In this document: positions 1-64,000 of the stretch, piece by piece
Numbering within the stretch: the first letter of the stretch is position 1
How the letters are laid out: each line of letters begins with the position of its first letter
The notes under the pieces: model-generated
Database searches by the model: none
What the model saw: the letters and a program-made list of their open reading frames with translations, nothing else
What the model was told of the DNA's origin: nothing
Program-made: the position numbers and the translations under genes
Assembly (NCBI RefSeq): GCF_025151215.1
Contig: NZ_CP102286.1
Span: 3,596,001 to 3,660,000, forward strand
Direction: 5' to 3'
DNA length: 64,000 bases
Source: Parabacteroides merdae ATCC 43184
Lineage (GTDB): Bacteria; Bacteroidota; Bacteroidia; Bacteroidales; Tannerellaceae

Positions 1-248
1 ATAAAGAGATTATGAATGTGTATAATGGTTTAATATATAATCATTTAATGTTTGTCTTATATCCTTCTATCTTATCGACCTAAGTCGAAAACCTTTTTGC
101 CCATTGTCGAAAGCCTTTTTGCCCAAGGTCGAAAAGGTATTCGACTTAGGTCAAAAGCTCTATGGCATTATAGTTTGGCGATAGAAGCATGGCAGTTGTA
201 GCTTTATAACACACTTTCCGTACTCGGTTTACTTTTTCCGGTGAAGGC
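1..248. repeat. Intergenic repeat, copy 1 (second copy at 50432-50697)
   Basis: This gene-free stretch aligns over its whole length with 50432-50697; the best conserved part is 73-248. It contains short tandem units that start with GTCGAAA and end with TTTTTGCCC (about 76-125), then a reverse-oriented arm at 135-153. Here the right arm (TTCGACTTAGGTC) pairs with the first unit (GACCTAAGTCGAA). The remaining bases up to the kinase gene are AT-rich. I see no gene; the small minus-strand ORF at 146-334 lies across the repeat and is not credible. The left edge of the repeat may lie outside the window. Confidence 0.85.
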
Positions 249-348
249 GGTTGGCAGATTATGGCGAAAAAACAAACAGATAGTGTGTAGTCAACCTTCG
301 TTTGTTTAAAAAGAACGTGTATCTTTATCTTCAAATAACTGGAATGTG

Positions 349-1131
349 ATGGAATTACGAACAGAGAATGTGACGCGTTATATCATGCCTCTTCGGGAAG
401 GCGGATCGTTGCCGGCATTGGCGGAAGCTGATGACGAGTTTAAATATGTCGTGAAGTTCCGTGGGGCAGGCCATGGGACGAAAGCGTTGATAGCCGAGCT
501 GATTGGCGGTGAGATAGCCCGTGCACTTGGTTTCCGGGTTCCCGAGCTGGTCTTTCTGAATCTGGACGAAGCTTTCGGGCGTACCGAAGGTGATGAGGAA
601 ATCCAGGATCTGCTGCAAGGCAGCCGGGGATTAAACCTCGGCCTGCATTTTCTGTCGGGAGCTCTTACTTACGACCCGGTAGTGACGAAGGTCGGGGCTG
701 AGTTGGCGTCCCGTATCGTGTGGCTGGATGCGTTTCTGACCAATGTAGACCGTACATTCCGGAATACCAATATGCTGATGTGGCATAAGGAACTGTGGCT
801 GATCGATCATGGCGCTTCGCTTTATTTCCATTATTCATGGGTGAACTGGCAAAAGCATGCCGTAAGTCCGTTCGTGCAGGTCAAAGATCACGTGCTGTTG
901 CCCGAAGCTTCCGGGTTGGAAGAGGCAGATGCCGAGATGAAACGCCTGCTGACGGAAGAGAAGATCCGGGAGATCGTGGCTCTGATTCCCGACGACTGGT
1001 TGCACTGGAGTGAAAGTCCCGGTAGGCCGCAAGAGATAAGAGAGATTTATATCCGGTTCTTATGTGAGAGACTGGCACATTCCGAAACATTTATAAAAGA
1101 AGCACAAGATGCAAGGAAAGCACTTATATGA
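349..1131 (+). CDS. HipA-like kinase family protein
   Basis: About 260 residues resembling the compact HipA-like kinase family (HipA_2 type). Seen in the sequence: an N-terminal VVKFRGAG segment in the place of the ATP-binding lysine strand, a catalytic-loop-like NVDRTFRNTN around residues 130-140, and LIDHG in the position of the kinase DFG metal-binding motif. GTG at 346 is directly followed by ATG at 349; I chose the ATG. The coding region overlaps the next gene by 23 bp, so the two are probably translationally coupled. There is no HipB-like HTH antitoxin next to it, so it should not be called a classical HipBA toxin. Substrate unknown. Confidence 0.8.
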   Translation: MELRTENVTRYIMPLREGGSLPALAEADDEFKYVVKFRGAGHGTKALIAELIGGEIARALGFRVPELVFLNLDEAFGRTEGDEEIQDLLQGSRGLNLGLHFLSGALTYDPVVTKVGAELASRIVWLDAFLTNVDRTFRNTNMLMWHKELWLIDHGASLYFHYSWVNWQKHAVSPFVQVKDHVLLPEASGLEEADAEMKRLLTEEKIREIVALIPDDWLHWSESPGRPQEIREIYIRFLCERLAHSETFIKEAQDARKALI

Positions 1132-1492
1132 ATATGCCGTTATCCGTTTGGTCCCCAAAGTAGAACGTGAGGAGTTCTTTAATGTGGGAATTATTCTGTT
1201 CTCGAAAAGAGCGAAGTACATCAAGGCGCTTTATAAGGTAGACGAGAACAAGTTGAATCTGTTTTCTTCTGAGTTGGATCGTGAATCGTTGTTTGCCAAT
1301 CTGCATGTTTTCGATAAAATCTGTTCCGGTACGAAGGAGGGCGGTCCTATCGCTGCTCTGGACGTCCCGGAACGGTTTCGGTGGCTGACAGCAGTGCGGA
1401 GTGCATCTATCCAGACTTCACGTCCGCATCCGGGTTTCTCCGATGACTTGGACCAGACGTTGGAGATACTGTTCAGGGAATTGGTTCTGTAA
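1109..1492 (+). CDS. DUF3037 domain-containing protein
   Basis: 127 residues, recognisable as the DUF3037 family: N-terminal YEYAVIRLVPKVEREEFFNVGIIL followed by a small alpha/beta body and a C-terminal FSDDLDQTLEILFRELV segment. No signal peptide and no membrane segment, so it is probably cytosolic. Its ATG lies inside the 3' end of the HipA-like kinase gene (overlap 1109-1131). From established annotation practice, DUF3037 genes are repeatedly found beside HipA-like kinase genes; that the two proteins act together is inference. Biochemical function is not known. Confidence 0.8.
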   Translation: MQGKHLYEYAVIRLVPKVEREEFFNVGIILFSKRAKYIKALYKVDENKLNLFSSELDRESLFANLHVFDKICSGTKEGGPIAALDVPERFRWLTAVRSASIQTSRPHPGFSDDLDQTLEILFRELVL

Positions 1493-1567
1493 CGATATTG
1501 TAATTGATAGTAAACAGCGATTTAATACTCCGGTTGTTCCTTTGCAGCGGTTTTAATTAGGTGAAAA

Positions 1568-1575
1568 TATATTTG
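1568..1575 (+). promoter_or_regulatory. Candidate -7 promoter box for the first susC
   Basis: TATATTTG fits the Bacteroidetes -7 consensus TAnnTTTG and lies 22 bp before the susC ATG at 1598. A TTTG at 1541-1544 could be the -33 element, but the 23-bp spacing is a little long. Confidence 0.45.
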
Positions 1576-1597
1576 TTTTAACGCAAAAAGAACAAAC

Positions 1598-4500
1598 ATG
1601 GAGATTAAGAGTAGAGTGACCCGATTTGCGGGTTTGCTATGTATCGCAGGTGCATTACAGGGATTCCCTGTAATCTATTCCGCCAATCCGGGCGGAATCA
1701 TAAGCGTAGCCCGGCAGGGCACGTATCATCTGACAGGTACGATTGTGGATGGATACGGAGAACCCGTTATCGGAGCCAATGTAGTGGAAAAAGGAACGAC
1801 TAACGGGGCGGTGACCGATATTGACGGGAAGTTTTCGCTGGAGGTAGCCCCTGACGCTGTGTTAACCATCTCTTTTATCGGATATATCTCGAAAGAAATC
1901 ACACTGAAAGGAGAGAAAGAGCTGAAAGTGGCCTTGGTGGAAGATACGCAGACGCTGGACGAAGTGGTCGTGGTCGGTTATGGCACACAGAAGAAAGTGA
2001 ACCTGACCGGAGCTGTCGAACAGGTGACCAGCGAAGTGTTTGACAATCGTTCCGTTCCCAATGTGACACAAGCCCTGCAAGGTTCGATCCCCAACTTGAA
2101 CATCCAGTTGACTGACGGCAAGCCGACCCGTTCGGCGAGTTATAATGTCCGCGGTACGACTTCGATCGGGCAGGGTGGTAGCGCGTTGGTCCTGATCGAC
2201 GGTGTGGAAGGTGATCCCTCGATGTTGAACCCGAACGATATCGCCAGCGTGTCTGTCTTGAAAGATGCCGCTTCGGCTGCCATCTATGGGGCGCGTGGTA
2301 CTTTCGGGGTCGTACTGATCACCACCAAAGAGCCGACTAAGGACAAGACTTCCATTACCTATTCCGGAAATTTCGCCATGCAGAAACCGGTGACGGTTCC
2401 CGACTTCGTGACCGACGGATATGAATATGCCAGTCATTTCTATGAAGCCTATCATGCATGGAACAACTATTCGGCCGACCCTAAGAACATTAACAAGACG
2501 CAGGAATTCTCCCTCGGCTGGCTGGAAGACTTCAAAAGACGGAAGGAGCAGGGCATAACTGACGAGGTGACGGTCGATGCTACCGGCAAATATGTCTATT
2601 ACGGCAACGAGGATTATTATGACGCCCTGTACAAGAAAACGACTTTCGCACAGGACCATAACTTGTCGGTGACCGGTAACAACGGGAAACTGAACTACTA
2701 CGTTTCCGGACGGTTCTATGGCTACGACGGTTTGTTTCGCTATAATACCGACAATTATAAGATGATGAACCTGCGTGCGAAAGGTTCCGTACAGGTGTTC
2801 GACTGGCTGAAGATCGAGAACAATATGGATTTTTCCAATATGGATTACCATAACCCGATCAACGTCGGCGAAGGCGGCTCCATCTGGCGTAACATTTCCG
2901 ATGAAGGTCATCCGACCTCGCCTATCTTCAACCCCGACGGTAGCCTGACTTTCTCGGCCGCTTATTCGGTCGGTGACTTTATCTATGGCAAGAACGGTAT
3001 CGATACCAATAACAAGGTGTTGAAGAATACGACCGGCTTTACTGCTTCCTTTCTGGAAAACAAGTTGCACGTACGGGGCGACTTCACGTTCCGCAACACG
3101 GACGAGGGACAAACGCAACGCCGTATACCGGTTCCCTACAGCACGCACGAAGGGCAGACGGTCGAACTGAGCGCCAAATACAATGACTTGAAGGAAAGTA
3201 ATATGCGGACCGAGTATATTGCGACCAACCTGTATGCCGATTATGAGGATACATTCGGTGATGCGCATTATTTCAAGGGTATGGTCGGTTACAACTATGA
3301 ACAGTCTACTTATAAGAGCACCTATGTGCAGCGCAACGGGTTGCTGCTCGACGATTCGGAAAACATCAACTTGGCGCTGGGAGATGCGATCACTACGTCG
3401 GGAGGTTATAACAGATGGCGCGTGGCAGGTGGCTTTTTCCGTCTGAACTATGCGTTCAAGGATCGCTATCTGTTGGAAGTGAATGGACGCTATGACGGTT
3501 CTTCCAAATTCCCGACCGATCAGCAATGGGCGTTCTTCCCTTCTGTCTCCGGTGGATGGCGCGTGTCGGAAGAGGCGTTCTGGAAGGTGAACCCGGATTT
3601 GTTCTCCAATCTGAAAATACGTGCTTCATACGGTTCGTTAGGGAATGGTAATGTTTCTCCCTATAGCTTCCTCGAGTTGTTGAGCATCAGCACTTCCGGT
3701 CGTGTCCTGAACGGTTTGAAGAACAAGTATACGAGTGCTCCTGCCGTCATGCCTGACGGACTGACCTGGGAAACGGCAACGACGACCGATGTCGGACTGG
3801 ACTTCGGCATGTTGAACAACCGCTTGCAATTTAACGGTGACTATTACATCCGTAAGACAACGGATATGTACACGGTCGGCGAAACGCTTCCCGATGTGTT
3901 CGGCGCCTCTTCTCCCAAAGGCAACTATGCCGACATGACGACCAAGGGATGGGAAATCACGCTGACTTGGCGCGACCAGTTCACATTGGCGGAGAAACCG
4001 TTCAACTACGAGATCCGTGGTACGCTGTCCGACTATATCTCGACCATCGACCGCTATAACAACCAGACAGGTAACCTGGATGACTACTATGCCGGCAAGC
4101 GTGTAGGTGAAATCTGGGGATATGTGACTGAAGGGCTGTTCAAGGATCAGGCTGATATTGACAGCCATGCCGACCAGACACTGATCCAGTCTTCATCCAA
4201 GCGCATCACCTATCCGGGAGATGTGAAGATCAAGGACCTGAACGGTGACCATGTGATCGACTACGGCAATAATACCGTGGACGACCACGGTGACAAGACC
4301 GTGATCGGAAATGCGTTGCCTCGCTATGCGTATAGCATCAACCTTTCCGGTGACTGGAACAACTTCTTCCTTTCCGCCTTCTTCCAGGGGGTGGGTAAAC
4401 AGGATTGGTATCCCAGTTCGGAATGTATTTTCTGGGGACAGTATAACCGCCCGTATAACAACATGCCTACTTGGCATCAGGGCAATTATTGGACAGAAGA

Positions 4501-4876
4501 CAATACGGATGCTTATCTGCCCCGTTATGCCGGCTATAATGCTTCCCTGAAGTCTACACCGCAGACCCGCTACTTGCAGAATGTCGCTTATATCCGTCTG
4601 AAGAACCTGCAATTCGGCTACACCTTGCCACAGCCGATCGTTTCGAAAGCCAAATTGCAGAATGTACGGGTTTATATTTCGGCCGAGAATCTCTGGTGCT
4701 GGTCCCCGCTCTACAAGCATACGCGTGACCTCGACGTGACGAACATCTACGGTTCCGATCCCGACCTGACGGATGCCGATATGTCGTCCGGACTGAACGG
4801 GAACCGTGGTAGCGGTGACGGGAACAGCTATCCGCAGATGAAGAGTGTGAGTTTAGGTTTATCAGTAACATTTTAA
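1598..4876 (+). CDS. SusC/RagA family TonB-linked outer membrane protein
   Basis: 1092-residue outer-membrane importer. A signal peptide covers roughly residues 1-29; a CarboxypepD-regulatory-like domain follows (about 44-118, with GEPVIGANVVEKGTTNG), then the DEVVVVGYGT TonB-box region (121-130), the plug (about 135-250, with LVLIDGVEG and DAASAAIYGARG) and a long beta-barrel ending in aromatic VTF. It lacks the N-terminal STN signalling domain found in the other SusC of this window, so it is not expected to signal to an anti-sigma factor. It is followed after 19 bp by its SusD partner and then a secreted phosphoesterase-fold enzyme, together forming an operon. The imported ligand cannot be told from sequence. 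Confidence 0.95.
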   Translation: MEIKSRVTRFAGLLCIAGALQGFPVIYSANPGGIISVARQGTYHLTGTIVDGYGEPVIGANVVEKGTTNGAVTDIDGKFSLEVAPDAVLTISFIGYISKEITLKGEKELKVALVEDTQTLDEVVVVGYGTQKKVNLTGAVEQVTSEVFDNRSVPNVTQALQGSIPNLNIQLTDGKPTRSASYNVRGTTSIGQGGSALVLIDGVEGDPSMLNPNDIASVSVLKDAASAAIYGARGTFGVVLITTKEPTKDKTSITYSGNFAMQKPVTVPDFVTDGYEYASHFYEAYHAWNNYSADPKNINKTQEFSLGWLEDFKRRKEQGITDEVTVDATGKYVYYGNEDYYDALYKKTTFAQDHNLSVTGNNGKLNYYVSGRFYGYDGLFRYNTDNYKMMNLRAKGSVQVFDWLKIENNMDFSNMDYHNPINVGEGGSIWRNISDEGHPTSPIFNPDGSLTFSAAYSVGDFIYGKNGIDTNNKVLKNTTGFTASFLENKLHVRGDFTFRNTDEGQTQRRIPVPYSTHEGQTVELSAKYNDLKESNMRTEYIATNLYADYEDTFGDAHYFKGMVGYNYEQSTYKSTYVQRNGLLLDDSENINLALGDAITTSGGYNRWRVAGGFFRLNYAFKDRYLLEVNGRYDGSSKFPTDQQWAFFPSVSGGWRVSEEAFWKVNPDLFSNLKIRASYGSLGNGNVSPYSFLELLSISTSGRVLNGLKNKYTSAPAVMPDGLTWETATTTDVGLDFGMLNNRLQFNGDYYIRKTTDMYTVGETLPDVFGASSPKGNYADMTTKGWEITLTWRDQFTLAEKPFNYEIRGTLSDYISTIDRYNNQTGNLDDYYAGKRVGEIWGYVTEGLFKDQADIDSHADQTLIQSSSKRITYPGDVKIKDLNGDHVIDYGNNTVDDHGDKTVIGNALPRYAYSINLSGDWNNFFLSAFFQGVGKQDWYPSSECIFWGQYNRPYNNMPTWHQGNYWTEDNTDAYLPRYAGYNASLKSTPQTRYLQNVAYIRLKNLQFGYTLPQPIVSKAKLQNVRVYISAENLWCWSPLYKHTRDLDVTNIYGSDPDLTDADMSSGLNGNRGSGDGNSYPQMKSVSLGLSVTF

Positions 4877-4895
4877 TTAAAGAACTATCAACGAC

Positions 4896-6650
4896 ATGAA
4901 ACGGATTATATATTCTTTTGTATCAGTCTGTTTACTCCTTTCGTCCTGCTCAATGGACGAGACACCGCAGGCTTCGGTGGACAAAGACACAGTCTTCAGG
5001 ACGGAGAAAGGGCTGGAAACATATTCCTATTCTTTCTATAATATGCTCCCTTCCGTCAGTGACGGTTTCAGGCAGGATGCCATGTGCGATTATGGAGCGG
5101 TGACCAGCTTCGACAACTTTATCCGCGAAGGGGCTTACTCGGCCGAGTTGAGCAGCGGGTGGTCGTGGAGCGATCTGCGCAACATCAACTACTTTATTGA
5201 GAACTGTACGAACGAGGCGGTCGATGAATCTGTCCGTAACAACTATATCGGCTTGGCCCGCTTTTTCCGCGCTTACTTCTATTACGAGATGGTAGTACGT
5301 TTCGGCGATGTGCCTTGGATAGACCGTACGTTAGGTGTGGACGACGAGTTGCTGTATGCTCCCCGCGATTCGCGGACTATCGTCATGGATCATGTGTTGG
5401 AAGACCTGGACTTCGCTTGTGAGAATATCTCGCGGACGAAGGACGAAACCGGTTCTCTGGTGACGAAATGGGTGGCTTATGCGTTGAAATCCCGTATCTG
5501 CCTCTTCGAAGCTTCTTTTCGCAAGTATCATACGGAGTTGGGATTGACCGACTCGGCCGACGAATGGTATCAGGAGGCTGTCCGTGCTGCCGAAACGGTT
5601 ATGAAGGAAAGCGGCCATTCTATTTATACGGGTGAGGGTACGGATGCTTCTTTCCGCTCGCTGTTCATCAGTGATAAGCCGGTAACTAGCGAAGTAATGC
5701 TGGCGAGCTGTGCCGATGCCGGGCTGGCTGTGTTGGGCGAAGCTAACTGGTGGTGGACTTCAGGCACGTACGGAGCGCGTTTCAGTATGATCCGTACCTT
5801 TGTCAATACTTTCCTGAATACGGATGGGACACCGTTTACGGATCGTGCCGGTTACGAGACGATGGAGTTCTATGACGAATGCCAGAACCGTGACGCACGC
5901 CTTGCCCAGACGATCCGCACACCTGGGTATGAACGCGACGGGGTGCCTGCCGCTCCTAACTTCAACGGTTATTCCTATACGGGCTACCAACCGATCAAAT
6001 ATACGTTGGATGATACCAAATACGATGCCGGTGCTTTGAATACGAATGCGATTCCGTTGTTCCGTTATGCCGAAGTCCTGCTGAACTATGCCGAGGCAAA
6101 AGCTGAGTTGGGGACGCTGACGGATGCGGATTGGGCGAATACGGTCGGTGTGCTGCGTGCACGCGCCGGTATCACTGGCGGTCTTTCTGCCAAGCCGACC
6201 AAGGTGGATGCTTATTTCCAGCAAAACTATTTCCCGAATATTTCCGATCCGGTCATCCTCGAAGTGCGTCGTGAGCGCTCCATCGAATTGGCTCTGGAGG
6301 GGTTCCGCTTCACCGACCTGAAGCGTTGGAAACGCGGTGAGCTGATGACGATGCGTTGGACTGGTATATATGTTCCCGCCTTGAATGTCCAGATGGACCT
6401 CGACAAAGACGGTACGCCGGACGTGATCTTCTATAAGGGAGAGAAGCCGACCGGTCTGCCTGCTTCCTGTACGCCTGTTTCGGTAGGAGAGGGCACGCAG
6501 CAGGGATTGACCGGGGCGGATTCGGGTAATCTGACTTGGTCGGACGATGATCCGCGTATCTGGTATGACGATGGCCGCCAGTATTACTACCCGATCCCTC
6601 AGTCGGCAATCATCAAAAATGGAAACCTGAAACAGAATCCGGGTTGGTAA
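4896..6650 (+). CDS. SusD/RagB family nutrient-binding outer membrane lipoprotein
   Basis: 584-residue SusD-type surface lipoprotein that binds substrate and caps the SusC barrel encoded just upstream. The lipobox is LLSSC with Cys18. Typical SusD features are visible: the FFRAYFYYEMV helix near residue 120, the FRYAEVLLNYAEAKAEL helix (about 387-403), RRERSIELALEGFRFTDLKRW (about 453-473) and a C-terminal YYYPIPQSAIIKNGNLKQNPGW end. It has the usual length for the family. The gene starts 19 bp after susC and is followed after 26 bp by the phosphoesterase-fold gene. Confidence 0.95.
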   Translation: MKRIIYSFVSVCLLLSSCSMDETPQASVDKDTVFRTEKGLETYSYSFYNMLPSVSDGFRQDAMCDYGAVTSFDNFIREGAYSAELSSGWSWSDLRNINYFIENCTNEAVDESVRNNYIGLARFFRAYFYYEMVVRFGDVPWIDRTLGVDDELLYAPRDSRTIVMDHVLEDLDFACENISRTKDETGSLVTKWVAYALKSRICLFEASFRKYHTELGLTDSADEWYQEAVRAAETVMKESGHSIYTGEGTDASFRSLFISDKPVTSEVMLASCADAGLAVLGEANWWWTSGTYGARFSMIRTFVNTFLNTDGTPFTDRAGYETMEFYDECQNRDARLAQTIRTPGYERDGVPAAPNFNGYSYTGYQPIKYTLDDTKYDAGALNTNAIPLFRYAEVLLNYAEAKAELGTLTDADWANTVGVLRARAGITGGLSAKPTKVDAYFQQNYFPNISDPVILEVRRERSIELALEGFRFTDLKRWKRGELMTMRWTGIYVPALNVQMDLDKDGTPDVIFYKGEKPTGLPASCTPVSVGEGTQQGLTGADSGNLTWSDDDPRIWYDDGRQYYYPIPQSAIIKNGNLKQNPGW

Positions 6651-6676
6651 ATGTGTAATCGATAAATGATAAGGAT

Positions 6677-7555
6677 ATGAAAAAGACAATAAGTGTATTT
6701 GTTTCGGTCCTCCTGCTGGCAGCTTTGCTCCAGTCATGGGCCATGAAAGAATCCCATCCGGCCACTGGTGGGAAGAGCGAACTGAACGTGGCGACTTTCA
6801 ACCTCCGTATGGACACGGAGAAGGATGGCGTGAATGCCTGGCCGAACCGCAAAGAGATGGTGAAAGGACTGATCCGCTTTCACGATTTCGATATCTTCGG
6901 GACACAGGAAGGGTTCAAGCACATGTTGGACGGGGTTGCCGAGTTGGATGGGTATGCCTATATCGGTGCTGGGCGCGATGACGGCGAGGATGCGGGCGAA
7001 CATTCCGCTATCTTCTATAAGACCAGTCGTTTTGATTTGTTAGACAAGGGGAATTTCTGGTTTTCCGAAACACCGGATGTTCCGGGCAAGGGCTGGGATG
7101 CTACTTGCTGCAACCGTATTTGTTCCTGGGGTAAGTTTCGCGATAAGGAGAGTGGCAAGGTGTTCTATTTTTTCAATTCCCATTACGACCATCAGGGGAA
7201 GGTGGCACGCCGGGAATCCTCCAAACTGCTGATCGCTCGTATCAAGCAGATTGCCGGAACGGATGCGACGGTCTTTGCGACGGGAGACTTCAATGCCGTT
7301 CCGACCGATGAACCGATGGTGACGCTAGCATCCGACGGTCTGTTGCTGGACTCGTATGACCTGAGCGAGCAGCCGCGTTATGGTACGGAAGGTACTTACA
7401 ACAGCTTCAAGACGGATTCCGAGATGATGAACCGCATCGATTATATCTGGGTGACGAAGGGGACGAAGGTGAAAAAGTATGCTGTTCTCAACGATATGCA
7501 GTACGGTCGTTTCCCGTCGGATCATTTTCCCGTGATGATACAAGTCACGTTTTAA
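6677..7555 (+). CDS. Secreted endonuclease/exonuclease/phosphatase family protein
   Basis: 292 residues with an N-terminal signal peptide (about 1-22) and the EEP (DNase I-like) fold. Metal- and phosphate-binding motifs are present in order: TFNLRMD, GTQEG, FNSHYDHQG, TGDFNAVP, NRIDYIW and the C-terminal SDHFPV catalytic His motif. Enzymes of this group cleave phosphodiester or phosphomonoester bonds in nucleic acids, lipids or sugar phosphates. It sits last in the operon with susC and susD, so it may trim a phosphate-bearing ligand at the cell surface or in the periplasm; this is inference. Bacteroides annotations of this family usually stay at family level. Confidence 0.9.
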   Translation: MKKTISVFVSVLLLAALLQSWAMKESHPATGGKSELNVATFNLRMDTEKDGVNAWPNRKEMVKGLIRFHDFDIFGTQEGFKHMLDGVAELDGYAYIGAGRDDGEDAGEHSAIFYKTSRFDLLDKGNFWFSETPDVPGKGWDATCCNRICSWGKFRDKESGKVFYFFNSHYDHQGKVARRESSKLLIARIKQIAGTDATVFATGDFNAVPTDEPMVTLASDGLLLDSYDLSEQPRYGTEGTYNSFKTDSEMMNRIDYIWVTKGTKVKKYAVLNDMQYGRFPSDHFPVMIQVTF

Positions 7556-7558
7556 AGT

Positions 7559-8329
7559 TTATTTGAATGACAGGTACGGTGTGAGCCGTTTCTTGTCCGT
7601 ATCTGTAAATTCTTCTATCAATTGCAGGTTCTCCCATCCGGAGAGCCTGCTTTTTTGTTTCCGGAGCTGTTCGATCGCTTTTGCCTGTCGGTAGTCGAGG
7701 TAAGGGTGTTTGCGGAGAGCGGCGGCGGGTAAGGCGTTGACCTCTAACCGGCGTACATGGAGCGTGTCGGCAATGAACCAGGGGGCGAGGGCTTGGTAGC
7801 GTTCTTCATCGATCCCATACACTTCCGCCAACTGGCTGACATCGTAGAAGCCCCCTAAGAGTTCTCTGTATTTCATGATCCGCCGAGCGAAGGTGCTGCC
7901 GATGCCAGGGACTTTTTTCAGGATCGTGGTGTCGGCGGTGTTGAGTTCGACGAGGGTTCCCGGCGCGTACTTTTCCGTTCGAGTGTATAGGGTATATCCT
8001 TTCCTCTTCTTGCCTGTAGGGTAGGAGTTGTTACCTGTAAGGGTAGGACTTTTATCTTTAAGGGTATTCTTGGTTTTATTCGGATGAGGTCCGGATTCTT
8101 TCCGGATGAAATTTTTTCCCCCTTCGGATGTATTTTTTCCGGTGATGATCCGTCTTTCGCCCGGTGCTTGTCGGTTTTCCGTTCGATGGGCATCTGTCTG
8201 CGCTTCGATAGGCATCCGTTTCGTGTTTGTCCAAAGCAATAAGATCCAGGAAATAGTGATGAGGCAAAGGAGTAAAGCCAGTGCTCTCCGTTCGCCTTTG
8301 GAGAAGTAGAGAAGGTCGCGCCAGTTCAT
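7559..8329 (-). CDS. Helix-hairpin-helix domain protein (ComEA-like), membrane-anchored
   Basis: 256 residues. One N-terminal membrane segment (about 14-34, rich in Leu and Ile) is followed by a basic, Lys/Thr/Pro-rich linker (about 35-120) and two C-terminal helix-hairpin-helix units. The first carries LNTADTTILKKVPGIG and FARRIMKYRELLGGF; the second is the LEVNALPAAALRKHPYLDYRQAKAI part. These motifs bind DNA backbone non-specifically. The family is annotated as ComEA-like or HhH protein in Bacteroidetes; a DNA-uptake role here is unproven since no other com genes are near. It is convergent with the phosphoesterase gene, with only 3 bp between stop codons. Confidence 0.85.
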   Translation of the reverse strand: MNWRDLLYFSKGERRALALLLCLITISWILLLWTNTKRMPIEAQTDAHRTENRQAPGERRIITGKNTSEGGKNFIRKESGPHPNKTKNTLKDKSPTLTGNNSYPTGKKRKGYTLYTRTEKYAPGTLVELNTADTTILKKVPGIGSTFARRIMKYRELLGGFYDVSQLAEVYGIDEERYQALAPWFIADTLHVRRLEVNALPAAALRKHPYLDYRQAKAIEQLRKQKSRLSGWENLQLIEEFTDTDKKRLTPYLSFK

Positions 8330-8399
8330 GGTAAGAAAGTATTTTTTCGAATGGTTTTGGTCTCCATAAGACAGTTATTATTAAATGAATACTATTTTA

Positions 8400-8407
8400 C
8401 AAAGGTA
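8400..8407 (-). promoter_or_regulatory. Candidate -7 promoter box for the HhH gene
   Basis: On the minus strand this reads TACCTTTG, an exact TAnnTTTG match, about 70 bp before the HhH start codon. It abuts the hairpin that ends the transporter gene upstream, consistent with a new transcript starting here. Confidence 0.5.
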
Positions 8408-8437
8408 TAAGTTCCCTGCCGATATGCAAGGAACTTA
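8408..8437 (-). terminator. Hairpin after the NSS transporter gene
   Basis: Inverted repeat of TAAGTTCC (8408-8415) with GGAACTTA (8430-8437); the stem extends inward with one mismatch. It lies just beyond the stop of the transporter gene in its direction of transcription. There is no strong U-tract, so termination is plausible but not certain. Confidence 0.5.
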
Positions 8438-8447
8438 CGGGTTTATT

Positions 8448-9815
8448 TTAAAATAGTTTCTTCAGCTGGTCAAGCAGGCCGAGTTCGTTTAGGAATACGA
8501 TGCCGATGGCGATCGGGGAAACGTATTTCATGAAGAAGACATAAATGGAGAAGAGACGGAACTTGATCGTCCCTTCGTTGGTCAGCTCGGCTTTCAGGAT
8601 TTTCTTGTCGACACGTGTTCCGACGAAGATGCAGGTCAGCATTCCTCCTAACGGCAGCATGATCTTGGCCGTCAGGTAATCCAGTGCATCGAAAAAGATC
8701 AGTCCACCTATCGTGAACTCTTTTAATAATCCGAACGAGAGTGAACTGAGAATGCCTAAGATGAATACACCGATCGAAACGAGCCAAGCCGCTCTTTTCC
8801 TTGTCATACGGAACTCTTCATGGATATAGGCGGTCACCACTTCATGCAAGGAAATGGTAGAAGTCAGTGCCGCCATCGCCAGCAAGATATAGAAAATAAG
8901 CGACCACAAGCTGCTGAACGGTAACTGCTCGAATACATTGGGCAAAGTGATGAATACCAGTTGGGCGCCTGCCGATGGGGCAATCCCGAAGCTGAAGACT
9001 GCCGGGAAGATCATGATCCCTGCCAGGACTGCCACAAAAGTATTGATGATCGTCACCTGCCAAGCTGTTGCCAACATGTTGGTGTCTTTCCCGAAATAAG
9101 AAGAGTAGGTGATAAGGCAACCCATGCCGAGACTCAGCGAAAAGAACGCCTGCCCGACGGCACTCAGTACAACGGATGAAGTCAGCTTGCTGAAATCCGG
9201 TTTGAACAGGTACACCAGTCCCGCTTCTGCATTTGGCAGCGTGACGGAGCGTACACACATCACGACCAGGATAAAGAACAGGAGTGGCATCATGATCTTG
9301 GAGGCCCGTTCGATGCCTTTCTCCACACCTGAGGCAATCACGAAATGCGTCAGTCCGATAAAGACTGCTGTCCAGAAGATCGGCCGGAGTGCATTGGAAG
9401 AGAAGTTGTCGAAGCCGGCGGTAAAGTCCACACCCGGCGTACTGTAGAGGTTGCCGTTTACTGTCTGCCAGACGTATTCGAGTGTCCAGCCGGAAACGAC
9501 CGCATAGAAGCCCAGGATCAGGAAAGCGGCCAGGATGCCGTTGTATCCGATCCAGCACCATTTCGTCCCGGGGGCCATTTTCTTGAACGAACCGACCGTA
9601 TTGCTGCGGGAGTAGCGGCCGATAAAGAATTCGGTTACCATTACCGGAATTCCTAAGAATATCATGAAGAGAATATAGATAAGCAAGAATGCGGCACCGC
9701 CGTTCGTCCCTAACATATAAGGAAAACGCCAAATACTTCCCAGTCCTACGGCGCATCCTACGGTAGCTAGGATAACTCCGAGTTTACTACCGAATGTGAC
9801 TCTGTTGTCCACCAT
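8448..9815 (-). CDS. Sodium-dependent NSS-family transporter
   Basis: 455-residue neurotransmitter:sodium symporter family protein (LeuT fold) of the inner membrane. The diagnostic first helix is present: GVILATVGCAVGLGSIWRFPY at about residues 12-32, which forms the Na+ and substrate site, followed by NGGAAFLL. About eleven to twelve hydrophobic segments are visible; the length fits short prokaryotic members. Substrates in the family are amino acids or amines, and the one here cannot be assigned. The gene is downstream of the LolD-like ATPase gene with a short AT-rich gap. Confidence 0.92.
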   Translation of the reverse strand: MVDNRVTFGSKLGVILATVGCAVGLGSIWRFPYMLGTNGGAAFLLIYILFMIFLGIPVMVTEFFIGRYSRSNTVGSFKKMAPGTKWCWIGYNGILAAFLILGFYAVVSGWTLEYVWQTVNGNLYSTPGVDFTAGFDNFSSNALRPIFWTAVFIGLTHFVIASGVEKGIERASKIMMPLLFFILVVMCVRSVTLPNAEAGLVYLFKPDFSKLTSSVVLSAVGQAFFSLSLGMGCLITYSSYFGKDTNMLATAWQVTIINTFVAVLAGIMIFPAVFSFGIAPSAGAQLVFITLPNVFEQLPFSSLWSLIFYILLAMAALTSTISLHEVVTAYIHEEFRMTRKRAAWLVSIGVFILGILSSLSFGLLKEFTIGGLIFFDALDYLTAKIMLPLGGMLTCIFVGTRVDKKILKAELTNEGTIKFRLFSIYVFFMKYVSPIAIGIVFLNELGLLDQLKKLF

Positions 9816-9871
9816 GTTTGAATGAATAATTAAGAATTAAAGATTAAGAAATAATTGCCCTCTTTTCACTT

Positions 9872-10540
9872 TCAACTTTCCCCTTTCAACTGTTGAACCG
9901 TTCCGTCCTTGATATGGATCACGCGGTCTGTATCGGTTGCCAGTTGCTCGTCGTGTGTGACGATGACGAATGTCTGGTGCATCTGGTTGCGCAAGTCGAA
10001 GAAGAGCTTGTGCAGCTCTTCCTTGTTCTTGGTATCCAGGCTTCCTGATGGTTCGTCTGCGAGGATTACGGACGGGTTGTTGATGAGGGCGCGGGCAACG
10101 GCTACGCGCTGTTTCTCTCCGCCTGACAGTTCGTTCGGTTTGTGGGACATCCGATCGGTCAGGTTCATGAAGTCAAGAATCTCCTTCGCCCTTTTCTCGG
10201 CTACAGCCGGTTTTTCACGGGCGATCAGTGCCGGGATCATCACGTTCTCCAAAGCCGTGAACTCCGGGAGAAGCTGATGGAACTGGAAAACGAAGCCGAT
10301 GTTCCGGTTGCGGAATGCCGCCAGTTTTTCTTCCGAAAGGCGGACGGTTTCGGTCCCGTTTATATATAGTTTGCCGCTGTCCGGAGCATCAAGTGTCCCG
10401 ATGATCTGAAGCAGGGTAGTTTTTCCCGCCCCGCTCGGACCGACAATCGCTACGATCTCACCTTCGCCTATCGTCAAGTCGATTCCTTTCAATACTTGCA
10501 GGGAGCCGAAGCTTTTGGTTATTCCTTCTGTTTGTATCAT
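9872..10540 (-). CDS. ABC transporter ATP-binding protein (LolD-like)
   Basis: 222-residue ATPase subunit. Walker A is GPSGAGKTT (about residues 34-42), the signature is [15 protein letters not shown], Walker B is [12 protein letters not shown], and the switch His is in VTHDEQLA. Size and motifs fit the LolD/MacB-type group that powers lipoprotein release or substrate extrusion. No permease gene (LolC/E) is adjacent, so the partner must be encoded elsewhere. Its last residues QLKGES are encoded by a TTGAAAG-type repeat that runs past the stop codon, the same situation as in the upstream gene. Confidence 0.85.
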
Positions 10541-10542
10541 AT

Positions 10543-10625
10543 CAGTTGAAAGTTGAAAGTTGAAAGTTGAAAGTTGTATAAGGAAAAGAATAACTTCTCA
10601 TTTTCAACTTTCAACTTTCAACTGG
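10543..10625. repeat. TTGAAAG heptamer repeats in opposite orientation
   Basis: Tandem TTGAAAG copies run from about 10545 to 10576, and the reverse complement CTTTCAA/TTTCAAC copies run from about 10610 to 10625, separated by a non-repetitive spacer. Together they can fold into a long A/T-rich hairpin. The right-hand block overlaps the 3' end of the tcdA coding region; related sequence is present at 9870-9893 over the end of the LolD-like gene. Confidence 0.75.
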
Positions 10626-11329
10626 TTAATAACATATGAGGCTAAGTAGCATCCGAATATTGCCGGCATATAGGAAACGGTTCCGGTCGTTGTCCGTTTG
10701 CATTGTTCGCCTTCCACTTCTACGACGGCATCAGGATTGGCTATCTCGGTAGAGAAGACAACCGGAATCCCTTTGTTGACGCCCAGACCGCGCAGTCGTT
10801 TGCGTACGGCTTTTGCCAATGCGCAGTTGCAGGTCTTCGAGATATCCGCGATCCTGACTTGTGACGGGTCCATCTTGGCTCCGGCACCCATTGAGGAAAC
10901 GACAGGGATATTTCTCTGATAAGCGTGATACAAGAGGAATACTTTCGGACTGAGGGAATCGATCGCGTCGACGACAAAATCGTACCGGGTCGCCGAAAGT
11001 ACCTCTTCCGTCCGTTCGTCGCGCAAAAATTCGTTCAGGACACCTAGTTTCAGACGGGGATTGATATCTAACAGGCGACGGGCTACGACTTCAGCTTTCG
11101 GCATCCCCAACGTCGAATGTAACGCCGGCAGTTGGCGGTTGATATTGCTTTCGTTCACCGTGTCGGCGTCGACGATCGTCATGTGGCCGATTCCGGCGCG
11201 GCATATCTGTTCGGCTGCATAAGCTCCCACACCTCCTAGTCCCACTACCAGCACATGGCTATGTGCCAGCCGCTCCATCCGGTCGGCGCCTAACAAAAGT
11301 TCCGTCCGTGTGTTCCAATTGTAACTCAT
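10604..11329 (-). CDS. tcdA: tRNA threonylcarbamoyladenosine dehydratase
   Basis: 241 residues of the E1/ThiF/MoeB superfamily, matching TcdA (formerly YgdL/CsdL), which dehydrates t6A37 in tRNA to the cyclic ct6A form using ATP. Seen: VLVVGLGGVGAYAAEQICRAG nucleotide-binding motif (about residues 27-47), VDADTVNESNINRQ substrate-adenylation segment, and DAIDSLSPKV. The body is full length. The final residues NQLKVES come from heptamer repeats that lie over the stop codon. It is monocistronic or leads into the LolD-like gene after 63 bp. Confidence 0.92.
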   Translation of the reverse strand: MSYNWNTRTELLLGADRMERLAHSHVLVVGLGGVGAYAAEQICRAGIGHMTIVDADTVNESNINRQLPALHSTLGMPKAEVVARRLLDINPRLKLGVLNEFLRDERTEEVLSATRYDFVVDAIDSLSPKVFLLYHAYQRNIPVVSSMGAGAKMDPSQVRIADISKTCNCALAKAVRKRLRGLGVNKGIPVVFSTEIANPDAVVEVEGEQCKRTTTGTVSYMPAIFGCYLASYVINQLKVES

Positions 11330-11346
11330 TAAAATGATTTTGGATG

Positions 11347-11354
11347 CAAAAGTA
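11347..11354 (-). promoter_or_regulatory. Candidate -7 promoter box for tcdA
   Basis: Minus-strand TACTTTTG, an exact TAnnTTTG match, 17 bp before the tcdA start codon. No clear -33 element. Confidence 0.5.
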
Positions 11355-11420
11355 ATAAATCAATCAGAAATGCCCTGCTATTTAGCCATCTTTTAACGAA
11401 AAAGGGGCGATACACTCCGA

Positions 11421-11452
11421 TTGTGAGAGATAAGGAATAATTTGTATCTTTG
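11421..11452 (+). promoter_or_regulatory. Promoter of the GH20 gene (TTG / TATCTTTG)
   Basis: TATCTTTG at 11445-11452 fits TAnnTTTG exactly and TTG at 11421-11423 lies 21 bp upstream, the expected spacing for the Bacteroidetes sigma-ABfr promoter. The ATG follows 22 bp downstream. Confidence 0.65.
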
Positions 11453-11474
11453 TCCGCAATAAATTCAAATACTT

Positions 11475-13448
11475 ATGAAGATACAACTCTATTGGCTGCT
11501 TTTGGCAGCTTTATTGTTATTGTCTGGAAAAGCAGACGCCGCAAATAACAAGAAACCGTTTGTCATCCCTGAATTGCAGGAATGGAGAGGAGCTCAGGGG
11601 ATGTTCACTCCTACGGCTACATCCCGGATCGTGTATACCGGAAAAGATCCGTCTGTAGCCCGTGTTGCCAATCAGTTTGCCGAAGACTACGAGCTGATGT
11701 TCGGCCGTCGGATGCAGGTCGTGCAAGGTCGTGCGGCTGCCGGCGATTTTGTGTTCTCCCTCTCGTCCGACAGCCGGTTGGGAGAGGAAGGCTACACGAT
11801 GAAGATCACTGACCGCGTCATCGTTACTGCTCCTAAGAGCAAGGGGCTGTATTGGGCTACCCGCACGTTGCTACAACTGACCGAACAGCAGGGTAATCAG
11901 GCTTTGCCGAAAGGGACAGCCCGTGATTATCCCGACTATGCGATCCGTGGTTTTATGATGGATTGCGGGCGTAAATTTATTCCAATGAGCATGTTACGTG
12001 ATTATGTGAAGATGATGGCCTACTATAAGATGAACACATTCCAGATCCACTTGAACGATAATGCTTTCAAGCAATATTACAATCACGACTGGAACAAGAC
12101 CTATTCGGCTTTCCGCCTCGAATGTGAAACTTTTCCCGGACTGACCGCCCGCGATGGCTATTATACAAAAAAGGAGTTTATCGCCCTGCAACAACTCGCC
12201 GATAGCCTGGGTGTGGAGATCATTCCGGAGATAGATGTCCCGGCACATTCGCTTGCTCTTACACAGTATAAGCCGGAGATCGGCAGCGAAGAGTATGGCA
12301 TGGATCATCTTGACTTGTTCAAACCTGAAACTTATGAGTTCGTGGATGCTCTTTTCCGCGAGTACCTGGAAGGACGTAATCCCGTCTTTACCGGCAAACG
12401 TGTCCATATTGGAACGGACGAATATTCCAATAAAAAGCAGGATGTGGTGGAGAAATTCCGTGCTTTCACCGATCACTATATCCGTTTTGTGGAAGGTTTC
12501 GGCAAGCAGGCTTGTGTCTGGGGAGCTTTGACGCACGCAAAGGGTGAAACACCTGTAAAATCTGAAAACGTGCTGATGAGCGCTTGGTATAACGGGTATG
12601 CCGATCCGAAAGAGATGATCAAACAAGGCTATGACCTGATTAGTATCCCTGACGGGTATCTGTATATCGTTCCCGCAGCAGGCTATTATTATGATTATCT
12701 GAATACGGAAATGCTTTATAAAGAATGGACGCCCGCCCATGTAGGGAAAGAAGTGTTTCCCGAAAAGCATAAGCAGATCAAAGGCGGTATGTTTGCTGTC
12801 TGGAACGACCATGCGGGTAACGGCATCAGCACGAAGGATATTCACTATCGCGTGTTTCCTGCTATGCAGACGTTGGCTGTTAAGATGTGGACGGGAAAGG
12901 ATTGTACGGTTCCGTATGCGGACTTTAACAGCGCCCGTATGGCGATCAGCGAAGCACCTGGCGTGAACGTGGCCGGACGTATCGGGACGGAGCCGCGTTC
13001 CGTTTACAACCTCGAAACTTTGAAGCCGGGAATGGAAACGGGGTTGAAAGAGATTGGCTATCATTATACCGTCTCTTTCGATATCAAAGCGGAGGCGGAG
13101 GAAAAGGGAACCGAATTGTTTCGTTCGCCTGATGCTGTCTTTTACCTGTCTGATCCGGCTTCCGGAAAGTTGGGATTTATCCGGGATGGATATCTGAATA
13201 CCTTCAACTACCAGTTTTATCCAGAAGAGACCGCATCGGTAACCATTACTGGGGACGAGAAATCTACGCGGCTTTACATCGACGGTAAGTTGAAAGAGGA
13301 TCTGGCTATCCGGAAACAGTATTTCAATGGAGGAAAAGATTCGATGAATTATGTCCGCACATTGGTATTCCCATTGGAAAAAGCGGGAAATTTCAAGAGC
13401 TCGATCCGTAATGTGGAAGTGCTGAACTATTGCAAGTCGGAGATGTAG
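11475..13448 (+). CDS. Glycoside hydrolase family 20 (beta-N-acetylhexosaminidase-like)
   Basis: 657-residue secreted enzyme with a signal peptide (residues 1-22). A GH20b-like N-terminal alpha/beta domain (about 30-140) is followed by the TIM barrel starting at RGFMMDCGRKFIPM. The catalytic Asp-Glu pair is in HIGTDEYSN (D315-E316); most family members have HxGGDE, so this is a slightly divergent motif. The C-terminal 160 residues look like a beta-sandwich (LamG-like) domain with FYLSDPASGKLGF. GH20 enzymes release terminal GlcNAc or GalNAc by substrate-assisted catalysis. It stands alone with its own promoter and terminator, not in a SusCD operon. Exact substrate is open. Confidence 0.92.
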   Translation: MKIQLYWLLLAALLLLSGKADAANNKKPFVIPELQEWRGAQGMFTPTATSRIVYTGKDPSVARVANQFAEDYELMFGRRMQVVQGRAAAGDFVFSLSSDSRLGEEGYTMKITDRVIVTAPKSKGLYWATRTLLQLTEQQGNQALPKGTARDYPDYAIRGFMMDCGRKFIPMSMLRDYVKMMAYYKMNTFQIHLNDNAFKQYYNHDWNKTYSAFRLECETFPGLTARDGYYTKKEFIALQQLADSLGVEIIPEIDVPAHSLALTQYKPEIGSEEYGMDHLDLFKPETYEFVDALFREYLEGRNPVFTGKRVHIGTDEYSNKKQDVVEKFRAFTDHYIRFVEGFGKQACVWGALTHAKGETPVKSENVLMSAWYNGYADPKEMIKQGYDLISIPDGYLYIVPAAGYYYDYLNTEMLYKEWTPAHVGKEVFPEKHKQIKGGMFAVWNDHAGNGISTKDIHYRVFPAMQTLAVKMWTGKDCTVPYADFNSARMAISEAPGVNVAGRIGTEPRSVYNLETLKPGMETGLKEIGYHYTVSFDIKAEAEEKGTELFRSPDAVFYLSDPASGKLGFIRDGYLNTFNYQFYPEETASVTITGDEKSTRLYIDGKLKEDLAIRKQYFNGGKDSMNYVRTLVFPLEKAGNFKSSIRNVEVLNYCKSEM

Positions 13449-13478
13449 GCTTAACTGGTGACAATTGTGGAATTATAG

Positions 13479-13511
13479 ACGGGGCGTGTGGATTTTTTCT
13501 ACACGCCCCGT
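13479..13511 (+). terminator. Rho-independent terminator after the GH20 gene
   Basis: Perfect 11-bp stem ACGGGGCGTGT (13479-13489) with ACACGCCCCGT (13501-13511), an 11-nt T-rich loop and a TTTGTTTTAT tail. Confidence 0.8.
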
Positions 13512-13635
13512 TTGTTTTATGGGGTGACTTCCCGCTTTGCAAGCGCTTTTATCGGTTTGGCATGGCGTTTGTATTTATGTCAATGTAATGGAGTTTAGGT
13601 TATAAGAAGATTGTTTAGATTTAGGTTTTAAGATT

Positions 13636-13962
13636 ATGAAAAAGATTGTTTTAGCATTAGTCGTTGCAGTTGTTGCATGTGTGGTGGTATTTGCATCTCA
13701 GGATGCGAAGTGTAGACAGGCTGCTGTATATTCATCTTTCGAACAGGTTACTCCCGATGGGTTTCGGAGAATAGATATGCAAAACCTCCCACATGCCGTA
13801 TTACGGACAATGGGAACCTCTTCTTCTTATGAGGGTTGTACTTTTGAAGGAGCTTATATGATGGGGAATCCCGGACATGAAACTTATAAGATCGAGATTG
13901 GTAATCCGGACCGGAGCGAGGAGTTTGTGTTGATGAACGGCCGTGGAGAAGTGATCAAGTAA
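13636..13962 (+). CDS. Small exported protein of unknown function
   Basis: 108 residues with a clear signal peptide (MKKIVLALVVAVVACVVVFA, about residues 1-20). The mature part is about 85 residues with two cysteines (positions 26 and 62) and ends YKIEIGNPDRSEEFVLMNGRGEVIK; this last strand pair resembles one repeat of PepSY-like periplasmic proteins, but the match is too short to assign. It lies between the GH20 terminator and a bidirectional terminator, so it forms its own transcript. I do not recognise a family. Confidence 0.7.
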   Translation: MKKIVLALVVAVVACVVVFASQDAKCRQAAVYSSFEQVTPDGFRRIDMQNLPHAVLRTMGTSSSYEGCTFEGAYMMGNPGHETYKIEIGNPDRSEEFVLMNGRGEVIK

Positions 13963-13990
13963 GAAATTATATTGGATGATTATATTGGAA

Positions 13991-14053
13991 GGAAGTGTGT
14001 CGAAATCTATCTATTGTCCTATCAGGGAATAGATGGTTTTGACACATTTCCTT
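13991..14053. terminator. Bidirectional terminator between convergent genes
   Basis: Long imperfect inverted repeat (left arm 13991-14015, right arm about 14028-14053; cores GTGTC and GACAC with ATCTATT/AATAGAT inside). It separates the small exported gene on plus from the oxidoreductase gene on minus and can serve both. Confidence 0.6.
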
Positions 14054-14058
14054 TTAGG

Positions 14059-15921
14059 TTATTTTATTTTCCGATAAATCATTTCCAAAGCCACTAATCT
14101 TGTCGTTTTACCGGCTTCTATGCCCGGCAGGTCCTTTCCGCTCAGTTTTTTCCAGGCGGTTAGAGTCGCCATATCCACCGGCTCCTGCAAACGTGCAGTC
14201 CATTCGGGAAGATAGCCGCGAAGTCCCAGATATTGCACCATGCGGAAGTGAGGACTCGTGTAATCCACATCCTTGAAATACATAAGTGTCGCCTTCTGGT
14301 CGACCAGCTTGTCCTGCAGACGGGAGAGGTCGATGTTCTGCACCTTCACCTTTCCGTCAATCGAAAGGGCGGAGGCGATACCAGCGGCCTGTCCCATTGC
14401 CATCCAGCAAGGCTCCATGCGCAGGGTGGAAAATCCGATGTGCGAACCCGACACCGGGACGGGCAACAGGAGGTTGCCCACTTCTTTCGGGACCATCACG
14501 CCATAGGGGACTGTGTATACTGCCGACGGATAGCTCAGGAAGCCGTCCAGATGCACTCTTCCTTCTTCTCTTTTCCGTACCGCATGCGAATCCAACGCAT
14601 AATGGCTCGCCGTTATGCTGCTTTGGTGGATGGGCGGGCGGCTACCGATCGTTACCGGAATGGCATCGTTGGCGGTAAAGAAATATGCACCTTCGAAACG
14701 ACGGCCTTCACGGACGTAGACCTGGCGCGGGAAATGTCCGTTGTCCGCATATTCGTCTTTCGAAAGTCCCCATTCTTTTGCTGCTTTGCGGAAGTGGGCG
14801 GGCAGTTCGGGGTCGTTTTGGGCGAACCAGAAAAGGCCTTCGGTGTATTCACGCAGACGTTGGGCGAACTTGTCGCGCCATTCCCACGAAGAGGTGGGCC
14901 AGGGCCAGTTCTCCTCAGGCAGGTCGGTCGATACGAACACACCGTGCTGGTTATTGGCGTCCGTCTTCATGTTCGGGACATGGACGATGTTGGTGATCTT
15001 GGCGATCCCCCATTTGTCTCCCGGAAGTTTGGAGGGGTTGCCGGCCTTGATATGTTTCCGGTTCTCTTCCATCATTTCGGGTGTCACGCGTTGCATGGCG
15101 GCATCCGTGTTGCGTCCGGTCCAGACATCCTCCACGATGGAGGCATAGTCTTCGCGGTTATAACGGGCCGGCTTGGTGAAGGCCACGCGGTTCGCAGGAT
15201 TATTGGTCAGACAGAGGCGGTAATTGTAGGACTGCACGGCATTGTCTTTCTTGAACGTGCTGCCGTCCCCTTCCGGACCGCCCCAATATTTGTAGACGCG
15301 CCCGGCTCCGGGCTCGCCGAACTCGTCTTTCCCTTCGCGCCCTACACGGAAAGGAACGCCGGCGGCAGCTCCGAGGTCACCTTCGTAGGTGGCATCCAGG
15401 AATACAGAACCGGTATATTCCTCCATCTCCCCGGTTTCGCGGTTCAGGATACGGATCTTTTCGATGCGGTTGTCGCGCATGACTATGTTTTCATCTTCGG
15501 CATCGAACTGGCGCATGGTCAGGACAGTGATCTTGTCCTTCTGCCCGTCGAGCATCTTCTGGAAGATGCGTGCCCCGACGGAGGGTTCGAAGTGGTAGCC
15601 GTCGCTGCATACTTTCACCTGCTCGGAGCCAGGACCGTAGGTGTCGATATAGTGTTGTTTCACTCCGTCCACAAACTCACGGAACAAGCCGGTCGTTGCG
15701 GCACGGGTGGCGATGTCGGTTGCTCCGAGTCCGTTGGCGGGAAGTCCGCCTACATAGCGGGTACGTTCGAGTATTACCGATTTTTTCCCCATCCGGGCAG
15801 CCGAGATGGCTGCCATGATCCCTCCGGGGTTGCCGCCGACGATCACCAGGTCGTAGGACGACTGGCCGAAAGCGGTCGCACAGGCCAAAAGGAGGGAGAG
15901 TACAAGTGTTTTCTTTCTCAT
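14059..15921 (-). CDS. Exported FAD-dependent oxidoreductase (620 aa)
   Basis: 620 residues of the FAD-dependent oxidoreductase family PF12831-type. A signal peptide (1-19, ending AFGQ) is followed by the dinucleotide-binding motif DLVIVGGNPGGIMAAISAAR (about 24-43) and the conserved ERTRYVGGLPANGLGATD segment. The motifs VFLDATYEGDLGAAAGVPFRVGREG and YNYRLCLT are shared with the paralogue at 18982-20982. It is last of three FAD enzymes in a sigma/FecR/SusCD operon, 7 bp after the 1000-residue one. It should act in the periplasm or at the surface. Reaction unknown; members are often annotated only at family level. Confidence 0.9.
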   Translation of the reverse strand: MRKKTLVLSLLLACATAFGQSSYDLVIVGGNPGGIMAAISAARMGKKSVILERTRYVGGLPANGLGATDIATRAATTGLFREFVDGVKQHYIDTYGPGSEQVKVCSDGYHFEPSVGARIFQKMLDGQKDKITVLTMRQFDAEDENIVMRDNRIEKIRILNRETGEMEEYTGSVFLDATYEGDLGAAAGVPFRVGREGKDEFGEPGAGRVYKYWGGPEGDGSTFKKDNAVQSYNYRLCLTNNPANRVAFTKPARYNREDYASIVEDVWTGRNTDAAMQRVTPEMMEENRKHIKAGNPSKLPGDKWGIAKITNIVHVPNMKTDANNQHGVFVSTDLPEENWPWPTSSWEWRDKFAQRLREYTEGLFWFAQNDPELPAHFRKAAKEWGLSKDEYADNGHFPRQVYVREGRRFEGAYFFTANDAIPVTIGSRPPIHQSSITASHYALDSHAVRKREEGRVHLDGFLSYPSAVYTVPYGVMVPKEVGNLLLPVPVSGSHIGFSTLRMEPCWMAMGQAAGIASALSIDGKVKVQNIDLSRLQDKLVDQKATLMYFKDVDYTSPHFRMVQYLGLRGYLPEWTARLQEPVDMATLTAWKKLSGKDLPGIEAGKTTRLVALEMIYRKIK

Positions 15922-15927
15922 AAAGTG

Positions 15928-18900
15928 CTATTTACTGTTTAATATTTCTTGGGCATAACGGGCATAGTGGCCTTGCAGACCGTCGGCATACCGGCGGAGC
16001 ACCTCTTCTCCGATACCGTCCTGGTCGCCGCATAGGTAAAGGGCTCTTGCCAAATGCAACTCCTTCAATGCGAGGTTACGGGTAGACGTGTCGTTGAGGT
16101 CGGGGACCGCATTGCTACGTGCTTCGGCAAATGAAAGGATCGAATGGCCCCGTACACCCGGTGTCGTCAGCATGGCCAGCAGTACGGGGACAGCTTCGCG
16201 GCTGCCGATTGCTTCGGTGGCCATAGTGATGGCACGGAAGTGGGAAAGATAGTCTTCCGGCTCCAGCTTCTTTGCTTTTTCCAATATGGTGGGAAGGACG
16301 GATGTATCGCGGGCGTTTCCCAATGCGGTGATAAGGGCATCCAAGCGGCTGAGGCACATCCCGAATTGTCCCATGCCGGTGTAGTGCCAGCCCTCGTCCC
16401 AGTTTTTATATTGCCGGATGGCTTCAGCCAGTACCGGGGCATGTTTCCCTTGTCCTAAGATACACAGGATGCTGGCAAGGATCACTCTCTCTTCCGGCAT
16501 AGTGGCTCCGGCGATTTGTTTGCTGGCGAGCTGTATGCAACGTTCGGGATCGGTTAGTAATATTTCGAGCCCTTTATAATTATCCGTCACGCTGGCGATA
16601 GCCTTCTTCATCTCGGAATTACTGAAACCTTTAAACTCCTTATCCGTCAGCACCCGTTGCGGCAGATTCCCGATCTCGACCAGGTGACGCTGCACCTTTT
16701 TGATATCTATCTTGCGCGGAGATTTATTTTCTTTGACACATAGGGCGGAGAGGTAGCCGACTGCATATCCCTGGTTTTGCAGGCAGGGCTGCATACGAAT
16801 CACCGGCATGACATCTCGGTGCGCACTTGCTCCCAGGCCGGTGGTCAGGATACCTTCCAATCCTTTCGGTAACAGGCAGCGCAAGGGGACATCTGCATCA
16901 TAAATCTTGTGGCGCTTTTCCGGTGGGTTTAGGATGAAGAGCGGGTCTATGATCATACCGTGTGTATCGAACGAACTTTTGTGATAAGAAATCGTGTCGG
17001 GATAGCGGCGATGGTTGATCACGTCGTATACCGAGATGATGTAGTCTCCGATTATCCGCCGGCGTTCGCGTGTCTGGGGGATTTTGACCAGATCGTATTG
17101 TCCTTGCAGTTTTGTTTTGGCTTGGACAAAAGCGCGTGATACATCCAGAATATCCGTGTCGTCTACGAACAGCCAGTCGTTGTTGTTGTAATAGTCGCCC
17201 GGCGCCCATTTTCCAGTTCCCGCACCTTGTACGGCGATTGTTTTTTTACCTGTATAATCGAATGCCGCTCCGGCAGCAATGGCTATATCTGCGCTTCCAG
17301 TGCTGTCTATCAATATTTTGGATAGGATGACGCCTCGTCCGAAGGGAGTGGCGACTACGACTCCCTTTACTTGGCTTCCTTCTATCAAAGCACCGCATCC
17401 CATCACGCCGAACCAGAGTTTGCCTCCTGCCTGTAACAGCTCTTTACGATGCCATTCCATTTTCCAGTCGGCAGGGAAACGTCCTTCTCCTTTGGGTTGT
17501 CTTGGATGGTCTTTAGGTGCCATTGCCAGGACACTCTTGTCTATATGAGCGGTATATCCGCCTCGGAACCCATCCCAATAGACACCGATCATTCCTAGTG
17601 TACTCAATCCTCCAAGCCCGTGCAGGTATTCCAATACCAATGTATTGGCTCCCTGTTTGGCTGCAGATATTCCGGCGGACGCACCTGCTGTGCCGCCTCC
17701 CATCACAACTACATCGTAGCTGCCTAAAACCGGAAGCGCACCTGCTGGAGAGGCGACGAACCCCTTTTGCAGGGACGGACGGAGTGGGGAGAGCAGTTCG
17801 CCTGTTTGTCCGTAGTTTGAAGCGTTTACTTTAAGCTGGCGGACAGTGGCCTGAGCTGGTACGGGTATATCCTTTATCTGCCTGGCTACTGTTTCGCCCA
17901 TCATTTCTCCTATGAACAGGGCCGGAACGGGGCGCATCACTTTGGCTGCCAACTCTCTTGGTATCTCAGCACAGGGACCGAGTACCCATAGGTTTGCAAT
18001 ATTCTTAGATTTGAATGCTTGCATCGGTAACTTGCGCCAGGACACCGGATTCCCGTTATATGCTTTCTCGCTGTTAATCGTTTGTTTCGGAATATACCAG
18101 AGCAGATCCGAGCTGTCGACCTGGTCTATATCCCATGTCCGGTTACGGATGATCTGTTCGACCTCGGCCAGTGATGCATACGAGTCGTCTTTGAGTGGTA
18201 AATGGAATGTATAGCGGGTGACCGGATAGCTTTTCTCACCAACCTTGATGGGCTGGGATAATTCTTCGGCCTGGATAATTTCCGGTGCTTCTTTCGGGGT
18301 ATTTCCTACTACGGTATAGCAGAATTCTTGCGAACCTGCGATAAAAGGTTTACGTTCTGCTCCTAATAGTCCGGCAACGGATGCATTGTGCGTCGCATCG
18401 ATAATCGCTTTGCAACGGATAGCCTGTCTGCCCGAACGGTTTGCAATCACGACTCCCGCAGGTTTACCGGACGGGTCCGTCAGCACATTCGTTACATAGC
18501 TGCTGTAGAGGAACTGTACGTTGTTGTCGATCAGCTCGTCTTCCAGCGTTTTCTTTATATGAAGCGGAGTCGGGAAATTTTTCCCCGGAAAGAGCTTGCG
18601 TGCAAGTGCTGTCTGCAGTTTTTCCCCTGCTTCTCGCTCGTAGAGATGTGAGCCGCATATGTCTTCACCCAGATAGGGCATATAGCCAACCAGGTAAACT
18701 CGACTACCTGTTTTCGCTGCGGCAACAGCAGCGGCAATAGCACGTGAACTTCCACCCGCGACCACAAGATCTACTTCTGCAATCACCGGAATCTTACGCG
18801 CCCCTTCATGGCAGAACCCTTCATCTGGAACGGCTGACTTCATGGCCGCTTTTGCTTCCGTCACGCTACCTAAAGAGGCTAATGCGCCTCCGGCTGCCGT

Positions 18901-18930
18901 TACTTTTAAAAAATCACGTCGTGTAATCAT
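15928..18930 (-). CDS. Twin-arginine exported protein with two FAD-binding modules and HEAT-like tail
   Basis: 1000 residues. The N-terminus has a Tat-type signal (TRRDFLKVTAAGGALASLG). A first dinucleotide-binding fold begins at VDLVVAGGSSRAIAAAVAAA (about residue 52) with a degenerate glycine motif; a second, canonical one is YDVVVMGGGTAGASAGISAA (about residue 403), followed by GLGGLSTLGMIGVYWDG. The last ~200 residues are helical pairs that look like HEAT-type repeats. Tat export fits a protein that folds with FAD before export. The order of modules, FAD-FAD-HEAT in one chain, is unusual. It is the middle of three FAD genes. Substrate unknown. Confidence 0.85.
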   Translation of the reverse strand: MITRRDFLKVTAAGGALASLGSVTEAKAAMKSAVPDEGFCHEGARKIPVIAEVDLVVAGGSSRAIAAAVAAAKTGSRVYLVGYMPYLGEDICGSHLYEREAGEKLQTALARKLFPGKNFPTPLHIKKTLEDELIDNNVQFLYSSYVTNVLTDPSGKPAGVVIANRSGRQAIRCKAIIDATHNASVAGLLGAERKPFIAGSQEFCYTVVGNTPKEAPEIIQAEELSQPIKVGEKSYPVTRYTFHLPLKDDSYASLAEVEQIIRNRTWDIDQVDSSDLLWYIPKQTINSEKAYNGNPVSWRKLPMQAFKSKNIANLWVLGPCAEIPRELAAKVMRPVPALFIGEMMGETVARQIKDIPVPAQATVRQLKVNASNYGQTGELLSPLRPSLQKGFVASPAGALPVLGSYDVVVMGGGTAGASAGISAAKQGANTLVLEYLHGLGGLSTLGMIGVYWDGFRGGYTAHIDKSVLAMAPKDHPRQPKGEGRFPADWKMEWHRKELLQAGGKLWFGVMGCGALIEGSQVKGVVVATPFGRGVILSKILIDSTGSADIAIAAGAAFDYTGKKTIAVQGAGTGKWAPGDYYNNNDWLFVDDTDILDVSRAFVQAKTKLQGQYDLVKIPQTRERRRIIGDYIISVYDVINHRRYPDTISYHKSSFDTHGMIIDPLFILNPPEKRHKIYDADVPLRCLLPKGLEGILTTGLGASAHRDVMPVIRMQPCLQNQGYAVGYLSALCVKENKSPRKIDIKKVQRHLVEIGNLPQRVLTDKEFKGFSNSEMKKAIASVTDNYKGLEILLTDPERCIQLASKQIAGATMPEERVILASILCILGQGKHAPVLAEAIRQYKNWDEGWHYTGMGQFGMCLSRLDALITALGNARDTSVLPTILEKAKKLEPEDYLSHFRAITMATEAIGSREAVPVLLAMLTTPGVRGHSILSFAEARSNAVPDLNDTSTRNLALKELHLARALYLCGDQDGIGEEVLRRYADGLQGHYARYAQEILNSK

Positions 18931-18981
18931 GGTATTCTCTTTTTATACTTGGTTTTTATGGGAACTATAAAGATAAGAATT

Positions 18982-20982
18982 TTATTTTTTAGGAACTAAT
19001 ATAATAGCATCGGCAAATAAGGCACCCTTCGAACGGCAGCCGTCAATCTTGATAGAAGATGTCCAGTTGCCTTTCTCAAACGCGTATGTGCCTAAACTTA
19101 CCCATGCACCTTTGTGAGATCTGGGAGATATTTCTACTTGCTTGGTCCCCTCTTTACCCGTAATGTCAAAAGCCATAACTTCGGGCATTTCCTGGTCGGG
19201 AAGAGCTGTGCAGTAAAAGAACACTTCGTATGTATCCGCCTTTTTAATAACAGGCATAAAGGTGAAAGAGCAATTGTTCTTTTGGTTCGCCGACTTTAAG
19301 AAGCTGTTCTTATAATGCGCTCCAAAGCTTTTTTGCCAATGTCCGGATCTTTCTATTTTGTCGATATCGCTGTCATCGACTAATATTTCGGGAGTAGAAC
19401 CGTCCAGATAAGGATTCTCTTTCAGGATTTTCCTTAGCTTGGTTACGTCTATTGTCTGGACGTCGGTATTATCGTCGATCGCTAATGCCGATGCTACGGC
19501 TGCCGACTGTCCCAGCACCATAAAGACCGGTTCCATCCGGATCGATCCGAAAGCGATATGGGTGGAAGAAATACATACGGGGACCAGTAGATTAGTACAT
19601 TCTTCGCGTTTAGGCGTAATGCTCTTGTACGAGATCGGATAGGGTGGGAAGCCATGATATTGGACATCCCCTTCATTTTTTACCATACCGTTTGTAACGA
19701 TACGTTGGCAATTATGAGAGTCCATTCCGTAGGCGGCCATTCCGATTGCATCTCCCACAGTCTCTTCCCCTTGGCAATTTTTTTGTGTCATGATATATTC
19801 CCCGTTCAGGCGTCGGGCTTCGCGCACATATAGTTGGGTCGGAAAGTTATCATTGTCAACAAATTCATCTTTCGCCCATCCGAATCTGGAAACCTGGTCG
19901 CGAAGTTTGGAAGGGACTCTTTCATCGTGTGTGAGGAAATAGAGCAGTCCTTTTGTATAGTCTACATGTTCTTGCCAGATCCGTTCGCGGGTTGCATAGT
20001 TGCCATCCGGATATTCGTAATTCATACCGATCATATCAGTTGATAGTGGTCCGCGATTATTCACGTCATACTTATTATCTGGCATCATACCCCAGTTAAA
20101 TAAGAGATAATTATCTATGTGTAAATCCATTTTACGGATAGCACGTGCCAATAGTTCATATTTGGCCGGATCATAGTTTTCAGGTTTTTCGAACGGACGT
20201 TGATTTTCTTTATTGTCGGTAAGGCATAAACGGAAATTGTATGCTTGTACGAGTTTATCTCCACTTCCTCTTTCTTTCAGTGTATTAGGTTGGATTCCCC
20301 AACATAAGCCACTATTCGGATCGCCTTCTTTTAGATATGGGTCTACTCCGTCCGGAAATTGATGCCAGAAAGACATCTGGACTCCATTAAGAGTCTCGTC
20401 GTATTCTTCGTTTCCTTCACGTCCGACAAAGTAGGAAACACCGGCTTTTGCCATTAAATCTCCTTCATACGAACAATCGATGAATTGTTTGGCTTTAACT
20501 TGTATCAAGGTCTTTTTGTCTGGTTTCTGGGAGTCTTCCAAAGTGATACTTTGTATTCTCTTATTCTGAACTTTAGCATTTGTTATCCGGCGATAATACA
20601 GGACATCTAAATCTGCATCTTTCACAAAGCGGTTCATGGTTGCTGTTGCGACACTCGGCGGAAAGGTCCATTGCTCGAATTTATTATAATGCTCTCCAAT
20701 GCGACGATAGAAAAGGCGTGCCAATCCGGTAACTGCATATTTGTTTCCGATATCTGTTGCACCTAATCCACCAGTAGTCATACCTCCTAAATATTTACCA
20801 GGCTCTACCAAAAGAACGGATTTACCCATCTTTTTTGCAGAGTAAGCAGCTACAACACCTGCGGATGTTCCTCCGTATATGCAAATATTGACTTCTTTGA
20901 CAGCGGATGTATTTTCCTTTTTTTGAAAATGGCAGGAAAATAATGTTATACAAAGAATACAAGGAAATAATTTATACTTCAT
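18982..20982 (-). CDS. FAD-dependent oxidoreductase lipoprotein with golvesin-like C-terminal domain
   Basis: About 666 residues from the ATG at 20982; an upstream in-frame extension to 21045 is possible, but this ATG gives a lipoprotein signal with lipobox LFSC (Cys17). FAD-binding motif: VNICIYGGTSAGVVAAYSAK (about 30-49), then VEPGKYLGGMTTGGLGATD. The middle part shares FIDCSYEGDLMAKAGVSYFVGREG and YNFRLCLT with the 620-residue paralogue. The C-terminal ~130 residues (from GHWQKSFG to LFADAIILVP) fit a golvesin/xanthan-lyase-type carbohydrate-binding-like domain. First of the three FAD genes, directly after susD and the 28-bp hairpin. Confidence 0.88.
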   Translation of the reverse strand: MKYKLFPCILCITLFSCHFQKKENTSAVKEVNICIYGGTSAGVVAAYSAKKMGKSVLLVEPGKYLGGMTTGGLGATDIGNKYAVTGLARLFYRRIGEHYNKFEQWTFPPSVATATMNRFVKDADLDVLYYRRITNAKVQNKRIQSITLEDSQKPDKKTLIQVKAKQFIDCSYEGDLMAKAGVSYFVGREGNEEYDETLNGVQMSFWHQFPDGVDPYLKEGDPNSGLCWGIQPNTLKERGSGDKLVQAYNFRLCLTDNKENQRPFEKPENYDPAKYELLARAIRKMDLHIDNYLLFNWGMMPDNKYDVNNRGPLSTDMIGMNYEYPDGNYATRERIWQEHVDYTKGLLYFLTHDERVPSKLRDQVSRFGWAKDEFVDNDNFPTQLYVREARRLNGEYIMTQKNCQGEETVGDAIGMAAYGMDSHNCQRIVTNGMVKNEGDVQYHGFPPYPISYKSITPKREECTNLLVPVCISSTHIAFGSIRMEPVFMVLGQSAAVASALAIDDNTDVQTIDVTKLRKILKENPYLDGSTPEILVDDSDIDKIERSGHWQKSFGAHYKNSFLKSANQKNNCSFTFMPVIKKADTYEVFFYCTALPDQEMPEVMAFDITGKEGTKQVEISPRSHKGAWVSLGTYAFEKGNWTSSIKIDGCRSKGALFADAIILVPKK

Positions 20983-21031
20983 AATGGCGATATTTATTAA
21001 TCGAAGTTTTAAAAATATTATTTCAATGGAT

Positions 21032-21089
21032 AATCGAAGCCTCAATTATGGATTTTCAACATTGAAAATCCATAATTGAGGCTTCGATT
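21032..21089 (-). terminator. Perfect 28-bp hairpin between susD and the FAD genes
   Basis: Arms 21032-21059 and 21062-21089 are exact reverse complements with a 2-nt centre, 9 bp after the susD stop. No U-tract follows on the minus strand, so it is more likely a partial terminator, RNA-stability or processing element than a full stop. It would set the ratio of SusCD to the downstream enzymes. Confidence 0.75.
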
Positions 21090-21097
21090 GCTAGAGA

Positions 21098-22936
21098 TTA
21101 ATACCCGTCGTTTTGCGTTAGGTTACCGTTGACCAAAATATCGTTAGCTGGAATAGGCCACAAATAGTTTTTCTTTGGGTCAAAAGACATTTTGTAGAAT
21201 GTAGTGATATATCCAGCGGTTTCCATAGGTGCAAGATTGGGCAGTCCGTTTTCATCGATTGTCGGTATGCCACCGATAGGATAGTAACCTTCGTCCCAGT
21301 TCTTTAACAAAGTTATGAAGTCTTGAGACAATTCGATGTTTGATTCACTGCCGGTCAAACCATTCCAATTGGCGGAGTTAGACCAGGCACGATTCAAGTA
21401 ATACATGGACTTGTTGTGTGATTTTTCAGCAATGCGCCAACGCAACAGGTCGCGATAACGAATCCCCTCGAATGCGAATTCCGAACGACGGTCCATGCGG
21501 ATGATTTTGCGTAAAGCCTCTTGTGATTGTACTTCTACGCGGGGGTAAGCGATACCTGTTTCGCGATAGGCACGTTCACGGATCAGATTGATCGTTTTGT
21601 CCAAGTCGTCTTGTGTACATTGTCCCATTTCGTTCTTCGCTTCCACGTAAGTCATCAGTACCTCAGCATAACGTAGGTATGGATAACAGTTGTCTGCTTT
21701 TAGATTATAATTGTTGAAATCTTTCCAGTCATCCTTCACAAATTTACGGAGAATCAATCCGTTATAAGCTGAATGTTGATTCGATGCTTTGGAGTCAGTG
21801 TTGACTACCATTTTACCGGTAGACACTTCGTATACCGTATTTGCATAAGGACTGGGATTGAATTCATAGCCTAATGTGATATAATCTGGATATTTTTCAG
21901 GAAATGTCCCATCTTTTTTGGACTGTTCATATTCTGCATAGTCAGCAGAGTATTTAGTTTTGAAAGGTTGGATTGTCATTGCCAGACGCGGGTCTCGGTT
22001 GGCAAATGGATCTTTCGGGTTATAGAGCGGTGATTTGTCAATAGGCAAACCGTCCGTGCAGGTGTAGGAACAGAACAGCTCCAATGATGGACTTTGGTTG
22101 CAATGGCCACCGATTTTGCGTATGACAAAGTCACGTACATTTTCCATGAAACCATATCCTTTTTTTAATGTCAAGTCTCCTTTGAAATAAAACATAAATT
22201 CGGGAGAACTGGTAGCTTGGAACATTTCCCGATAATTGTCGTGTAATTTGTAGACTCCGAGATCCATACATTTTTGTGCAGCATCAACGGCGGTTTGCCA
22301 GTCTTCGTGGAAGAGGGCAAAACGGGCTTTGAAACCGAGGGCGGCTCCTTTGGTCGGCCGTTGTTGACCTTTGTAGGAATTGGGCAGATATTCGGCCGCT
22401 TTGTCTAAACATTCAAAAGCATATGCAAGCACTTCGTTTTTGGGTGAGCGGGTTGCCACGTATGCTTCATCCAAAGTCATACCTTTATTCAACACGCAAT
22501 CTCCATAATAGGCAGTCAGTTCACAGTAGGCAAACCCTAACATGAAATAGGCTTCCCCCTTGTATTGGTTTACTTTGCTTTCACTGATTCCGGTCGCAGA
22601 ACCATTGTCCAATGCTTGAATTACTTTTGTTGCACGGGCGATGGACTTGTATAAGGAACTCCAGCGTGTGGAGGAGGTCCCCCATTGAGAAGTGACTGTT
22701 CCGAGCGTAACTTCGTTGGAACCATTTCGGTTTAACAAATCATCATCCCAATAGATGGCGTCAATCGGAAAGAAGTCTGGTCTCCACAAATCATTAAGTG
22801 CCATTTCTATTTCGGTTTCATCGTGATACCAATTTTCACTCGATCCTTCAGAAAGTGGATTTAGGTCGAGGTTTGCACAGGCTGTCATGCTTAGTGAGAC
22901 TATTCCGGTTAATAGATATTTGTTTATTTTGTTCAT
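21098..22936 (-). CDS. SusD/RagB family nutrient-binding lipoprotein
   Basis: 612 residues, lipobox SMTAC with Cys20. The family helices are visible: GEAYFMLGFAYCELTAYYGD (about 128-147), YLRYAEVLMTYVEAKNEM (about 421-438) and RRSEFAFEGIRYRDLLRWRIAEK (about 483-505), with the C-terminal YLWPIPANDILVNGNLTQNDGY end. It pairs with the SusC gene 16 bp upstream and should form the lid of that importer. The ligand is unknown, but the adjacent genes point to something handled by flavoenzymes. Confidence 0.95.
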   Translation of the reverse strand: MNKINKYLLTGIVSLSMTACANLDLNPLSEGSSENWYHDETEIEMALNDLWRPDFFPIDAIYWDDDLLNRNGSNEVTLGTVTSQWGTSSTRWSSLYKSIARATKVIQALDNGSATGISESKVNQYKGEAYFMLGFAYCELTAYYGDCVLNKGMTLDEAYVATRSPKNEVLAYAFECLDKAAEYLPNSYKGQQRPTKGAALGFKARFALFHEDWQTAVDAAQKCMDLGVYKLHDNYREMFQATSSPEFMFYFKGDLTLKKGYGFMENVRDFVIRKIGGHCNQSPSLELFCSYTCTDGLPIDKSPLYNPKDPFANRDPRLAMTIQPFKTKYSADYAEYEQSKKDGTFPEKYPDYITLGYEFNPSPYANTVYEVSTGKMVVNTDSKASNQHSAYNGLILRKFVKDDWKDFNNYNLKADNCYPYLRYAEVLMTYVEAKNEMGQCTQDDLDKTINLIRERAYRETGIAYPRVEVQSQEALRKIIRMDRRSEFAFEGIRYRDLLRWRIAEKSHNKSMYYLNRAWSNSANWNGLTGSESNIELSQDFITLLKNWDEGYYPIGGIPTIDENGLPNLAPMETAGYITTFYKMSFDPKKNYLWPIPANDILVNGNLTQNDGY

Positions 22937-22952
22937 AACAGGATTTTTTTAA

Positions 22953-25900
22953 TTAAAATGAAACATTCAAGCCAAAAATATAAGAAGACATGATCAAGTC
23001 TTTTGCGCGATCCCCCCATTCGGGATCGAATCCTTCGGGATATTTCGAGAAGGCAGGCAGGTCATTCGCACTGAAATAGACTCTCAACTTGTTAACAAAA
23101 AACTTCTTCGTGAATTCAGATGGGAGCGTATAACCTAATGTGATGTTTTTGATACGCATATAAGCTCCGTTGAAAATATAGAAGTCACTTTTTGCATAAA
23201 TATTGGCACTATTGGTCGTCAATTTCGGATATTTTGCCTTGGCATTTTCTGCATCCGTTGCTGTCGGACTCCAATGGCTTTCGATCAGATTTACCGGACA
23301 AGCATATGCTTGATAATTGAATGGTGTACCGGGCCAGTTCCAGTAGGCTAATTGATGTCCAACACCTTGAAATGATAAATTGAAATCCAAGCCTTTCCAT
23401 TCTGCCCATAGAGAGCCACCGTATTGCATTTCTGGTAGGGAATTGCCCAAGCGTACACGATCGGCGGAAGCAGTGATTTTGCCGTCTCCATCTATATCTT
23501 GGTAACGTATGTTACCTGCTTTATCGTTGTTAGTCAGAACTGGAATGGTATTTCCGTTTTCGTCCAACATGGCAGCATCATTCAAGATAATGCCCATACT
23601 TTTGTATCCGTACCATTCGTTAAAATAAGACCCTTCTTCAGTGATCTTGTTATCATCGATTTTCTGTCGGTTTGCCATGTATCCCATTTTAGAACGATAA
23701 TCGGACAAATTGAAACTTACACCGTATCTGAAATCGTTGATTTGATCGCTCCAGGAAAGTTCAAGATCCCAACCTTTCGTATTCATATCGGCTGCGTTGT
23801 TTTGCGGTGCGTTATAACCAAAATAAGAAGGGAATCCAACTTCCATCAGCATATCAGTTGTCTTTTTGTAATAATAATCGGCTGATGCACGAAGTCTGTT
23901 ATTTAGCAAAGTGATGTCAGCTCCGAAACCATAGGTGGTGGTCGTTTCCCATGTTAGGTTGTTGAAAGCATAGTCTGTCTGATAAGCCGTTTGTACGACA
24001 TCTGCTACACCTGTAGTTGCATTTGGAATAAAACCTGTGCCAAAACTGAGTATTGCTTGATAAGGAAACTCCTTCCCTAGACGTTCGTTTCCCAATTGTC
24101 CAATTGAACCGCGTAACTTTAAATAATCTACAATGCTTTTGTTGAACCAAGGTTCTTCGGAAATAACCCAACCTGCACTAACGGAAGGAAATGTACCCCA
24201 ACGGTGGCCATCAGCAAAACGTGGAGAACCATCTGAGCGAATATTAGCTTGCAGCATATAGCGATCTGCCCATGAATACATGATACGACCGAAGAATGAA
24301 CGATAGGCATTATGTCCAGCTTTTCCGCTATTGTATTGGTAGTCTTCAGGCCCTAAATTCAAGTAAGGATAATTGACCAAATTAAAATTGGTTCGTGAAG
24401 CACCTTCTTCTTCCCATTTGTAAGAATAATCTTCATAACCAGCCATCAATCCGATAGAGTGGCGTTTCAGTTGCATTTTATAGTTGGCATAGAACTGCTT
24501 AGTCAAGCTATGGTTGTCGTTACGACTTTCACTGAGACTAGTTGAAGCATAGCCAACTCCGGGAATCGGGTCACCGGTGATCCGGTAGACTTCGTATCTT
24601 TTGCGATGGTCTTTTCCTTTGTAAAAAGAATATTTTGGTGCTACGATGGCAGTTAATGTTAATCCTTCTATGGGTGTGATATCTAATTGTAATTTACCAC
24701 CCACACTGTAGTTCTGTTTTTTCATGGAACCGCCTAATTGGTGCTCGGCAATAGGGTTGTCACCATCTTTGCCATCGGCAAAACGTCCGTCAGACCAATA
24801 AGCATTGTAGATCGGTGCACGCTCCATTAAGGTAAAGATCGATCCGTGAGGTTCATTTGCGTTAGAATAGAGTAAATTCAAGTCAACATTGGCATGTATC
24901 CAATTATTGATTTGGTAGTCATTGTTCGTGCGGATATTGAAACGCTCGTAGTCTTTTGTTTGGATAAGTGCTTCCGAATTGTAATAGTTGAGACTGAAGT
25001 TTGTTTTCAGTTTTTCTGTACCTCCACTGAGCGAGAGAGAGTGTCTTTGGTGATGTGTGCTACTTTTCAATCCTAAATCCATAAAGTCGGTATCTGCATA
25101 GCGGTCCGGATCTTCAGCTCGTAGTTGTGCGTAATTGTTGATTACATCTTCGGAGTAAAGTGAATGGAGGGATGATGCACCATCGTTGAAAGCTAATTCG
25201 TTAAGACCACTCATCCATTGTACGGCATTAGCGAATTTAGGTTTTGCGGTCGGTGTGTTGATGCCGTATTCTCCATTATATGAAAGATGGAATTCCTTGT
25301 TTTTGGCACGTTTGGTTGTGACCAATATGACACCTGCCGCTGCGCGTGAACCGTAAATAGCAGCCGAAGCTGCGTCTTTCAAAACCTGAATGTCTTTTAC
25401 GTCTTCAGGGGCAATATCTGTAAGAGTGCCAGGCACTCCATCCACGATCACTAATGGGTCATTAGTTGACATGGTCGTGACACCACGTACGCGGATAGTA
25501 GCTCCGGCTGACGGGTCACCGCTGGAACGTGTGATCTGTACGCCGGCCATCTGTCCTTGTAATTGACTGGAAAGCTGCGGTGTACTCTTCATCCGAAGTT
25601 TGTCGCCTCCCAAAGAAGAGGTCGATCCTGTCAGGTCGATTTTGCGTGCCGTACCGTAGCCGATCACGACGACTTCATCCAATGTCTCCGAATCTTCTTC
25701 GAGGGTGATGTTGTAGGAGTTTTGTGAACCGACTTTTATTTCGGTCGGCTTGTATCCGATGTAGGAGATCGAAAGTATAGCACCTGGTGCTATACTGATG
25801 TTGAAGAGGCCTTCAACATCAGTAATGGACCCGTTAGTCGTTCCTTTCTCTACAACATTGGCTCCGATGATCGGGTCACCGTTATTGTCTAGGACTTTCC

Positions 25901-26300
25901 CCGTGATTTGCTTGGCCTGTTGTTGCCGTGCGTATGCTTTTCGCATAATGTTGATATTCCGATCGTTGATCGTATAAGTCAGTCCTGTTCCTGTCAATGC
26001 TTGTGTCAGGATTTCATCGATTTGATTACTGTTGGCCTTTATGTTGACTTTAATGTCTGCAACATCTTTATCTACATAGAAAAATAGGAATTCGCTTTGT
26101 TTTTCTATCTGTGAAAACAAGTCGGTGAGAAGCATCCGTTCAGTTTTGATGGATATCACTACCGATTGTGAATAGGTAGGTTCCGCTTGCATAGTGGAAG
26201 GTAAAACTGTTAATAGCGAAACCGCCGTAATTTTTGTAATTGCTACTAATTTTTTCAGGCTTTCAGGATGAAGATGCCTGTAATACGAAACATTTTTCAT
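22953..26300 (-). CDS. SusC/RagA TonB-linked outer membrane protein with STN signalling domain
   Basis: 1115 residues. After the N-terminal signal and membrane region (about 1-42) comes an STN (secretin/TonB short N-terminal) domain, about 48-118, then a CarboxypepD-like domain (about 132-210, GDPIIGANVVEKGTTNGS), the DEVVVIGYGT TonB-box region, plug with PLVIVDGVPG and AASAAIYGSRAAAG, and the barrel. The STN domain is the part that contacts FecR anti-sigma factors in the periplasm, matching the fecR and sigma genes directly upstream. It therefore should act both as importer and as the sensor that turns on its own operon. Confidence 0.95.
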   Translation of the reverse strand: MKNVSYYRHLHPESLKKLVAITKITAVSLLTVLPSTMQAEPTYSQSVVISIKTERMLLTDLFSQIEKQSEFLFFYVDKDVADIKVNIKANSNQIDEILTQALTGTGLTYTINDRNINIMRKAYARQQQAKQITGKVLDNNGDPIIGANVVEKGTTNGSITDVEGLFNISIAPGAILSISYIGYKPTEIKVGSQNSYNITLEEDSETLDEVVVIGYGTARKIDLTGSTSSLGGDKLRMKSTPQLSSQLQGQMAGVQITRSSGDPSAGATIRVRGVTTMSTNDPLVIVDGVPGTLTDIAPEDVKDIQVLKDAASAAIYGSRAAAGVILVTTKRAKNKEFHLSYNGEYGINTPTAKPKFANAVQWMSGLNELAFNDGASSLHSLYSEDVINNYAQLRAEDPDRYADTDFMDLGLKSSTHHQRHSLSLSGGTEKLKTNFSLNYYNSEALIQTKDYERFNIRTNNDYQINNWIHANVDLNLLYSNANEPHGSIFTLMERAPIYNAYWSDGRFADGKDGDNPIAEHQLGGSMKKQNYSVGGKLQLDITPIEGLTLTAIVAPKYSFYKGKDHRKRYEVYRITGDPIPGVGYASTSLSESRNDNHSLTKQFYANYKMQLKRHSIGLMAGYEDYSYKWEEEGASRTNFNLVNYPYLNLGPEDYQYNSGKAGHNAYRSFFGRIMYSWADRYMLQANIRSDGSPRFADGHRWGTFPSVSAGWVISEEPWFNKSIVDYLKLRGSIGQLGNERLGKEFPYQAILSFGTGFIPNATTGVADVVQTAYQTDYAFNNLTWETTTTYGFGADITLLNNRLRASADYYYKKTTDMLMEVGFPSYFGYNAPQNNAADMNTKGWDLELSWSDQINDFRYGVSFNLSDYRSKMGYMANRQKIDDNKITEEGSYFNEWYGYKSMGIILNDAAMLDENGNTIPVLTNNDKAGNIRYQDIDGDGKITASADRVRLGNSLPEMQYGGSLWAEWKGLDFNLSFQGVGHQLAYWNWPGTPFNYQAYACPVNLIESHWSPTATDAENAKAKYPKLTTNSANIYAKSDFYIFNGAYMRIKNITLGYTLPSEFTKKFFVNKLRVYFSANDLPAFSKYPEGFDPEWGDRAKDLIMSSYIFGLNVSF

Positions 26301-26417
26301 GCTTATGTATTGATTTAAGAGATTAATAATTTACTTGTTTCATGGTGTGACCCTGTTCGCTTAGTGTAGGTCTCAGTGCTACTTTTAACATTAGCGTTTT
26401 CTCATAGGCATTATTTT

Positions 26418-27401
26418 TTAGTGTGCATGTTGGATATGATAATTTCCTGTTTTATTCGTCCACCGTATAGGCAAACTGTGTGAGATTACTTTTAGGATCT
26501 GTTCTATGCTTTGTTTTTGATTGAATGTACCGGAAACGGTGATGGATGGATCTGCCAGTCTTTCATCATCAATCCGGATTTCTACTTGGTAGATGTCTTT
26601 CAAGTTCTCGATCAATTCGGTGAATGGAATCGATTTGTATTTCAACAGACCGTCTTTCCAAGCTGTGAAAGTGTCGGTGTCTATTTCTTTGACATCCACC
26701 TTGTTTGTCGACCGGTTGAAAGTCAGTTGTTGGTTTGGGGTCATCACGATATTTTGCTTTGCGCCTTCGAAACGGATGGAACCTTCCACAAGGGTTGCCG
26801 TGATATCGTCTGACTCTGCATCTGCCTTCACGTTGAAGTGCGTACCCAATACGGTGATAGAAGCACCGTTCATCTCTACTTGGAAGGGCTTGCTTGGATC
26901 TTTTGCCACTTCAAAATAGGCTTCACCTTCTAATTTGACGTTGCGGCTGTCTTTCCCGTATTTGTCGGAATAGCTTAAGCGGCTGTTTTTGTTCAATGTG
27001 ATGATGGTTCCATCTTCCATCGTGAAGTTGGAGGTATGTTCGTCTGTCAGCAAGGTGTAGTGTTCGGATATACGGTCATTTGTATTATAAAGGAAAAGGG
27101 CTGTTGAGAAAATGAAAAGCAAACAGGCTGCGGCAATTAGTGGAATGGCGTTTCTCCATAATTGCCGCCGGGCAGTCTGCCTTCTTTGTACATTGATCTT
27201 TTGTTGCAGTTTGTCGGCCGAGAAAGCAGGGGCAACGGAATGTTTGAAAGCGACATCTGCATCCCAATAATTCTTGAGACGTCGGAATTCATCTCGATTT
27301 TTTTCGTTTTCGTTCAGCCATTCACTTAACGAAAGGATATCGTCCGAAGAACTTTCTCCACTCAGGACACGTGCGATTATATGGTTTATTCTGTTTTCCA
27401 T
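26418..27401 (-). CDS. FecR-family anti-sigma factor
   Basis: 327 residues. Cytoplasmic N-terminal part (1-85) with an ESSSDDILSLSEWLNENE helix that binds the sigma factor, one membrane segment (about 86-106, LIAAACLLFIFSTALFLY), then the periplasmic FecR domain (DGTIITLNKNSRLSY, LEGEAYFEVAKDPSKPFQV, VLGTHFNVKA) and a C-terminal DUF4974-type domain (FTELIENLKDIYQVEIRID). In the known FecIRA-like scheme it holds the sigma factor until the STN domain of SusC reports ligand binding. It lies between the sigma gene and susC. The preceding gap of 237 bp contains a hairpin array. Confidence 0.95.
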   Translation of the reverse strand: MENRINHIIARVLSGESSSDDILSLSEWLNENEKNRDEFRRLKNYWDADVAFKHSVAPAFSADKLQQKINVQRRQTARRQLWRNAIPLIAAACLLFIFSTALFLYNTNDRISEHYTLLTDEHTSNFTMEDGTIITLNKNSRLSYSDKYGKDSRNVKLEGEAYFEVAKDPSKPFQVEMNGASITVLGTHFNVKADAESDDITATLVEGSIRFEGAKQNIVMTPNQQLTFNRSTNKVDVKEIDTDTFTAWKDGLLKYKSIPFTELIENLKDIYQVEIRIDDERLADPSITVSGTFNQKQSIEQILKVISHSLPIRWTNKTGNYHIQHAH

Positions 27402-27474
27402 TCTGTGTGTTTCTATATGTATAGTCGCTGGGAAGCGAGAATACCCTTAGTCGAAATGAGAAAAAGATAGAAAA

Positions 27475-27625
27475 TTTTCATCTGTTCCCATTCGGAGAAA
27501 ATAAATTTCCCACTGTGGGAAAATTTATTTTCAATAGGAGGAAACAAAATTTTCAATAGGTGGAAACAAATGTTTCCTGGGCATGAAACAGAAGTATCCT
27601 ATGCATGAAATTTTTGCTTCATGCC
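27475..27625. repeat. Array of short palindromes between sigma and fecR
   Basis: Between the sigma stop and the fecR start there is a run of related 15-20-bp units containing GGGAAA, GGAAAC, TTTCC or TTTCAT. The clearest palindrome is AAATTTCCCACTGTGGGAAA near 27503-27522, extended by ATAAAT/ATTTAT. Two adjacent units (about 27530-27547 and 27551-27568) read TTCAATAGGAGGAAAC and TTCAATAGGTGGAAAC. Further units with GGCATGAAAC and GCATGAAA follow to about 27612. No gene is visible. Confidence 0.7.
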
Positions 27626-27638
27626 AGAGTGTTGCTTT

Positions 27639-28199
27639 TCAGATGCAATCGTCGGCAAGTGTTTCCCGCAGTTTGCGGACGGCATTCGTCAAGTGTGCCT
27701 CCAATGTTTTGACGGAGATGTCGAGGATGGCAGCCACTTCTTTATATTTGAGCTTGTCCTCGCGGACGAGTTTGAAAGCCATCTTGCATTTGGCGGGTAG
27801 CGAGTCGATTGCCAAGTTCAGGCGGTGAATTCCTTCTTGGCTGATAAGCTCTTCTTCGGGAGTCGTTTCGGTCGATGTGAAAAGGTCGATGGAGATTTCG
27901 TCCAGCGATACCTGCTCCATGTGCTGTTTGCGATAATAGCTGATCGCCTTGTGGCGGGCTACCGTATATATGTAAGAATCGAAATTAGAGATGCCGGGTA
28001 GCTGTTTGCGGTTGTTCCAGATAGCTAAGAAGGTATCGGATACGATCTCTTCGGCTTCTGCCGGCGATGAGACATACATACCCGTAAATCGCATTAGTGG
28101 CCCGAAATAGGTCATGTAAAGCGATTTAAGAGCGGTTTGTGAATCCGATAAGGCCATTTCACAAGCCCACTGTATGATATCGTCTCGATTCTCTCCCAA
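27639..28199 (-). CDS. ECF RNA polymerase sigma-70 factor
   Basis: 186 residues from TTG at 28199; an internal ATG at 28157 would give 172. I kept the longer form because the DIIQWACEMALSDSQTALKSLY segment looks like the usual N-terminus of Bacteroidetes ECF sigma factors. Sigma region 2 is SLYMTYFGPLMRFTGMYV through ISNFDSYIYTVARHKAISYYRK; region 4 is the C-terminal HTH YKEVAAILDISVKTLEAHLTNAVRKLRE. It should direct transcription of the susCD-FAD operon and perhaps its own gene when released by the FecR protein. Confidence 0.92.
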   Translation of the reverse strand: MGENRDDIIQWACEMALSDSQTALKSLYMTYFGPLMRFTGMYVSSPAEAEEIVSDTFLAIWNNRKQLPGISNFDSYIYTVARHKAISYYRKQHMEQVSLDEISIDLFTSTETTPEEELISQEGIHRLNLAIDSLPAKCKMAFKLVREDKLKYKEVAAILDISVKTLEAHLTNAVRKLRETLADDCI

Positions 28200-28395
28200 G
28201 TGTGAGTAAGATTAACAATGTTCTTATAATAAAAGTCGCGAATATAGCGAAAATCCCTTAGTCCGGTAACATTATTTTTTTATTCAACTGTTTCTGTGGA
28301 TGTATGGTTTGACTTGTAACATGTTTGTAATATCTATGTCATTTTTGCGTAATATTTGTTTCAGACCTTTGCAACCAAATACATAACAAGCAATT

Positions 28396-30651
28396 ATGGA
28401 GACATTCTATCTCTTTCTGATCATTTTCCTCTTTGTGCTGGCGGTGTTTGACCTGTCAGTCGGAGTTAGTAACGATGCAGTCAATTTTATGAATTCGGCA
28501 ATAGGATCGAAAGCTGCATCTTTTAAAGTAATAATGGTGATTGCCGCGATCGGCATCTTTGTCGGTGCTTCGCTATCCAACGGAATGATGGATATTGCCA
28601 GGCACGGAATTTACCAGCCGCAACATTTCTATTTTTCAGAAATTATGTGTATTTTGCTGGCTGTCATGCTCACCGATGTGGTGTTGCTGGATATTTTTAA
28701 CTCTCTGGGGATGCCTACTTCGACTACCGTTTCGCTGGTATTCGAATTGTTGGGCGGTACGGTTGCAATTTCATTAATCAAGATTGCCAATTCTAATGGT
28801 GCACTCCAGTTGGGTGACCTGCTGAACACGGATAAGGCTTTTACGGTGATACTTGCCATTTTTCTTTCAGTGGCGATCGCTTTCTTTTTCGGGGCCATTG
28901 TTCAATACATTTCTCGCTTGATTTTTACTTTCAACTACAAGAAACACATGAACTATTTTATCGGCTTGTTCGGTGGTTTGGCTGCCACTTCCATCTTGTA
29001 TTTCATGTTGATAAAAGGTTTGAAAGAAAGTTCCTTTATGGAAGGTGATCTTAAAACGATGATTTATAGCAATACGGACACGATCGTGTGGGGAGCACTT
29101 ATCTTTTTCACTTTATTGATGCAGGTTCTTCACTGGTTGAAGGTGAACGTTTTTAAAGTGGTGATCTTGCTGGGAACGTTTGCCTTGGCTTTGGCGTTTG
29201 CCGGTAATGACTTGGTAAACTTTATCGGTGTTCCGTTGGCAGGCTATTCTTCTTATATGGATTTGATGGCGCAGGGAGGCACGACTACAACCGACACTTT
29301 CCTGATGGAGTCGTTGCTTGAACCGGCCAAAACCCCGTGGTACTTCCTTGTTGGTTCCGGCTTGGTCATGGTGATTGCCTTGGCTACTTCGAAAAAGGCG
29401 CAGGCGGTGATCAAAACGTCTGTAGACTTGGCCCGGCAGTCGGATGGAAATGAAAATTTCGGAACATCGCCCGTTGCACGTGTTCTGGTGCGTACGTGCA
29501 ACAATGCCTCCAATACGATATTGAGCGTGGTGCCTTTGCGAGTGAAGGACTGGATTGACAGCCGTTTCAATAATAACGAGATAATACTTGAAGATAAGGC
29601 CAGTTTCGACTTGGTGCGTGCTTCGGTGAATGTCGTGCTTTCCGGTCTGTTGATTGCGTTGGGTACTTCGTTGAAGTTGCCGTTGTCTACGACTTATGTC
29701 GCTTTTATGGTGGCGATGGGTAGTTCTCTGGCCGACCGTGCTTGGGGGCGTGAAAGCGCAGTTTACCGTATCACCGGTGTGCTCTCCGTGATCGGTGGTT
29801 GGTTTATTACGGCAGGTGCAGCCTTTACGATCTGTTTCCTGGTTGCTCTGTTGATCCATGTCGGTGGTATTGCGGCAATGGCGGCGATGGTGGGGCTGGC
29901 GATCTATATGCTGATCCGTAACCAGATTCTGTATAAAAAGAAGATGAAGAAGGAAGCCATGCAGGAAGAAGTTGATTCCACGATTTCCAAACTACGTGAG
30001 ACAAAGGACAAACGTGAAGCTCTTTCGCTGTTCCGTGAACATAGTCGCGACGAGCTTTGCGACGTGCTGAACTTCGCTTCCGACACTTTCAACCGCTCTG
30101 TTCATGGCTTTATGGATGAAAACCTGCGCGAACTTCGCAAGGTTATGAGCGCGATTGAGGAAAAGAAGAGTTACTTGAAACAGGTCAAACGTGTCGGCAC
30201 GTTGGGCGTTACCCAGTTGGAGCATGATATTGCGATCGATAAAGGTTTGTACTATTATCAGGGGAATGATTTTGCCAGCGAGATCGTGTTCAGTATCCGT
30301 CGTCTGACGGAGCCAGGCAAAGAGCATGTCGACAATCATTTTAGCCCGCTTTGTGAAGTACAGAAGGAGGATTTCGGAAAGATGACCGATGAGATCGTTT
30401 CTTTCCTGAACCGCAGTTCGGTTATGATCGAAAGCAATGATTACCATCGTATGGATGACCTGATTGCCGAATCGGTCGATCTGACGGCTAAACTGACGCT
30501 TCTGAAGAAGGAGGAACTGAAACGTATCCAAGGACAGAGCGGTAGTACGAAGGTCAGCATGGTCTACCTAAATATGGTACAGGAAGCGCAGAATGTGGTA
30601 TCTTTTACGGCAAATTTACTGAAGGTGAGCCGGAAGTTCCAAAAAGAATAA
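28396..30651 (+). CDS. Inorganic phosphate transporter, PiT family, with long C-terminal tail
   Basis: 751-residue inner-membrane PiT/PHO4 family protein. The signature motif occurs twice as the family requires: VSNDAVNFMNSAIGS near residue 24 and AGNDLVNFIGVPLAGYSS near residue 270. The membrane domain ends at about residue 515; the remaining ~235 residues are soluble and helical (STISKLRETKDKREALSLF onward) and include PhoU-like helical bundles, possibly for regulation. Family members without a tail have about 400-530 residues. It neighbours the phosphonate-degrading operon that releases phosphate, but is separated from it by a palindromic repeat and the minus-strand regulator. Confidence 0.9.
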   Translation: METFYLFLIIFLFVLAVFDLSVGVSNDAVNFMNSAIGSKAASFKVIMVIAAIGIFVGASLSNGMMDIARHGIYQPQHFYFSEIMCILLAVMLTDVVLLDIFNSLGMPTSTTVSLVFELLGGTVAISLIKIANSNGALQLGDLLNTDKAFTVILAIFLSVAIAFFFGAIVQYISRLIFTFNYKKHMNYFIGLFGGLAATSILYFMLIKGLKESSFMEGDLKTMIYSNTDTIVWGALIFFTLLMQVLHWLKVNVFKVVILLGTFALALAFAGNDLVNFIGVPLAGYSSYMDLMAQGGTTTTDTFLMESLLEPAKTPWYFLVGSGLVMVIALATSKKAQAVIKTSVDLARQSDGNENFGTSPVARVLVRTCNNASNTILSVVPLRVKDWIDSRFNNNEIILEDKASFDLVRASVNVVLSGLLIALGTSLKLPLSTTYVAFMVAMGSSLADRAWGRESAVYRITGVLSVIGGWFITAGAAFTICFLVALLIHVGGIAAMAAMVGLAIYMLIRNQILYKKKMKKEAMQEEVDSTISKLRETKDKREALSLFREHSRDELCDVLNFASDTFNRSVHGFMDENLRELRKVMSAIEEKKSYLKQVKRVGTLGVTQLEHDIAIDKGLYYYQGNDFASEIVFSIRRLTEPGKEHVDNHFSPLCEVQKEDFGKMTDEIVSFLNRSSVMIESNDYHRMDDLIAESVDLTAKLTLLKKEELKRIQGQSGSTKVSMVYLNMVQEAQNVVSFTANLLKVSRKFQKE

Positions 30652-30659
30652 TCGGTGTG

Positions 30660-30812
30660 TTACTTTTCTCTTGAAAGAAAAGTAACCAAAAGTTCAAGGC
30701 TTAACCGTCTGGGCTACTCCGGGCAAAGACTACGCTGTCGCCTGCCCGGAGTAGCGAAGCAGGTTCGGCCTTGACTTTTTGGTTACTTTTGGGTCAAGCC
30801 AAAAGTAACTAT
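30660..30812. repeat. Nested long palindrome (cruciform-type repeat)
   Basis: Outer arms at about 30677-30700 and 30767-30790 share GTAACCAAAA and CAAGGC (and complements); an inner perfect 12-bp stem pairs GCTACTCCGGGC (30713-30724) with GCCCGGAGTAGC (30744-30755). More partial copies of the AAAGTAAC element flank it (30668-30685 and 30800-30810). It separates two convergent genes and looks like a dispersed Bacteroidetes palindrome, able also to end transcription from both sides. Confidence 0.75.
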
Positions 30813-31687
30813 AACAATAGCATTGTCTTTTCTTTGACAAGATCACTCTCATCCATCTGAAGCGAAGGAACCGTGCACATCTTGATGTAGTCGCCGGTCT
30901 GACAGGTATAATCGTAATAAGCCTGTTGTTCGGAGGTGAAATCCTCCTTTTGGATCAAGCCGCTTTCCATGGATAAAAATTCTTCCGTATCCGTGCAGTC
31001 AGACTTCTTGATAAGTAGGATGCGGCGTGCAACCGGGTTCCGGTTGTAGTCAAGTCCGATATATAAACCGCGCAGTTGCCGGGGATTCCGGAAGAATGGG
31101 ATTTGCAGATAGATTGTTACCAGCGTGAATTGAGGCGAGGGGTTTTCGCTGAACATGCAATAAAAGTTCTGTGGATCACCTGTGACTCCCATGCCCCATT
31201 GCGCCTCCCCGTAAGCATTTAACCGTCCGATGCGGATGTACTCCTTGTTTTCGGATAGACTGATGATAAAAGGTTCCATCTTCAGGCAGTCCGAGGAAGA
31301 AGAAAGGCTGTAACTCGTGTAAAGTCCGCATATGTTGTCCACCCGTGTGGTGGAAAGCAGTATTTCTTCTTGCAAATGGTCGAGGAAAGGATTGGCTTTC
31401 CGGTCGGGTTGTATGTTCGGTTCCATCCCTTCCAAGCGTTTCAACAATTCCGGCAGGACGGACAGCAGGCGTCGTTTGGATATGTTGTTGACCAATACGA
31501 TCGCATGGTCCAATGCTTCCTCGTGCGAGCAGTTTTTCAGTTCCTCGAAATAAGTCGGGAGCACTGTTGTGTACAGAGAAGACAGGATGCTGGGAGCCAT
31601 TCCGGCACAGTCGGCAATCTCCTTCATCTTGATCCCGTTATTGCGCAGATATTCTATCCGGCGGTAGAGTTCACGGAAGTCGTCCAT
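30809..31687 (-). CDS. HTH regulator of the phosphonate operon (putative)
   Basis: 292 residues from ATG at 31687; the reading frame extends to a TTG at 31717, which I consider unlikely. Residues about 6-40 (RIEYLRNNGIKMKEIADCAGMAPSILSSLY) form a helix-turn-helix of the Xre/IclR-like kind. The rest (about 100-290) is a soluble alpha/beta region with no family I recognise; it may be a ligand-sensing domain. It is divergent from the DUF5690-phnX-phnW operon and shares its 197-bp control region, where two near-palindromic sites lie. It is not of the LysR or GntR type usually seen with phnWX. Regulation of this operon is inference from position. Confidence 0.6.
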   Translation of the reverse strand: MDDFRELYRRIEYLRNNGIKMKEIADCAGMAPSILSSLYTTVLPTYFEELKNCSHEEALDHAIVLVNNISKRRLLSVLPELLKRLEGMEPNIQPDRKANPFLDHLQEEILLSTTRVDNICGLYTSYSLSSSSDCLKMEPFIISLSENKEYIRIGRLNAYGEAQWGMGVTGDPQNFYCMFSENPSPQFTLVTIYLQIPFFRNPRQLRGLYIGLDYNRNPVARRILLIKKSDCTDTEEFLSMESGLIQKEDFTSEQQAYYDYTCQTGDYIKMCTVPSLQMDESDLVKEKTMLLL

Positions 31688-31743
31688 GTTGTTCTTATTT
31701 ACTGTTTTATATTGCAAAATAAATACAAGCGTGTTGCATTTCC

Positions 31744-31759
31744 GTTACATGAATGTTAC
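31744..31759. promoter_or_regulatory. Putative operator 1 of the phosphonate operon
   Basis: GTTACATGAATGTTAC: a near palindrome whose reverse complement carries the core AACAT-TC-ATGT. The same core occurs at 31808-31819. It lies between the divergent regulator and transporter genes. Confidence 0.5.
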
Positions 31760-31807
31760 ATAAATATTGCTTTATAATCGGTTGATTTATAATATATATA
31801 AATAATG

Positions 31808-31819
31808 AACATTCATGTT
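31808..31819. promoter_or_regulatory. Putative operator 2 of the phosphonate operon
   Basis: AACATTCATGTT is AACAT and ATGTT, exact reverse complements around TC. It is centred about 40 bp before the -7 box at 31850, near where the -33 element should be. A further half site GTAACATG lies at 31835-31842. Confidence 0.5.
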
Positions 31820-31849
31820 TTCAGTAATATTCCTGTAACATGCCACGTC

Positions 31850-31857
31850 TACTTTTG
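31850..31857 (+). promoter_or_regulatory. -7 promoter box of the phosphonate operon
   Basis: TACTTTTG matches TAnnTTTG and lies 27 bp before the ATG at 31885. No TTG is present at the -33 distance, as expected for an activator-dependent promoter. Confidence 0.55.
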
Positions 31858-31884
31858 CAGCCGTAAACAAAATGACAGCATGTT

Positions 31885-33231
31885 ATGAACAACGAACAAC
31901 AAACTAAAAATCCATCTCGGAAACGGTTATCCGATTTTCTTTTTATCCTCTGGGCCGGCGGTGCGGCTCTTTTATCTTATTCATTGGTATATGCACTGCG
32001 CAAGCCTTATACGGCGGCGGCTTTCGAGGATGTCGAGTTCTTCGATATGGATTATAAGGTGGTTGTTACGATCTCCCAGATAGTAGGATATGTGATTTCT
32101 AAGTTTATGGGGATCAAGCTGATCTCCGAACTGAGACGGGAAGAGCGTTTGAGGTTTATCCTGATGTCTGTTGTGATGGCAGAGCTTTCGTTGGTTTTCT
32201 TCGGTCTGCTTTCCGCTCCTTACAATATTGCAGCTATGTTCCTGAACGGCCTGTCGTTGGGTTGCATGTGGGGGGTGATCTTCAGTTTTATCGAAGGACG
32301 TCGGATGACGGATATCCTTGCCAGCCTGTTAGGTGTCAGTATGGTGATCAGTTCCGGGACGGCCAAGTCGGCTGGGTTGTATGTTATGAATAACCTGCAT
32401 GTGAATGAGTTTTGGATGCCTGCATTGATTGGTGCTGTCGCATTACCTCTGTTAGCATTGCTCGGATATGCCCTGAACCGTCTGCCTCAACCGACCGAAG
32501 AAGATATTGCGATGAAATCGGAGCGTGCGACATTGAATGGGAAACAACGTTGGGAGTTGTTCAAGAATTTTATGCCTTTCCTCATGATGTTGTTCGTTGC
32601 CAATATAGCCATCGTGGTGTTACGCGATATAAAAGAAGACTTTTTAGTGAATATCATCGATGTTTCCGAATATTCGCCTTGGCTTTTTGCGAAGATCGAC
32701 AGTGTGGTGACACTTATTATCCTTGTGGTTTTCGGATTGATGGTTTTTGTGAAGGATAATCTGAAAGCTCTTTCTATTCTTTTCGGGTTGATTATTATGG
32801 GGATGATCGTGATGTCTGTTGTCTCTTTCGGGCAGGAACGGTTCCAGCTTCCTCCTGTTGTCTGGCTGTTCGTCCAAAGTCTTTGCTTATACATCGCGTA
32901 TCTTACTTTCCAGACGATTTTCTTCGACCGCTTCATTGCTTGCTTTAAGATTCACGGGAATGTAGGGTTCTTTATCGTAACGACGGATTTTTTGGGATAT
33001 ACCGGGACGGTGCTTGTGCTTGTGCTGAAGGAATTTTGCAACCCGCATATCGATTGGGCGGTATTTTATAACCAGTTTGCCGGGTATGTCGGTATCTTCT
33101 GCTGTATCACCTTCATTTGTTCTTTTGTATATTTGCATCAGCGTTTCCGTAAGGAAAACGGGTTGGCTGTCAAGAGCAACGAAGTACTCGAATTGGATAC
33201 GGCTTCGCGGAATGCGATCACGATGGCTTGA
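31885..33231 (+). CDS. DUF5690 family membrane protein, candidate 2-aminoethylphosphonate transporter
   Basis: 448 residues with about twelve hydrophobic segments and an MFS-like layout: N-terminal LWAGGAALLSYSLVYALRKPYTAAAF, the cytoplasmic loop KFMGIKLISELRREERLRFIL typical of organophosphate-type MFS members, and GLSLGCMWGVIFSFIEGRR. It fits the family known as DUF5690. It is the first gene of an operon with phnX (36 bp later) and phnW, so transport of 2-AEP or a related phosphonate is a reasonable inference. No ABC-type phnSTUV genes are present to do the same job. Confidence 0.8.
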   Translation: MNNEQQTKNPSRKRLSDFLFILWAGGAALLSYSLVYALRKPYTAAAFEDVEFFDMDYKVVVTISQIVGYVISKFMGIKLISELRREERLRFILMSVVMAELSLVFFGLLSAPYNIAAMFLNGLSLGCMWGVIFSFIEGRRMTDILASLLGVSMVISSGTAKSAGLYVMNNLHVNEFWMPALIGAVALPLLALLGYALNRLPQPTEEDIAMKSERATLNGKQRWELFKNFMPFLMMLFVANIAIVVLRDIKEDFLVNIIDVSEYSPWLFAKIDSVVTLIILVVFGLMVFVKDNLKALSILFGLIIMGMIVMSVVSFGQERFQLPPVVWLFVQSLCLYIAYLTFQTIFFDRFIACFKIHGNVGFFIVTTDFLGYTGTVLVLVLKEFCNPHIDWAVFYNQFAGYVGIFCCITFICSFVYLHQRFRKENGLAVKSNEVLELDTASRNAITMA

Positions 33232-33267
33232 TAAAAGAATCAGTATAATAAAAGAAATAAATCAGTT

Positions 33268-34056
33268 ATGAAAAAGATTTCATGTGTGATTATGGACTGG
33301 GCCGGAACGGCTGTCGATTTCGGCTGTTTTGCCCCTTTGAATGCTTTCCTGAAAGTTTTCTCTGAAGAAAAAGGAATTGATATAACCTACCGGCAGGCGC
33401 GTGAGCCGATGGGATTGTTGAAAATAGATCATATCAAGGCGATCCTGAATATGCCGGAAGTAAAAGCCAAATTTCAGGTTCGCTATAACCGTGACTGGAA
33501 CATGGACGATGTAAACGAAATGTATCGGAGCTTCGAAAAGCATTTGTTCTCGTCTCTCCGCAACTTTACGGATCCGATCCCCGGTGTGCTGGATACGATG
33601 AAGCTGTTGCGTGAAGAAGGAATTAGAATCGGTTCTACAACAGGCTATACACAGGCGATGATGGAAGTGGTTCGTCCCGATGCGGCAGCTAAAGGCTATG
33701 TGGTGGATAACCTGGTTACTCCGGATGATGTTCCCGCCGGGCGTCCTGCCCCGTATATGATCTATAAGAATATGATCGACTTGGCTATTCCTTCCGTTGA
33801 TAATGTGGTGAAGGTAGGAGACACGATCGCCGACATCAAGGAAGGAGTGAATGCCAAAGTATGGAGCGTCGGCATCGTGACCGGTAGCAACGAGATGGGA
33901 TTGACAGAAGAGGAATACAACCACCGTTCGTCCGACGAATTGATCGAACTCAAGCGCGAAGTGCGTGAACGGATGCTGAATGCCGGTGCCCATTTTGTCT
34001 TGGACAACATTATGGAGCTCCCCTCCTGCATTGAGAAGATTAATGGTAAATATTGA
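33268..34056 (+). CDS. phnX: Phosphonoacetaldehyde hydrolase (phosphonatase)
   Basis: 262-residue HAD-superfamily enzyme that cleaves phosphonoacetaldehyde to acetaldehyde and phosphate. Seen: nucleophile Asp10 in MDWAGTAVDFGC, the cap-domain Schiff-base lysine Lys52 in REPMGLLKIDHI, STTGYTQAMM (motif II region), and KVGDTIADIKEG as the acidic motif. The length equals that of characterised phosphonatases. It lies between the DUF5690 transporter and phnW; the phnW ATG follows 17 bp after the stop. It acts in the cytosol in the second step of 2-AEP breakdown. Confidence 0.96.
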   Translation: MKKISCVIMDWAGTAVDFGCFAPLNAFLKVFSEEKGIDITYRQAREPMGLLKIDHIKAILNMPEVKAKFQVRYNRDWNMDDVNEMYRSFEKHLFSSLRNFTDPIPGVLDTMKLLREEGIRIGSTTGYTQAMMEVVRPDAAAKGYVVDNLVTPDDVPAGRPAPYMIYKNMIDLAIPSVDNVVKVGDTIADIKEGVNAKVWSVGIVTGSNEMGLTEEEYNHRSSDELIELKREVRERMLNAGAHFVLDNIMELPSCIEKINGKY

Positions 34057-34073
34057 TTTATAATAAGGATATC

Positions 34074-35171
34074 ATGAATACAAAAAGAAATTACCTGTTG
34101 CTTACCCCAGGTCCCCTGAGCACATCTGAAACAGTTCGCGAAGCGATGCTTCAGGACTGGTGTACTTGGGATAAAGATTATAACGAAGGAATTGTAACCC
34201 CCATCCGTAAGGGCTTGTTGGCTATTGCCGGACTGGATGAAGACGAATATACGGATGTCTTGTTGCAAGGCAGCGGAACATACTGTGTGGAGGCCACCAT
34301 CGGTGCAGCCGTGAAGCCGACCGACAAACTTCTGATCCTGGCGAACGGTGCTTACGGCAAACGTATGGCACAGATTGCGGAATACTATCATATTGACCAT
34401 GTACTGGTCTCTTTGCACGAGACGGAATTGGTGACTGGTGAAGTGGCTCGTAAAGCCCTCGAAGCCAATCCGGATATTACGCACCTGTCGATGGTACATA
34501 GTGAAACGACAACCGGTCTGCTGAACCCGATCGAAGAAGTGGCCGAAGTCTTGAAAGGTCGTAACATCACCTTTATCGTTGATGCTATGAGTAGCTTTGG
34601 CGGTGTGCCAATTGATATGAAGAAGCTGGATATCGACTTTTTAGTCAGCAGTGCCAACAAATGTATCCAAGGTGTTCCCGGTTTCGGTTTTATCATTGCG
34701 AAGAAAGATAAGCTGATCGCAACGAAAGGAAATGCCCGTTCTCTCTCGCTCGACATCTATGCGCAGTGGGAAACGATGGAAAAAGGCGGTGGCAAATGGC
34801 GTTTCACATCGCCTACACATGTGGTGCATGCTTTTTATCAGGCCATGAAAGAACTGAATGAAGAAGGCGGTATCGTTGCCCGTTCGGAACGCTATAAGCA
34901 AAACCACCGTACGCTGGTCGACGGTATGCGTGCGTTAGGTTTCAAAACTCTGCTGCCGGATGCTTCGCAAGGCCCGATCATCACCTCTTTCCTGTATCCT
35001 ACTGCCGATTTCGATTTCCATTCTTTCTACGATCAGTTGAAGGCAAAAGGTTTCGTCATCTATCCCGGTAAAATCTCCGACGCTGATACATTCCGTATCG
35101 GAAACATCGGCGATATCTTCCCTGATGATATGGAAGCACTTTTGCAGGCAATACGATCAATAAGCTACTAA
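34074..35171 (+). CDS. phnW: 2-aminoethylphosphonate--pyruvate transaminase
   Basis: 365 residues from ATG 34074, preceded by the RBS-like AATAAGGAT; the frame stays open to a TTG at 34053, overlapping phnX, which I reject. Fold-type I PLP enzyme that moves the amino group of 2-AEP to pyruvate, giving phosphonoacetaldehyde and alanine. Seen: NYLLLTPGPLSTSETVREAM at the N-terminus, LLQGSGTYCVEA, IVDAMSSFGG with the cofactor Asp170, and SANKCIQGVPGFGF with the PLP lysine Lys196. First catabolic step; substrate of PhnX is its product. Ends at a strong terminator. Confidence 0.96.
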   Translation: MNTKRNYLLLTPGPLSTSETVREAMLQDWCTWDKDYNEGIVTPIRKGLLAIAGLDEDEYTDVLLQGSGTYCVEATIGAAVKPTDKLLILANGAYGKRMAQIAEYYHIDHVLVSLHETELVTGEVARKALEANPDITHLSMVHSETTTGLLNPIEEVAEVLKGRNITFIVDAMSSFGGVPIDMKKLDIDFLVSSANKCIQGVPGFGFIIAKKDKLIATKGNARSLSLDIYAQWETMEKGGGKWRFTSPTHVVHAFYQAMKELNEEGGIVARSERYKQNHRTLVDGMRALGFKTLLPDASQGPIITSFLYPTADFDFHSFYDQLKAKGFVIYPGKISDADTFRIGNIGDIFPDDMEALLQAIRSISY

Positions 35172-35190
35172 AAAATTTCAATAACCTTGT

Positions 35191-35218
35191 AAATAGTTCC
35201 CACATACGGGAACTATTT
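35191..35218 (+). terminator. Terminator of the phosphonate operon
   Basis: Perfect 11-bp stem AAATAGTTCCC (35191-35201) and GGGAACTATTT (35208-35218) with a 6-nt loop and a short T-run. Confidence 0.8.
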
Positions 35219-35300
35219 TGCCGTTAAGAAATAGCAAATCGATAGTTGTAATGTAAGAAGATTTTTGTTCCTTTGGGGGCGAAAATCAATAAGGTACTTA

Positions 35301-36104
35301 GTGAAATCTTTTATTTGTATTCTGCTGGCATTATTCCAGTTTACAATATTTACAGCGATAGGGGCGGTTGGTGAACCGCCCCTACATGAATTGCCCCTAA
35401 ACCTTTCCCTGTCCGATGCAGGGGTACGGGATAGCACATCCCGGATGTCTGTCGTCGAATATAAATTCAAACCGAAAAGCCTGATCCTTCCCGCTTCCCT
35501 GATAACAGTCGGAGCGATTGGCACTGCCATAGACGGGATGAACGATTTCCATCTCTTTTCCCGCAAGGATTCCGTCAAGAAGATACGGATCGACGATTAT
35601 ATGGAATGGGGCATGTTGGGTTGGGTGTTTGTCTGCGACCTGATGGGGAAGGAGAAGCATAATTGGGTGGATCAGCTTTGCCTAGTAGTCATAGCCGAAG
35701 GCTTCAATGCTGCCATGACACGAACGGTCAAGTATACTGTGGGTGAAATACGTCCTGACGGTGGTCCTCATTCGTTTCCTTCCGGGCATACTGCCAATGC
35801 TTTCTTGGGGGCGCATATCGCTTGGAAAGAATTTAAGGACAGCAGTCCGGTGTTGGCCTATTCCGGCTATGCGTTGGCGACCTTTGTCGCCTGTTCGCGT
35901 TTATATAACAACCGTCATTGGGTGGCCGATGTAGTGGCGGGAGCCGGCTTTGGTATCCTTTCTGTCGAGCTGGCTTACTTGACCTATTTCCCTATCCGTA
36001 ATGCGATCGCCCGTAAAATCAATATGAAGGGAAATGATCGCTTGGTCGTTGCCCCGACGTTTAGTCCTGATGGGGGCGGCCTTTATCTGTCATGGAAATT
36101 TTGA
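35301..36104 (+). CDS. PAP2-family phosphatase, exported
   Basis: About 267 residues. The frame is open from a TTG at 35265, but GTG at 35301 has AATAAGG spaced 6 bp upstream and gives a standard signal peptide (KSFICILLALFQFTIFTAIGA). All three acid-phosphatase motifs are visible: KYTVGEIRP, PSGH and SRLYNNRHWVADVVAG. The family dephosphorylates lipid phosphates such as undecaprenyl pyrophosphate or phosphatidic acid, or modifies lipid A. Directly after the signal peptide the coding region contains a perfect GC-rich palindrome (35359-35384) that encodes the odd GAVGEPPLHELPL stretch. Monocistronic, convergent with the GH3-family gene. Confidence 0.88.
   Translation: MKSFICILLALFQFTIFTAIGAVGEPPLHELPLNLSLSDAGVRDSTSRMSVVEYKFKPKSLILPASLITVGAIGTAIDGMNDFHLFSRKDSVKKIRIDDYMEWGMLGWVFVCDLMGKEKHNWVDQLCLVVIAEGFNAAMTRTVKYTVGEIRPDGGPHSFPSGHTANAFLGAHIAWKEFKDSSPVLAYSGYALATFVACSRLYNNRHWVADVVAGAGFGILSVELAYLTYFPIRNAIARKINMKGNDRLVVAPTFSPDGGGLYLSWKF
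35359..35384. repeat. GC-rich palindrome inside the PAP2 coding region
   Basis: TAGGGGCGGTT (35359-35369) and AACCGCCCCTA (35374-35384) are exact reverse complements with a GGTG loop. It resembles dispersed REP-like palindromes and is read through in frame. Confidence 0.75.
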
Positions 36105-36106
36105 AG

Positions 36107-36155
36107 ATTTATGATTTATGAATTATGATCGACATATAAATCATAAATCACAAAT
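36107..36155. terminator. AT-rich inverted repeat between convergent genes
   Basis: GATTTATGATTTATG-type repeats at 36107-36124 face ATAAATCATAAATCA at about 36136-36150. They separate the PAP2 and GH3-family stops; the latter's last residues ICDL come from the repeat. Confidence 0.5.
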
Positions 36156-37655
36156 TTTCCCCAACTCCTCGATAAATGTCCGGTCGTTGCTGAGGCGGGG
36201 TATTTTGTGTTGACCGCCTAATTTTCCTTTCCTGCGGAGCCATTCGTAGAAGGTCCCTTCACGGGCAACTCGGATTTCCAGCGGTTGGAGGGAAATTTCT
36301 TTATAACGTTTTGCCTCGTAGTCGGAATTAAGCTGTTGCAAGGTCTTGTCCAGCAAGGAGGCGAAATCATCGAGTGAAGGCGGCATTTTCTCGAATTCGA
36401 TCATCCATTGATGGCGGCCCTTTGCCTTGTCCAGCATGAAAAGGGGAGCGGCGGTATACTCTTTCACTTTGGCTCCTGTCTGGCGGCAAACCCTGCTGAT
36501 CGCTTTGTCGGCATTGTCTACCATCAGTTCTTCTCCGAAGGCATTGATAAAGTTCTTGGTGCGTCCCGATATTACGAACTTGTGCGGATAAAGGGAGGTG
36601 AAACGGACTGTGTCGCCGATCTGGTAACGCCATAATCCGCCGGAGGTCGTGATCACCATCGCGTAGTTTTTCCCTACCTCTACAGCTTCTAACGGAAGGA
36701 CGGTCGGATGTTCTTCCCCCACTTCGTTAATCGGGATAAATTCATAAAAGACACTATAGTCGATCATCAGCAAAAGGCTGTGTTCCTCCGGATTGTCTTG
36801 GAGGCCGAAAAAACCTTCCGATGCATTGTAGGTCTCCATGTAATGCATCCGGTCCGAAGGAATCAACGCTTTGTATTGGTCCCGGTACGGCTCGAAACTG
36901 ATCCCGCCGTGGAAGAATACCTCCATGTTGGGCCAGACATCCGTCAGGTATTCGCTTCCTGTCTTTTGTAATACGGCCTTGATTAGTACCAGCATCCATG
37001 AGGGAACACCGGATAGGCTGTTCACGTCGGTTTTCCAAGTGCTTTCGACAATCGCCTTGATCTTGCTTTCCCATTCATCCATAAGGATGATCTTTTTGTC
37101 GGGGACGCGAATCAGGTTGACAAGAGGATTCAGGTTCTGCAACAGGACGGCAGAAAGGTCCCCGCAATGTGCATTCCGGTTCAAAGGGGAAGGACTGTGG
37201 CTTCCGCCCAGTATCAACCCTTTGCTGGCGAAAAAATGGCTGTCGGGATTATTCTGTAGATAGATGGAAACGGTGTCGAAACCGCCTTTGTAATGACACC
37301 CTTTCAGAATTTCGGGTGTGACGGGAAGGAACTTGCTTTTGTCGTTTGTGGTGCCGCTGCTTTTTGCGTACCATCGCACGACCGAAGGCCAAAGGATATT
37401 TCTTTCTCCGTTTATCATACGGGTGACGTATGGTTTTATGTCATCATAGGTCTGTAAAGGAATCCGCTCACAAAAGTCTGCATATCCCTGAATACTTTTG
37501 TAGTCGTATTTTAAACCCCATTCGGTATTTCGGGCGGTAGATAAAAGGGACTTCAGCTGTTTGTGCTGGATGGCATCTGCATCCTGGGCAAACCTTGCGA
37601 TCTCTTTTTGCCTGGGGCGGAAGAGTAGTGATATTGTATTTGTCAGAATATCCAT
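36141..37655 (-). CDS. GH3 auxin-responsive-promoter family protein (acyl-adenylating fold)
   Basis: 504 residues of the GH3 family, which in plants joins amino acids to acyl substrates after adenylation. Motifs seen: the phosphate-binding-loop-like WYAKSSGTTNDKSKFLPVT (about 90-108), YNASEGFFGLQ (about 279-289), GLWRYQIGDTVRFT (about 344-357) and the C-terminal-domain hinge HKFVISGRTKNFINAFGEELM. The arrangement is complete and the length fits bacterial members. No signal peptide, so cytosolic. Substrate in Bacteroidetes is not known. It is divergent from pfkA, with promoters in the 79-bp gap. Confidence 0.9.
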   Translation of the reverse strand: MDILTNTISLLFRPRQKEIARFAQDADAIQHKQLKSLLSTARNTEWGLKYDYKSIQGYADFCERIPLQTYDDIKPYVTRMINGERNILWPSVVRWYAKSSGTTNDKSKFLPVTPEILKGCHYKGGFDTVSIYLQNNPDSHFFASKGLILGGSHSPSPLNRNAHCGDLSAVLLQNLNPLVNLIRVPDKKIILMDEWESKIKAIVESTWKTDVNSLSGVPSWMLVLIKAVLQKTGSEYLTDVWPNMEVFFHGGISFEPYRDQYKALIPSDRMHYMETYNASEGFFGLQDNPEEHSLLLMIDYSVFYEFIPINEVGEEHPTVLPLEAVEVGKNYAMVITTSGGLWRYQIGDTVRFTSLYPHKFVISGRTKNFINAFGEELMVDNADKAISRVCRQTGAKVKEYTAAPLFMLDKAKGRHQWMIEFEKMPPSLDDFASLLDKTLQQLNSDYEAKRYKEISLQPLEIRVAREGTFYEWLRRKGKLGGQHKIPRLSNDRTFIEELGKICDL

Positions 37656-37678
37656 GCTCCTGTTGTTTGAATTGCATG

Positions 37679-37686
37679 CAAAGATA
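37679..37686 (-). promoter_or_regulatory. -7 box for the GH3-family gene
   Basis: Minus-strand TATCTTTG, exact TAnnTTTG, 24 bp before the start codon at 37655. Confidence 0.55.
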
Positions 37687-37698
37687 CGATAAATTTAG

Positions 37699-37706
37699 TA
37701 TCTTTG
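37699..37706 (+). promoter_or_regulatory. -7 box for pfkA
   Basis: TATCTTTG, exact TAnnTTTG, 28 bp before the pfkA ATG. It is only 12 bp from the opposing -7 box of the GH3-family gene, so both promoters cannot easily be occupied at once. Confidence 0.6.
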
Positions 37707-37734
37707 TACAACAAGTACTTAATCCCAAAAAACG

Positions 37735-38748
37735 ATGAAAATAGGTATTCTTTCCTCTGGTGGCGACTGTCCCGGAATAAACGCCACGATACGTGGTGTC
37801 GGTAAAACGGCCATTATGCACTATGGTATGGAAGTCATCGGCATACACAGCGGCTTTGTCGGCCTGCTGAATAAAGATGTCCAGACTTTTGACGAACGTA
37901 GCCTTTCAGGTATCCTGAACTTGGGCGGTACGATCCTGGGGACTTCCCGCGAGAAACCTTTCCGTAAACTCCTGGCTTCAGGCGAAAGCGAGAAACCGCA
38001 GCTCATTAGGCAGAATTATGAAGAACTCGGCTTGGATTGCCTCGTCTGTATCGGCGGCAACGGGACACAGAAAACCGCAGGTATGCTCTCGGCGATGGGT
38101 TTGAACGTGATCGGTGTGCCGAAGACTATCGATAACGACATCTGGGGGACAGATATAACGTTCGGTTTCGATACGGCTGTCAATATCGCGACTGAAGCGA
38201 TCGATCGCCTGCATTCGACCGCCAGTTCGCACAAACGGGTAATGGTGGTGGAGGTGATGGGACACCACGCCGGCTGGATTGCGCTATATGCCGGGATGGC
38301 CGGAGGTGCTGATGTGATCCTGCTACCTGAACTGGGCTTTGACATGGACCAGATAAACGAAGTGATCTTGGACCGTGCCCGCCGTGGTAAGCCTTATTCC
38401 ATCGTGGTTGTGGCCGAAGGGATCGAAACACCTGACAAAGAGCGTCCTTCCGTCTATGTGACGCGTGTCATAGAGGAGGCGACAGGTATCGAAAGCCGCG
38501 ATACCGTCTTGGGGTATATTCAGCGTGGAGGCAATCCTTCTCCCTTCGACCGTAACTTGGCTACCCGTTTGGGCGGACATGCTACGGAACTGATCGCAAA
38601 CAGGCAATTCGGACGTATGGTTTGCATGAAAGGCAGTGAAGTCGAATCAATCCCTCTGTCTGAAGTGGCCGGTAAGTTAAAACTGGTAACTCCCGAACAT
38701 GATCTGATCATTCAGGGGAAACGGATGGGAATATCGTTCGGGAATTAA
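37735..38748 (+). CDS. pfkA: 6-phosphofructokinase
   Basis: 337 residues of the PfkA family that phosphorylates fructose 6-phosphate in glycolysis. Seen: ILSSGGDCPGINATIRG at the N-terminus, VPKTIDNDIWGTD with the catalytic Asp (about 129-140), EVMGHHAGWIALYAG, and LGYIQRGGNPSPFDR. The ATP/PPi-discriminating loop reads CIGGNGTQKTA (Asn109-Gly110), where classical ATP enzymes have GGDGS and PPi enzymes GGDDT. The Gly at 110 argues for ATP; the Asn in place of Asp is unusual and is noted below. Divergent from the GH3-family gene; its last codons overlap the end of convergent rnc by 4 bp. Confidence 0.93.
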   Translation: MKIGILSSGGDCPGINATIRGVGKTAIMHYGMEVIGIHSGFVGLLNKDVQTFDERSLSGILNLGGTILGTSREKPFRKLLASGESEKPQLIRQNYEELGLDCLVCIGGNGTQKTAGMLSAMGLNVIGVPKTIDNDIWGTDITFGFDTAVNIATEAIDRLHSTASSHKRVMVVEVMGHHAGWIALYAGMAGGADVILLPELGFDMDQINEVILDRARRGKPYSIVVVAEGIETPDKERPSVYVTRVIEEATGIESRDTVLGYIQRGGNPSPFDRNLATRLGGHATELIANRQFGRMVCMKGSEVESIPLSEVAGKLKLVTPEHDLIIQGKRMGISFGN

Positions 38749-39650
38749 TTTTCAGCGGGAACAGCTTCTATGCTTGTTTCCGCTTTTCTTTTCTCTGTAT
38801 CTGCTATTTCCTGTCCGCTATTTTCTACGGCTTCTTCAGGTAGATTTTCGAATTCGTTTTCGGCTGTGTTCTCACCGGTTTTCTTCTTCTTGAGTTCCGA
38901 GATGAATTGTTGGAATGTCTTGTCAGTCCGTAATTTCTTGATCGCCATCTTGGCTGCGCTCTGCTGGGATTCCTTTTTCGAATAGCCGATGCCTACGCCT
39001 ATCTGTGTGTCAGAAAGCGTCACACCTGTCTGGAATACCGGATTTCCATCGTTGTCGGTAAACGATTCAATTAGGTCGAACGATATTTCAAGCTTGTTCT
39101 TTTGGCTCCATTCGATCAGACTCGATTTGAAATTGACTTCCTTACGGGCGATGGTTTCCAGATTGACATGTTTTTTGATGAGTACGTTTTGGATGAAATT
39201 ATAGCAGACTTCGTAGCCTTGGTCCAGATAGATTGCACCGATCAGTGCTTCAAGGGCATTTCCATACATGTGGTTGTTGTGGGAACTAAGTTTGGCGGAG
39301 TACACGACCATCTTGTCGAGTCCCAGTTCGACAGCAACACGGTTCATCGTCTCGCGCTGTACGATTTTGGAACGGGTGTTGGTCAGGAATCCTTCCCGCT
39401 TGTTCTGAAAGTGTTTGTAAACGATATCGGCTACGACCGCATCCAATACGGCATCACCCAAAAACTCCAACCGTTCATTGTTCAGCCATCTGCCGTCACC
39501 GCTTTCTACGGAAGAAGATTTATGGAGGAAGGCTTGTTCATAAAGGTGGATGTTATCGGGATAAAAACCGAGTATCTTGTATAAAGAAGAATAAGGCTCC
39601 TTGTTCATGTTCTTGAGGAGCCTTATTCTTTTGTATAGCTTTGTAAACAC
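38745..39650 (-). CDS. rnc: Ribonuclease III
   Basis: 301 residues from GTG at 39650, 2 bp after the fabF stop; ATG at 39608 is an alternative, giving 287. The RNase III signature ERLEFLGDAVLDAVVADIVY (about 79-98) and NALEALIGAIYLDQGYE supply the acidic metal ligands; a dsRNA-binding domain follows (about 190-258, ending SQQSAAKMAIKKL), then a 40-residue Glu/Lys-rich tail absent from E. coli RNase III. The enzyme cuts double-stranded rRNA and mRNA. It is third in an acpP-fabF-rnc operon, the usual Bacteroidetes order. A perfect hairpin lies over its first codons. Confidence 0.95.
   Translation of the reverse strand: MFTKLYKRIRLLKNMNKEPYSSLYKILGFYPDNIHLYEQAFLHKSSSVESGDGRWLNNERLEFLGDAVLDAVVADIVYKHFQNKREGFLTNTRSKIVQRETMNRVAVELGLDKMVVYSAKLSSHNNHMYGNALEALIGAIYLDQGYEVCYNFIQNVLIKKHVNLETIARKEVNFKSSLIEWSQKNKLEISFDLIESFTDNDGNPVFQTGVTLSDTQIGVGIGYSKKESQQSAAKMAIKKLRTDKTFQQFISELKKKKTGENTAENEFENLPEEAVENSGQEIADTEKRKAETSIEAVPAEN
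39587..39630 (-). promoter_or_regulatory. Perfect 15-bp hairpin at the 5' end of rnc
   Basis: Arms AAGAATAAGGCTCCT (39587-39601) and AGGAGCCTTATTCTT (39616-39630) are exact reverse complements; the 14-nt loop contains the internal ATG at 39606-39608. In mRNA it would be a duplex near the start of the gene for RNase III itself. Confidence 0.75.
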
Positions 39651-39651
39651 G

Positions 39652-40917
39652 TTACTTCACAAATTTTTTAACAATAGCACAAGCGTTGTGACCTCCAAAC
39701 CCGAAAGTATTGGAGAGTGCTGCCCGCACTTCTCTTTTTTGAGCTTTATTGAATGTGAAATTCAGTTTATAATCTATTTCAGGATCATCATCACCATCCG
39801 CATGGTTGATTGTCGGAGGAATGATACCATCGTTTATCGCCTTAATGCAGAACATTGCCTCGATCGCTCCGGCCGCTCCCAAGAGGTGTCCGGTCATTGA
39901 TTTCGTCGAACTGATATTCAGGTTGTAAGCGTGATCTCCGAAAACTTCCTTGATCGCTTTTACTTCTGAGATATCTCCTACCGGCGTAGAGGTTCCGTGA
40001 ACATTGATGTAATCTATGTCTTCCGGAGTCATTTCTGCGTCTTCCAGTGCGTTACGCATAACCAACTTGGCTCCTAATCCGTCCGGATGGGAAGCTGTCA
40101 GGTGGTAAGCATCGGCAGACATGCCGGTTCCGGCAATCTCGCAATATATTTTAGCACCACGAGCCAACGCGTGTTCCATCTCTTCCAGGACCAGACAGGC
40201 AGCACCTTCTCCCATAACAAACCCGTCACGGCTTGCGCTGAACGGACGGGAAGCGGTTTCGGGCGAATCGTTGCGGGTAGACAGCGCGTTCATCGAGTTG
40301 AACCCACCGACACCAGATTCCGAAACGGCAGCTTCGGCACCACCGGTTATAATTACGTTAGCTTTTCCTAAACGGATATAGTTAAACGCGTCACTGATCG
40401 CGTTGGTTGAAGATGCACAAGCTGATACTGTCGCAAAGTTGGGACCATGGAATCCGTAAAGCATGGAGATATGTCCGGCTGCAATATCGGAAATCATCTT
40501 CGGTATGAAGAACGGATTGAACTTAGGACCGATCGTGTCTTTGATCTTTGCATATCCTAATACTTCTTCGTCGAATGTCTTGATACCACCGATACCAGAG
40601 GCAAAGATAACGCCGATACGGTTCTTGTCTTCCTTGTCCAAGTCCATAGCAGCGTCGTCAATCGCTTGTTTTGCGGCATTTATTGCGAATAAACTATAAC
40701 GGTCACATTTGCGGGCTTCCTTACGATCCATTACTGTCAACGGATCGAAGCCTTTTACTTCGCATGCAAATTGTGTCTTGAATTTGGATGCATCAAACTG
40801 AGTAATAGGCCCGGCTCCACTCTTCCCATTGATAATACCTTCCCATGTTTCCGGGAGAGTATTACCAAGAGGAGTAATAGCTCCAAGACCTGTTACCACA
40901 ACTCTTTTTAATTCCAT
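39652..40917 (-). CDS. fabF: Beta-ketoacyl-ACP synthase II
   Basis: 421 residues, the elongating condensing enzyme of type II fatty acid synthesis, joining malonyl-ACP to acyl-ACP. The catalytic triad is visible: Cys167 in TVSACASSTNA, His in NVHGTSTPVGD and His in KSMTGHLLGAAGAIE. C-terminal SNTFGFGGHNA is the usual KAS II end. Translated 21 bp after the acpP stop and 2 bp before rnc. Cytosolic. Confidence 0.97.
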   Translation of the reverse strand: MELKRVVVTGLGAITPLGNTLPETWEGIINGKSGAGPITQFDASKFKTQFACEVKGFDPLTVMDRKEARKCDRYSLFAINAAKQAIDDAAMDLDKEDKNRIGVIFASGIGGIKTFDEEVLGYAKIKDTIGPKFNPFFIPKMISDIAAGHISMLYGFHGPNFATVSACASSTNAISDAFNYIRLGKANVIITGGAEAAVSESGVGGFNSMNALSTRNDSPETASRPFSASRDGFVMGEGAACLVLEEMEHALARGAKIYCEIAGTGMSADAYHLTASHPDGLGAKLVMRNALEDAEMTPEDIDYINVHGTSTPVGDISEVKAIKEVFGDHAYNLNISSTKSMTGHLLGAAGAIEAMFCIKAINDGIIPPTINHADGDDDPEIDYKLNFTFNKAQKREVRAALSNTFGFGGHNACAIVKKFVK

Positions 40918-40938
40918 ACCTTTAATTAAAAGGATTGA

Positions 40939-41175
40939 TTACTTCGCGTTAGCTTCGATGTAAGCAATGGCGTCGCCTACAGTTGTAATCTTTTCTGCTT
41001 GATCATCAGGAATAGAAATACCGAATTCCTTTTCGAATTCCATAATCAGTTCTACAGTGTCAAGAGAGTCTGCTCCTAAATCGTTAGTAAAGCTTGCTTC
41101 GTTTGTAACTTCTGTTTCTTCAACACTTAATTTATCAACGATGATAGCTTTTACTCTTTCAGCAACTTCAGACAT
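40939..41175 (-). CDS. acpP: Acyl carrier protein
   Basis: 78 residues, acidic, with the phosphopantetheine attachment serine Ser37 in [17 protein letters not shown]. It carries acyl chains for fatty acid synthesis and directly precedes fabF. The start is clear and the length is standard for AcpP. Confidence 0.97.
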
Positions 41176-41215
41176 AACTTTTTCAATTTAGATTAATAAA
41201 TACGAATATACTTTT

Positions 41216-41223
41216 TAAATTTG
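41216..41223 (+). promoter_or_regulatory. Candidate -7 box for purN
   Basis: TAAATTTG on plus matches TAnnTTTG; the purN ATG is at 41330, so the leader would be about 100 nt. Confidence 0.35.
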
Positions 41224-41257
41224 CAGTGCAAAGAAAAGAATTTTTTATGTTACAAAA

Positions 41258-41265
41258 CAAATTTA
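41258..41265 (-). promoter_or_regulatory. Candidate -7 box for acpP-fabF-rnc
   Basis: Minus-strand TAAATTTG matches TAnnTTTG, 82 bp before the acpP start codon. Confidence 0.4.
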
Positions 41266-41329
41266 ATGAGCTAAAAATGCGGAAAACTGCACATTTTTTC
41301 TTTTCTTGTGCACAAAAAAAGGAGAAAAC

Positions 41330-41902
41330 ATGAAAAACGTAGCAATTTTTGCTTCCGGGTCGGGTACGAACGCGGAGAATATCGTCCGATATTTCTCTAA
41401 AAGTGAAACTATTAAGGTGGCAGTTGTTTTGTCTAACAACCGGAACGTTGGTGTGCATGCCCGGGTGAATAAGTTGGGTGTTCCTTCTTTTGTCTTTTCG
41501 AGGGAGGAATTTGCAGATGGGGCGCCTGTCTTGGCAAAGCTTGCGGAATATGATACGGATCTGATTGTCCTTGCCGGCTTCATGAATAAGATCTCCGATC
41601 CCTTGTTGAATGCCTATCCGGGTAAGATTATCAATATTCATCCTGCACTTCTGCCTAAATACGGAGGCAAAGGCATGTACGGGATACACGTGCACAAGGC
41701 GGTCATTGCCGCCGGCGAACGGGAGACCGGTATTACGATCCATTACATAGACGAACATTACGACGAAGGAACGGTTATCTTTCAGGCAAAATGCCCCGTC
41801 CTGCCGTCCGATACGCCGGAAGAGGTTGCCGCGAAGGTACACGCACTCGAATACGCTCATTATCCTAAGGTTATAGAAGATTTGCTTGCAGCCCGTATTT
41901 GA
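41330..41902 (+). CDS. purN: Phosphoribosylglycinamide formyltransferase
   Basis: 190 residues from ATG 41330, which has AAAGGAG 6 bp upstream; the TTG at 41306 in the same frame is rejected. The enzyme formylates GAR with 10-formyl-THF in purine synthesis. Seen: VAIFASGSGTNAENIVRYF at the N-terminus, NIHPALLPKYGGKGMYG with the catalytic Asn-His, and ITIHYIDEHYDEG with the catalytic Asp. A clear Shine-Dalgarno is uncommon in this phylum. Divergent from acpP. Confidence 0.95.
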   Translation: MKNVAIFASGSGTNAENIVRYFSKSETIKVAVVLSNNRNVGVHARVNKLGVPSFVFSREEFADGAPVLAKLAEYDTDLIVLAGFMNKISDPLLNAYPGKIINIHPALLPKYGGKGMYGIHVHKAVIAAGERETGITIHYIDEHYDEGTVIFQAKCPVLPSDTPEEVAAKVHALEYAHYPKVIEDLLAARI

Positions 41903-41911
41903 GGGATTGTA

Positions 41912-44581
41912 TCAGAAGTTCGCGCTCAGCTGCATGACATAGGTACGGGGTGCGGAAACGAGCATCGGACGTGTGCTGTATTCTTTGTTGAACAAGTTAT
42001 TCACCATGAACTGGAAAGACAGTCCTTTCATGATCTTCACGCCAGCACGCAGGTCGACCACACAGTAGGGCGTGTTGTTTTTCGCCCAATAGGAATGAAG
42101 TGTTTGTCCGTTTACGTTGCCGAAGAGGATGTCGCGCACGTAGTCCATGATCTCCGGCTGTTCCTTCGCCCGTTCGTCCACCATCAGGTAGTCGACGGCC
42201 AGCGTTTTGCTTTTCCACACGATATTGGTCCCTAGTGTCAGTCGTTTCCATTGGAAGTCAAGGATGGCTTTCACTGTGTGTTTTTGGCGGTACTTCAGGT
42301 ATTTGGATGTATTGGACTTCTCTTTCATCTGCATCGGATCATCGTAGGTCGCCTCTTCTTCGTTCTTTTTCTTATAATCGGCGTCCTCAGGTTCGATGAA
42401 TACATATCCTAAGTTGTAGCTTAGCGTGGTATTGGGATTGAACGTGTAGACACCGTTCGTACTGACTTCCGCCCCGTAGATACGTGCTTTCGACACGTTA
42501 TAGAACTGGGCGCCGAATCCCGGCATCTGGCCTTGGGTGATCATGCTCAAGAGGTCGCGCACACCGTTGATATACTGAAAAGTCGTATTGTTGAAGATTC
42601 CGAAGCGAAATTCGATCATGTCGGTATATTGGGTATAAAATCCCGCCAAGTCGAAGAATCCCGTCAGGTTTCCGAACTTATATCCCTGTTTGAAGCCCAG
42701 TTCGGCATTTACACCTTTTTCGGCATTCACCTCTTTGTTCGGGTACACGCCGACACCGCCGATGTCCTTACGGGCATATTTCTCGGTCAGAGAGGGATAG
42801 CGGTAGCCTTGCCCGAAGCTGGCGCGGATAAAGCTGTAGTCGGCAAGTTGGTAGTTCAGTCCGGCGCGGAAGATCGGTTTGACCGGAATCTTGGTTCCGA
42901 ACAGTTTGGTATCCGCTTCCCGCAGGTAACCGTCCACCCGGTAGTATTCGGCACGCATGCCGGCCGATACGCTCAGGCGGTCGAAGAAACGCTGGTCGTA
43001 CTGGACGAACAGGGCGGCATTGTCGCTGTCGTGCGTCCCGGTGGTTTTCGAAACGCTTTTCATGTGTTCGTAGGTTGCCCCGGCGGTGATCTGACTTCCG
43101 CTGTCCCATTTCTTATTGAACTGGTAGTCTACATAGTAGGTGTAGTTTTTGTCCGTCCCTTTGGGAACATTCTCCTTGTTGTTGTTCATCACCCAGGAGA
43201 TCAGGTCGCAGTAATCGGCTGTCGTGGCAGTCGGGAATACCCCGTTCAGGATGTTTACGGCCCCGTCCACGATCCCGTTCAGGTCGCCTTGCAGTATCGG
43301 CTGGATCAGCGGGAAGAACGGGCTGTAGTCTCCGTTCTTGATGTTGTCGATATAGGCGTTGACTGTGACTGCATCGCTTCCCATATTGCCTAAGATGTCG
43401 TCGAGCGACTTATGGCTGGAGCTTCCGTCGATGATGTTGTCTCCCCGGTAATAGAAACGGGTCTTGATCTTATGCGAGGTATTGTTGGTCGGATTGGTAA
43501 AATTGAAGAACGGGTCGATATAGAAGGTGTTCCCCTTGCGACCCATGTTGGCGATGGATGACGGCTGGTAGACTTCTACCGGAGAACGCCAGATGAAGAA
43601 GTCGGCATATTTGTCGGCCAGATAATTGAAATTGAACCCGTAGTTCAGCAGTTTGCCCTCTTTCATCGGATGGTGGTATGTCATATTGCCTCCGAGTCGC
43701 AGACGCCGGTTGTATCCTTGATCGCGGTATCCGTCATCGGAAAACAGGTTGAGTCCGCCCGATACATCGAAGTTTCCGATCCGTCGTGCGTGCGAGACGT
43801 CTGCCCCTTCATATTCGTCATGAACCGGATGGTCGTATACTCCGACATAGGCGCGGGCACTTGTGGTCGGCGTGAGTCCCGGCCGTTTCGTGCGGATGTT
43901 GATCACCCCGTTCAAGGCCGATGAGCCGTAGAGCACAGAGGAAGCACCCTTCATCACCTCTACCTGTTCGATATTTTCGAGCGGGACGATGTTCCAGTTG
44001 ATCACTCCGTTGCCCGAACTTAGAGCGCTCATACCGTCTACCAACACAAGGCTGCGTGAACCGACCCCGTATGTCCATCCGTTCCCACCCCGTATGGAGG
44101 GTTGCTTGTCGTTGATATCCACACCCGGCATTGTGTTCAGTGTCGAACTCAGGTCGGTAGGGGCCTGCTTGGCGATATCGCCTGCTTTCAGCAGGTCCAT
44201 CGAAACGGTGACATCGCTTAGTTTCTGTTCGAAGCGTCCGGCACTGACCACTACGTCTCCCAATAGGTTCGTTTTGATGTTCATATAGACATCTTTTGTT
44301 TTGGTATCCCCCTTGCGGAGTATCAGCGGGAGTTGTTCGTTCTCGTACCCGATGTAACTGAACAGGAGGTCGATCCCACCGTCCGGCAACGCGATTTCAT
44401 AGGCTCCGTCGGCATCCGATATGGTTCCGTTCGTATCCCCGTTTATTTTCTTGTAGGTGATGTTGACGCCCGGTAGCGGTTCATGGGTTTCCGCATCATA
44501 AACGTGCCCTTTCACCATTTGTCCGAATGCGGTCCCGGTGAAAAGTGACAGGGCGAAAATCAAGATATATAGCTTTCTCAT
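41912..44581 (-). CDS. TonB-dependent receptor (CarboxypepD-like plus plug)
   Basis: 889-residue outer-membrane receptor. Signal peptide (1-20), CarboxypepD-regulatory-like domain (about 24-105), plug domain (about 120-235, with PSIRGGNGWTYGVGSRSLVLVDGMSAL and KGASSVLYGSSALNGVINIRTKRPG), and a 22-strand barrel ending NLFNKEYSTRPMLVSAPRTYVMQLSANF. No SusD follows, so it resembles vitamin, metal or siderophore receptors (BtuB/FepA-like) more than glycan importers. It is downstream of the DUF4925 lipoprotein gene by 11 bp in the same operon. Ligand unknown. Confidence 0.93.
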   Translation of the reverse strand: MRKLYILIFALSLFTGTAFGQMVKGHVYDAETHEPLPGVNITYKKINGDTNGTISDADGAYEIALPDGGIDLLFSYIGYENEQLPLILRKGDTKTKDVYMNIKTNLLGDVVVSAGRFEQKLSDVTVSMDLLKAGDIAKQAPTDLSSTLNTMPGVDINDKQPSIRGGNGWTYGVGSRSLVLVDGMSALSSGNGVINWNIVPLENIEQVEVMKGASSVLYGSSALNGVINIRTKRPGLTPTTSARAYVGVYDHPVHDEYEGADVSHARRIGNFDVSGGLNLFSDDGYRDQGYNRRLRLGGNMTYHHPMKEGKLLNYGFNFNYLADKYADFFIWRSPVEVYQPSSIANMGRKGNTFYIDPFFNFTNPTNNTSHKIKTRFYYRGDNIIDGSSSHKSLDDILGNMGSDAVTVNAYIDNIKNGDYSPFFPLIQPILQGDLNGIVDGAVNILNGVFPTATTADYCDLISWVMNNNKENVPKGTDKNYTYYVDYQFNKKWDSGSQITAGATYEHMKSVSKTTGTHDSDNAALFVQYDQRFFDRLSVSAGMRAEYYRVDGYLREADTKLFGTKIPVKPIFRAGLNYQLADYSFIRASFGQGYRYPSLTEKYARKDIGGVGVYPNKEVNAEKGVNAELGFKQGYKFGNLTGFFDLAGFYTQYTDMIEFRFGIFNNTTFQYINGVRDLLSMITQGQMPGFGAQFYNVSKARIYGAEVSTNGVYTFNPNTTLSYNLGYVFIEPEDADYKKKNEEEATYDDPMQMKEKSNTSKYLKYRQKHTVKAILDFQWKRLTLGTNIVWKSKTLAVDYLMVDERAKEQPEIMDYVRDILFGNVNGQTLHSYWAKNNTPYCVVDLRAGVKIMKGLSFQFMVNNLFNKEYSTRPMLVSAPRTYVMQLSANF

Positions 44582-44592
44582 ATAAAATGCTT

Positions 44593-45783
44593 TTAATTGA
44601 TGTTTTTGTCTTTGTACAAATAGATACCGATCTCAATGGGGATTGTGCTCAGCTCTTGGCTCAACTGGTCCAAGATCGTACCGAACGTCTTTCCTTTCAG
44701 GAGTATGGCTGCGATACTTACGAACTGGGGCGGGATCAGGTTGCCGATCAGATCCATGACAGGTGCGTTAAGCGTCTTTTCCGGAATAAAGACTTTCACG
44801 ATCTCCAGCAAGGCGAACAATTCCTGTATTTCCGATTTGTCGAGGAGCAGGATGAGATCACCTTTTGCCGGGTCTTCGCTTTCGCGAATTGTCATTTTAA
44901 TACCGGTTGTAGACCAAGTATTGATCTTCTGGTAGGCTGCCAGCAGCGCATTTTCCATAGAGCTATCCCCAGAGTTGGCTTTCGTCTGTCTGTTTATCAT
45001 CACTTGGCGGATGATCATGTCGATCTGCGGGATTACATATAAGGATGTATTGTCGTTCACATAATAAGTCGCCAGGTTGGGAGGTGAAGCGTTCCAGTCG
45101 TTTGCCGGATGTTTGACGTAGTTGCCTATCAGACTTCCTATTCGGACCGAGTCGGGCAGGGGAGCATAGCGGGCGATGATGTTTCCGTCCGCCTGGAAGG
45201 TCAGACCGTCGAGCAGGGAACTGATCAGGTTGCTGACCAGTTTGCCGCCCACCAGGTTATACAGCATTCCGATCATCGTCTGCATGCTGCCATTGTCTAC
45301 ATTGTAATAAGAGGCATTTTCGTGGGCGACATACCAGGTACCGTTCATTGTCAGCCGGTTCTCTGGAATCGTGATGTCCGACAGTTCCAGTATCAATTTT
45401 CCGGTCTGTATACTACCCAGATAATGAAATGCCGTACCGGTTGAGGTTGTCACGCCTCCACTGAAAGAATAGCTGCCGGAACCTGCTGTCAGAGAGATGC
45501 CGGGGATAGCCGTTTCTGTATCGTGCGGTAGTACATATTTAAGAATGAGGAGTGCGGTTTTCCCGTCATCCGTCTTAAATTCCACATCTTTTCCGATAAA
45601 TGTATTCCCGTTATAGCTCAAAATAAGGGAATCCCCGTTTGCAGGGGCACTTAGTTTGTTAGAATAGGTCCCGCTTAGTTCCGCCGGGGAAAGGCCATCA
45701 TAATCATCCTCGTCATTGCAGGATATCAAGAGAATAGCCAGCATCATGGCGCAAAGTAAACTGCATATTGATTTTCTGTCCAT
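44593..45783 (-). CDS. DUF4925-type lipoprotein
   Basis: 396 residues. Lipobox LLISC with Cys22 followed by NDEDD, an acidic context that in Bacteroidetes favours surface export. The mature part has two halves: an N-terminal beta-rich GTYSNKLSAPANGDSLILSYNG region and a C-terminal helical half. The family name DUF4925 fits but no function is known. First gene of an operon with a TonB receptor; it may be its surface partner in place of SusD (inference). Divergent from an AraC-type regulator. Confidence 0.78.
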   Translation of the reverse strand: MDRKSICSLLCAMMLAILLISCNDEDDYDGLSPAELSGTYSNKLSAPANGDSLILSYNGNTFIGKDVEFKTDDGKTALLILKYVLPHDTETAIPGISLTAGSGSYSFSGGVTTSTGTAFHYLGSIQTGKLILELSDITIPENRLTMNGTWYVAHENASYYNVDNGSMQTMIGMLYNLVGGKLVSNLISSLLDGLTFQADGNIIARYAPLPDSVRIGSLIGNYVKHPANDWNASPPNLATYYVNDNTSLYVIPQIDMIIRQVMINRQTKANSGDSSMENALLAAYQKINTWSTTGIKMTIRESEDPAKGDLILLLDKSEIQELFALLEIVKVFIPEKTLNAPVMDLIGNLIPPQFVSIAAILLKGKTFGTILDQLSQELSTIPIEIGIYLYKDKNIN

Positions 45784-45910
45784 ATGTTTCGCTTTTAGTC
45801 ATATTATAGGATGATACAAAGAACAGGCTTAAGTTTGAAACAAACAATCTCCATGTTTGGGAATAAATATTCTATTTTTAAGATTGTTAGGTGAACTAAG
45901 CATATTTTGC

Positions 45911-45918
45911 TACTTTTG
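45911..45918 (+). promoter_or_regulatory. -7 box of the AraC-type regulator gene
   Basis: TACTTTTG, exact TAnnTTTG, 21 bp before ATG 45940. It lies inside the longer open frame that starts at TTG 45907, which decides for the downstream ATG. Confidence 0.55.
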
Positions 45919-45939
45919 AAACAACAAAACGATGTTTTT

Positions 45940-46791
45940 ATGAAGATTGACGTTGACTTGCCTAAATTCGATATTCCGAAAGATTTTATCGTAGGCGATG
46001 GTATTATGGGTGACATCCTGAACATGTACGGGCTTTTTCCCTGCAAGATAAAAGCGGGCGTGTTTGCTTTTTGCACGCGGGGGACGATCCGTGTGACGAT
46101 AAATCTGGATGAACATACGGCGCGGGCGAACGATTTCATCACTTTGCTGCCCAATACCTTTATCCAGATTCATGAAGTGTCGGAAGATGCGGAAGTCTGT
46201 TTCGTCGCTTTTTCTTCCCGTTTTCTGGAAAGCATCAATTTTATCCGGACGATCTCCAACTTGATTGTTACGATCATCGAGAATCCGGTAGTCCCTTTGT
46301 CCGGTAATGCCGCCGCTATCTATAAAGATTTTTTCTCCTTGCTGGTACGGGCTGACAACGCTCCGGACTCTATCCTCTTTACCGACAGTTTGAAACCGGT
46401 CCTTGACCTGCTGATCCAAGGGGTGGTCAATATGTACAGGAGGTTCAATACCTGGAAAGAACCGGTCCTGAGCCGTGATAAGGAGATCGCTCGCGAGTTC
46501 GTGCAGCTTGTCTGGCAATATTATACGAAAGAGCGGAGTGCCTCTTTCTATGCAGGAAAGTTGCGGATCACCTTGCCTCATTTCTGCTACGTGATCAAAA
46601 AGACGACCGGGATGACAGCCCTCGATATTATTGCCAACGTCGTGATAATGGATGCCAAAGCCCAACTGAAATCAACGAATCTCCCGATAAAGGAAATCTC
46701 TATCGGACTGGGCTACAGCAACGTCGCTTTCTTCGACAAGTATTTCCGTCGCTACGTGGGGATATCACCGCTGGAGTATCGCAACAGCTAA
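45940..46791 (+). CDS. AraC-family transcriptional regulator
   Basis: 283 residues from ATG 45940. N-terminal cupin-like sensing part (about 1-150, with GTIRVTINLDEHTARANDFITLLPNTFI) and a C-terminal AraC DNA-binding domain (about 185-283) with two HTHs: SASFYAGKLRITLPHFCYVIKKTTG and LPIKEISIGLGYSNVAFFDKYFRRYVGISPLEYR. Divergent from the DUF4925/TonB-receptor operon, so it may control that operon. The MFS gene downstream is convergent, with 10 bp between stops. Confidence 0.9.
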   Translation: MKIDVDLPKFDIPKDFIVGDGIMGDILNMYGLFPCKIKAGVFAFCTRGTIRVTINLDEHTARANDFITLLPNTFIQIHEVSEDAEVCFVAFSSRFLESINFIRTISNLIVTIIENPVVPLSGNAAAIYKDFFSLLVRADNAPDSILFTDSLKPVLDLLIQGVVNMYRRFNTWKEPVLSRDKEIAREFVQLVWQYYTKERSASFYAGKLRITLPHFCYVIKKTTGMTALDIIANVVIMDAKAQLKSTNLPIKEISIGLGYSNVAFFDKYFRRYVGISPLEYRNS

Positions 46792-46801
46792 GCCAACCAT
46801 C

Positions 46802-48001
46802 TTATCTCAATTTGTTCCGGTTGAAATGAGGACCTGCTTTCAATAAAAAGAACAGTGTCGAAAAAATTGTCAGGCACGCCCCGAACAGGTAAGCGTAGTT
46901 GAATCCCCCGAAAGCCTGTGCGATGCTTCCGCCTATCATCAGCCCGATCCCGATCCCCACATCCCAACTGGTGAGATAGGTGGAAGTCGCTGTCCCCCTC
47001 TGGCTGTTGGGAGCGAGGTTCACGAACAGTGTGTTGAAAGCCGGGAACATCGTACCGAATGCGACTCCTTGTGAAAGGGCGATCCCGATATACAGATAAG
47101 AAGTGAAAGCCGAATTCCACTGCATCAGCCTTTCCAGAGCTGCCAGCCCGAAGAAGCTGGCGGCGGCAAGATACATCCCCAACGAGATGACCAGCGTGAT
47201 TCTCCCTTTGTCGACCTGCCGCCCGGAGAACATGCGCGAGACGGCCAGACCGATCGCCATAAAGGTGAAATATAATCCCGAATTGACGGAAATCCCGATC
47301 TCATCGGCATACATGGCCACATATGTGGTTGTCATGCCGTAGGGTATGGAGAGCAGCAGTAAGGAGATGCCAGCCCAAGTGCCTTTCACCAAAAAGAAAC
47401 GGTCCAGCGAGATCGGTTCTTTCTTTATCGGCTGTTTCCGCGGTGTCTTTACCAAATAGGCCATGATGAAGCCGAGGAGGCAGGAAAGGAGAGAGCAGGC
47501 GAAAATCGTTTCGTAGGAGAAGCTGGTGTGCATGAACAGCCCTGTCATCGGTCCGAAACTCATGGCCGTATTGTTTGCCAGCCCGTAATAACCGATCCCC
47601 TCGCCACGGCGGGAGGAGGGCAGGATGTCGATCACGATCGTATTGCCCGACACCGTCACCATGCCGAAGGCGAAGCCGTGCAGGATACGGAGCACGATGA
47701 AGATGCTCAGCAGGCTGGCGATCATATATCCGGCGAAGATGACCATGAAGACGGAGTAGGCTAAAAGGTACAACGGCCGTCTGGCGAATGTGTCCAGCAG
47801 GTATCCGGAGAACGGACGAATACAGAGGGCAGCAATAGTATAGCACGAAAGGATAAAACCGATCATCGATTTATCCGCATCGAACTGGTCCTGCAAGTAA
47901 AACGGCAGGATCGGCAATATCAGATAAAATGCGAAGAACAGCAAAAAGTTGGCTGCTAAGATATAGCAGAAGCTGGGTGATATAAGTTTGTCTTTTGCCA
48001 T
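46802..48001 (-). CDS. MFS transporter
   Basis: 399 residues with twelve hydrophobic segments. It shows the MFS signature in loop 2-3 (RPFSGYLLDTFARRPLYLLA) and motif in TM5 region (YGLANNTAMSFGPMTGLF), pointing to a drug:H+ antiporter-like group. Substrate unknown. It is 18 bp after pdxB, in a probable operon with pdxB. Confidence 0.9.
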   Translation of the reverse strand: MAKDKLISPSFCYILAANFLLFFAFYLILPILPFYLQDQFDADKSMIGFILSCYTIAALCIRPFSGYLLDTFARRPLYLLAYSVFMVIFAGYMIASLLSIFIVLRILHGFAFGMVTVSGNTIVIDILPSSRRGEGIGYYGLANNTAMSFGPMTGLFMHTSFSYETIFACSLLSCLLGFIMAYLVKTPRKQPIKKEPISLDRFFLVKGTWAGISLLLLSIPYGMTTTYVAMYADEIGISVNSGLYFTFMAIGLAVSRMFSGRQVDKGRITLVISLGMYLAAASFFGLAALERLMQWNSAFTSYLYIGIALSQGVAFGTMFPAFNTLFVNLAPNSQRGTATSTYLTSWDVGIGIGLMIGGSIAQAFGGFNYAYLFGACLTIFSTLFFLLKAGPHFNRNKLR

Positions 48002-48019
48002 TGTTTCATTTTGTTTGTG

Positions 48020-49132
48020 TTATTGTTGGATTCCGAACCCCAATCTTCGGAGCTGTCCGGTTTCTTCCGGGGTCGCATGGACGATTGTGTATGCACCGTA
48101 TTCTCTTGGGTGATGATAGTTTGTCCGGAACCACTCGAATCTGTCGGGATTTTCCCGTAGCGCCCGGTCTATGGCAAGCGGGTTAAAACTGGTGAGGATC
48201 GCTTGTTCGATCCGGTTTCTGTCAAACCGATTCAAGTCGATAACCGGAGTTTCGGGAGCTGGCGGAATCACTTCGCTGATCTTCTCGATCTTCACTTGGA
48301 AGAATTTTTCGATGTTTTTCAGACACATACGCGTACCATTGGCTTTCCCGTCTGCCGAGAAACCGGCAATATGCGGGGTGGCTATCGTGGCCAGTTCCAA
48401 TAATTCCCGGTTTATATCCGGTTCGTTTTCCCAACAGTCCAAGATCAGTTCACTGATCTTACCCTCTTTCCGGGCATGCAATAGGGCATCCGTATCATGG
48501 ACGGCTCCTCTGGATGCGTTGACGAACCAAGGTTTCCGTTGGAGCTTGCGGAAGAAGTCTTCTCCTGCCAGGTGGCGGGTGGCAAAACGGCCTTCTTTTG
48601 TCAGCGGCGTGTGGAAGGTGACGATGTCGGCTTGCTCTGCGATCGTCTCCAGTGAGACGAAACCGTCTTTCCCCTCCTTCTCCGCACGTGGCGGGTCGTT
48701 GCGGAGCACGTTCATCCCGTAGGCCGAGCATAACTTCTCCACCTCTTTTCCGACATGACCGACACCGACGATCCCGATCGTCTTCCCCTGTAGGGGTTCA
48801 CCCTTGCGAAGCGCGATCGTGACCAATCCGGAAAGCACATATTGGGCGACCGAGACGGCATTGCATCCCGGTGAGTTCTTCCAGGTGATACCTGCCTTAT
48901 CACAATACCGGGTGTCGATATGGTCGAAACCTATTGTAGCGCTGGTAATCAGTTTCACCCGGCTTCCTTCGAGCAGTTCGCGGGTACATTTATCGATACT
49001 CCGTACGATCAGTATGTCTGCATCTTGTACGTTTTCTGGTGTAAACTCTTTAGAAGTGAGATACTTTACCTCTGCGATCGGTTCTGCGATTCCTTTCAGA
49101 AAAGGAACGGTATTGTCGGCGACTATTTTCAT
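48020..49132 (-). CDS. pdxB: 4-phosphoerythronate dehydrogenase
   Basis: 370 residues. D-2-hydroxyacid dehydrogenase family; it oxidises 4-phospho-D-erythronate in pyridoxal 5'-phosphate synthesis. N-terminal KIVADNTVPFLKG and TSATIGFDHID, nucleotide-binding GKTIGIVGVGHVGKEVEKL (about 114-132), catalytic Arg in NASRGAVHDTDALL, Glu in CWENEPDI and His in TPHIAGFSADGKANGT. The PdxB-specific C-terminal dimerisation domain (about 285-370) distinguishes it from SerA. Its own -7 box lies just upstream. Confidence 0.95.
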   Translation of the reverse strand: MKIVADNTVPFLKGIAEPIAEVKYLTSKEFTPENVQDADILIVRSIDKCTRELLEGSRVKLITSATIGFDHIDTRYCDKAGITWKNSPGCNAVSVAQYVLSGLVTIALRKGEPLQGKTIGIVGVGHVGKEVEKLCSAYGMNVLRNDPPRAEKEGKDGFVSLETIAEQADIVTFHTPLTKEGRFATRHLAGEDFFRKLQRKPWFVNASRGAVHDTDALLHARKEGKISELILDCWENEPDINRELLELATIATPHIAGFSADGKANGTRMCLKNIEKFFQVKIEKISEVIPPAPETPVIDLNRFDRNRIEQAILTSFNPLAIDRALRENPDRFEWFRTNYHHPREYGAYTIVHATPEETGQLRRLGFGIQQ

Positions 49133-49155
49133 CTTGCTGTCCTTTTTCGAGAAGA

Positions 49156-49163
49156 CAAAGGTA
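49156..49163 (-). promoter_or_regulatory. -7 box for pdxB
   Basis: Minus-strand TACCTTTG, exact TAnnTTTG, 24 bp before the pdxB start. It sits against the stop of the upstream gene. Confidence 0.5.
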
Positions 49164-49167
49164 GGGA

Positions 49168-50022
49168 TTATTTTCCAATCTTGACATAATTCAACCGCGT
49201 GTACTGTATGCCATAACTTTCAACCGTCGCGGCGATACATGCCGAAGAGATGTGTAGCACTTCACCCGGCCGGTAGGCATGTTCCAGGGAGGGCAACTGT
49301 CCGGATGCATGGCTGGGATTGCCGGATGCAAAGGTCAGGTTGACCAGGTTGCCGCTCGCATCGATGGCCGTCAGGCGCTGGCGTACGAAGAAGACCGGAG
49401 TCGTCCCGATGACGCAGGTCCTGTATGGGTCGTCTTCTACCCGTACTTTGGTTATTTTCAGGGTGAGATTGGACAGCTTGTCCCCTTTCTTTCCTAAGAA
49501 ACGGCTGGTGGGACGTGGCTGGTATTTCTTTTTTAGCATCTTGTCCAGGTAGACGCAGTTGTAGGCTTGTGCCATTTTGACGAAACGTTCTTGCTTGGGG
49601 ATGATAGGGGTATATTTAAAGGCGATCCAGTTCACGTAGCCCGGATCTATCCGCAAGATTTCATACAGGAAGTGTCCGCGGTATTTGCCGAAAGCGATCA
49701 GGTCATCTCCGTGTGTCGACATCCTCTTTTCATTGTAGTCCGTGACCAGGATCTGTCGGTTGGCATACCACAATTCGGAAGTGACGATGCGCAGCGACTG
49801 GATAATGTCCGGTTTCAAATCTTCGATAAACAAGATGCACCGCCTGTCAAGTAGAGGCGTGTAGAACCACAGGCTGTAGTCCGGATGTCCTTCCCTCGGT
49901 AAAACCACAAGGTAACATCCCGCCTCCTTATAAGAGGCTTTCCCTTGGTTGTAAACATTCAACTTCTCATAAAGGAGTTCCTGTTCCGCCTCTGTGATAT
50001 TGGGTAATCTGGGGTTTGCCAT
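49168..50022 (-). CDS. Protein with exonuclease-X-C-terminal-like motif
   Basis: 284 residues, soluble. Residues about 112-135 read FGKYRGHFLYEILRIDPGYVNWIAFKY, the pattern of the ExoX-like C-terminal domain (FGK..G....I...DPGY..W), a small module found at the end of DnaQ-like nucleases. No DEDD nuclease domain is present. The C-terminal half looks beta-rich (LKITKVRVEDDPYRTCVIG) and may be an OB-like fold. Function unknown; a nucleic-acid-binding role is inference. Upstream of pdxB by 35 bp, same strand. Confidence 0.65.
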   Translation of the reverse strand: MANPRLPNITEAEQELLYEKLNVYNQGKASYKEAGCYLVVLPREGHPDYSLWFYTPLLDRRCILFIEDLKPDIIQSLRIVTSELWYANRQILVTDYNEKRMSTHGDDLIAFGKYRGHFLYEILRIDPGYVNWIAFKYTPIIPKQERFVKMAQAYNCVYLDKMLKKKYQPRPTSRFLGKKGDKLSNLTLKITKVRVEDDPYRTCVIGTTPVFFVRQRLTAIDASGNLVNLTFASGNPSHASGQLPSLEHAYRPGEVLHISSACIAATVESYGIQYTRLNYVKIGK

Positions 50023-50881
50023 ATTGTTACCTCCTTTTTATGTTTTGACACATTGCCCGTTTTGCGTTTACCGTGCACTATGGACAGATTCAACTGTTTT
50101 AGCACTGTCTTTGTTCCAAAATCATGTGCTGAAGTCAATCTTTATTCATGCCGTTCATGCTGACAATATGAGTTGTGAACGAAGATCGAGAAAAATATTG
50201 ATAATATCCATGTATTTCTAACTTTAATTGTTCATTTTCTTAGATTCAAACCACCTATTTGGTTTCACCGCCTTTTGAAATATTTTGATTATCAAATTGT
50301 ATGGGTGGGTGAAGGTGAACATCGGGACTACCTTCAACTTAAAAATTTGCTTTCACCCTTGTTTTGTCCCGATCTCGGTTGACTATGTTCCCCTCCCGTC
50401 TCTTATCCAAAGCGATTTATTTAAGTGCAAAATAAAGCGATTATGGGAGTGCATAATATGCATATATTATAGATATTAAAACTCATCTTATATTCTTTTT
50501 TATTATCGACCAGGGTCGAAAGCCTTTTTGCCCATTGTCGAAAACCTTTTTGCCCAAGGTCGAAAAGGCTTTCGACAATGGGCAAAAGCTCTATGGTTTT
50601 ATAGCTTGGCGATAGAAACATGGCAGTTGTCGGTTTATAACACTCTTTCCGTACTCAGCTTATTTTTTTGATGAAGGCAACTGTGACCGGTGAAGGCACT
50701 TTTACTCTTTGCATTTACCCTTTAATGGTCTTGTAATTAAATTATTATGCACGTAGGTGAAGATGAATCCTTCTATCGTCCGGTAAACATCTCGGATAAC
50801 GATTGGCGGGATATCGTCTATTTCCAGCAGGCGGATGGCGTTATGCTGGTAGAGGGAACCGCTTTGGCAGTTATAAAATAT
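50023..50881. other. Gene-free region with one repeat
   Basis: About 860 bp with no credible gene. The part 50023-50431 shows nothing I recognise except two T-rich stretches. The part 50432-50697 is repeat copy 2. The small ORFs here (e.g. minus 50421-50621 and plus 50747-51043) lie over the repeat or over the end of the next gene. Confidence 0.7.
50432..50697. repeat. Intergenic repeat, copy 2 (first copy at 1-248)
   Basis: Aligns with 1-248, best over 50504-50620, including the GTCGAAA/TTTTTGCCC units. Its right arm (GGCTTTCGACAATGGGC, 50567-50583) pairs with the second unit (GCCCATTGTCGAAAACC), whereas in copy 1 the right arm pairs with the first. The segment TGAAGGC is doubled near 50671 and 50691. 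Confidence 0.85.
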
Positions 50882-53374
50882 TCAGAACTTGTACCGCACC
50901 GAGGCCATAAATTCCCGCGGACGGATATTGATCCAGGAAGTATAGCTTTCGGTGACGGAATACTGCGTGTAGCTATACTGTTTCTTGTTGAACAGGTTGG
51001 TCGCTTCGGCTGTGAACTGCCAGCTTCCCATTTTCCAACGTAGGAAGAGGCCGGCGAAGAAAGCGTTGACAGACTTGTCCCGGCTGACATCGTTGTGGTA
51101 GTGGTCTGCCGAAAGATTGATCTCTACAGGGAAAAGCTCGTAGGAGAGCTGGAACTTCTGGACGACGTTCAGGAGCGGATCGAGGCGTGTGCCGGTTCCG
51201 ATCTTCGACCGTCCGAGGTAGATGGTCGCTTGATAGCTGGCAGAGAAGCTGCGCAGGGGCGACCAGATCAGCTTCGGTTCATATTGCATGAAATCGTACC
51301 GGTAAGGCAACCGTTCGCCGGCGCTCAGTTGTTCCGCGTTGTTGCGTCCTAAGAGGTAAGAGAGCGACGTCTTCAGTCCCCAGTCGTAGAAGCCTTTGGA
51401 AAGGGTTCCTTTCACCGTCCAGCCGGAAGAATAGTTGGACAGGCGGTGGGAGACAAGCGAGACTTGCCCGTCGCGGACCTGCTGTTCGAAGATACGGTCG
51501 GACCATCCCCGGTTATGGTTGAGCGACAGGGTGGAAAAGAACTCGCGCACCGTGCTCTTGTACTCTCCGTACAACGAATAGCTCTGGTTGCGGTAGACGG
51601 GCAGGATACCGTTGTTCATCCGATAGTTGCGGTAGTCTGTGCGGTATGCAGCCGGGTAGAGGTCGGTGATGCTTCCGTAACTTTCCTTGTAGTTGGCATG
51701 GAAAGAAAAACGCCAGGCATAGTTGAACTTATAGTTGATGTACAGGAACGGATTGGCAGCCAACCGGGAAAAGCCGGCTGCTGGAAAGGTGGTCCATACG
51801 AACGGAAGATGGAAGGTCAGATTCCATTTGTGCAGGTTCCATTGGTAGTTCGGTTTGAAATACAGACTCGTTCCGTTCCGGATCGAATTGATATCGCCTG
51901 TTATACCGGCTGTATATTGCCGGGTCAGGTTCCTTTTCTTGCGCAGGAAAGCGAATGAATGGTCCAGATAGAACTGTTGCAAGTGTAACGTCTGTTCGTT
52001 CCCGTCTATCAGGATGTGGGCAGGCTGGTTGTGATAGCGGAGCAGTGAACGGAGTTCGAGCGTGTATTTGTCCCGTGGCCAGATGTTTTGCAGGTAATTG
52101 CGTATGCCCATGTCCGGTGTCCGGATGTGCTGGTTGACCGATGAGGCACCGGAGATACGGGACGTGCTTCTTTCCCAGTTGCCGGAAAGGTTGAAGTCGT
52201 TTGTCAGGTAATGGCTGTCGGCGTTGTTTTCCAGGCTTGCCGCCACTTCCGCCCGGTCGGTACGGATGTGCGTGTCGTTTTGTTCCTTTAGGGTAACCGT
52301 ATCTCCTGCCTGGTAATAATGGGTGATACTTCCCCTTTCTTGTTGTATGAGATCGTGCAAGTAGTTGATGTTGAAGCGTAACTGTGTCGCTTCGTTTAGC
52401 TTGTATATCCGGTTGCCGGAAAAGGAATGTACGTTGTTAAAGAGCAGCCGTTCCTTTTTCAGTGGAGCGGAGAAGGAGGGCTGGGAAAGGAATGACGGGA
52501 TCGAAGGGCCTATTCTTCTTTTGGCTCCTGTTTGTGTAAGTACGTTCTGTTCGTCTGTTACATTGTTTCCCCGGTTGTTCCCTTTATAAATATAGGCGGA
52601 CTGGCTTTTACGGCTGATCTGGATGGCATTGCCCATGCCTTCCCACAAAAGGGGGGGAATGCCCATGCTTCCTTCCAACGTCCCCATCCAGCGGTCTCGG
52701 AAATTGTCTTTCAGTTTGAGGTTGATAGCGATATCTTCGGTTGTCAGCTTCTTTTGCAGGGCACGGATGGGTTGATGGTTTTCCAGTATTTGCACGCTCT
52801 TGACAGCACCCGCCTGCAAGTTATTGGTTAGTTGGTTGTACCGCCCGTCTGTCAGGTCCATGCCTTCCACATAGAACTTGCTGATGTTTTTCCCGTTGTA
52901 CGAGATTTTCCCGTCGTCGTCTACATCCACTCCCGGCAGTTTTTTCAGTACGTCTTTGATCGCTTCGTCTTTCGGACTGATGAATTGTGACACGTCGTAA
53001 TTGATCGTGTCGTGTTGCCCGTAGACGCGCCCCGGACGTATCTCGACCTCTTTCAGAGTGAAGATTTCCGGTTCGAGGCGGATGAGAAGTCTTGTCCCGG
53101 CTGTGATCTTTTGCCGGATCGCTTTATATCCCAACAGTGAGACGTGGACAAACAGTGAGTCGTCTGCTTGGTGGAGCGGGAGGATGAAGGTGCCGTCGGC
53201 CTTTGTCAAGGTGTAGGTCAGCGGGAGCTGCCGTCCGGTTTTACGTATCTGCACGGTTGCGGCATCTACCGGCTGGCCGTTTCCGGCATCGGTCACGGTC
53301 CCTTTGATGACTTGCTGGGCAGACAGGTTGTAGGCGGTGATCAGGAGAATGGATATATATAGGAGGCTCTTCAT
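50882..53374 (-). CDS. Outer-membrane beta-barrel protein (TonB-receptor-like)
   Basis: 830 residues. Signal peptide (1-19, LITAYNLSA), CarboxypepD-like domain (about 22-105, GTVTDAGNGQPVDAATV), a plug-like region with DVLKKLPGVDVDDDGKISYNGKNISKFYVEGMDL (about 138-175), then a barrel ending NIRPREFMASVRYKF. This is the outer-membrane beta-barrel family type that lacks a TonB box and is usually paired with GLPGLI proteins. It is 18 bp after the GLPGLI gene in the same operon. Cargo unknown. Confidence 0.9.
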   Translation of the reverse strand: MKSLLYISILLITAYNLSAQQVIKGTVTDAGNGQPVDAATVQIRKTGRQLPLTYTLTKADGTFILPLHQADDSLFVHVSLLGYKAIRQKITAGTRLLIRLEPEIFTLKEVEIRPGRVYGQHDTINYDVSQFISPKDEAIKDVLKKLPGVDVDDDGKISYNGKNISKFYVEGMDLTDGRYNQLTNNLQAGAVKSVQILENHQPIRALQKKLTTEDIAINLKLKDNFRDRWMGTLEGSMGIPPLLWEGMGNAIQISRKSQSAYIYKGNNRGNNVTDEQNVLTQTGAKRRIGPSIPSFLSQPSFSAPLKKERLLFNNVHSFSGNRIYKLNEATQLRFNINYLHDLIQQERGSITHYYQAGDTVTLKEQNDTHIRTDRAEVAASLENNADSHYLTNDFNLSGNWERSTSRISGASSVNQHIRTPDMGIRNYLQNIWPRDKYTLELRSLLRYHNQPAHILIDGNEQTLHLQQFYLDHSFAFLRKKRNLTRQYTAGITGDINSIRNGTSLYFKPNYQWNLHKWNLTFHLPFVWTTFPAAGFSRLAANPFLYINYKFNYAWRFSFHANYKESYGSITDLYPAAYRTDYRNYRMNNGILPVYRNQSYSLYGEYKSTVREFFSTLSLNHNRGWSDRIFEQQVRDGQVSLVSHRLSNYSSGWTVKGTLSKGFYDWGLKTSLSYLLGRNNAEQLSAGERLPYRYDFMQYEPKLIWSPLRSFSASYQATIYLGRSKIGTGTRLDPLLNVVQKFQLSYELFPVEINLSADHYHNDVSRDKSVNAFFAGLFLRWKMGSWQFTAEATNLFNKKQYSYTQYSVTESYTSWINIRPREFMASVRYKF

Positions 53375-53392
53375 TGTTTGTTCTTGTTTTTG

Positions 53393-54250
53393 TTACTCTT
53401 TTTCTATCGGATTGTAAGGCGTGTTCTTCGGGTGCATCGGTTGTCCGTCTTCTCCTTTGACGATGATCTGCATACCGGGGGAGGTTTCCTTCAGATAGCC
53501 GATCGGGTCGGCGGCGAAACGTTCGTGTATCCGGAGGAGATCTTTGCGGGAGATCGGTTCGTATTCGCTTCCGATAAACAGGATGGCTTCTTCTTTGCCG
53601 GCTTTCTCGATACCGGTGCAGACGAAGGTGTAGTGCTGCCGGCTGTCGGAGGCTTTCAGGATCAGTCCGGGCAGTCCTTGCAGTTTCCAAGGACCTTCGC
53701 TGCGCGGAATTTCCGGAGTGTACCAAGCTTCGTAGTTCCGCCCCCGGAATCGGCAGGTCGCTCTGTAGCAGGTGTAGGCGAGGAAAGTTGCTGTGTCGGG
53801 ATGCAGTTCCCAGACAGGAATCTCTGTTTTTTCTTCCGAACGGAAGTTACTGGCGGCGATAGGTTCGAGTTGTGTCAGTTTGCCTTCGGGATAGTTTTTG
53901 AATATCTGGTAGTTCACTTGGCTGGTGCCTTGTTTCATATGTTCCTGGATGATTTCCTGCGAAGCTCCGGTCGCTTTGTCCATTTCGATAAGCGAGTCCA
54001 TACGGAAACGGGCATAGCTGTAGAACAGGGAACTTTTGGAACCTACCTTCAGCATCATAGTCTCATCGATGTGTTTGTCTTCATGGGCTGTGTCGCCGAC
54101 AAAGGAGAGGTCGTACTGGGCGGTGAACAATACCTTGTCGATGGGTTTCGCCTTGAGCACTTCGCTCATGTTGTACACGCGGATATTGAATTGGGCCTGT
54201 ACAGCCCCGCATGCCAGTAAAAGAACTGCGGATAATAGGATTCGTTTCAT
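53393..54250 (-). CDS. GLPGLI family protein
   Basis: 285 residues from ATG 54250, which gives a signal peptide ILLSAVLLLACGAVQA and lies 32 bp after a -7 box; the open frame to 54301 is rejected because that box lies inside it. The name motif is present: GPWKLQGLPGLILKASD (about 192-208). The family is periplasmic or outer-membrane-associated and is typical of Bacteroidetes; it pairs with a barrel protein such as the one following. Function unknown. Confidence 0.92.
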   Translation of the reverse strand: MKRILLSAVLLLACGAVQAQFNIRVYNMSEVLKAKPIDKVLFTAQYDLSFVGDTAHEDKHIDETMMLKVGSKSSLFYSYARFRMDSLIEMDKATGASQEIIQEHMKQGTSQVNYQIFKNYPEGKLTQLEPIAASNFRSEEKTEIPVWELHPDTATFLAYTCYRATCRFRGRNYEAWYTPEIPRSEGPWKLQGLPGLILKASDSRQHYTFVCTGIEKAGKEEAILFIGSEYEPISRKDLLRIHERFAADPIGYLKETSPGMQIIVKGEDGQPMHPKNTPYNPIEKE

Positions 54251-54282
54251 AACTTTAATCGTCTTAGAGTGTTTGTCTGCTG

Positions 54283-54290
54283 CAAATGTA
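54283..54290 (-). promoter_or_regulatory. -7 box of the GLPGLI-barrel operon
   Basis: Minus-strand TACATTTG, exact TAnnTTTG, 33 bp before the start codon chosen for GLPGLI. Confidence 0.5.
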
Positions 54291-54345
54291 GCGGACGGCA
54301 AACCTCCGGGGCGAGTAAAGTTATTACTGAAATATTACGGTGGGG

Positions 54346-54734
54346 TTATTCCTGGCTATCCAAATCCTTTTCTATATCTTTTATAATAAGTAAGACGGTG
54401 CTTTTTAGGGGTGGGAGATGTTTCTTAATTGTAATGAATATCTTTTCCTCATCAACAGCAGAGTATTCGTGCGAAATGATATTACGCTGTCCTATCACCT
54501 TAACCCAAGGTACTTGGGGATATTTAGGTAGTAACTGTTTATTTGTTTTATCGTCTATTTTCTTGACGTATTCACCGATTGTCTGTAAGCGCATGACACA
54601 GGAATCAAATATGGTCATTCTCCAAGGTGTGGAAAGGAAGTCGTCCGGTGTTTGTATTTTATACATCGGTCGAGAATTACATCAATAGCCTCGGCTATAA
54701 GATACAATCTGTCTGTAATTTCATCTTTATGCAT
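54346..54734 (-). pseudogene. HepT-like RNase toxin gene with a frameshift
   Basis: The 106-residue open frame from 54666 (MYKIQTPDDFLS...) has the HepT/DUF86 features TPDDFLSTPWRM, LQTIGEYVKKID and RNIISHEY (RX4-6H RNase motif) but lacks the normal N-terminal helix. That helix is encoded upstream in another frame from ATG 54734 (MHKDEITDRLYLIAEAI...VILDRC), which overlaps the antitoxin stop by 8 bp as usual for this operon. The two frames differ by one base near 54655-54668, a run of A's. So the ancestral gene spans 54346-54734 and is interrupted, unless translation restarts at 54666. Confidence 0.8.
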
Positions 54735-54957
54735 AAATACCCTCCTTTAGTATCTTATCCAGTAACAGAGGCCTTAAACTTTTACGCAAGCGAATCAGGT
54801 CGATCGGGCAGCCACACCGTTTTTCCAAATCACTTTTCTCTGTTTGTTCTCCACGAACAACTGATCCGAAGATGCCGATTTTGAGGATACCGTATTTATC
54901 GGCAAATTTGGATTTGAATTGTTTTAGCAAAGTAATATAATATCTGTAATCTTTCAT
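54727..54957 (-). pseudogene. MntA-like nucleotidyltransferase antitoxin with internal deletion
   Basis: 76 codons from ATG 54957 (open upstream to 55041). Has the start of the nucleotidyltransferase motif, IGIFGSVVRGEQTEKSDL, but then reads EKRCGCPIDLIRLRKS; the second Asp of the usual SDLD and roughly 25 residues between it and the C-PIDL segment are missing. Family members have about 97-100 residues. The deletion keeps the frame but removes catalytic residues, so AMP transfer to HepT is not expected. A -7 box TATCTTTG (minus, 54979-54986) is still present 22 bp upstream. Confidence 0.75.
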
Positions 54958-55028
54958 GAAGAATCCTGTATATGGGATCAAAGATACATAAAAAACGGTG
55001 ATTCCTATGTAAATAGTAGTTTTTTCCG

Positions 55029-55036
55029 TAAGTTTG
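55029..55036 (+). promoter_or_regulatory. Candidate -7 box of the GH2 gene
   Basis: TAAGTTTG, an exact TAnnTTTG match, 68 bp before the ATG at 55105. No convincing -33. Confidence 0.35.
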
Positions 55037-55104
55037 TGCAAACTTCTTTCAAGTAAGGGGTTAAGTGATCAAAAAACACAAAATAATAAAGCAAACTTTC
55101 ATAA

Positions 55105-58100
55105 ATGAAGACTTTGGATAAACAGAAAAAGAACGTCCTTACCCTTTGTGGGGCGGCGATGGCATCGTTGCTTCTTTGGGGATGTGGCGGAACAAACCCT
55201 ACGGCCGAATCTTTCGAACGGTCTGATTATTATACGCGTGGTATCGGACAGTATCCGGGTGACCCGAAGGAGGATTTCTCGCCTTCTCTGGCTCCGGATC
55301 CTTCCACTTACCGTAACATTGCCCGGTTGCGATCGGCTTTTGCCTCTTCCAGTCATGACTATAACCTGGTGGCGCAGTTGGCGACAGACGGCATCGTGAC
55401 GGACGAGCAGCCGCAGTATCTGAACTTGTCTACGCCCGATGGAGACGTTCCGAGACGCGAACGCGAATGGATGATCGACGAAGGGCCGTATTCACGGAAT
55501 ACTTTTCCCGGCGAAGATACCTATTTCCGGTTTACGCTGGCAAACTATAGCAAAGCGGCCGGCAAACTGTCGCTGGTAGGAACGGTCGTGTATGACGATA
55601 AAGTGTCGAAAGGCGGCTACGAGATCATCTGCCAGGGTTCCAATGACGGAAAGAACTGGACGGAAATCGGCAAACTGAGCGGTAGCGGTCTGCCCGGTCA
55701 GGCAGTCTCCGGACGGGTGGTGGTGACCGACCCGAACAAACAGACGGGCGAAACAACCATGCCGGTCCGCAAACTGAATGAAACGATTACTTTCAATTCC
55801 GAAAACGCCTACTCCGATTACCGCGTGCTGCTGAAGATGGCAGGCGCACACGATTGGGTGTTTACGGAAGCTAATTTCATGGATAAGGACGGTGGTTTAG
55901 TGGAAATGAAACCGTCCCAGTTCTTCAACAGTGCCTGGATGAGTGCTACTGGGGGTGAAGAATGGTTGTATGTGGATCTCGGCAGCATGTCGGAGTTCGA
56001 TAAGGTCGTGTTGCACTGGATCAACAAAGCCGTCAAAGGAAAAGTGCAGGTGTCGGATGATGCCAAGCTGTGGAAAGACGCAGCCGAACTGCCGGGCGGT
56101 GACGGCCTGATAGATGAAATCGCATTGAACGGCAAACAGAATGCCCGCTATGTGCGTGTCCTGATGCAACAGCCGGCGAACGATAGCCGTTATATCCTGA
56201 GCGAAGTGGAAGTAATGGGTAAAGGCGGATTAGTGGCTCAGCCTGTGGCTCCTCCTCCTGCTTCGAAGGGAAAGATCATCTTGTCCGGCGGCAACTGGGA
56301 GCTGCAACGTGCTTCTGAAGTGACTGCTTCGGGTGAAGAAATATCTACTCTGGGCTACAAGCCAGAGAACTGGATCGTGGCGACAGTGCCGGGAACGGTA
56401 TTGAGCAGTTATAAGAACATCGGGGCAATCGCCGATCCGAACTATGCGGACAACCAGTTGCAGGTGTCCGAATCGTTCTTCTGGTCGAACTTCTGGTATC
56501 GTGACGAGTTCGAAGTGCCGGAAGGATTCAAGCAGGACCGCCTGTTCCTGAACTTCGACGGGATCAACTGGAAAGCGAATGTCTTTCTGAACGGAAAGAA
56601 ACTGGGCCGTATCGAAGGCGCCTTTATGCGAGGCAAGTTCGATGTGACGGATCTGGTTGTTCCGGGTAAGAACGTGGTGGCTGTAGAGATCATCCGGAAT
56701 AACCATATCGGGGCGATCAAGGAAAAGAACAAGCAGAGCACGGACTTCAACGGCGGAATCTTAGGGGCTGATAACCCGACCTTCCACGCGACGATCGGTT
56801 GGGACTGGATTCCGACGGTTCGCGGCCGCAATATCGGTATCTGGAACGATGTCTTCCTGACCTCAACCGGAAAGGTGACGGTTGCCGATCCGCTTGTTAC
56901 GTCTGTCCTGCCGTTGCCCGATACGACTTCCGCTACGTTGACAGCCGAGGTGATCGTGAAGAACCACGATGCCAATACGGTAAACGGTACGTTGGAAGGC
57001 AAGGTAGGAGATATCACATTCCAGCAACCTGTTTCCCTGGCGGCGGGAGAAGAGAAGACAGTCGTTTTCGATGTCAAGGACTTCCCGCAACTGAAGATGG
57101 AAAACCCGCGCTTGTGGTGGCCTAAAGGTTACGGCGCGCCGAACCTCTACGATGCCAACTTCACCTTCAAAGTGGATGATAAGGTTTCGGATGCGAAAGA
57201 CTTCAAAGTCGGTATCCGCCAGATGACATTCAATGAGGACAATCATATTCTGAGCCTCTTTATCAATGGCCGTCGCTTTATCGGCCGGGGCGGTAACTGG
57301 GGCTTCGGTGAATCGAATTTGAACTATCGCGGTCGCGAATATGATATTGCCGTGGCTTACCATGCCGATATGAACTTTACGATGATGCGTAACTGGGTCG
57401 GCATGATCGGCGACGAGGAGCTTTATGAGGCTTGCGACCGCCACGGTATCATGATCTGGCAGGACTTCTGGCTGGCTAACCCGGCCGACGGACCCGATCC
57501 GTATTATCCGGAAATGTTTATCGCCAATGCGGAAGATTATGTGAAACGGATTCGCAGCCATGCGTCTATCGGCCTTTACTGCGGACGTAACGAAGGTTTT
57601 CCGCCCGAACAGATCGACAAGGCGTTGCGCCGTATCATCAAGGAAGACCATCCGGATATCCATTATATTTCCAGCTCGGCCGATGATGTGGTGAGCGGCC
57701 ACGGCCCGTACCGTATGCTTCCGGCAAAAGAATATTTCACGCTGAAGACCGGCAACGATAAGTTCCATAGCGAACGAGGCATGCCGAACGTCATGACCTA
57801 CGAAAGCATGCTCCGCACCTTCTCGCCGGAAGGAATCTGGCCGCAGGATAACGAATGGGGGATGCATGACTATACCCGCGAAGGGGCACAGGGCTGCACC
57901 TCTTTCAACGAGATCATCGCGAAAGGATATGGCGAACCGCAGAGTGCGAAAGAGTTTGCCTGCCTGGCACAGTGGGTGAACTACGACGGCCACCGCAGCC
58001 TGTTCGAGTCCAGAAGCCAGAACCGCAAAGGTCTGCTGATGTGGATGAGCCATTCCTGTTGGCCTTCAATGGTATGGCAGACGTATGATTATTATTTCGA

Positions 58101-58731
58101 GCCGACTGCCGCCTATTTTGCTATCAAGAAGGCTTCCGAGCCGCTGCATATCCAGTGGAATCCGGCAACGGACGAGGTAGAAGTGGTCAACTACAGCGCT
58201 GGCACGCATAAAGGTCTGACGGCAAAAGTACAGGTTCTGAATATGGATGCATCCGTAGCCTGGGAAAAAGAAGCGACTGTCGATAGCAATGAAGATACGA
58301 CCGATAAGTGCATCAAGTTGGAATTCCCGGAGAACTTGTCGAAGGTCCATTTCATCAAGATGACGCTGACCGAAGATGGCAAAGTCGTTTCCGACAACTT
58401 CTATCACAGAAGTTTGGAAGAAAACAACTACCAGGATTTGTGCCAGTTGGCAAAGGTTGCTTTGCAGTCCGCAACAACCGTGGATAAAAATGCAGACGGA
58501 ACCTGGAGTGCCGTGTCTGTTATCGAGAACAAGACGTCTACACCGGCTTTGATGATCCGCCTCAATGTTGTAGGTGGTAAAGACGACCAGCAGATTCTAC
58601 CGGTATTTTATTCCGACAACTATTTCTCTTTGCTTCCGGGTGAAAAGAAGGAAGTACGTATGAGCTGGAGAGATGAAGATACCAGAGGTAATGAAGGCAA
58701 GGTCTTAATTACCGGATATAACGTGGAATAA
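55105..58731 (+). CDS. Glycoside hydrolase family 2 lipoprotein with discoidin-like domains
   Basis: 1208 residues. Lipobox LLWGC with Cys27. Residues about 65-370 contain two discoidin/F5-8-C-like beta-sandwich regions (YFRFTLANYSKAAGKLS, WLYVDLGSMSEFDKVVLHWI). GH2 N-terminal sugar-binding domain from about 385 (NWELQRASEV), immunoglobulin-like domain and TIM barrel follow. The acid/base Glu830 is in CGRNEGFP and the nucleophile Glu890 in FHSERGMP. The pattern resembles exo-beta-glucosaminidase or mannosidase-type GH2 rather than beta-galactosidase. Surface-anchored or periplasmic. Alone in its transcript, ended by a hairpin. Substrate is not certain. Confidence 0.9.
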   Translation: MKTLDKQKKNVLTLCGAAMASLLLWGCGGTNPTAESFERSDYYTRGIGQYPGDPKEDFSPSLAPDPSTYRNIARLRSAFASSSHDYNLVAQLATDGIVTDEQPQYLNLSTPDGDVPRREREWMIDEGPYSRNTFPGEDTYFRFTLANYSKAAGKLSLVGTVVYDDKVSKGGYEIICQGSNDGKNWTEIGKLSGSGLPGQAVSGRVVVTDPNKQTGETTMPVRKLNETITFNSENAYSDYRVLLKMAGAHDWVFTEANFMDKDGGLVEMKPSQFFNSAWMSATGGEEWLYVDLGSMSEFDKVVLHWINKAVKGKVQVSDDAKLWKDAAELPGGDGLIDEIALNGKQNARYVRVLMQQPANDSRYILSEVEVMGKGGLVAQPVAPPPASKGKIILSGGNWELQRASEVTASGEEISTLGYKPENWIVATVPGTVLSSYKNIGAIADPNYADNQLQVSESFFWSNFWYRDEFEVPEGFKQDRLFLNFDGINWKANVFLNGKKLGRIEGAFMRGKFDVTDLVVPGKNVVAVEIIRNNHIGAIKEKNKQSTDFNGGILGADNPTFHATIGWDWIPTVRGRNIGIWNDVFLTSTGKVTVADPLVTSVLPLPDTTSATLTAEVIVKNHDANTVNGTLEGKVGDITFQQPVSLAAGEEKTVVFDVKDFPQLKMENPRLWWPKGYGAPNLYDANFTFKVDDKVSDAKDFKVGIRQMTFNEDNHILSLFINGRRFIGRGGNWGFGESNLNYRGREYDIAVAYHADMNFTMMRNWVGMIGDEELYEACDRHGIMIWQDFWLANPADGPDPYYPEMFIANAEDYVKRIRSHASIGLYCGRNEGFPPEQIDKALRRIIKEDHPDIHYISSSADDVVSGHGPYRMLPAKEYFTLKTGNDKFHSERGMPNVMTYESMLRTFSPEGIWPQDNEWGMHDYTREGAQGCTSFNEIIAKGYGEPQSAKEFACLAQWVNYDGHRSLFESRSQNRKGLLMWMSHSCWPSMVWQTYDYYFEPTAAYFAIKKASEPLHIQWNPATDEVEVVNYSAGTHKGLTAKVQVLNMDASVAWEKEATVDSNEDTTDKCIKLEFPENLSKVHFIKMTLTEDGKVVSDNFYHRSLEENNYQDLCQLAKVALQSATTVDKNADGTWSAVSVIENKTSTPALMIRLNVVGGKDDQQILPVFYSDNYFSLLPGEKKEVRMSWRDEDTRGNEGKVLITGYNVE

Positions 58732-58780
58732 TATTATAGGTCGGCGACGGAAGGCGTGCAAAGTACCTTTATTACGATCC

Positions 58781-58837
58781 TTTAGGCACAGATTTACACG
58801 GATAAATTTATTTTCTTTCCGTGTATCTGTGCCTAAA
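58781..58837. terminator. Hairpin after the GH2 gene
   Basis: Left arm 58781-58802 (TTTAGGCACAGATTTACACGGA) and right arm 58818-58837 form a near-perfect stem with a T-rich loop. The arms resemble dispersed Bacteroides GGCACAG-type palindromes. It can end the GH2 transcript. Confidence 0.65.
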
Positions 58838-58933
58838 TTATGCCTATTAGTAAGCAGAATTTTGTTTCGACACACCTCCTGTCATATTTTTTTCTTGATT
58901 ATTACTAAAATATTACGCAGCCTGAAAAAGATC

Positions 58934-58941
58934 TATTTTTG
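58934..58941 (+). promoter_or_regulatory. -7 box of the two-component operon
   Basis: TATTTTTG matches TAnnTTTG and lies 54 bp before the histidine-kinase ATG. No clear -33. Confidence 0.45.
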
Positions 58942-58995
58942 TATAGGACTTATCGGGAAGCTCTTTACCTTTGCCGGAAAGAGTATCGGAAGTAG

Positions 58996-60420
58996 ATGGG
59001 AAAGCGGATCAAACTGATTTATATATTATCGTTATTCTCAGCTTTAATGGCGATAAGCGTGCAGGCCTATTGGCTCTATAATCAGTATCGTTATGAAGTG
59101 GAGCGATATGCTGATGAAATTGCCGCCGATGTATTGCGTGTCGGAGATGAAGAGTTTGCCGAGCGCCGGAAAATGGCGATAGGTGATGATACTTCTTATA
59201 TAATAGATCGTAGTTCGCGTACTCAATCCGGAACTTCCACTATCAGGAATGTGCAGACACAACTTTGTTTTGATTTTAAAACGGATGTCTTGGTCGATTC
59301 GATAATTGGCGGTCAACTGAATATGACAAAACTAAACCTCTCGTTTGATGCGACCTTACCGGAAGACAGCATTATTCATGGTGTGGAACGAAATGTCGTT
59401 AATTACTATATTCCTTTCCAGGTTGAACGTTTAGATAGTCTGCTTCGGGCGCGCTTGTCGCAATACGATTTCCAGATCGCTTTTTTGCCGGAAGGAGATA
59501 CATTGAGCCGTTTCAATTCTTGGAAAATTTTACCGGAACATCTGTTCCCGCCTTGCTTGGGAGTTAAATACCGGTATGCTCCGTTGGAGCGGAAAGGGGT
59601 GATGATAGAAGTCGGTTTCCCGATAAACCCTCTTCTGAAGCGGATGGTGGGACAACTGATTTTGAGTCTGTTTCTGATCCTGTTGCTGCTTTCCTGCTTG
59701 GGTTTGCAAATTAATACGATACTTAAACAGTATAAGCTTGGCGAAATGCGTGAAAGTTTTGTTCATACGATGATTCATGAATTGAGACGTCCGGTACAGA
59801 CTTTGAAAATGTGTGTCTCTTTCTTGAATGATAAAGAGATGCGCACGGATGAGGCTGCCTGCGACGGTATTGTCCAGGACGCCTTGTTTGAGCTGGACAA
59901 TCTTTCCGCTTATCTGGAGAAACTGAAAAATATGGTGAGTGCCGACGGTAGTGCGACACTGCTGCATCCCATTCTGTTCAATTTGCAAGAGTTGGTTGAA
60001 AAGGTGATCCGTTTAGTTCATATTCCATCTGGAAAACAGGTTGCTTTTTCTACTGCTTTTCCACCTGATCTCCCATTGGTTACAGCTGATCCTGTGCATA
60101 TTGCCAATATTCTGAGTAACCTGATAGAGAATGCGATTAAATATTCCGGCTCTGGAGTCAATATCCGCGTAGTCGTTATCCGGAATGACAAGCTGATAGA
60201 ACTGACCGTAACTGATGATGGCGTTGGTATTTCTGCCGACGAACAGACGAAAGTCTTCGAGAAATTCTATCGCTCCGTCCATTTACCGGATAAGCAAATT
60301 CCTGGATTGGGACTGGGATTGAGTTATGTACGTCAGATAGCCGAAGCCCATCATGGGCAGGTCTCGCTTCGTAGTGAAGTGGGAAAGGGCACGGAAGTAA
60401 CAGTAGGATTACCGATATAA
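58996..60420 (+). CDS. Membrane sensor histidine kinase
   Basis: 474 residues. Two membrane segments (about 7-27 and 217-240) flank a periplasmic sensor of roughly 190 residues without a family I recognise. The phospho-acceptor helix has MIHELRRPVQTLK with His261; HELRRP instead of HELKTP is slightly unusual. ATPase motifs: N box NLIENAIKYSG, G1 VTDDGVGI, F box FEKFYRS, G2 PGLGLGLSYVR. No HAMP domain is evident. Its response regulator gene follows after 6 bp. Signal and targets unknown. Confidence 0.92.
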   Translation: MGKRIKLIYILSLFSALMAISVQAYWLYNQYRYEVERYADEIAADVLRVGDEEFAERRKMAIGDDTSYIIDRSSRTQSGTSTIRNVQTQLCFDFKTDVLVDSIIGGQLNMTKLNLSFDATLPEDSIIHGVERNVVNYYIPFQVERLDSLLRARLSQYDFQIAFLPEGDTLSRFNSWKILPEHLFPPCLGVKYRYAPLERKGVMIEVGFPINPLLKRMVGQLILSLFLILLLLSCLGLQINTILKQYKLGEMRESFVHTMIHELRRPVQTLKMCVSFLNDKEMRTDEAACDGIVQDALFELDNLSAYLEKLKNMVSADGSATLLHPILFNLQELVEKVIRLVHIPSGKQVAFSTAFPPDLPLVTADPVHIANILSNLIENAIKYSGSGVNIRVVVIRNDKLIELTVTDDGVGISADEQTKVFEKFYRSVHLPDKQIPGLGLGLSYVRQIAEAHHGQVSLRSEVGKGTEVTVGLPI

Positions 60421-60426
60421 AACGAT

Positions 60427-61110
60427 ATGGCGACACCATTAAAAATACTTTTTGCAGATGATGATCTGAAATATTCACTTCTTCTCAAACGTTTTCTTGA
60501 AAAAGAAGGGTATGATGTGGCTTATACCGGAAACGGGATGATGGTTCTCGAACAATTTCCGGTTGTTAAGCCTGATCTTGTCCTTTTGGATATCAATATG
60601 CCGGGTTTGAATGGTTTTGAGGTCGCAGAAAAGATACGGGAAAACGATCGCCATGTCCTGATCTTTTTCCTTTCCGACCGTTCGGACAAAAACGACCGCC
60701 TGAAAGGCTTCAGCCTCAAAGGAAATGACTATCTTGCCAAGCCTTTCTATCCGGAAGAGCTGCTGGCGCGGATCAAAGAGCGGTTTGAAGTGAATCCCGA
60801 TGTGAAAGTCGAAGAAGAAATCTATCATTTCGCTAATACCGTGTTTGACTATTCCACAAATGAAATCCGTACAGGCAACAGCAAGACGTTGGTCACTTCC
60901 CGTCAGGCAGAAATTCTTCGTATCCTCGCCCGTAATCCAAATGTTGCGATCGACCGTGAAATCATCCTATCTGCTGTATGGGGAAATGTCTCTTATGCCA
61001 ACTCCCTGGCTTTGAATGTGCAGGTCACTTATCTTCGCAAAGCCTTGCGTAACGACCCTTTGACCAGTATCGTTTCCCTTACAAAAAAAGGCTATATGCT
61101 GAAAGGATAA
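60427..61110 (+). CDS. OmpR-family response regulator
   Basis: 227 residues. Receiver domain with acidic pocket DDD (11-13), phospho-acceptor Asp55 in LVLLDINMPG and switch Lys in YLAKPFYPEEL; the usual switch Thr is Ser (FFLSDRS). C-terminal winged helix (about 130-227) with SRQAEILRILARNPNVAIDREIIL and VQVTYLRKALRNDP. Cognate to the kinase 6 bp upstream. Target genes not visible from the sequence. Confidence 0.95.
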   Translation: MATPLKILFADDDLKYSLLLKRFLEKEGYDVAYTGNGMMVLEQFPVVKPDLVLLDINMPGLNGFEVAEKIRENDRHVLIFFLSDRSDKNDRLKGFSLKGNDYLAKPFYPEELLARIKERFEVNPDVKVEEEIYHFANTVFDYSTNEIRTGNSKTLVTSRQAEILRILARNPNVAIDREIILSAVWGNVSYANSLALNVQVTYLRKALRNDPLTSIVSLTKKGYMLKG

Positions 61111-61120
61111 AAAAACTTGC

Positions 61121-61128
61121 TATCTTTG
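61121..61128 (+). promoter_or_regulatory. -7 box of the DUF4254-glycosyltransferase operon
   Basis: TATCTTTG, exact TAnnTTTG, 34 bp before the DUF4254 ATG and 10 bp after the response-regulator stop. Confidence 0.6.
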
Positions 61129-61162
61129 CGCAATTGAGAAGTATAGACAAATAAAAAAGCGT

Positions 61163-61768
61163 ATGAGTTTCAGCGAAAAGTCTTGCCTGGTATTTGAACA
61201 GGCTACGAAGGCATATCATATCACCGATCATATAGATGCCACGGTACATAATCCTTATGAGGTGAAGAGTATAGAGTTCTATCTGTATTTGAAGAATTGG
61301 ATTGATGCTGTGCAATGGCATATGGAAGATATTATCCGCAATCCGGCTATTGAGCCGACTGAAGGATTGGTGATCAAACGACGGATTGACAAATCCAATC
61401 AAGATCGTACGGATCTGGTTGAGTTAATTGACAGTTTCTTTTTGGATCAGTATAAAAATGTGAAAGTCTTACCGAATGCAACGATCAATACAGAGAGCCC
61501 AGCATGGGCGATTGATCGATTGTCCATCTTGATCCTGAAGATTTATCATATGCAACAGGAGGTAGATCGTTCGGATGCGACTCCTGAGCATAAGGGAAAA
61601 TGTGAAGAAAAATTGCGTATACTTTTGGAACAAAAAAAGGATTTATGCGTGGCATTGGATCAGTTATTGGCAGATATCGGTGCTGGACGTAAATATATGA
61701 AAGTCTATAAACAAATGAAGATGTATAATGATCCGGCCTTGAACCCAGTATTGTACGGTAAAAAATAA
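61163..61768 (+). CDS. DUF4254 domain-containing protein
   Basis: 201 residues, soluble and largely helical, with the DUF4254 features VKSIEFYLYLKNWIDAVQWHMEDIIRNPAI and LKRRIDKSNQDRTDLVELID. The family typically lies next to LPS glycosyltransferase genes in Bacteroidetes. Its stop codon overlaps the ATG of the heptosyltransferase-like gene (TAATG), so the two are co-translated. Function unknown; participation in LPS core or O-antigen assembly is inference. Confidence 0.85.
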   Translation: MSFSEKSCLVFEQATKAYHITDHIDATVHNPYEVKSIEFYLYLKNWIDAVQWHMEDIIRNPAIEPTEGLVIKRRIDKSNQDRTDLVELIDSFFLDQYKNVKVLPNATINTESPAWAIDRLSILILKIYHMQQEVDRSDATPEHKGKCEEKLRILLEQKKDLCVALDQLLADIGAGRKYMKVYKQMKMYNDPALNPVLYGKK

Positions 61769-62796
61769 TGGCAAAGGTATTAGTAATACGACTCTCGGCT
61801 ATAGGCGATGTCGCTATGACAGTGCCTGTCATTTATTCTGCCGCCAAAGCTAATCCGGAAGATTCCTTTACTGTTTTGACTCAAGCTTTTTTGATGCCCC
61901 TGTTTATGAATCGTCCACCTAATGTGGAGGTTATCGGTATTAATACAAAGGGGGCTGAAAAAGGGCTTATCGGGTTGTTGAAATTTATCTCGGCATTGTT
62001 GAAATTCGATTTTGATGTTATCTTGGATTTGCATAATGTGATCCGTACGATAATAATCTGTACTTTTTTCAGATTGAATGGTAAGCGTGTGTTTGTGTTG
62101 GATAAAGCGCGGAAAGAACGTAAAAGATTGACTGCAATTAAAGGCAAACGACTTTATCCTCTTCGTCCGGTTATAGTCCGTTATGCCGATGTGTTTCGGG
62201 CTGCTGGGTTGAACTATACAGAAACGTTTACATCTCTTTATGAAGAATCTCCTGCCGAATTGTCTGGAATGGCCTCCGTTGCTGGAATTAAAAAAGGCAA
62301 ATGGATCGGTGTTGCTCCATTTGCCAAACACCGAGGTAAAATTTATCCAGTGGACGAAATGGAACAAGTCGTTGCCTGTTTGTCGAAATGTGAAGATTAT
62401 ACTGTTTTTTTGTTCGGAGGGCGAGGATATGAGGAGGCAATCCTTGAACAATGGGAGTTTCAATATCCACGTGTTAAAAGTGTTGTAGGTAAATATGCCT
62501 TGGATAATGAGTTGGCGTTAATCAGCCAATTGGATGTGCTATTGTGTATGGATTCTGCAAATATGCATTTTGCCTCTTTGGTAGGTACACGAGTGATTTC
62601 GATTTGGGGAGCGACGCATCCTTATGCCGGTTTTTATGGTTATCATCAAGATTCCGGTGATGTTATTCAGGAAAATTTACCTTGTCGGCCTTGTTCTGTA
62701 TTTGGGCAGAAACCATGTTTGCGCGGTGATTGGGCGTGTATGACACTGATAACACCGGAGAGGATTGTTGAAAAGGTAAAGGCATCAATAAAATAG
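61768..62796 (+). CDS. Glycosyltransferase family 9 (heptosyltransferase-like)
   Basis: 342 residues of GT9. N-terminal VLVIRLSAIGDVAMTVPVIYSA and the acceptor-binding AKANPEDSFTVLTQAF region, C-terminal donor-binding DVLLCMDSANMHFASLVGTRVISIWGATHP. These enzymes add heptose or a related sugar from an ADP-sugar to LPS core. Cytosolic, membrane-associated. Part of an operon with the genes that follow. Confidence 0.92.
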   Translation: MAKVLVIRLSAIGDVAMTVPVIYSAAKANPEDSFTVLTQAFLMPLFMNRPPNVEVIGINTKGAEKGLIGLLKFISALLKFDFDVILDLHNVIRTIIICTFFRLNGKRVFVLDKARKERKRLTAIKGKRLYPLRPVIVRYADVFRAAGLNYTETFTSLYEESPAELSGMASVAGIKKGKWIGVAPFAKHRGKIYPVDEMEQVVACLSKCEDYTVFLFGGRGYEEAILEQWEFQYPRVKSVVGKYALDNELALISQLDVLLCMDSANMHFASLVGTRVISIWGATHPYAGFYGYHQDSGDVIQENLPCRPCSVFGQKPCLRGDWACMTLITPERIVEKVKASIK

Positions 62797-62817
62797 TAAA
62801 GAGAAAACTACGATATC

Positions 62818-63876
62818 ATGAGGGTCTGTTATTTTTCAAAATGTTATAAAGAACTATATAGTGCGGGAAGTAAAGCAAAGACCGATATGGAACAGATTAT
62901 GTGCGATTTAGGATATCGGAATATCGGGTTTCCTTGTCTCGTTTGTTCGAATAAGATACTTGGCTTTGTCATAACTTTGCTCAGTATGATTAAAGTTTGT
63001 TTTAAGTTAAGGTCAGGTGATATTTTGATTATACAATATCCTTTGAAAAAATATTATACGTTATTATGTAATATAGTGCATTATCGAGGAGCTAAAGTTA
63101 TAACCTTGATTCACGATTTAGGCTCTTTCCGACGGAAAAGATTGACAGTCCTTCAAGAAATTGATCGTCTGCAGAATTCTGATTATTTAATAACATTGAA
63201 TGATTCGATGTCTGCTTGGTTACAAACTAAGGGGTGTGAAGTCCCGAAAGGAGAACTGAAGATTTGGGATTATTTATCTCCAGCCATTGTCTTAAACAAA
63301 ATAGAACCAGCTACTGACTATACGGTTGTTTATGCAGGCGCGTTGGGATATAATAAAAATCGTTTTTTATATGAGTTGGATCGTTTACCTCGTCAATGGC
63401 ATCTGAGTGTGTATGGTAAAGGATTAGAAGCTGATAAGATTCTCAATAAAGAATATTTCTCATATAACGGCTTTTTGCCGGCAGATCAATTGATATCTTC
63501 GGTACAGGGTGATTTTGGCCTGGTTTGGGATGGAGATTCTTATGAAGCATGTACTGGCAACTATGGTGAATATTTACGATATAATAATCCTCATAAAGTC
63601 TCTTTGTATGTCCGTTGTCATCTTCCGCTTATCATTTGGGAGAAGGCTGCATTGGCTCCTTTCATAAAAGAGAAGGAAATAGGTATTTGCATAAATTCTT
63701 TGGAAGAACTGGATGGTAAATTGGAGAAATTGACGGTGGATGATTATTTTAAGATGAAATCTCGGGTGATTGAGATAAGTAACTTGTTGTCTGTAGGATA
63801 TTTTTTTACTAAAGCCTTGGATGAGGCTGTTAAGTTTCTGACAAAATCGGATGTGGCAGATGAAGGTCGTAATTAA
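62818..63876 (+). CDS. Glycosyltransferase, galactofuranosyltransferase-like
   Basis: 352 residues with a GT-B-like layout: N-terminal SKCYKELYSAGSKAKTDMEQIMCDLGYRNIG and ILIIQYPLKKYYT, then VITLIHDLGSFRRKR and the nucleotide-binding half starting DYTVVYAGALGYNKNRFLYEL. C-terminal DFGLVWDGDSYEACTGNYGEYLRYNNPHKVSLY fits the UDP-galactofuranose transferase group annotated in Bacteroidetes; the exact sugar is inference. Low-GC compared with genes upstream. It overlaps the next gene by 17 bp. Confidence 0.82.
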   Translation: MRVCYFSKCYKELYSAGSKAKTDMEQIMCDLGYRNIGFPCLVCSNKILGFVITLLSMIKVCFKLRSGDILIIQYPLKKYYTLLCNIVHYRGAKVITLIHDLGSFRRKRLTVLQEIDRLQNSDYLITLNDSMSAWLQTKGCEVPKGELKIWDYLSPAIVLNKIEPATDYTVVYAGALGYNKNRFLYELDRLPRQWHLSVYGKGLEADKILNKEYFSYNGFLPADQLISSVQGDFGLVWDGDSYEACTGNYGEYLRYNNPHKVSLYVRCHLPLIIWEKAALAPFIKEKEIGICINSLEELDGKLEKLTVDDYFKMKSRVIEISNLLSVGYFFTKALDEAVKFLTKSDVADEGRN

Positions 63877-64000
63877 TCCTAAATACAATTTTCTCACTGA
63901 TTTTATTTATCATCTTCCTGGATGTTTTTTCAAGGACGGTGAGACTATATACCAAGGACGTAATATCCTTAAAAAGTACGATATACAAGGATATCGTTTG
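63860..64000 (+). CDS. LPS kinase (InaA/Kdo-kinase-like), 5' part
   Basis: The frame ATG 63860 to the window edge gives 47 residues, MKVVINPKYNFLTDFIYHLP...QGRNILKKYDIQGY, the usual N-terminus of Bacteroidetes lipopolysaccharide-kinase-like (InaA/WaaP-type) proteins. It overlaps the glycosyltransferase gene by 17 bp and is cut by the window end. Such kinases phosphorylate core sugars of LPS. Too little is visible for motif checks. Confidence 0.7.
   Translation, partial: MKVVINPKYNFLTDFIYHLPGCFFKDGETIYQGRNILKKYDIQGYRL

Follow-up and report, generated by a model that had tools for sequence, protein, structure and literature searches.

Polysaccharide utilization loci regulated by an ECF sigma factor and FecR, with an STN-type SusC, are well known, and utilization loci are usually recognized, and their substrates predicted, from the hydrolases they encode. 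A redox start of glycan cleavage is reportedly a feature of the broad-specificity keto-glycan pathway described by Nasseri et al. in 2024. In the levoglucosan route (LgdA/LgdB1/LgdB2/LgdC) and in GH4 and GH109, the oxidation-elimination is NAD dependent, according to the available part of the source (PMC10066097). CarA and PurA are FAD-dependent C-glycoside 3-oxidases that act with C-glycoside lyases, as given in an excerpt of PMC12724307, and a passage of PMC11345257 mentions in passing an FAD-dependent oxidoreductase neighboring a SusC/D pair of Maribacter forsetii. No account of a sigma/FecR/SusCD locus with flavoproteins as its sole recognizable enzymes was found in the literature searched, most subscription papers lying outside the search, and to that extent the original prediction of an undescribed system stands.

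The window analyzed here is a stretch of 64,000 nucleotides (bases 3596001-3660000 of a 4.38-Mb genome in a single contig). With Pfam and NCBIfam profiles, we found on its minus strand, from 28199 to 14059, an ECF sigma factor, FecR, SusC, SusD, and three flavoproteins called FADgol, TAND, and FAD620. All seven genes of the predicted order are present, each with family support:

27639..28199, minus strand: ECF sigma factor (TIGR02985, 144 bits; TTG start as in the ORF list)
26418..27401, minus strand: FecR anti-sigma factor (FecR, 68.9 bits; FecR_C, 48.2 bits)
22953..26300, minus strand: SusC/RagA TonB-dependent transporter (TIGR04056, 923 bits; CarbopepD_reg_2, Plug; weak N-terminal STN)
21098..22936, minus strand: SusD lipoprotein (SusD_RagB, 140.9 bits; best solved match by sequence BF1063, 3i4g)
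18982..20982, minus strand: FADgol lipoprotein (PF12831, 381 bits; Golvesin_C, 59.2 bits; lipobox read by eye)
15928..18930, minus strand: TAND, 1000 residues (PF12831, 203.5 bits; TAT_signal, 25.2 bits)
14059..15921, minus strand: FAD620, 620 residues (PF12831, 293 bits; signal peptide read by eye)
11475..13448, plus strand: GH20 gene, flanking, outside the unit
28396..30651, plus strand: PHO4-family phosphate transporter (PiT), flanking, outside the unit

All three flavoproteins exceeded the PF12831 (FAD_oxidored) cut-off of 27 bits. The start of FADgol was set at the ATG at 20982 rather than at the TTG listed with the ORFs, and this protein was searched as a 665-residue piece (18985-20979). 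The intergenic gaps from FecR to FAD620 are 117, 16, 115, 51, and 6 bases; no minus-strand terminator-like site lies in those between SusC and FAD620, and the sigma-FecR gap has one (27522-27506), in a terminator scan that was at chance overall (17 sites observed versus 16.0 expected). The STN domain (PF07660) of SusC, at residues 79-121, scored 23.4 bits versus the Pfam cut-off of 28.4. Comparison of SusC and SusD with solved chains gave no clear ligand, SusD matching NanU weakly (30.4 bits). Close relatives of the window genes are found in Parabacteroides, with FADgol 94% identical to a protein named as P. johnsonii. Consistent with the predicted absence of a degradative enzyme, no glycoside hydrolase, lyase, sulfatase, or esterase was recognized with Pfam and NCBIfam in any of the seven proteins, and the Gfo/Idh/MocA domain, a GH109-like feature, is absent from the operon proteins; the GH20 gene is a flanking one, convergent to the operon and 0.6 kb past its end.

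The C-terminal domain of FADgol is of the golvesin/xanthan-lyase type, a lectin-type domain. TAND consists of a degenerate first FAD domain, a complete PF12831 second domain, and an all-helical tail (about residues 740-1000). Its first domain keeps the fold, but the FAD-ribose acid is missing, as are the shared motifs: all 65 rows have S or T in place of the second glycine of the dinucleotide motif, the acid at residue 82 and the R-E/D-x-R-R motif occur in none of the 65, and D-x-H occurs in one. The second domain has GxGxxG and the E/D in all 65 rows and the R-E-x-R-R and D-x-H motifs in 64 and 65 of them. The locus thus has three FAD proteins as predicted, and the part of the prediction that failed is the tandem of two complete flavin domains in the middle protein, of which only the second is complete. 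The three conserved flavin domains favor redox work.

None of the three matched the GMC family, which we take to be the class of CarA and PurA, at E ≤ 0.001; residues 21-88 of FAD620 weakly match the FAD-binding start of cellobiose dehydrogenase (1kdg, 22.7 bits). FAD_binding_2 (PF00890) was over its cut-off in FAD620 and TAND, with just the first 72 and 37 of its 414 profile positions aligned. Sequence matches between the FAD domains and solved chains cover solely the FAD-binding part, so active-site chemistry is unreadable from them. Taking a substrate name from the fold search was rejected, as this search returned generic flavoprotein matches alone and the absence of a family from the match lists does not count against it. 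TAND homologs also occur on contigs labeled as Clostridia-type bacteria or Limnochordia (L044, L045, L046, L066, and L095); those of L044 and L045, as read, have no Tat signal at their start, and there may thus be relatives in the cytoplasm.

From a scan with TAND, the best 80 of 85 loci were kept; many of them end at contig ends, the loci are related to each other, and their ORFs are naive calls. SusC or SusD lies in the same-strand run at 30 of these best 80 loci, a count that can miss distant members since SusC/D, FecR, and sigma were labeled by likeness to the window proteins, and 27 of the 30 have another FAD gene. The run includes another FAD gene at 44 of the best 80 (41 without the possibly split TAND of L033, L080, and L092). 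Of the 52 loci flanked by 2.5 kb or more on either side, 25 have SusC/D and, minus the same three possibly split cases, 29 have another FAD gene and 31 an FAD gene or SusC/D. The order SusCD-FADgol-TAND was found in Parabacteroides and one Tannerella contig. Contigs labeled as Prolixibacteraceae or as one of its genera, and unclassified Bacteroidota contigs, show another arrangement, made up of SusCD, one to three FADgol genes, TAND, and often CstA.

A survey of 78 family genomes (E ≤ 1e-100) found TAND in 22, FADgol in 18, and FAD620 in 21. TAND adjoins FADgol in 8 genomes and FAD620 in 9 intact cases and one broken (G023), and FADgol-TAND-FAD620 are contiguous, by their coordinates, in 6 of the 22 TAND-bearing genomes, which belong to genera g1, g5, g11, and g12. 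The predicted co-occurrence of the three FAD families with SusCD therefore holds for a recurrent SusCD-linked unit and not for a fixed trio; the trio is not obligate, and its membership is loose. On whether the FAD genes are scattered in relatives, the outcome is divided in the same manner, as the unit recurs but homologs are also found elsewhere beside glycoside hydrolases, sulfatases, and Gfo/Idh/MocA proteins. The SusCD type varies while the FAD genes persist, as in L022, where SusC and SusD are 42% and 29% identical to those of the window versus 89%, 72%, and 91% for FADgol, TAND, and FAD620. As similar sets recur in related bacteria, the locus looks like a real, little-studied way of processing material that has been taken up.

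The redox-only character of the accessory set found support beside SusCD: of the 30 SusCD runs, 25 had no recognized gene for a hydrolase, lyase, sulfatase, esterase, or peptidase, with 23 of the 30 reaching the end of the examined stretch and with small and some distal ORFs outside the scan. The five excepted runs carry sulfatases and an esterase (L020), an M14 peptidase (L040), esterases (L051 and L072), and a GH92 protein (L055). Elsewhere, homologs adjoin GH2, GH28, GH29, GH36, melibiase, GH43, GH88, rhamnosidase, and sulfatase genes, and in some relatives Gfo/Idh/MocA and PF01261 proteins. The run of L036 has a GlcNAc-2-epimerase, a ROK protein, a DUF4434 protein, and a Sugar_tr transporter, with no glycosidase recognized. 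These neighbors of the flavoprotein homologs point to carbohydrate. Two more loci of the window genome combine sigma/FecR/SusCD with PF12831 proteins, one (L097:3288-18252) with an esterase and an alpha-L-fucosidase-type gene and one (L098:6299-17392) with GH2-type genes; the STN domain is over the cut-off in the SusC of both (55.4 and 44.2 bits). The fucosidase-type gene of the former and the GH2 gene of the latter appear split or truncated as read. Second copies of FAD620 at L100:10353-12212 and L114:7049-8908 are 97 to 98% identical to that of the window and adjoin other SusC/SusD genes and a Gfo/Idh/MocA protein, which suggests that one FAD gene was recently duplicated or underwent gene conversion between loci. 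In G049 and G060, second FAD620 copies lie next to SusC and SusD genes and a Gfo/Idh/MocA protein.

Neighbors were tallied over 98 of 129 proteins, the other 31 being mostly long, duplicate, or housekeeping-like (L055, L086, and L043 among them were scanned separately). The commonest neighbor of TAND was CstA, with 14 of the 98 scanned proteins, the next commonest having 4, and CstA occurs within marine operons carrying FAD units. The CstA family is associated with pyruvate and peptides, so a nonsugar product would fit such neighbors, which counts against a carbohydrate reading. CstA-family transporters were seen in or beside FAD units at L020, L052, L054, L058, L059, L063, L064, L065, L067, L073, L086, L089, L093, L094, and L096, on contigs that are mostly Prolixibacteraceae labeled or unclassified Bacteroidota, plus one Proteiniphilum, and at varying positions relative to the FAD genes; in L104, a CstA-like ORF adjoins FAD620 and GH88. 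CstA was rejected as an obligate partner, since the single CstA of the window genome is far from the locus and its presence in 16 of 18 examined family genomes is too common to be diagnostic.

The chromosomal site was compared among 38 genus genomes (E ≤ 1e-150), of which 36 have the phosphate transporter, 16 GH20, and 16 TAND. In G049, G014, and G086, TAND lies between the transporter and GH20 as in the window. In G063 and G081, distances of 1.8 and 5.0 kb separate the transporter from GH20, with a Porin_O_P gene between them, plus a TonB receptor in G081, and no gene of the sigma-to-FAD620 set lies in between. At this site, G098 has sigma (73%), FecR (54%), SusC (35%), SusD (23%), and GH97, with further genes toward GH20. 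The sigma-to-FAD620 locus is thus a discrete unit, jointly present or absent at one site, and the empty site in two relatives together with the GH97 locus in a third places the flavoproteins in the enzyme slot of a glycan-utilization locus. GH20 was rejected as a member of the unit because it remains where the locus is absent. The site is not identical in all genomes, as TAND in G060 is 13 kb from GH20 with the transporter 51 kb off. FADgol is absent from the site in G049, and it is missing or replaced in the close relatives L017, L019, and L101.

Other genes of the window were noted as well. At 33268-35171 (plus strand), a PhnX phosphonoacetaldehyde hydrolase and a PhnW 2-aminoethylphosphonate transaminase, both over curated cut-offs, are predicted to form a 2-aminoethylphosphonate catabolism cluster, with a DUF5690 gene (31885) and the PHO4 phosphate transporter (28396) nearby. 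A link of the locus to phosphonate was considered, as phnX, phnW, and the transporter lie just upstream, and was rejected since relatives have the site without the locus and other genes neighbor the FAD units found elsewhere. At 1598-7555 (plus strand) there is another SusC/SusD pair, with the gene for an Exo_endo_phos protein after it. Near a PAP2 gene, 36144-37655 (minus strand) encodes a GH3-family protein of the PF03321 type, which is the plant auxin-conjugating family and not a glycoside hydrolase.

We put at about 0.5 the probability that the flavoproteins, in place of hydrolases in a SusCD locus, act in the periplasm to oxidize a carbohydrate ligand. We observed the gene content, the export signals, the conservation of motifs, the recurrence, and the enzyme-slot position, and we infer the carbohydrate substrate, the direction of the reaction, its periplasmic site, and the electron acceptor. 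SusD and SusC would bind the ligand at the outer membrane, and FecR and the ECF sigma factor, by analogy with their families, would switch the operon on. A small glycoside or an oligosaccharide is the likeliest ligand; it would reach the periplasm, where FADgol, the second domain of TAND, and FAD620 may each dehydrogenate it via FAD, most likely at sugar hydroxyls; TAND would be exported folded through Tat (the window genome has two TatC matches). The oxidized sugar would then be labile to elimination or be imported, the catabolic genes lying elsewhere. A motif scan of the 430 ORFs in the runs of the best 80 TAND loci revealed no dedicated electron acceptor gene, with one haem motif (L096) and one ferredoxin-like motif (L083), so the electrons are probably passed to menaquinone or to some other general acceptor, unless the cycle is redox neutral. 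In favor of a sugar ligand are the enzyme slot, the lectin-type domain of FADgol, and neighbors tied to carbohydrate; the patchiness of the FAD genes, and the loss or replacement of FADgol in three close relatives, count against the oxidation reading.

A noncarbohydrate ligand, e.g., an aromatic, a terpenoid, or another small metabolite, which the flavoproteins would saturate or desaturate in the manner of their fold relatives (geranylgeranyl reductases and flavin reductases, for instance), appears unlikely to us: those fold matches are generic for the flavoprotein class, FADgol bears a lectin-type domain, homologs elsewhere are surrounded by carbohydrate enzymes, and GH97 occupies the same site in G098. 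It is quite improbable, in our estimate, that the exported PF12831 proteins cleave the glycan themselves, acting as flavin-dependent glycosidases or lyases in a redox-neutral cycle analogous to that of GH4/GH109. In such a cycle, bound FAD would transiently oxidize a sugar hydroxyl, the glycosidic bond would be eliminated, water would add, and the same flavin would carry out the re-reduction. We know of no flavoenzyme for such cleavage, menaquinone could accept electrons without a dedicated gene, and ordinary glycoside hydrolases often adjoin the homologs. However, the flavoproteins sit where G098 has GH97, the single haem motif in 430 ORFs means that no haem electron partner travels along, the L036 run combines a sugar epimerase, a ROK protein, and a sugar transporter without a recognized glycosidase, and NAD-dependent precedents are given in the available part of PMC10066097.

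Least credible is a loose accretion, in which SusCD and the FAD genes became neighbors by transfer and the FAD proteins act in other pathways; we hold this to be very improbable. Contiguity of the trio in only 6 of 22 genomes, the finding of each FAD gene without the others, and the divergence of SusCD in L022 (42% and 29%) beside conserved FAD genes (72 to 91%) would be expected from it, but FADgol-TAND-FAD620 are contiguous in four family genera, SusCD-FADgol-TAND appears again in Prolixibacteraceae-labeled contigs, and the locus is jointly present or absent at one chromosomal site.

A recurrent SusCD unit with flavoproteins as its recognizable enzymes escapes hydrolase-based recognition. 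With at least 7999 relatives of FADgol, every scored candidate (7999 of 7999) matching at E ≤ 1e-20, and no solved chain matching their FAD domain by sequence past the FAD-binding part, one identified substrate would inform on many gut and marine bacteria. If the redox-neutral cleavage were true, SusCD loci lacking a recognized hydrolase would be a class of utilization loci based on oxidation and elimination.

Among the known systems, the Maribacter forsetii case resembles the present locus in having an FAD oxidoreductase close to SusC/D in Bacteroidota; it differs in that the passage gives the oxidoreductase neither a family nor a function, the protein being named for two of three glucose samples (PMC11345257). 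Like CarA and PurA, as excerpted, the window flavoproteins are proposed to start glycoside breakdown by FAD oxidation of the sugar moiety, whereas they are exported, lack a GMC match at E ≤ 0.001, and lie in a SusCD locus with no lyase gene recognized. With the levoglucosan, GH4, and GH109 routes, in the part of the source available, the locus would share a redox start of glycan cleavage, and Gfo/Idh/MocA and PF01261 proteins adjoin the FAD homologs in some relatives; the enzymes of those routes are NAD dependent, and the window operon has no such gene. The presence of both an ECF sigma factor and FecR resembles FecI/FecR/TonB-receptor trans-envelope signaling. The operon differs from ECF sigma/FecR polysaccharide utilization loci in having three PF12831 proteins and no recognized carbohydrate-cleaving enzyme, whereas it shares with them the order of sigma, FecR, SusC, and SusD, the adjacent susC and susD, and, in the GH97 locus of G098, even the chromosomal site.
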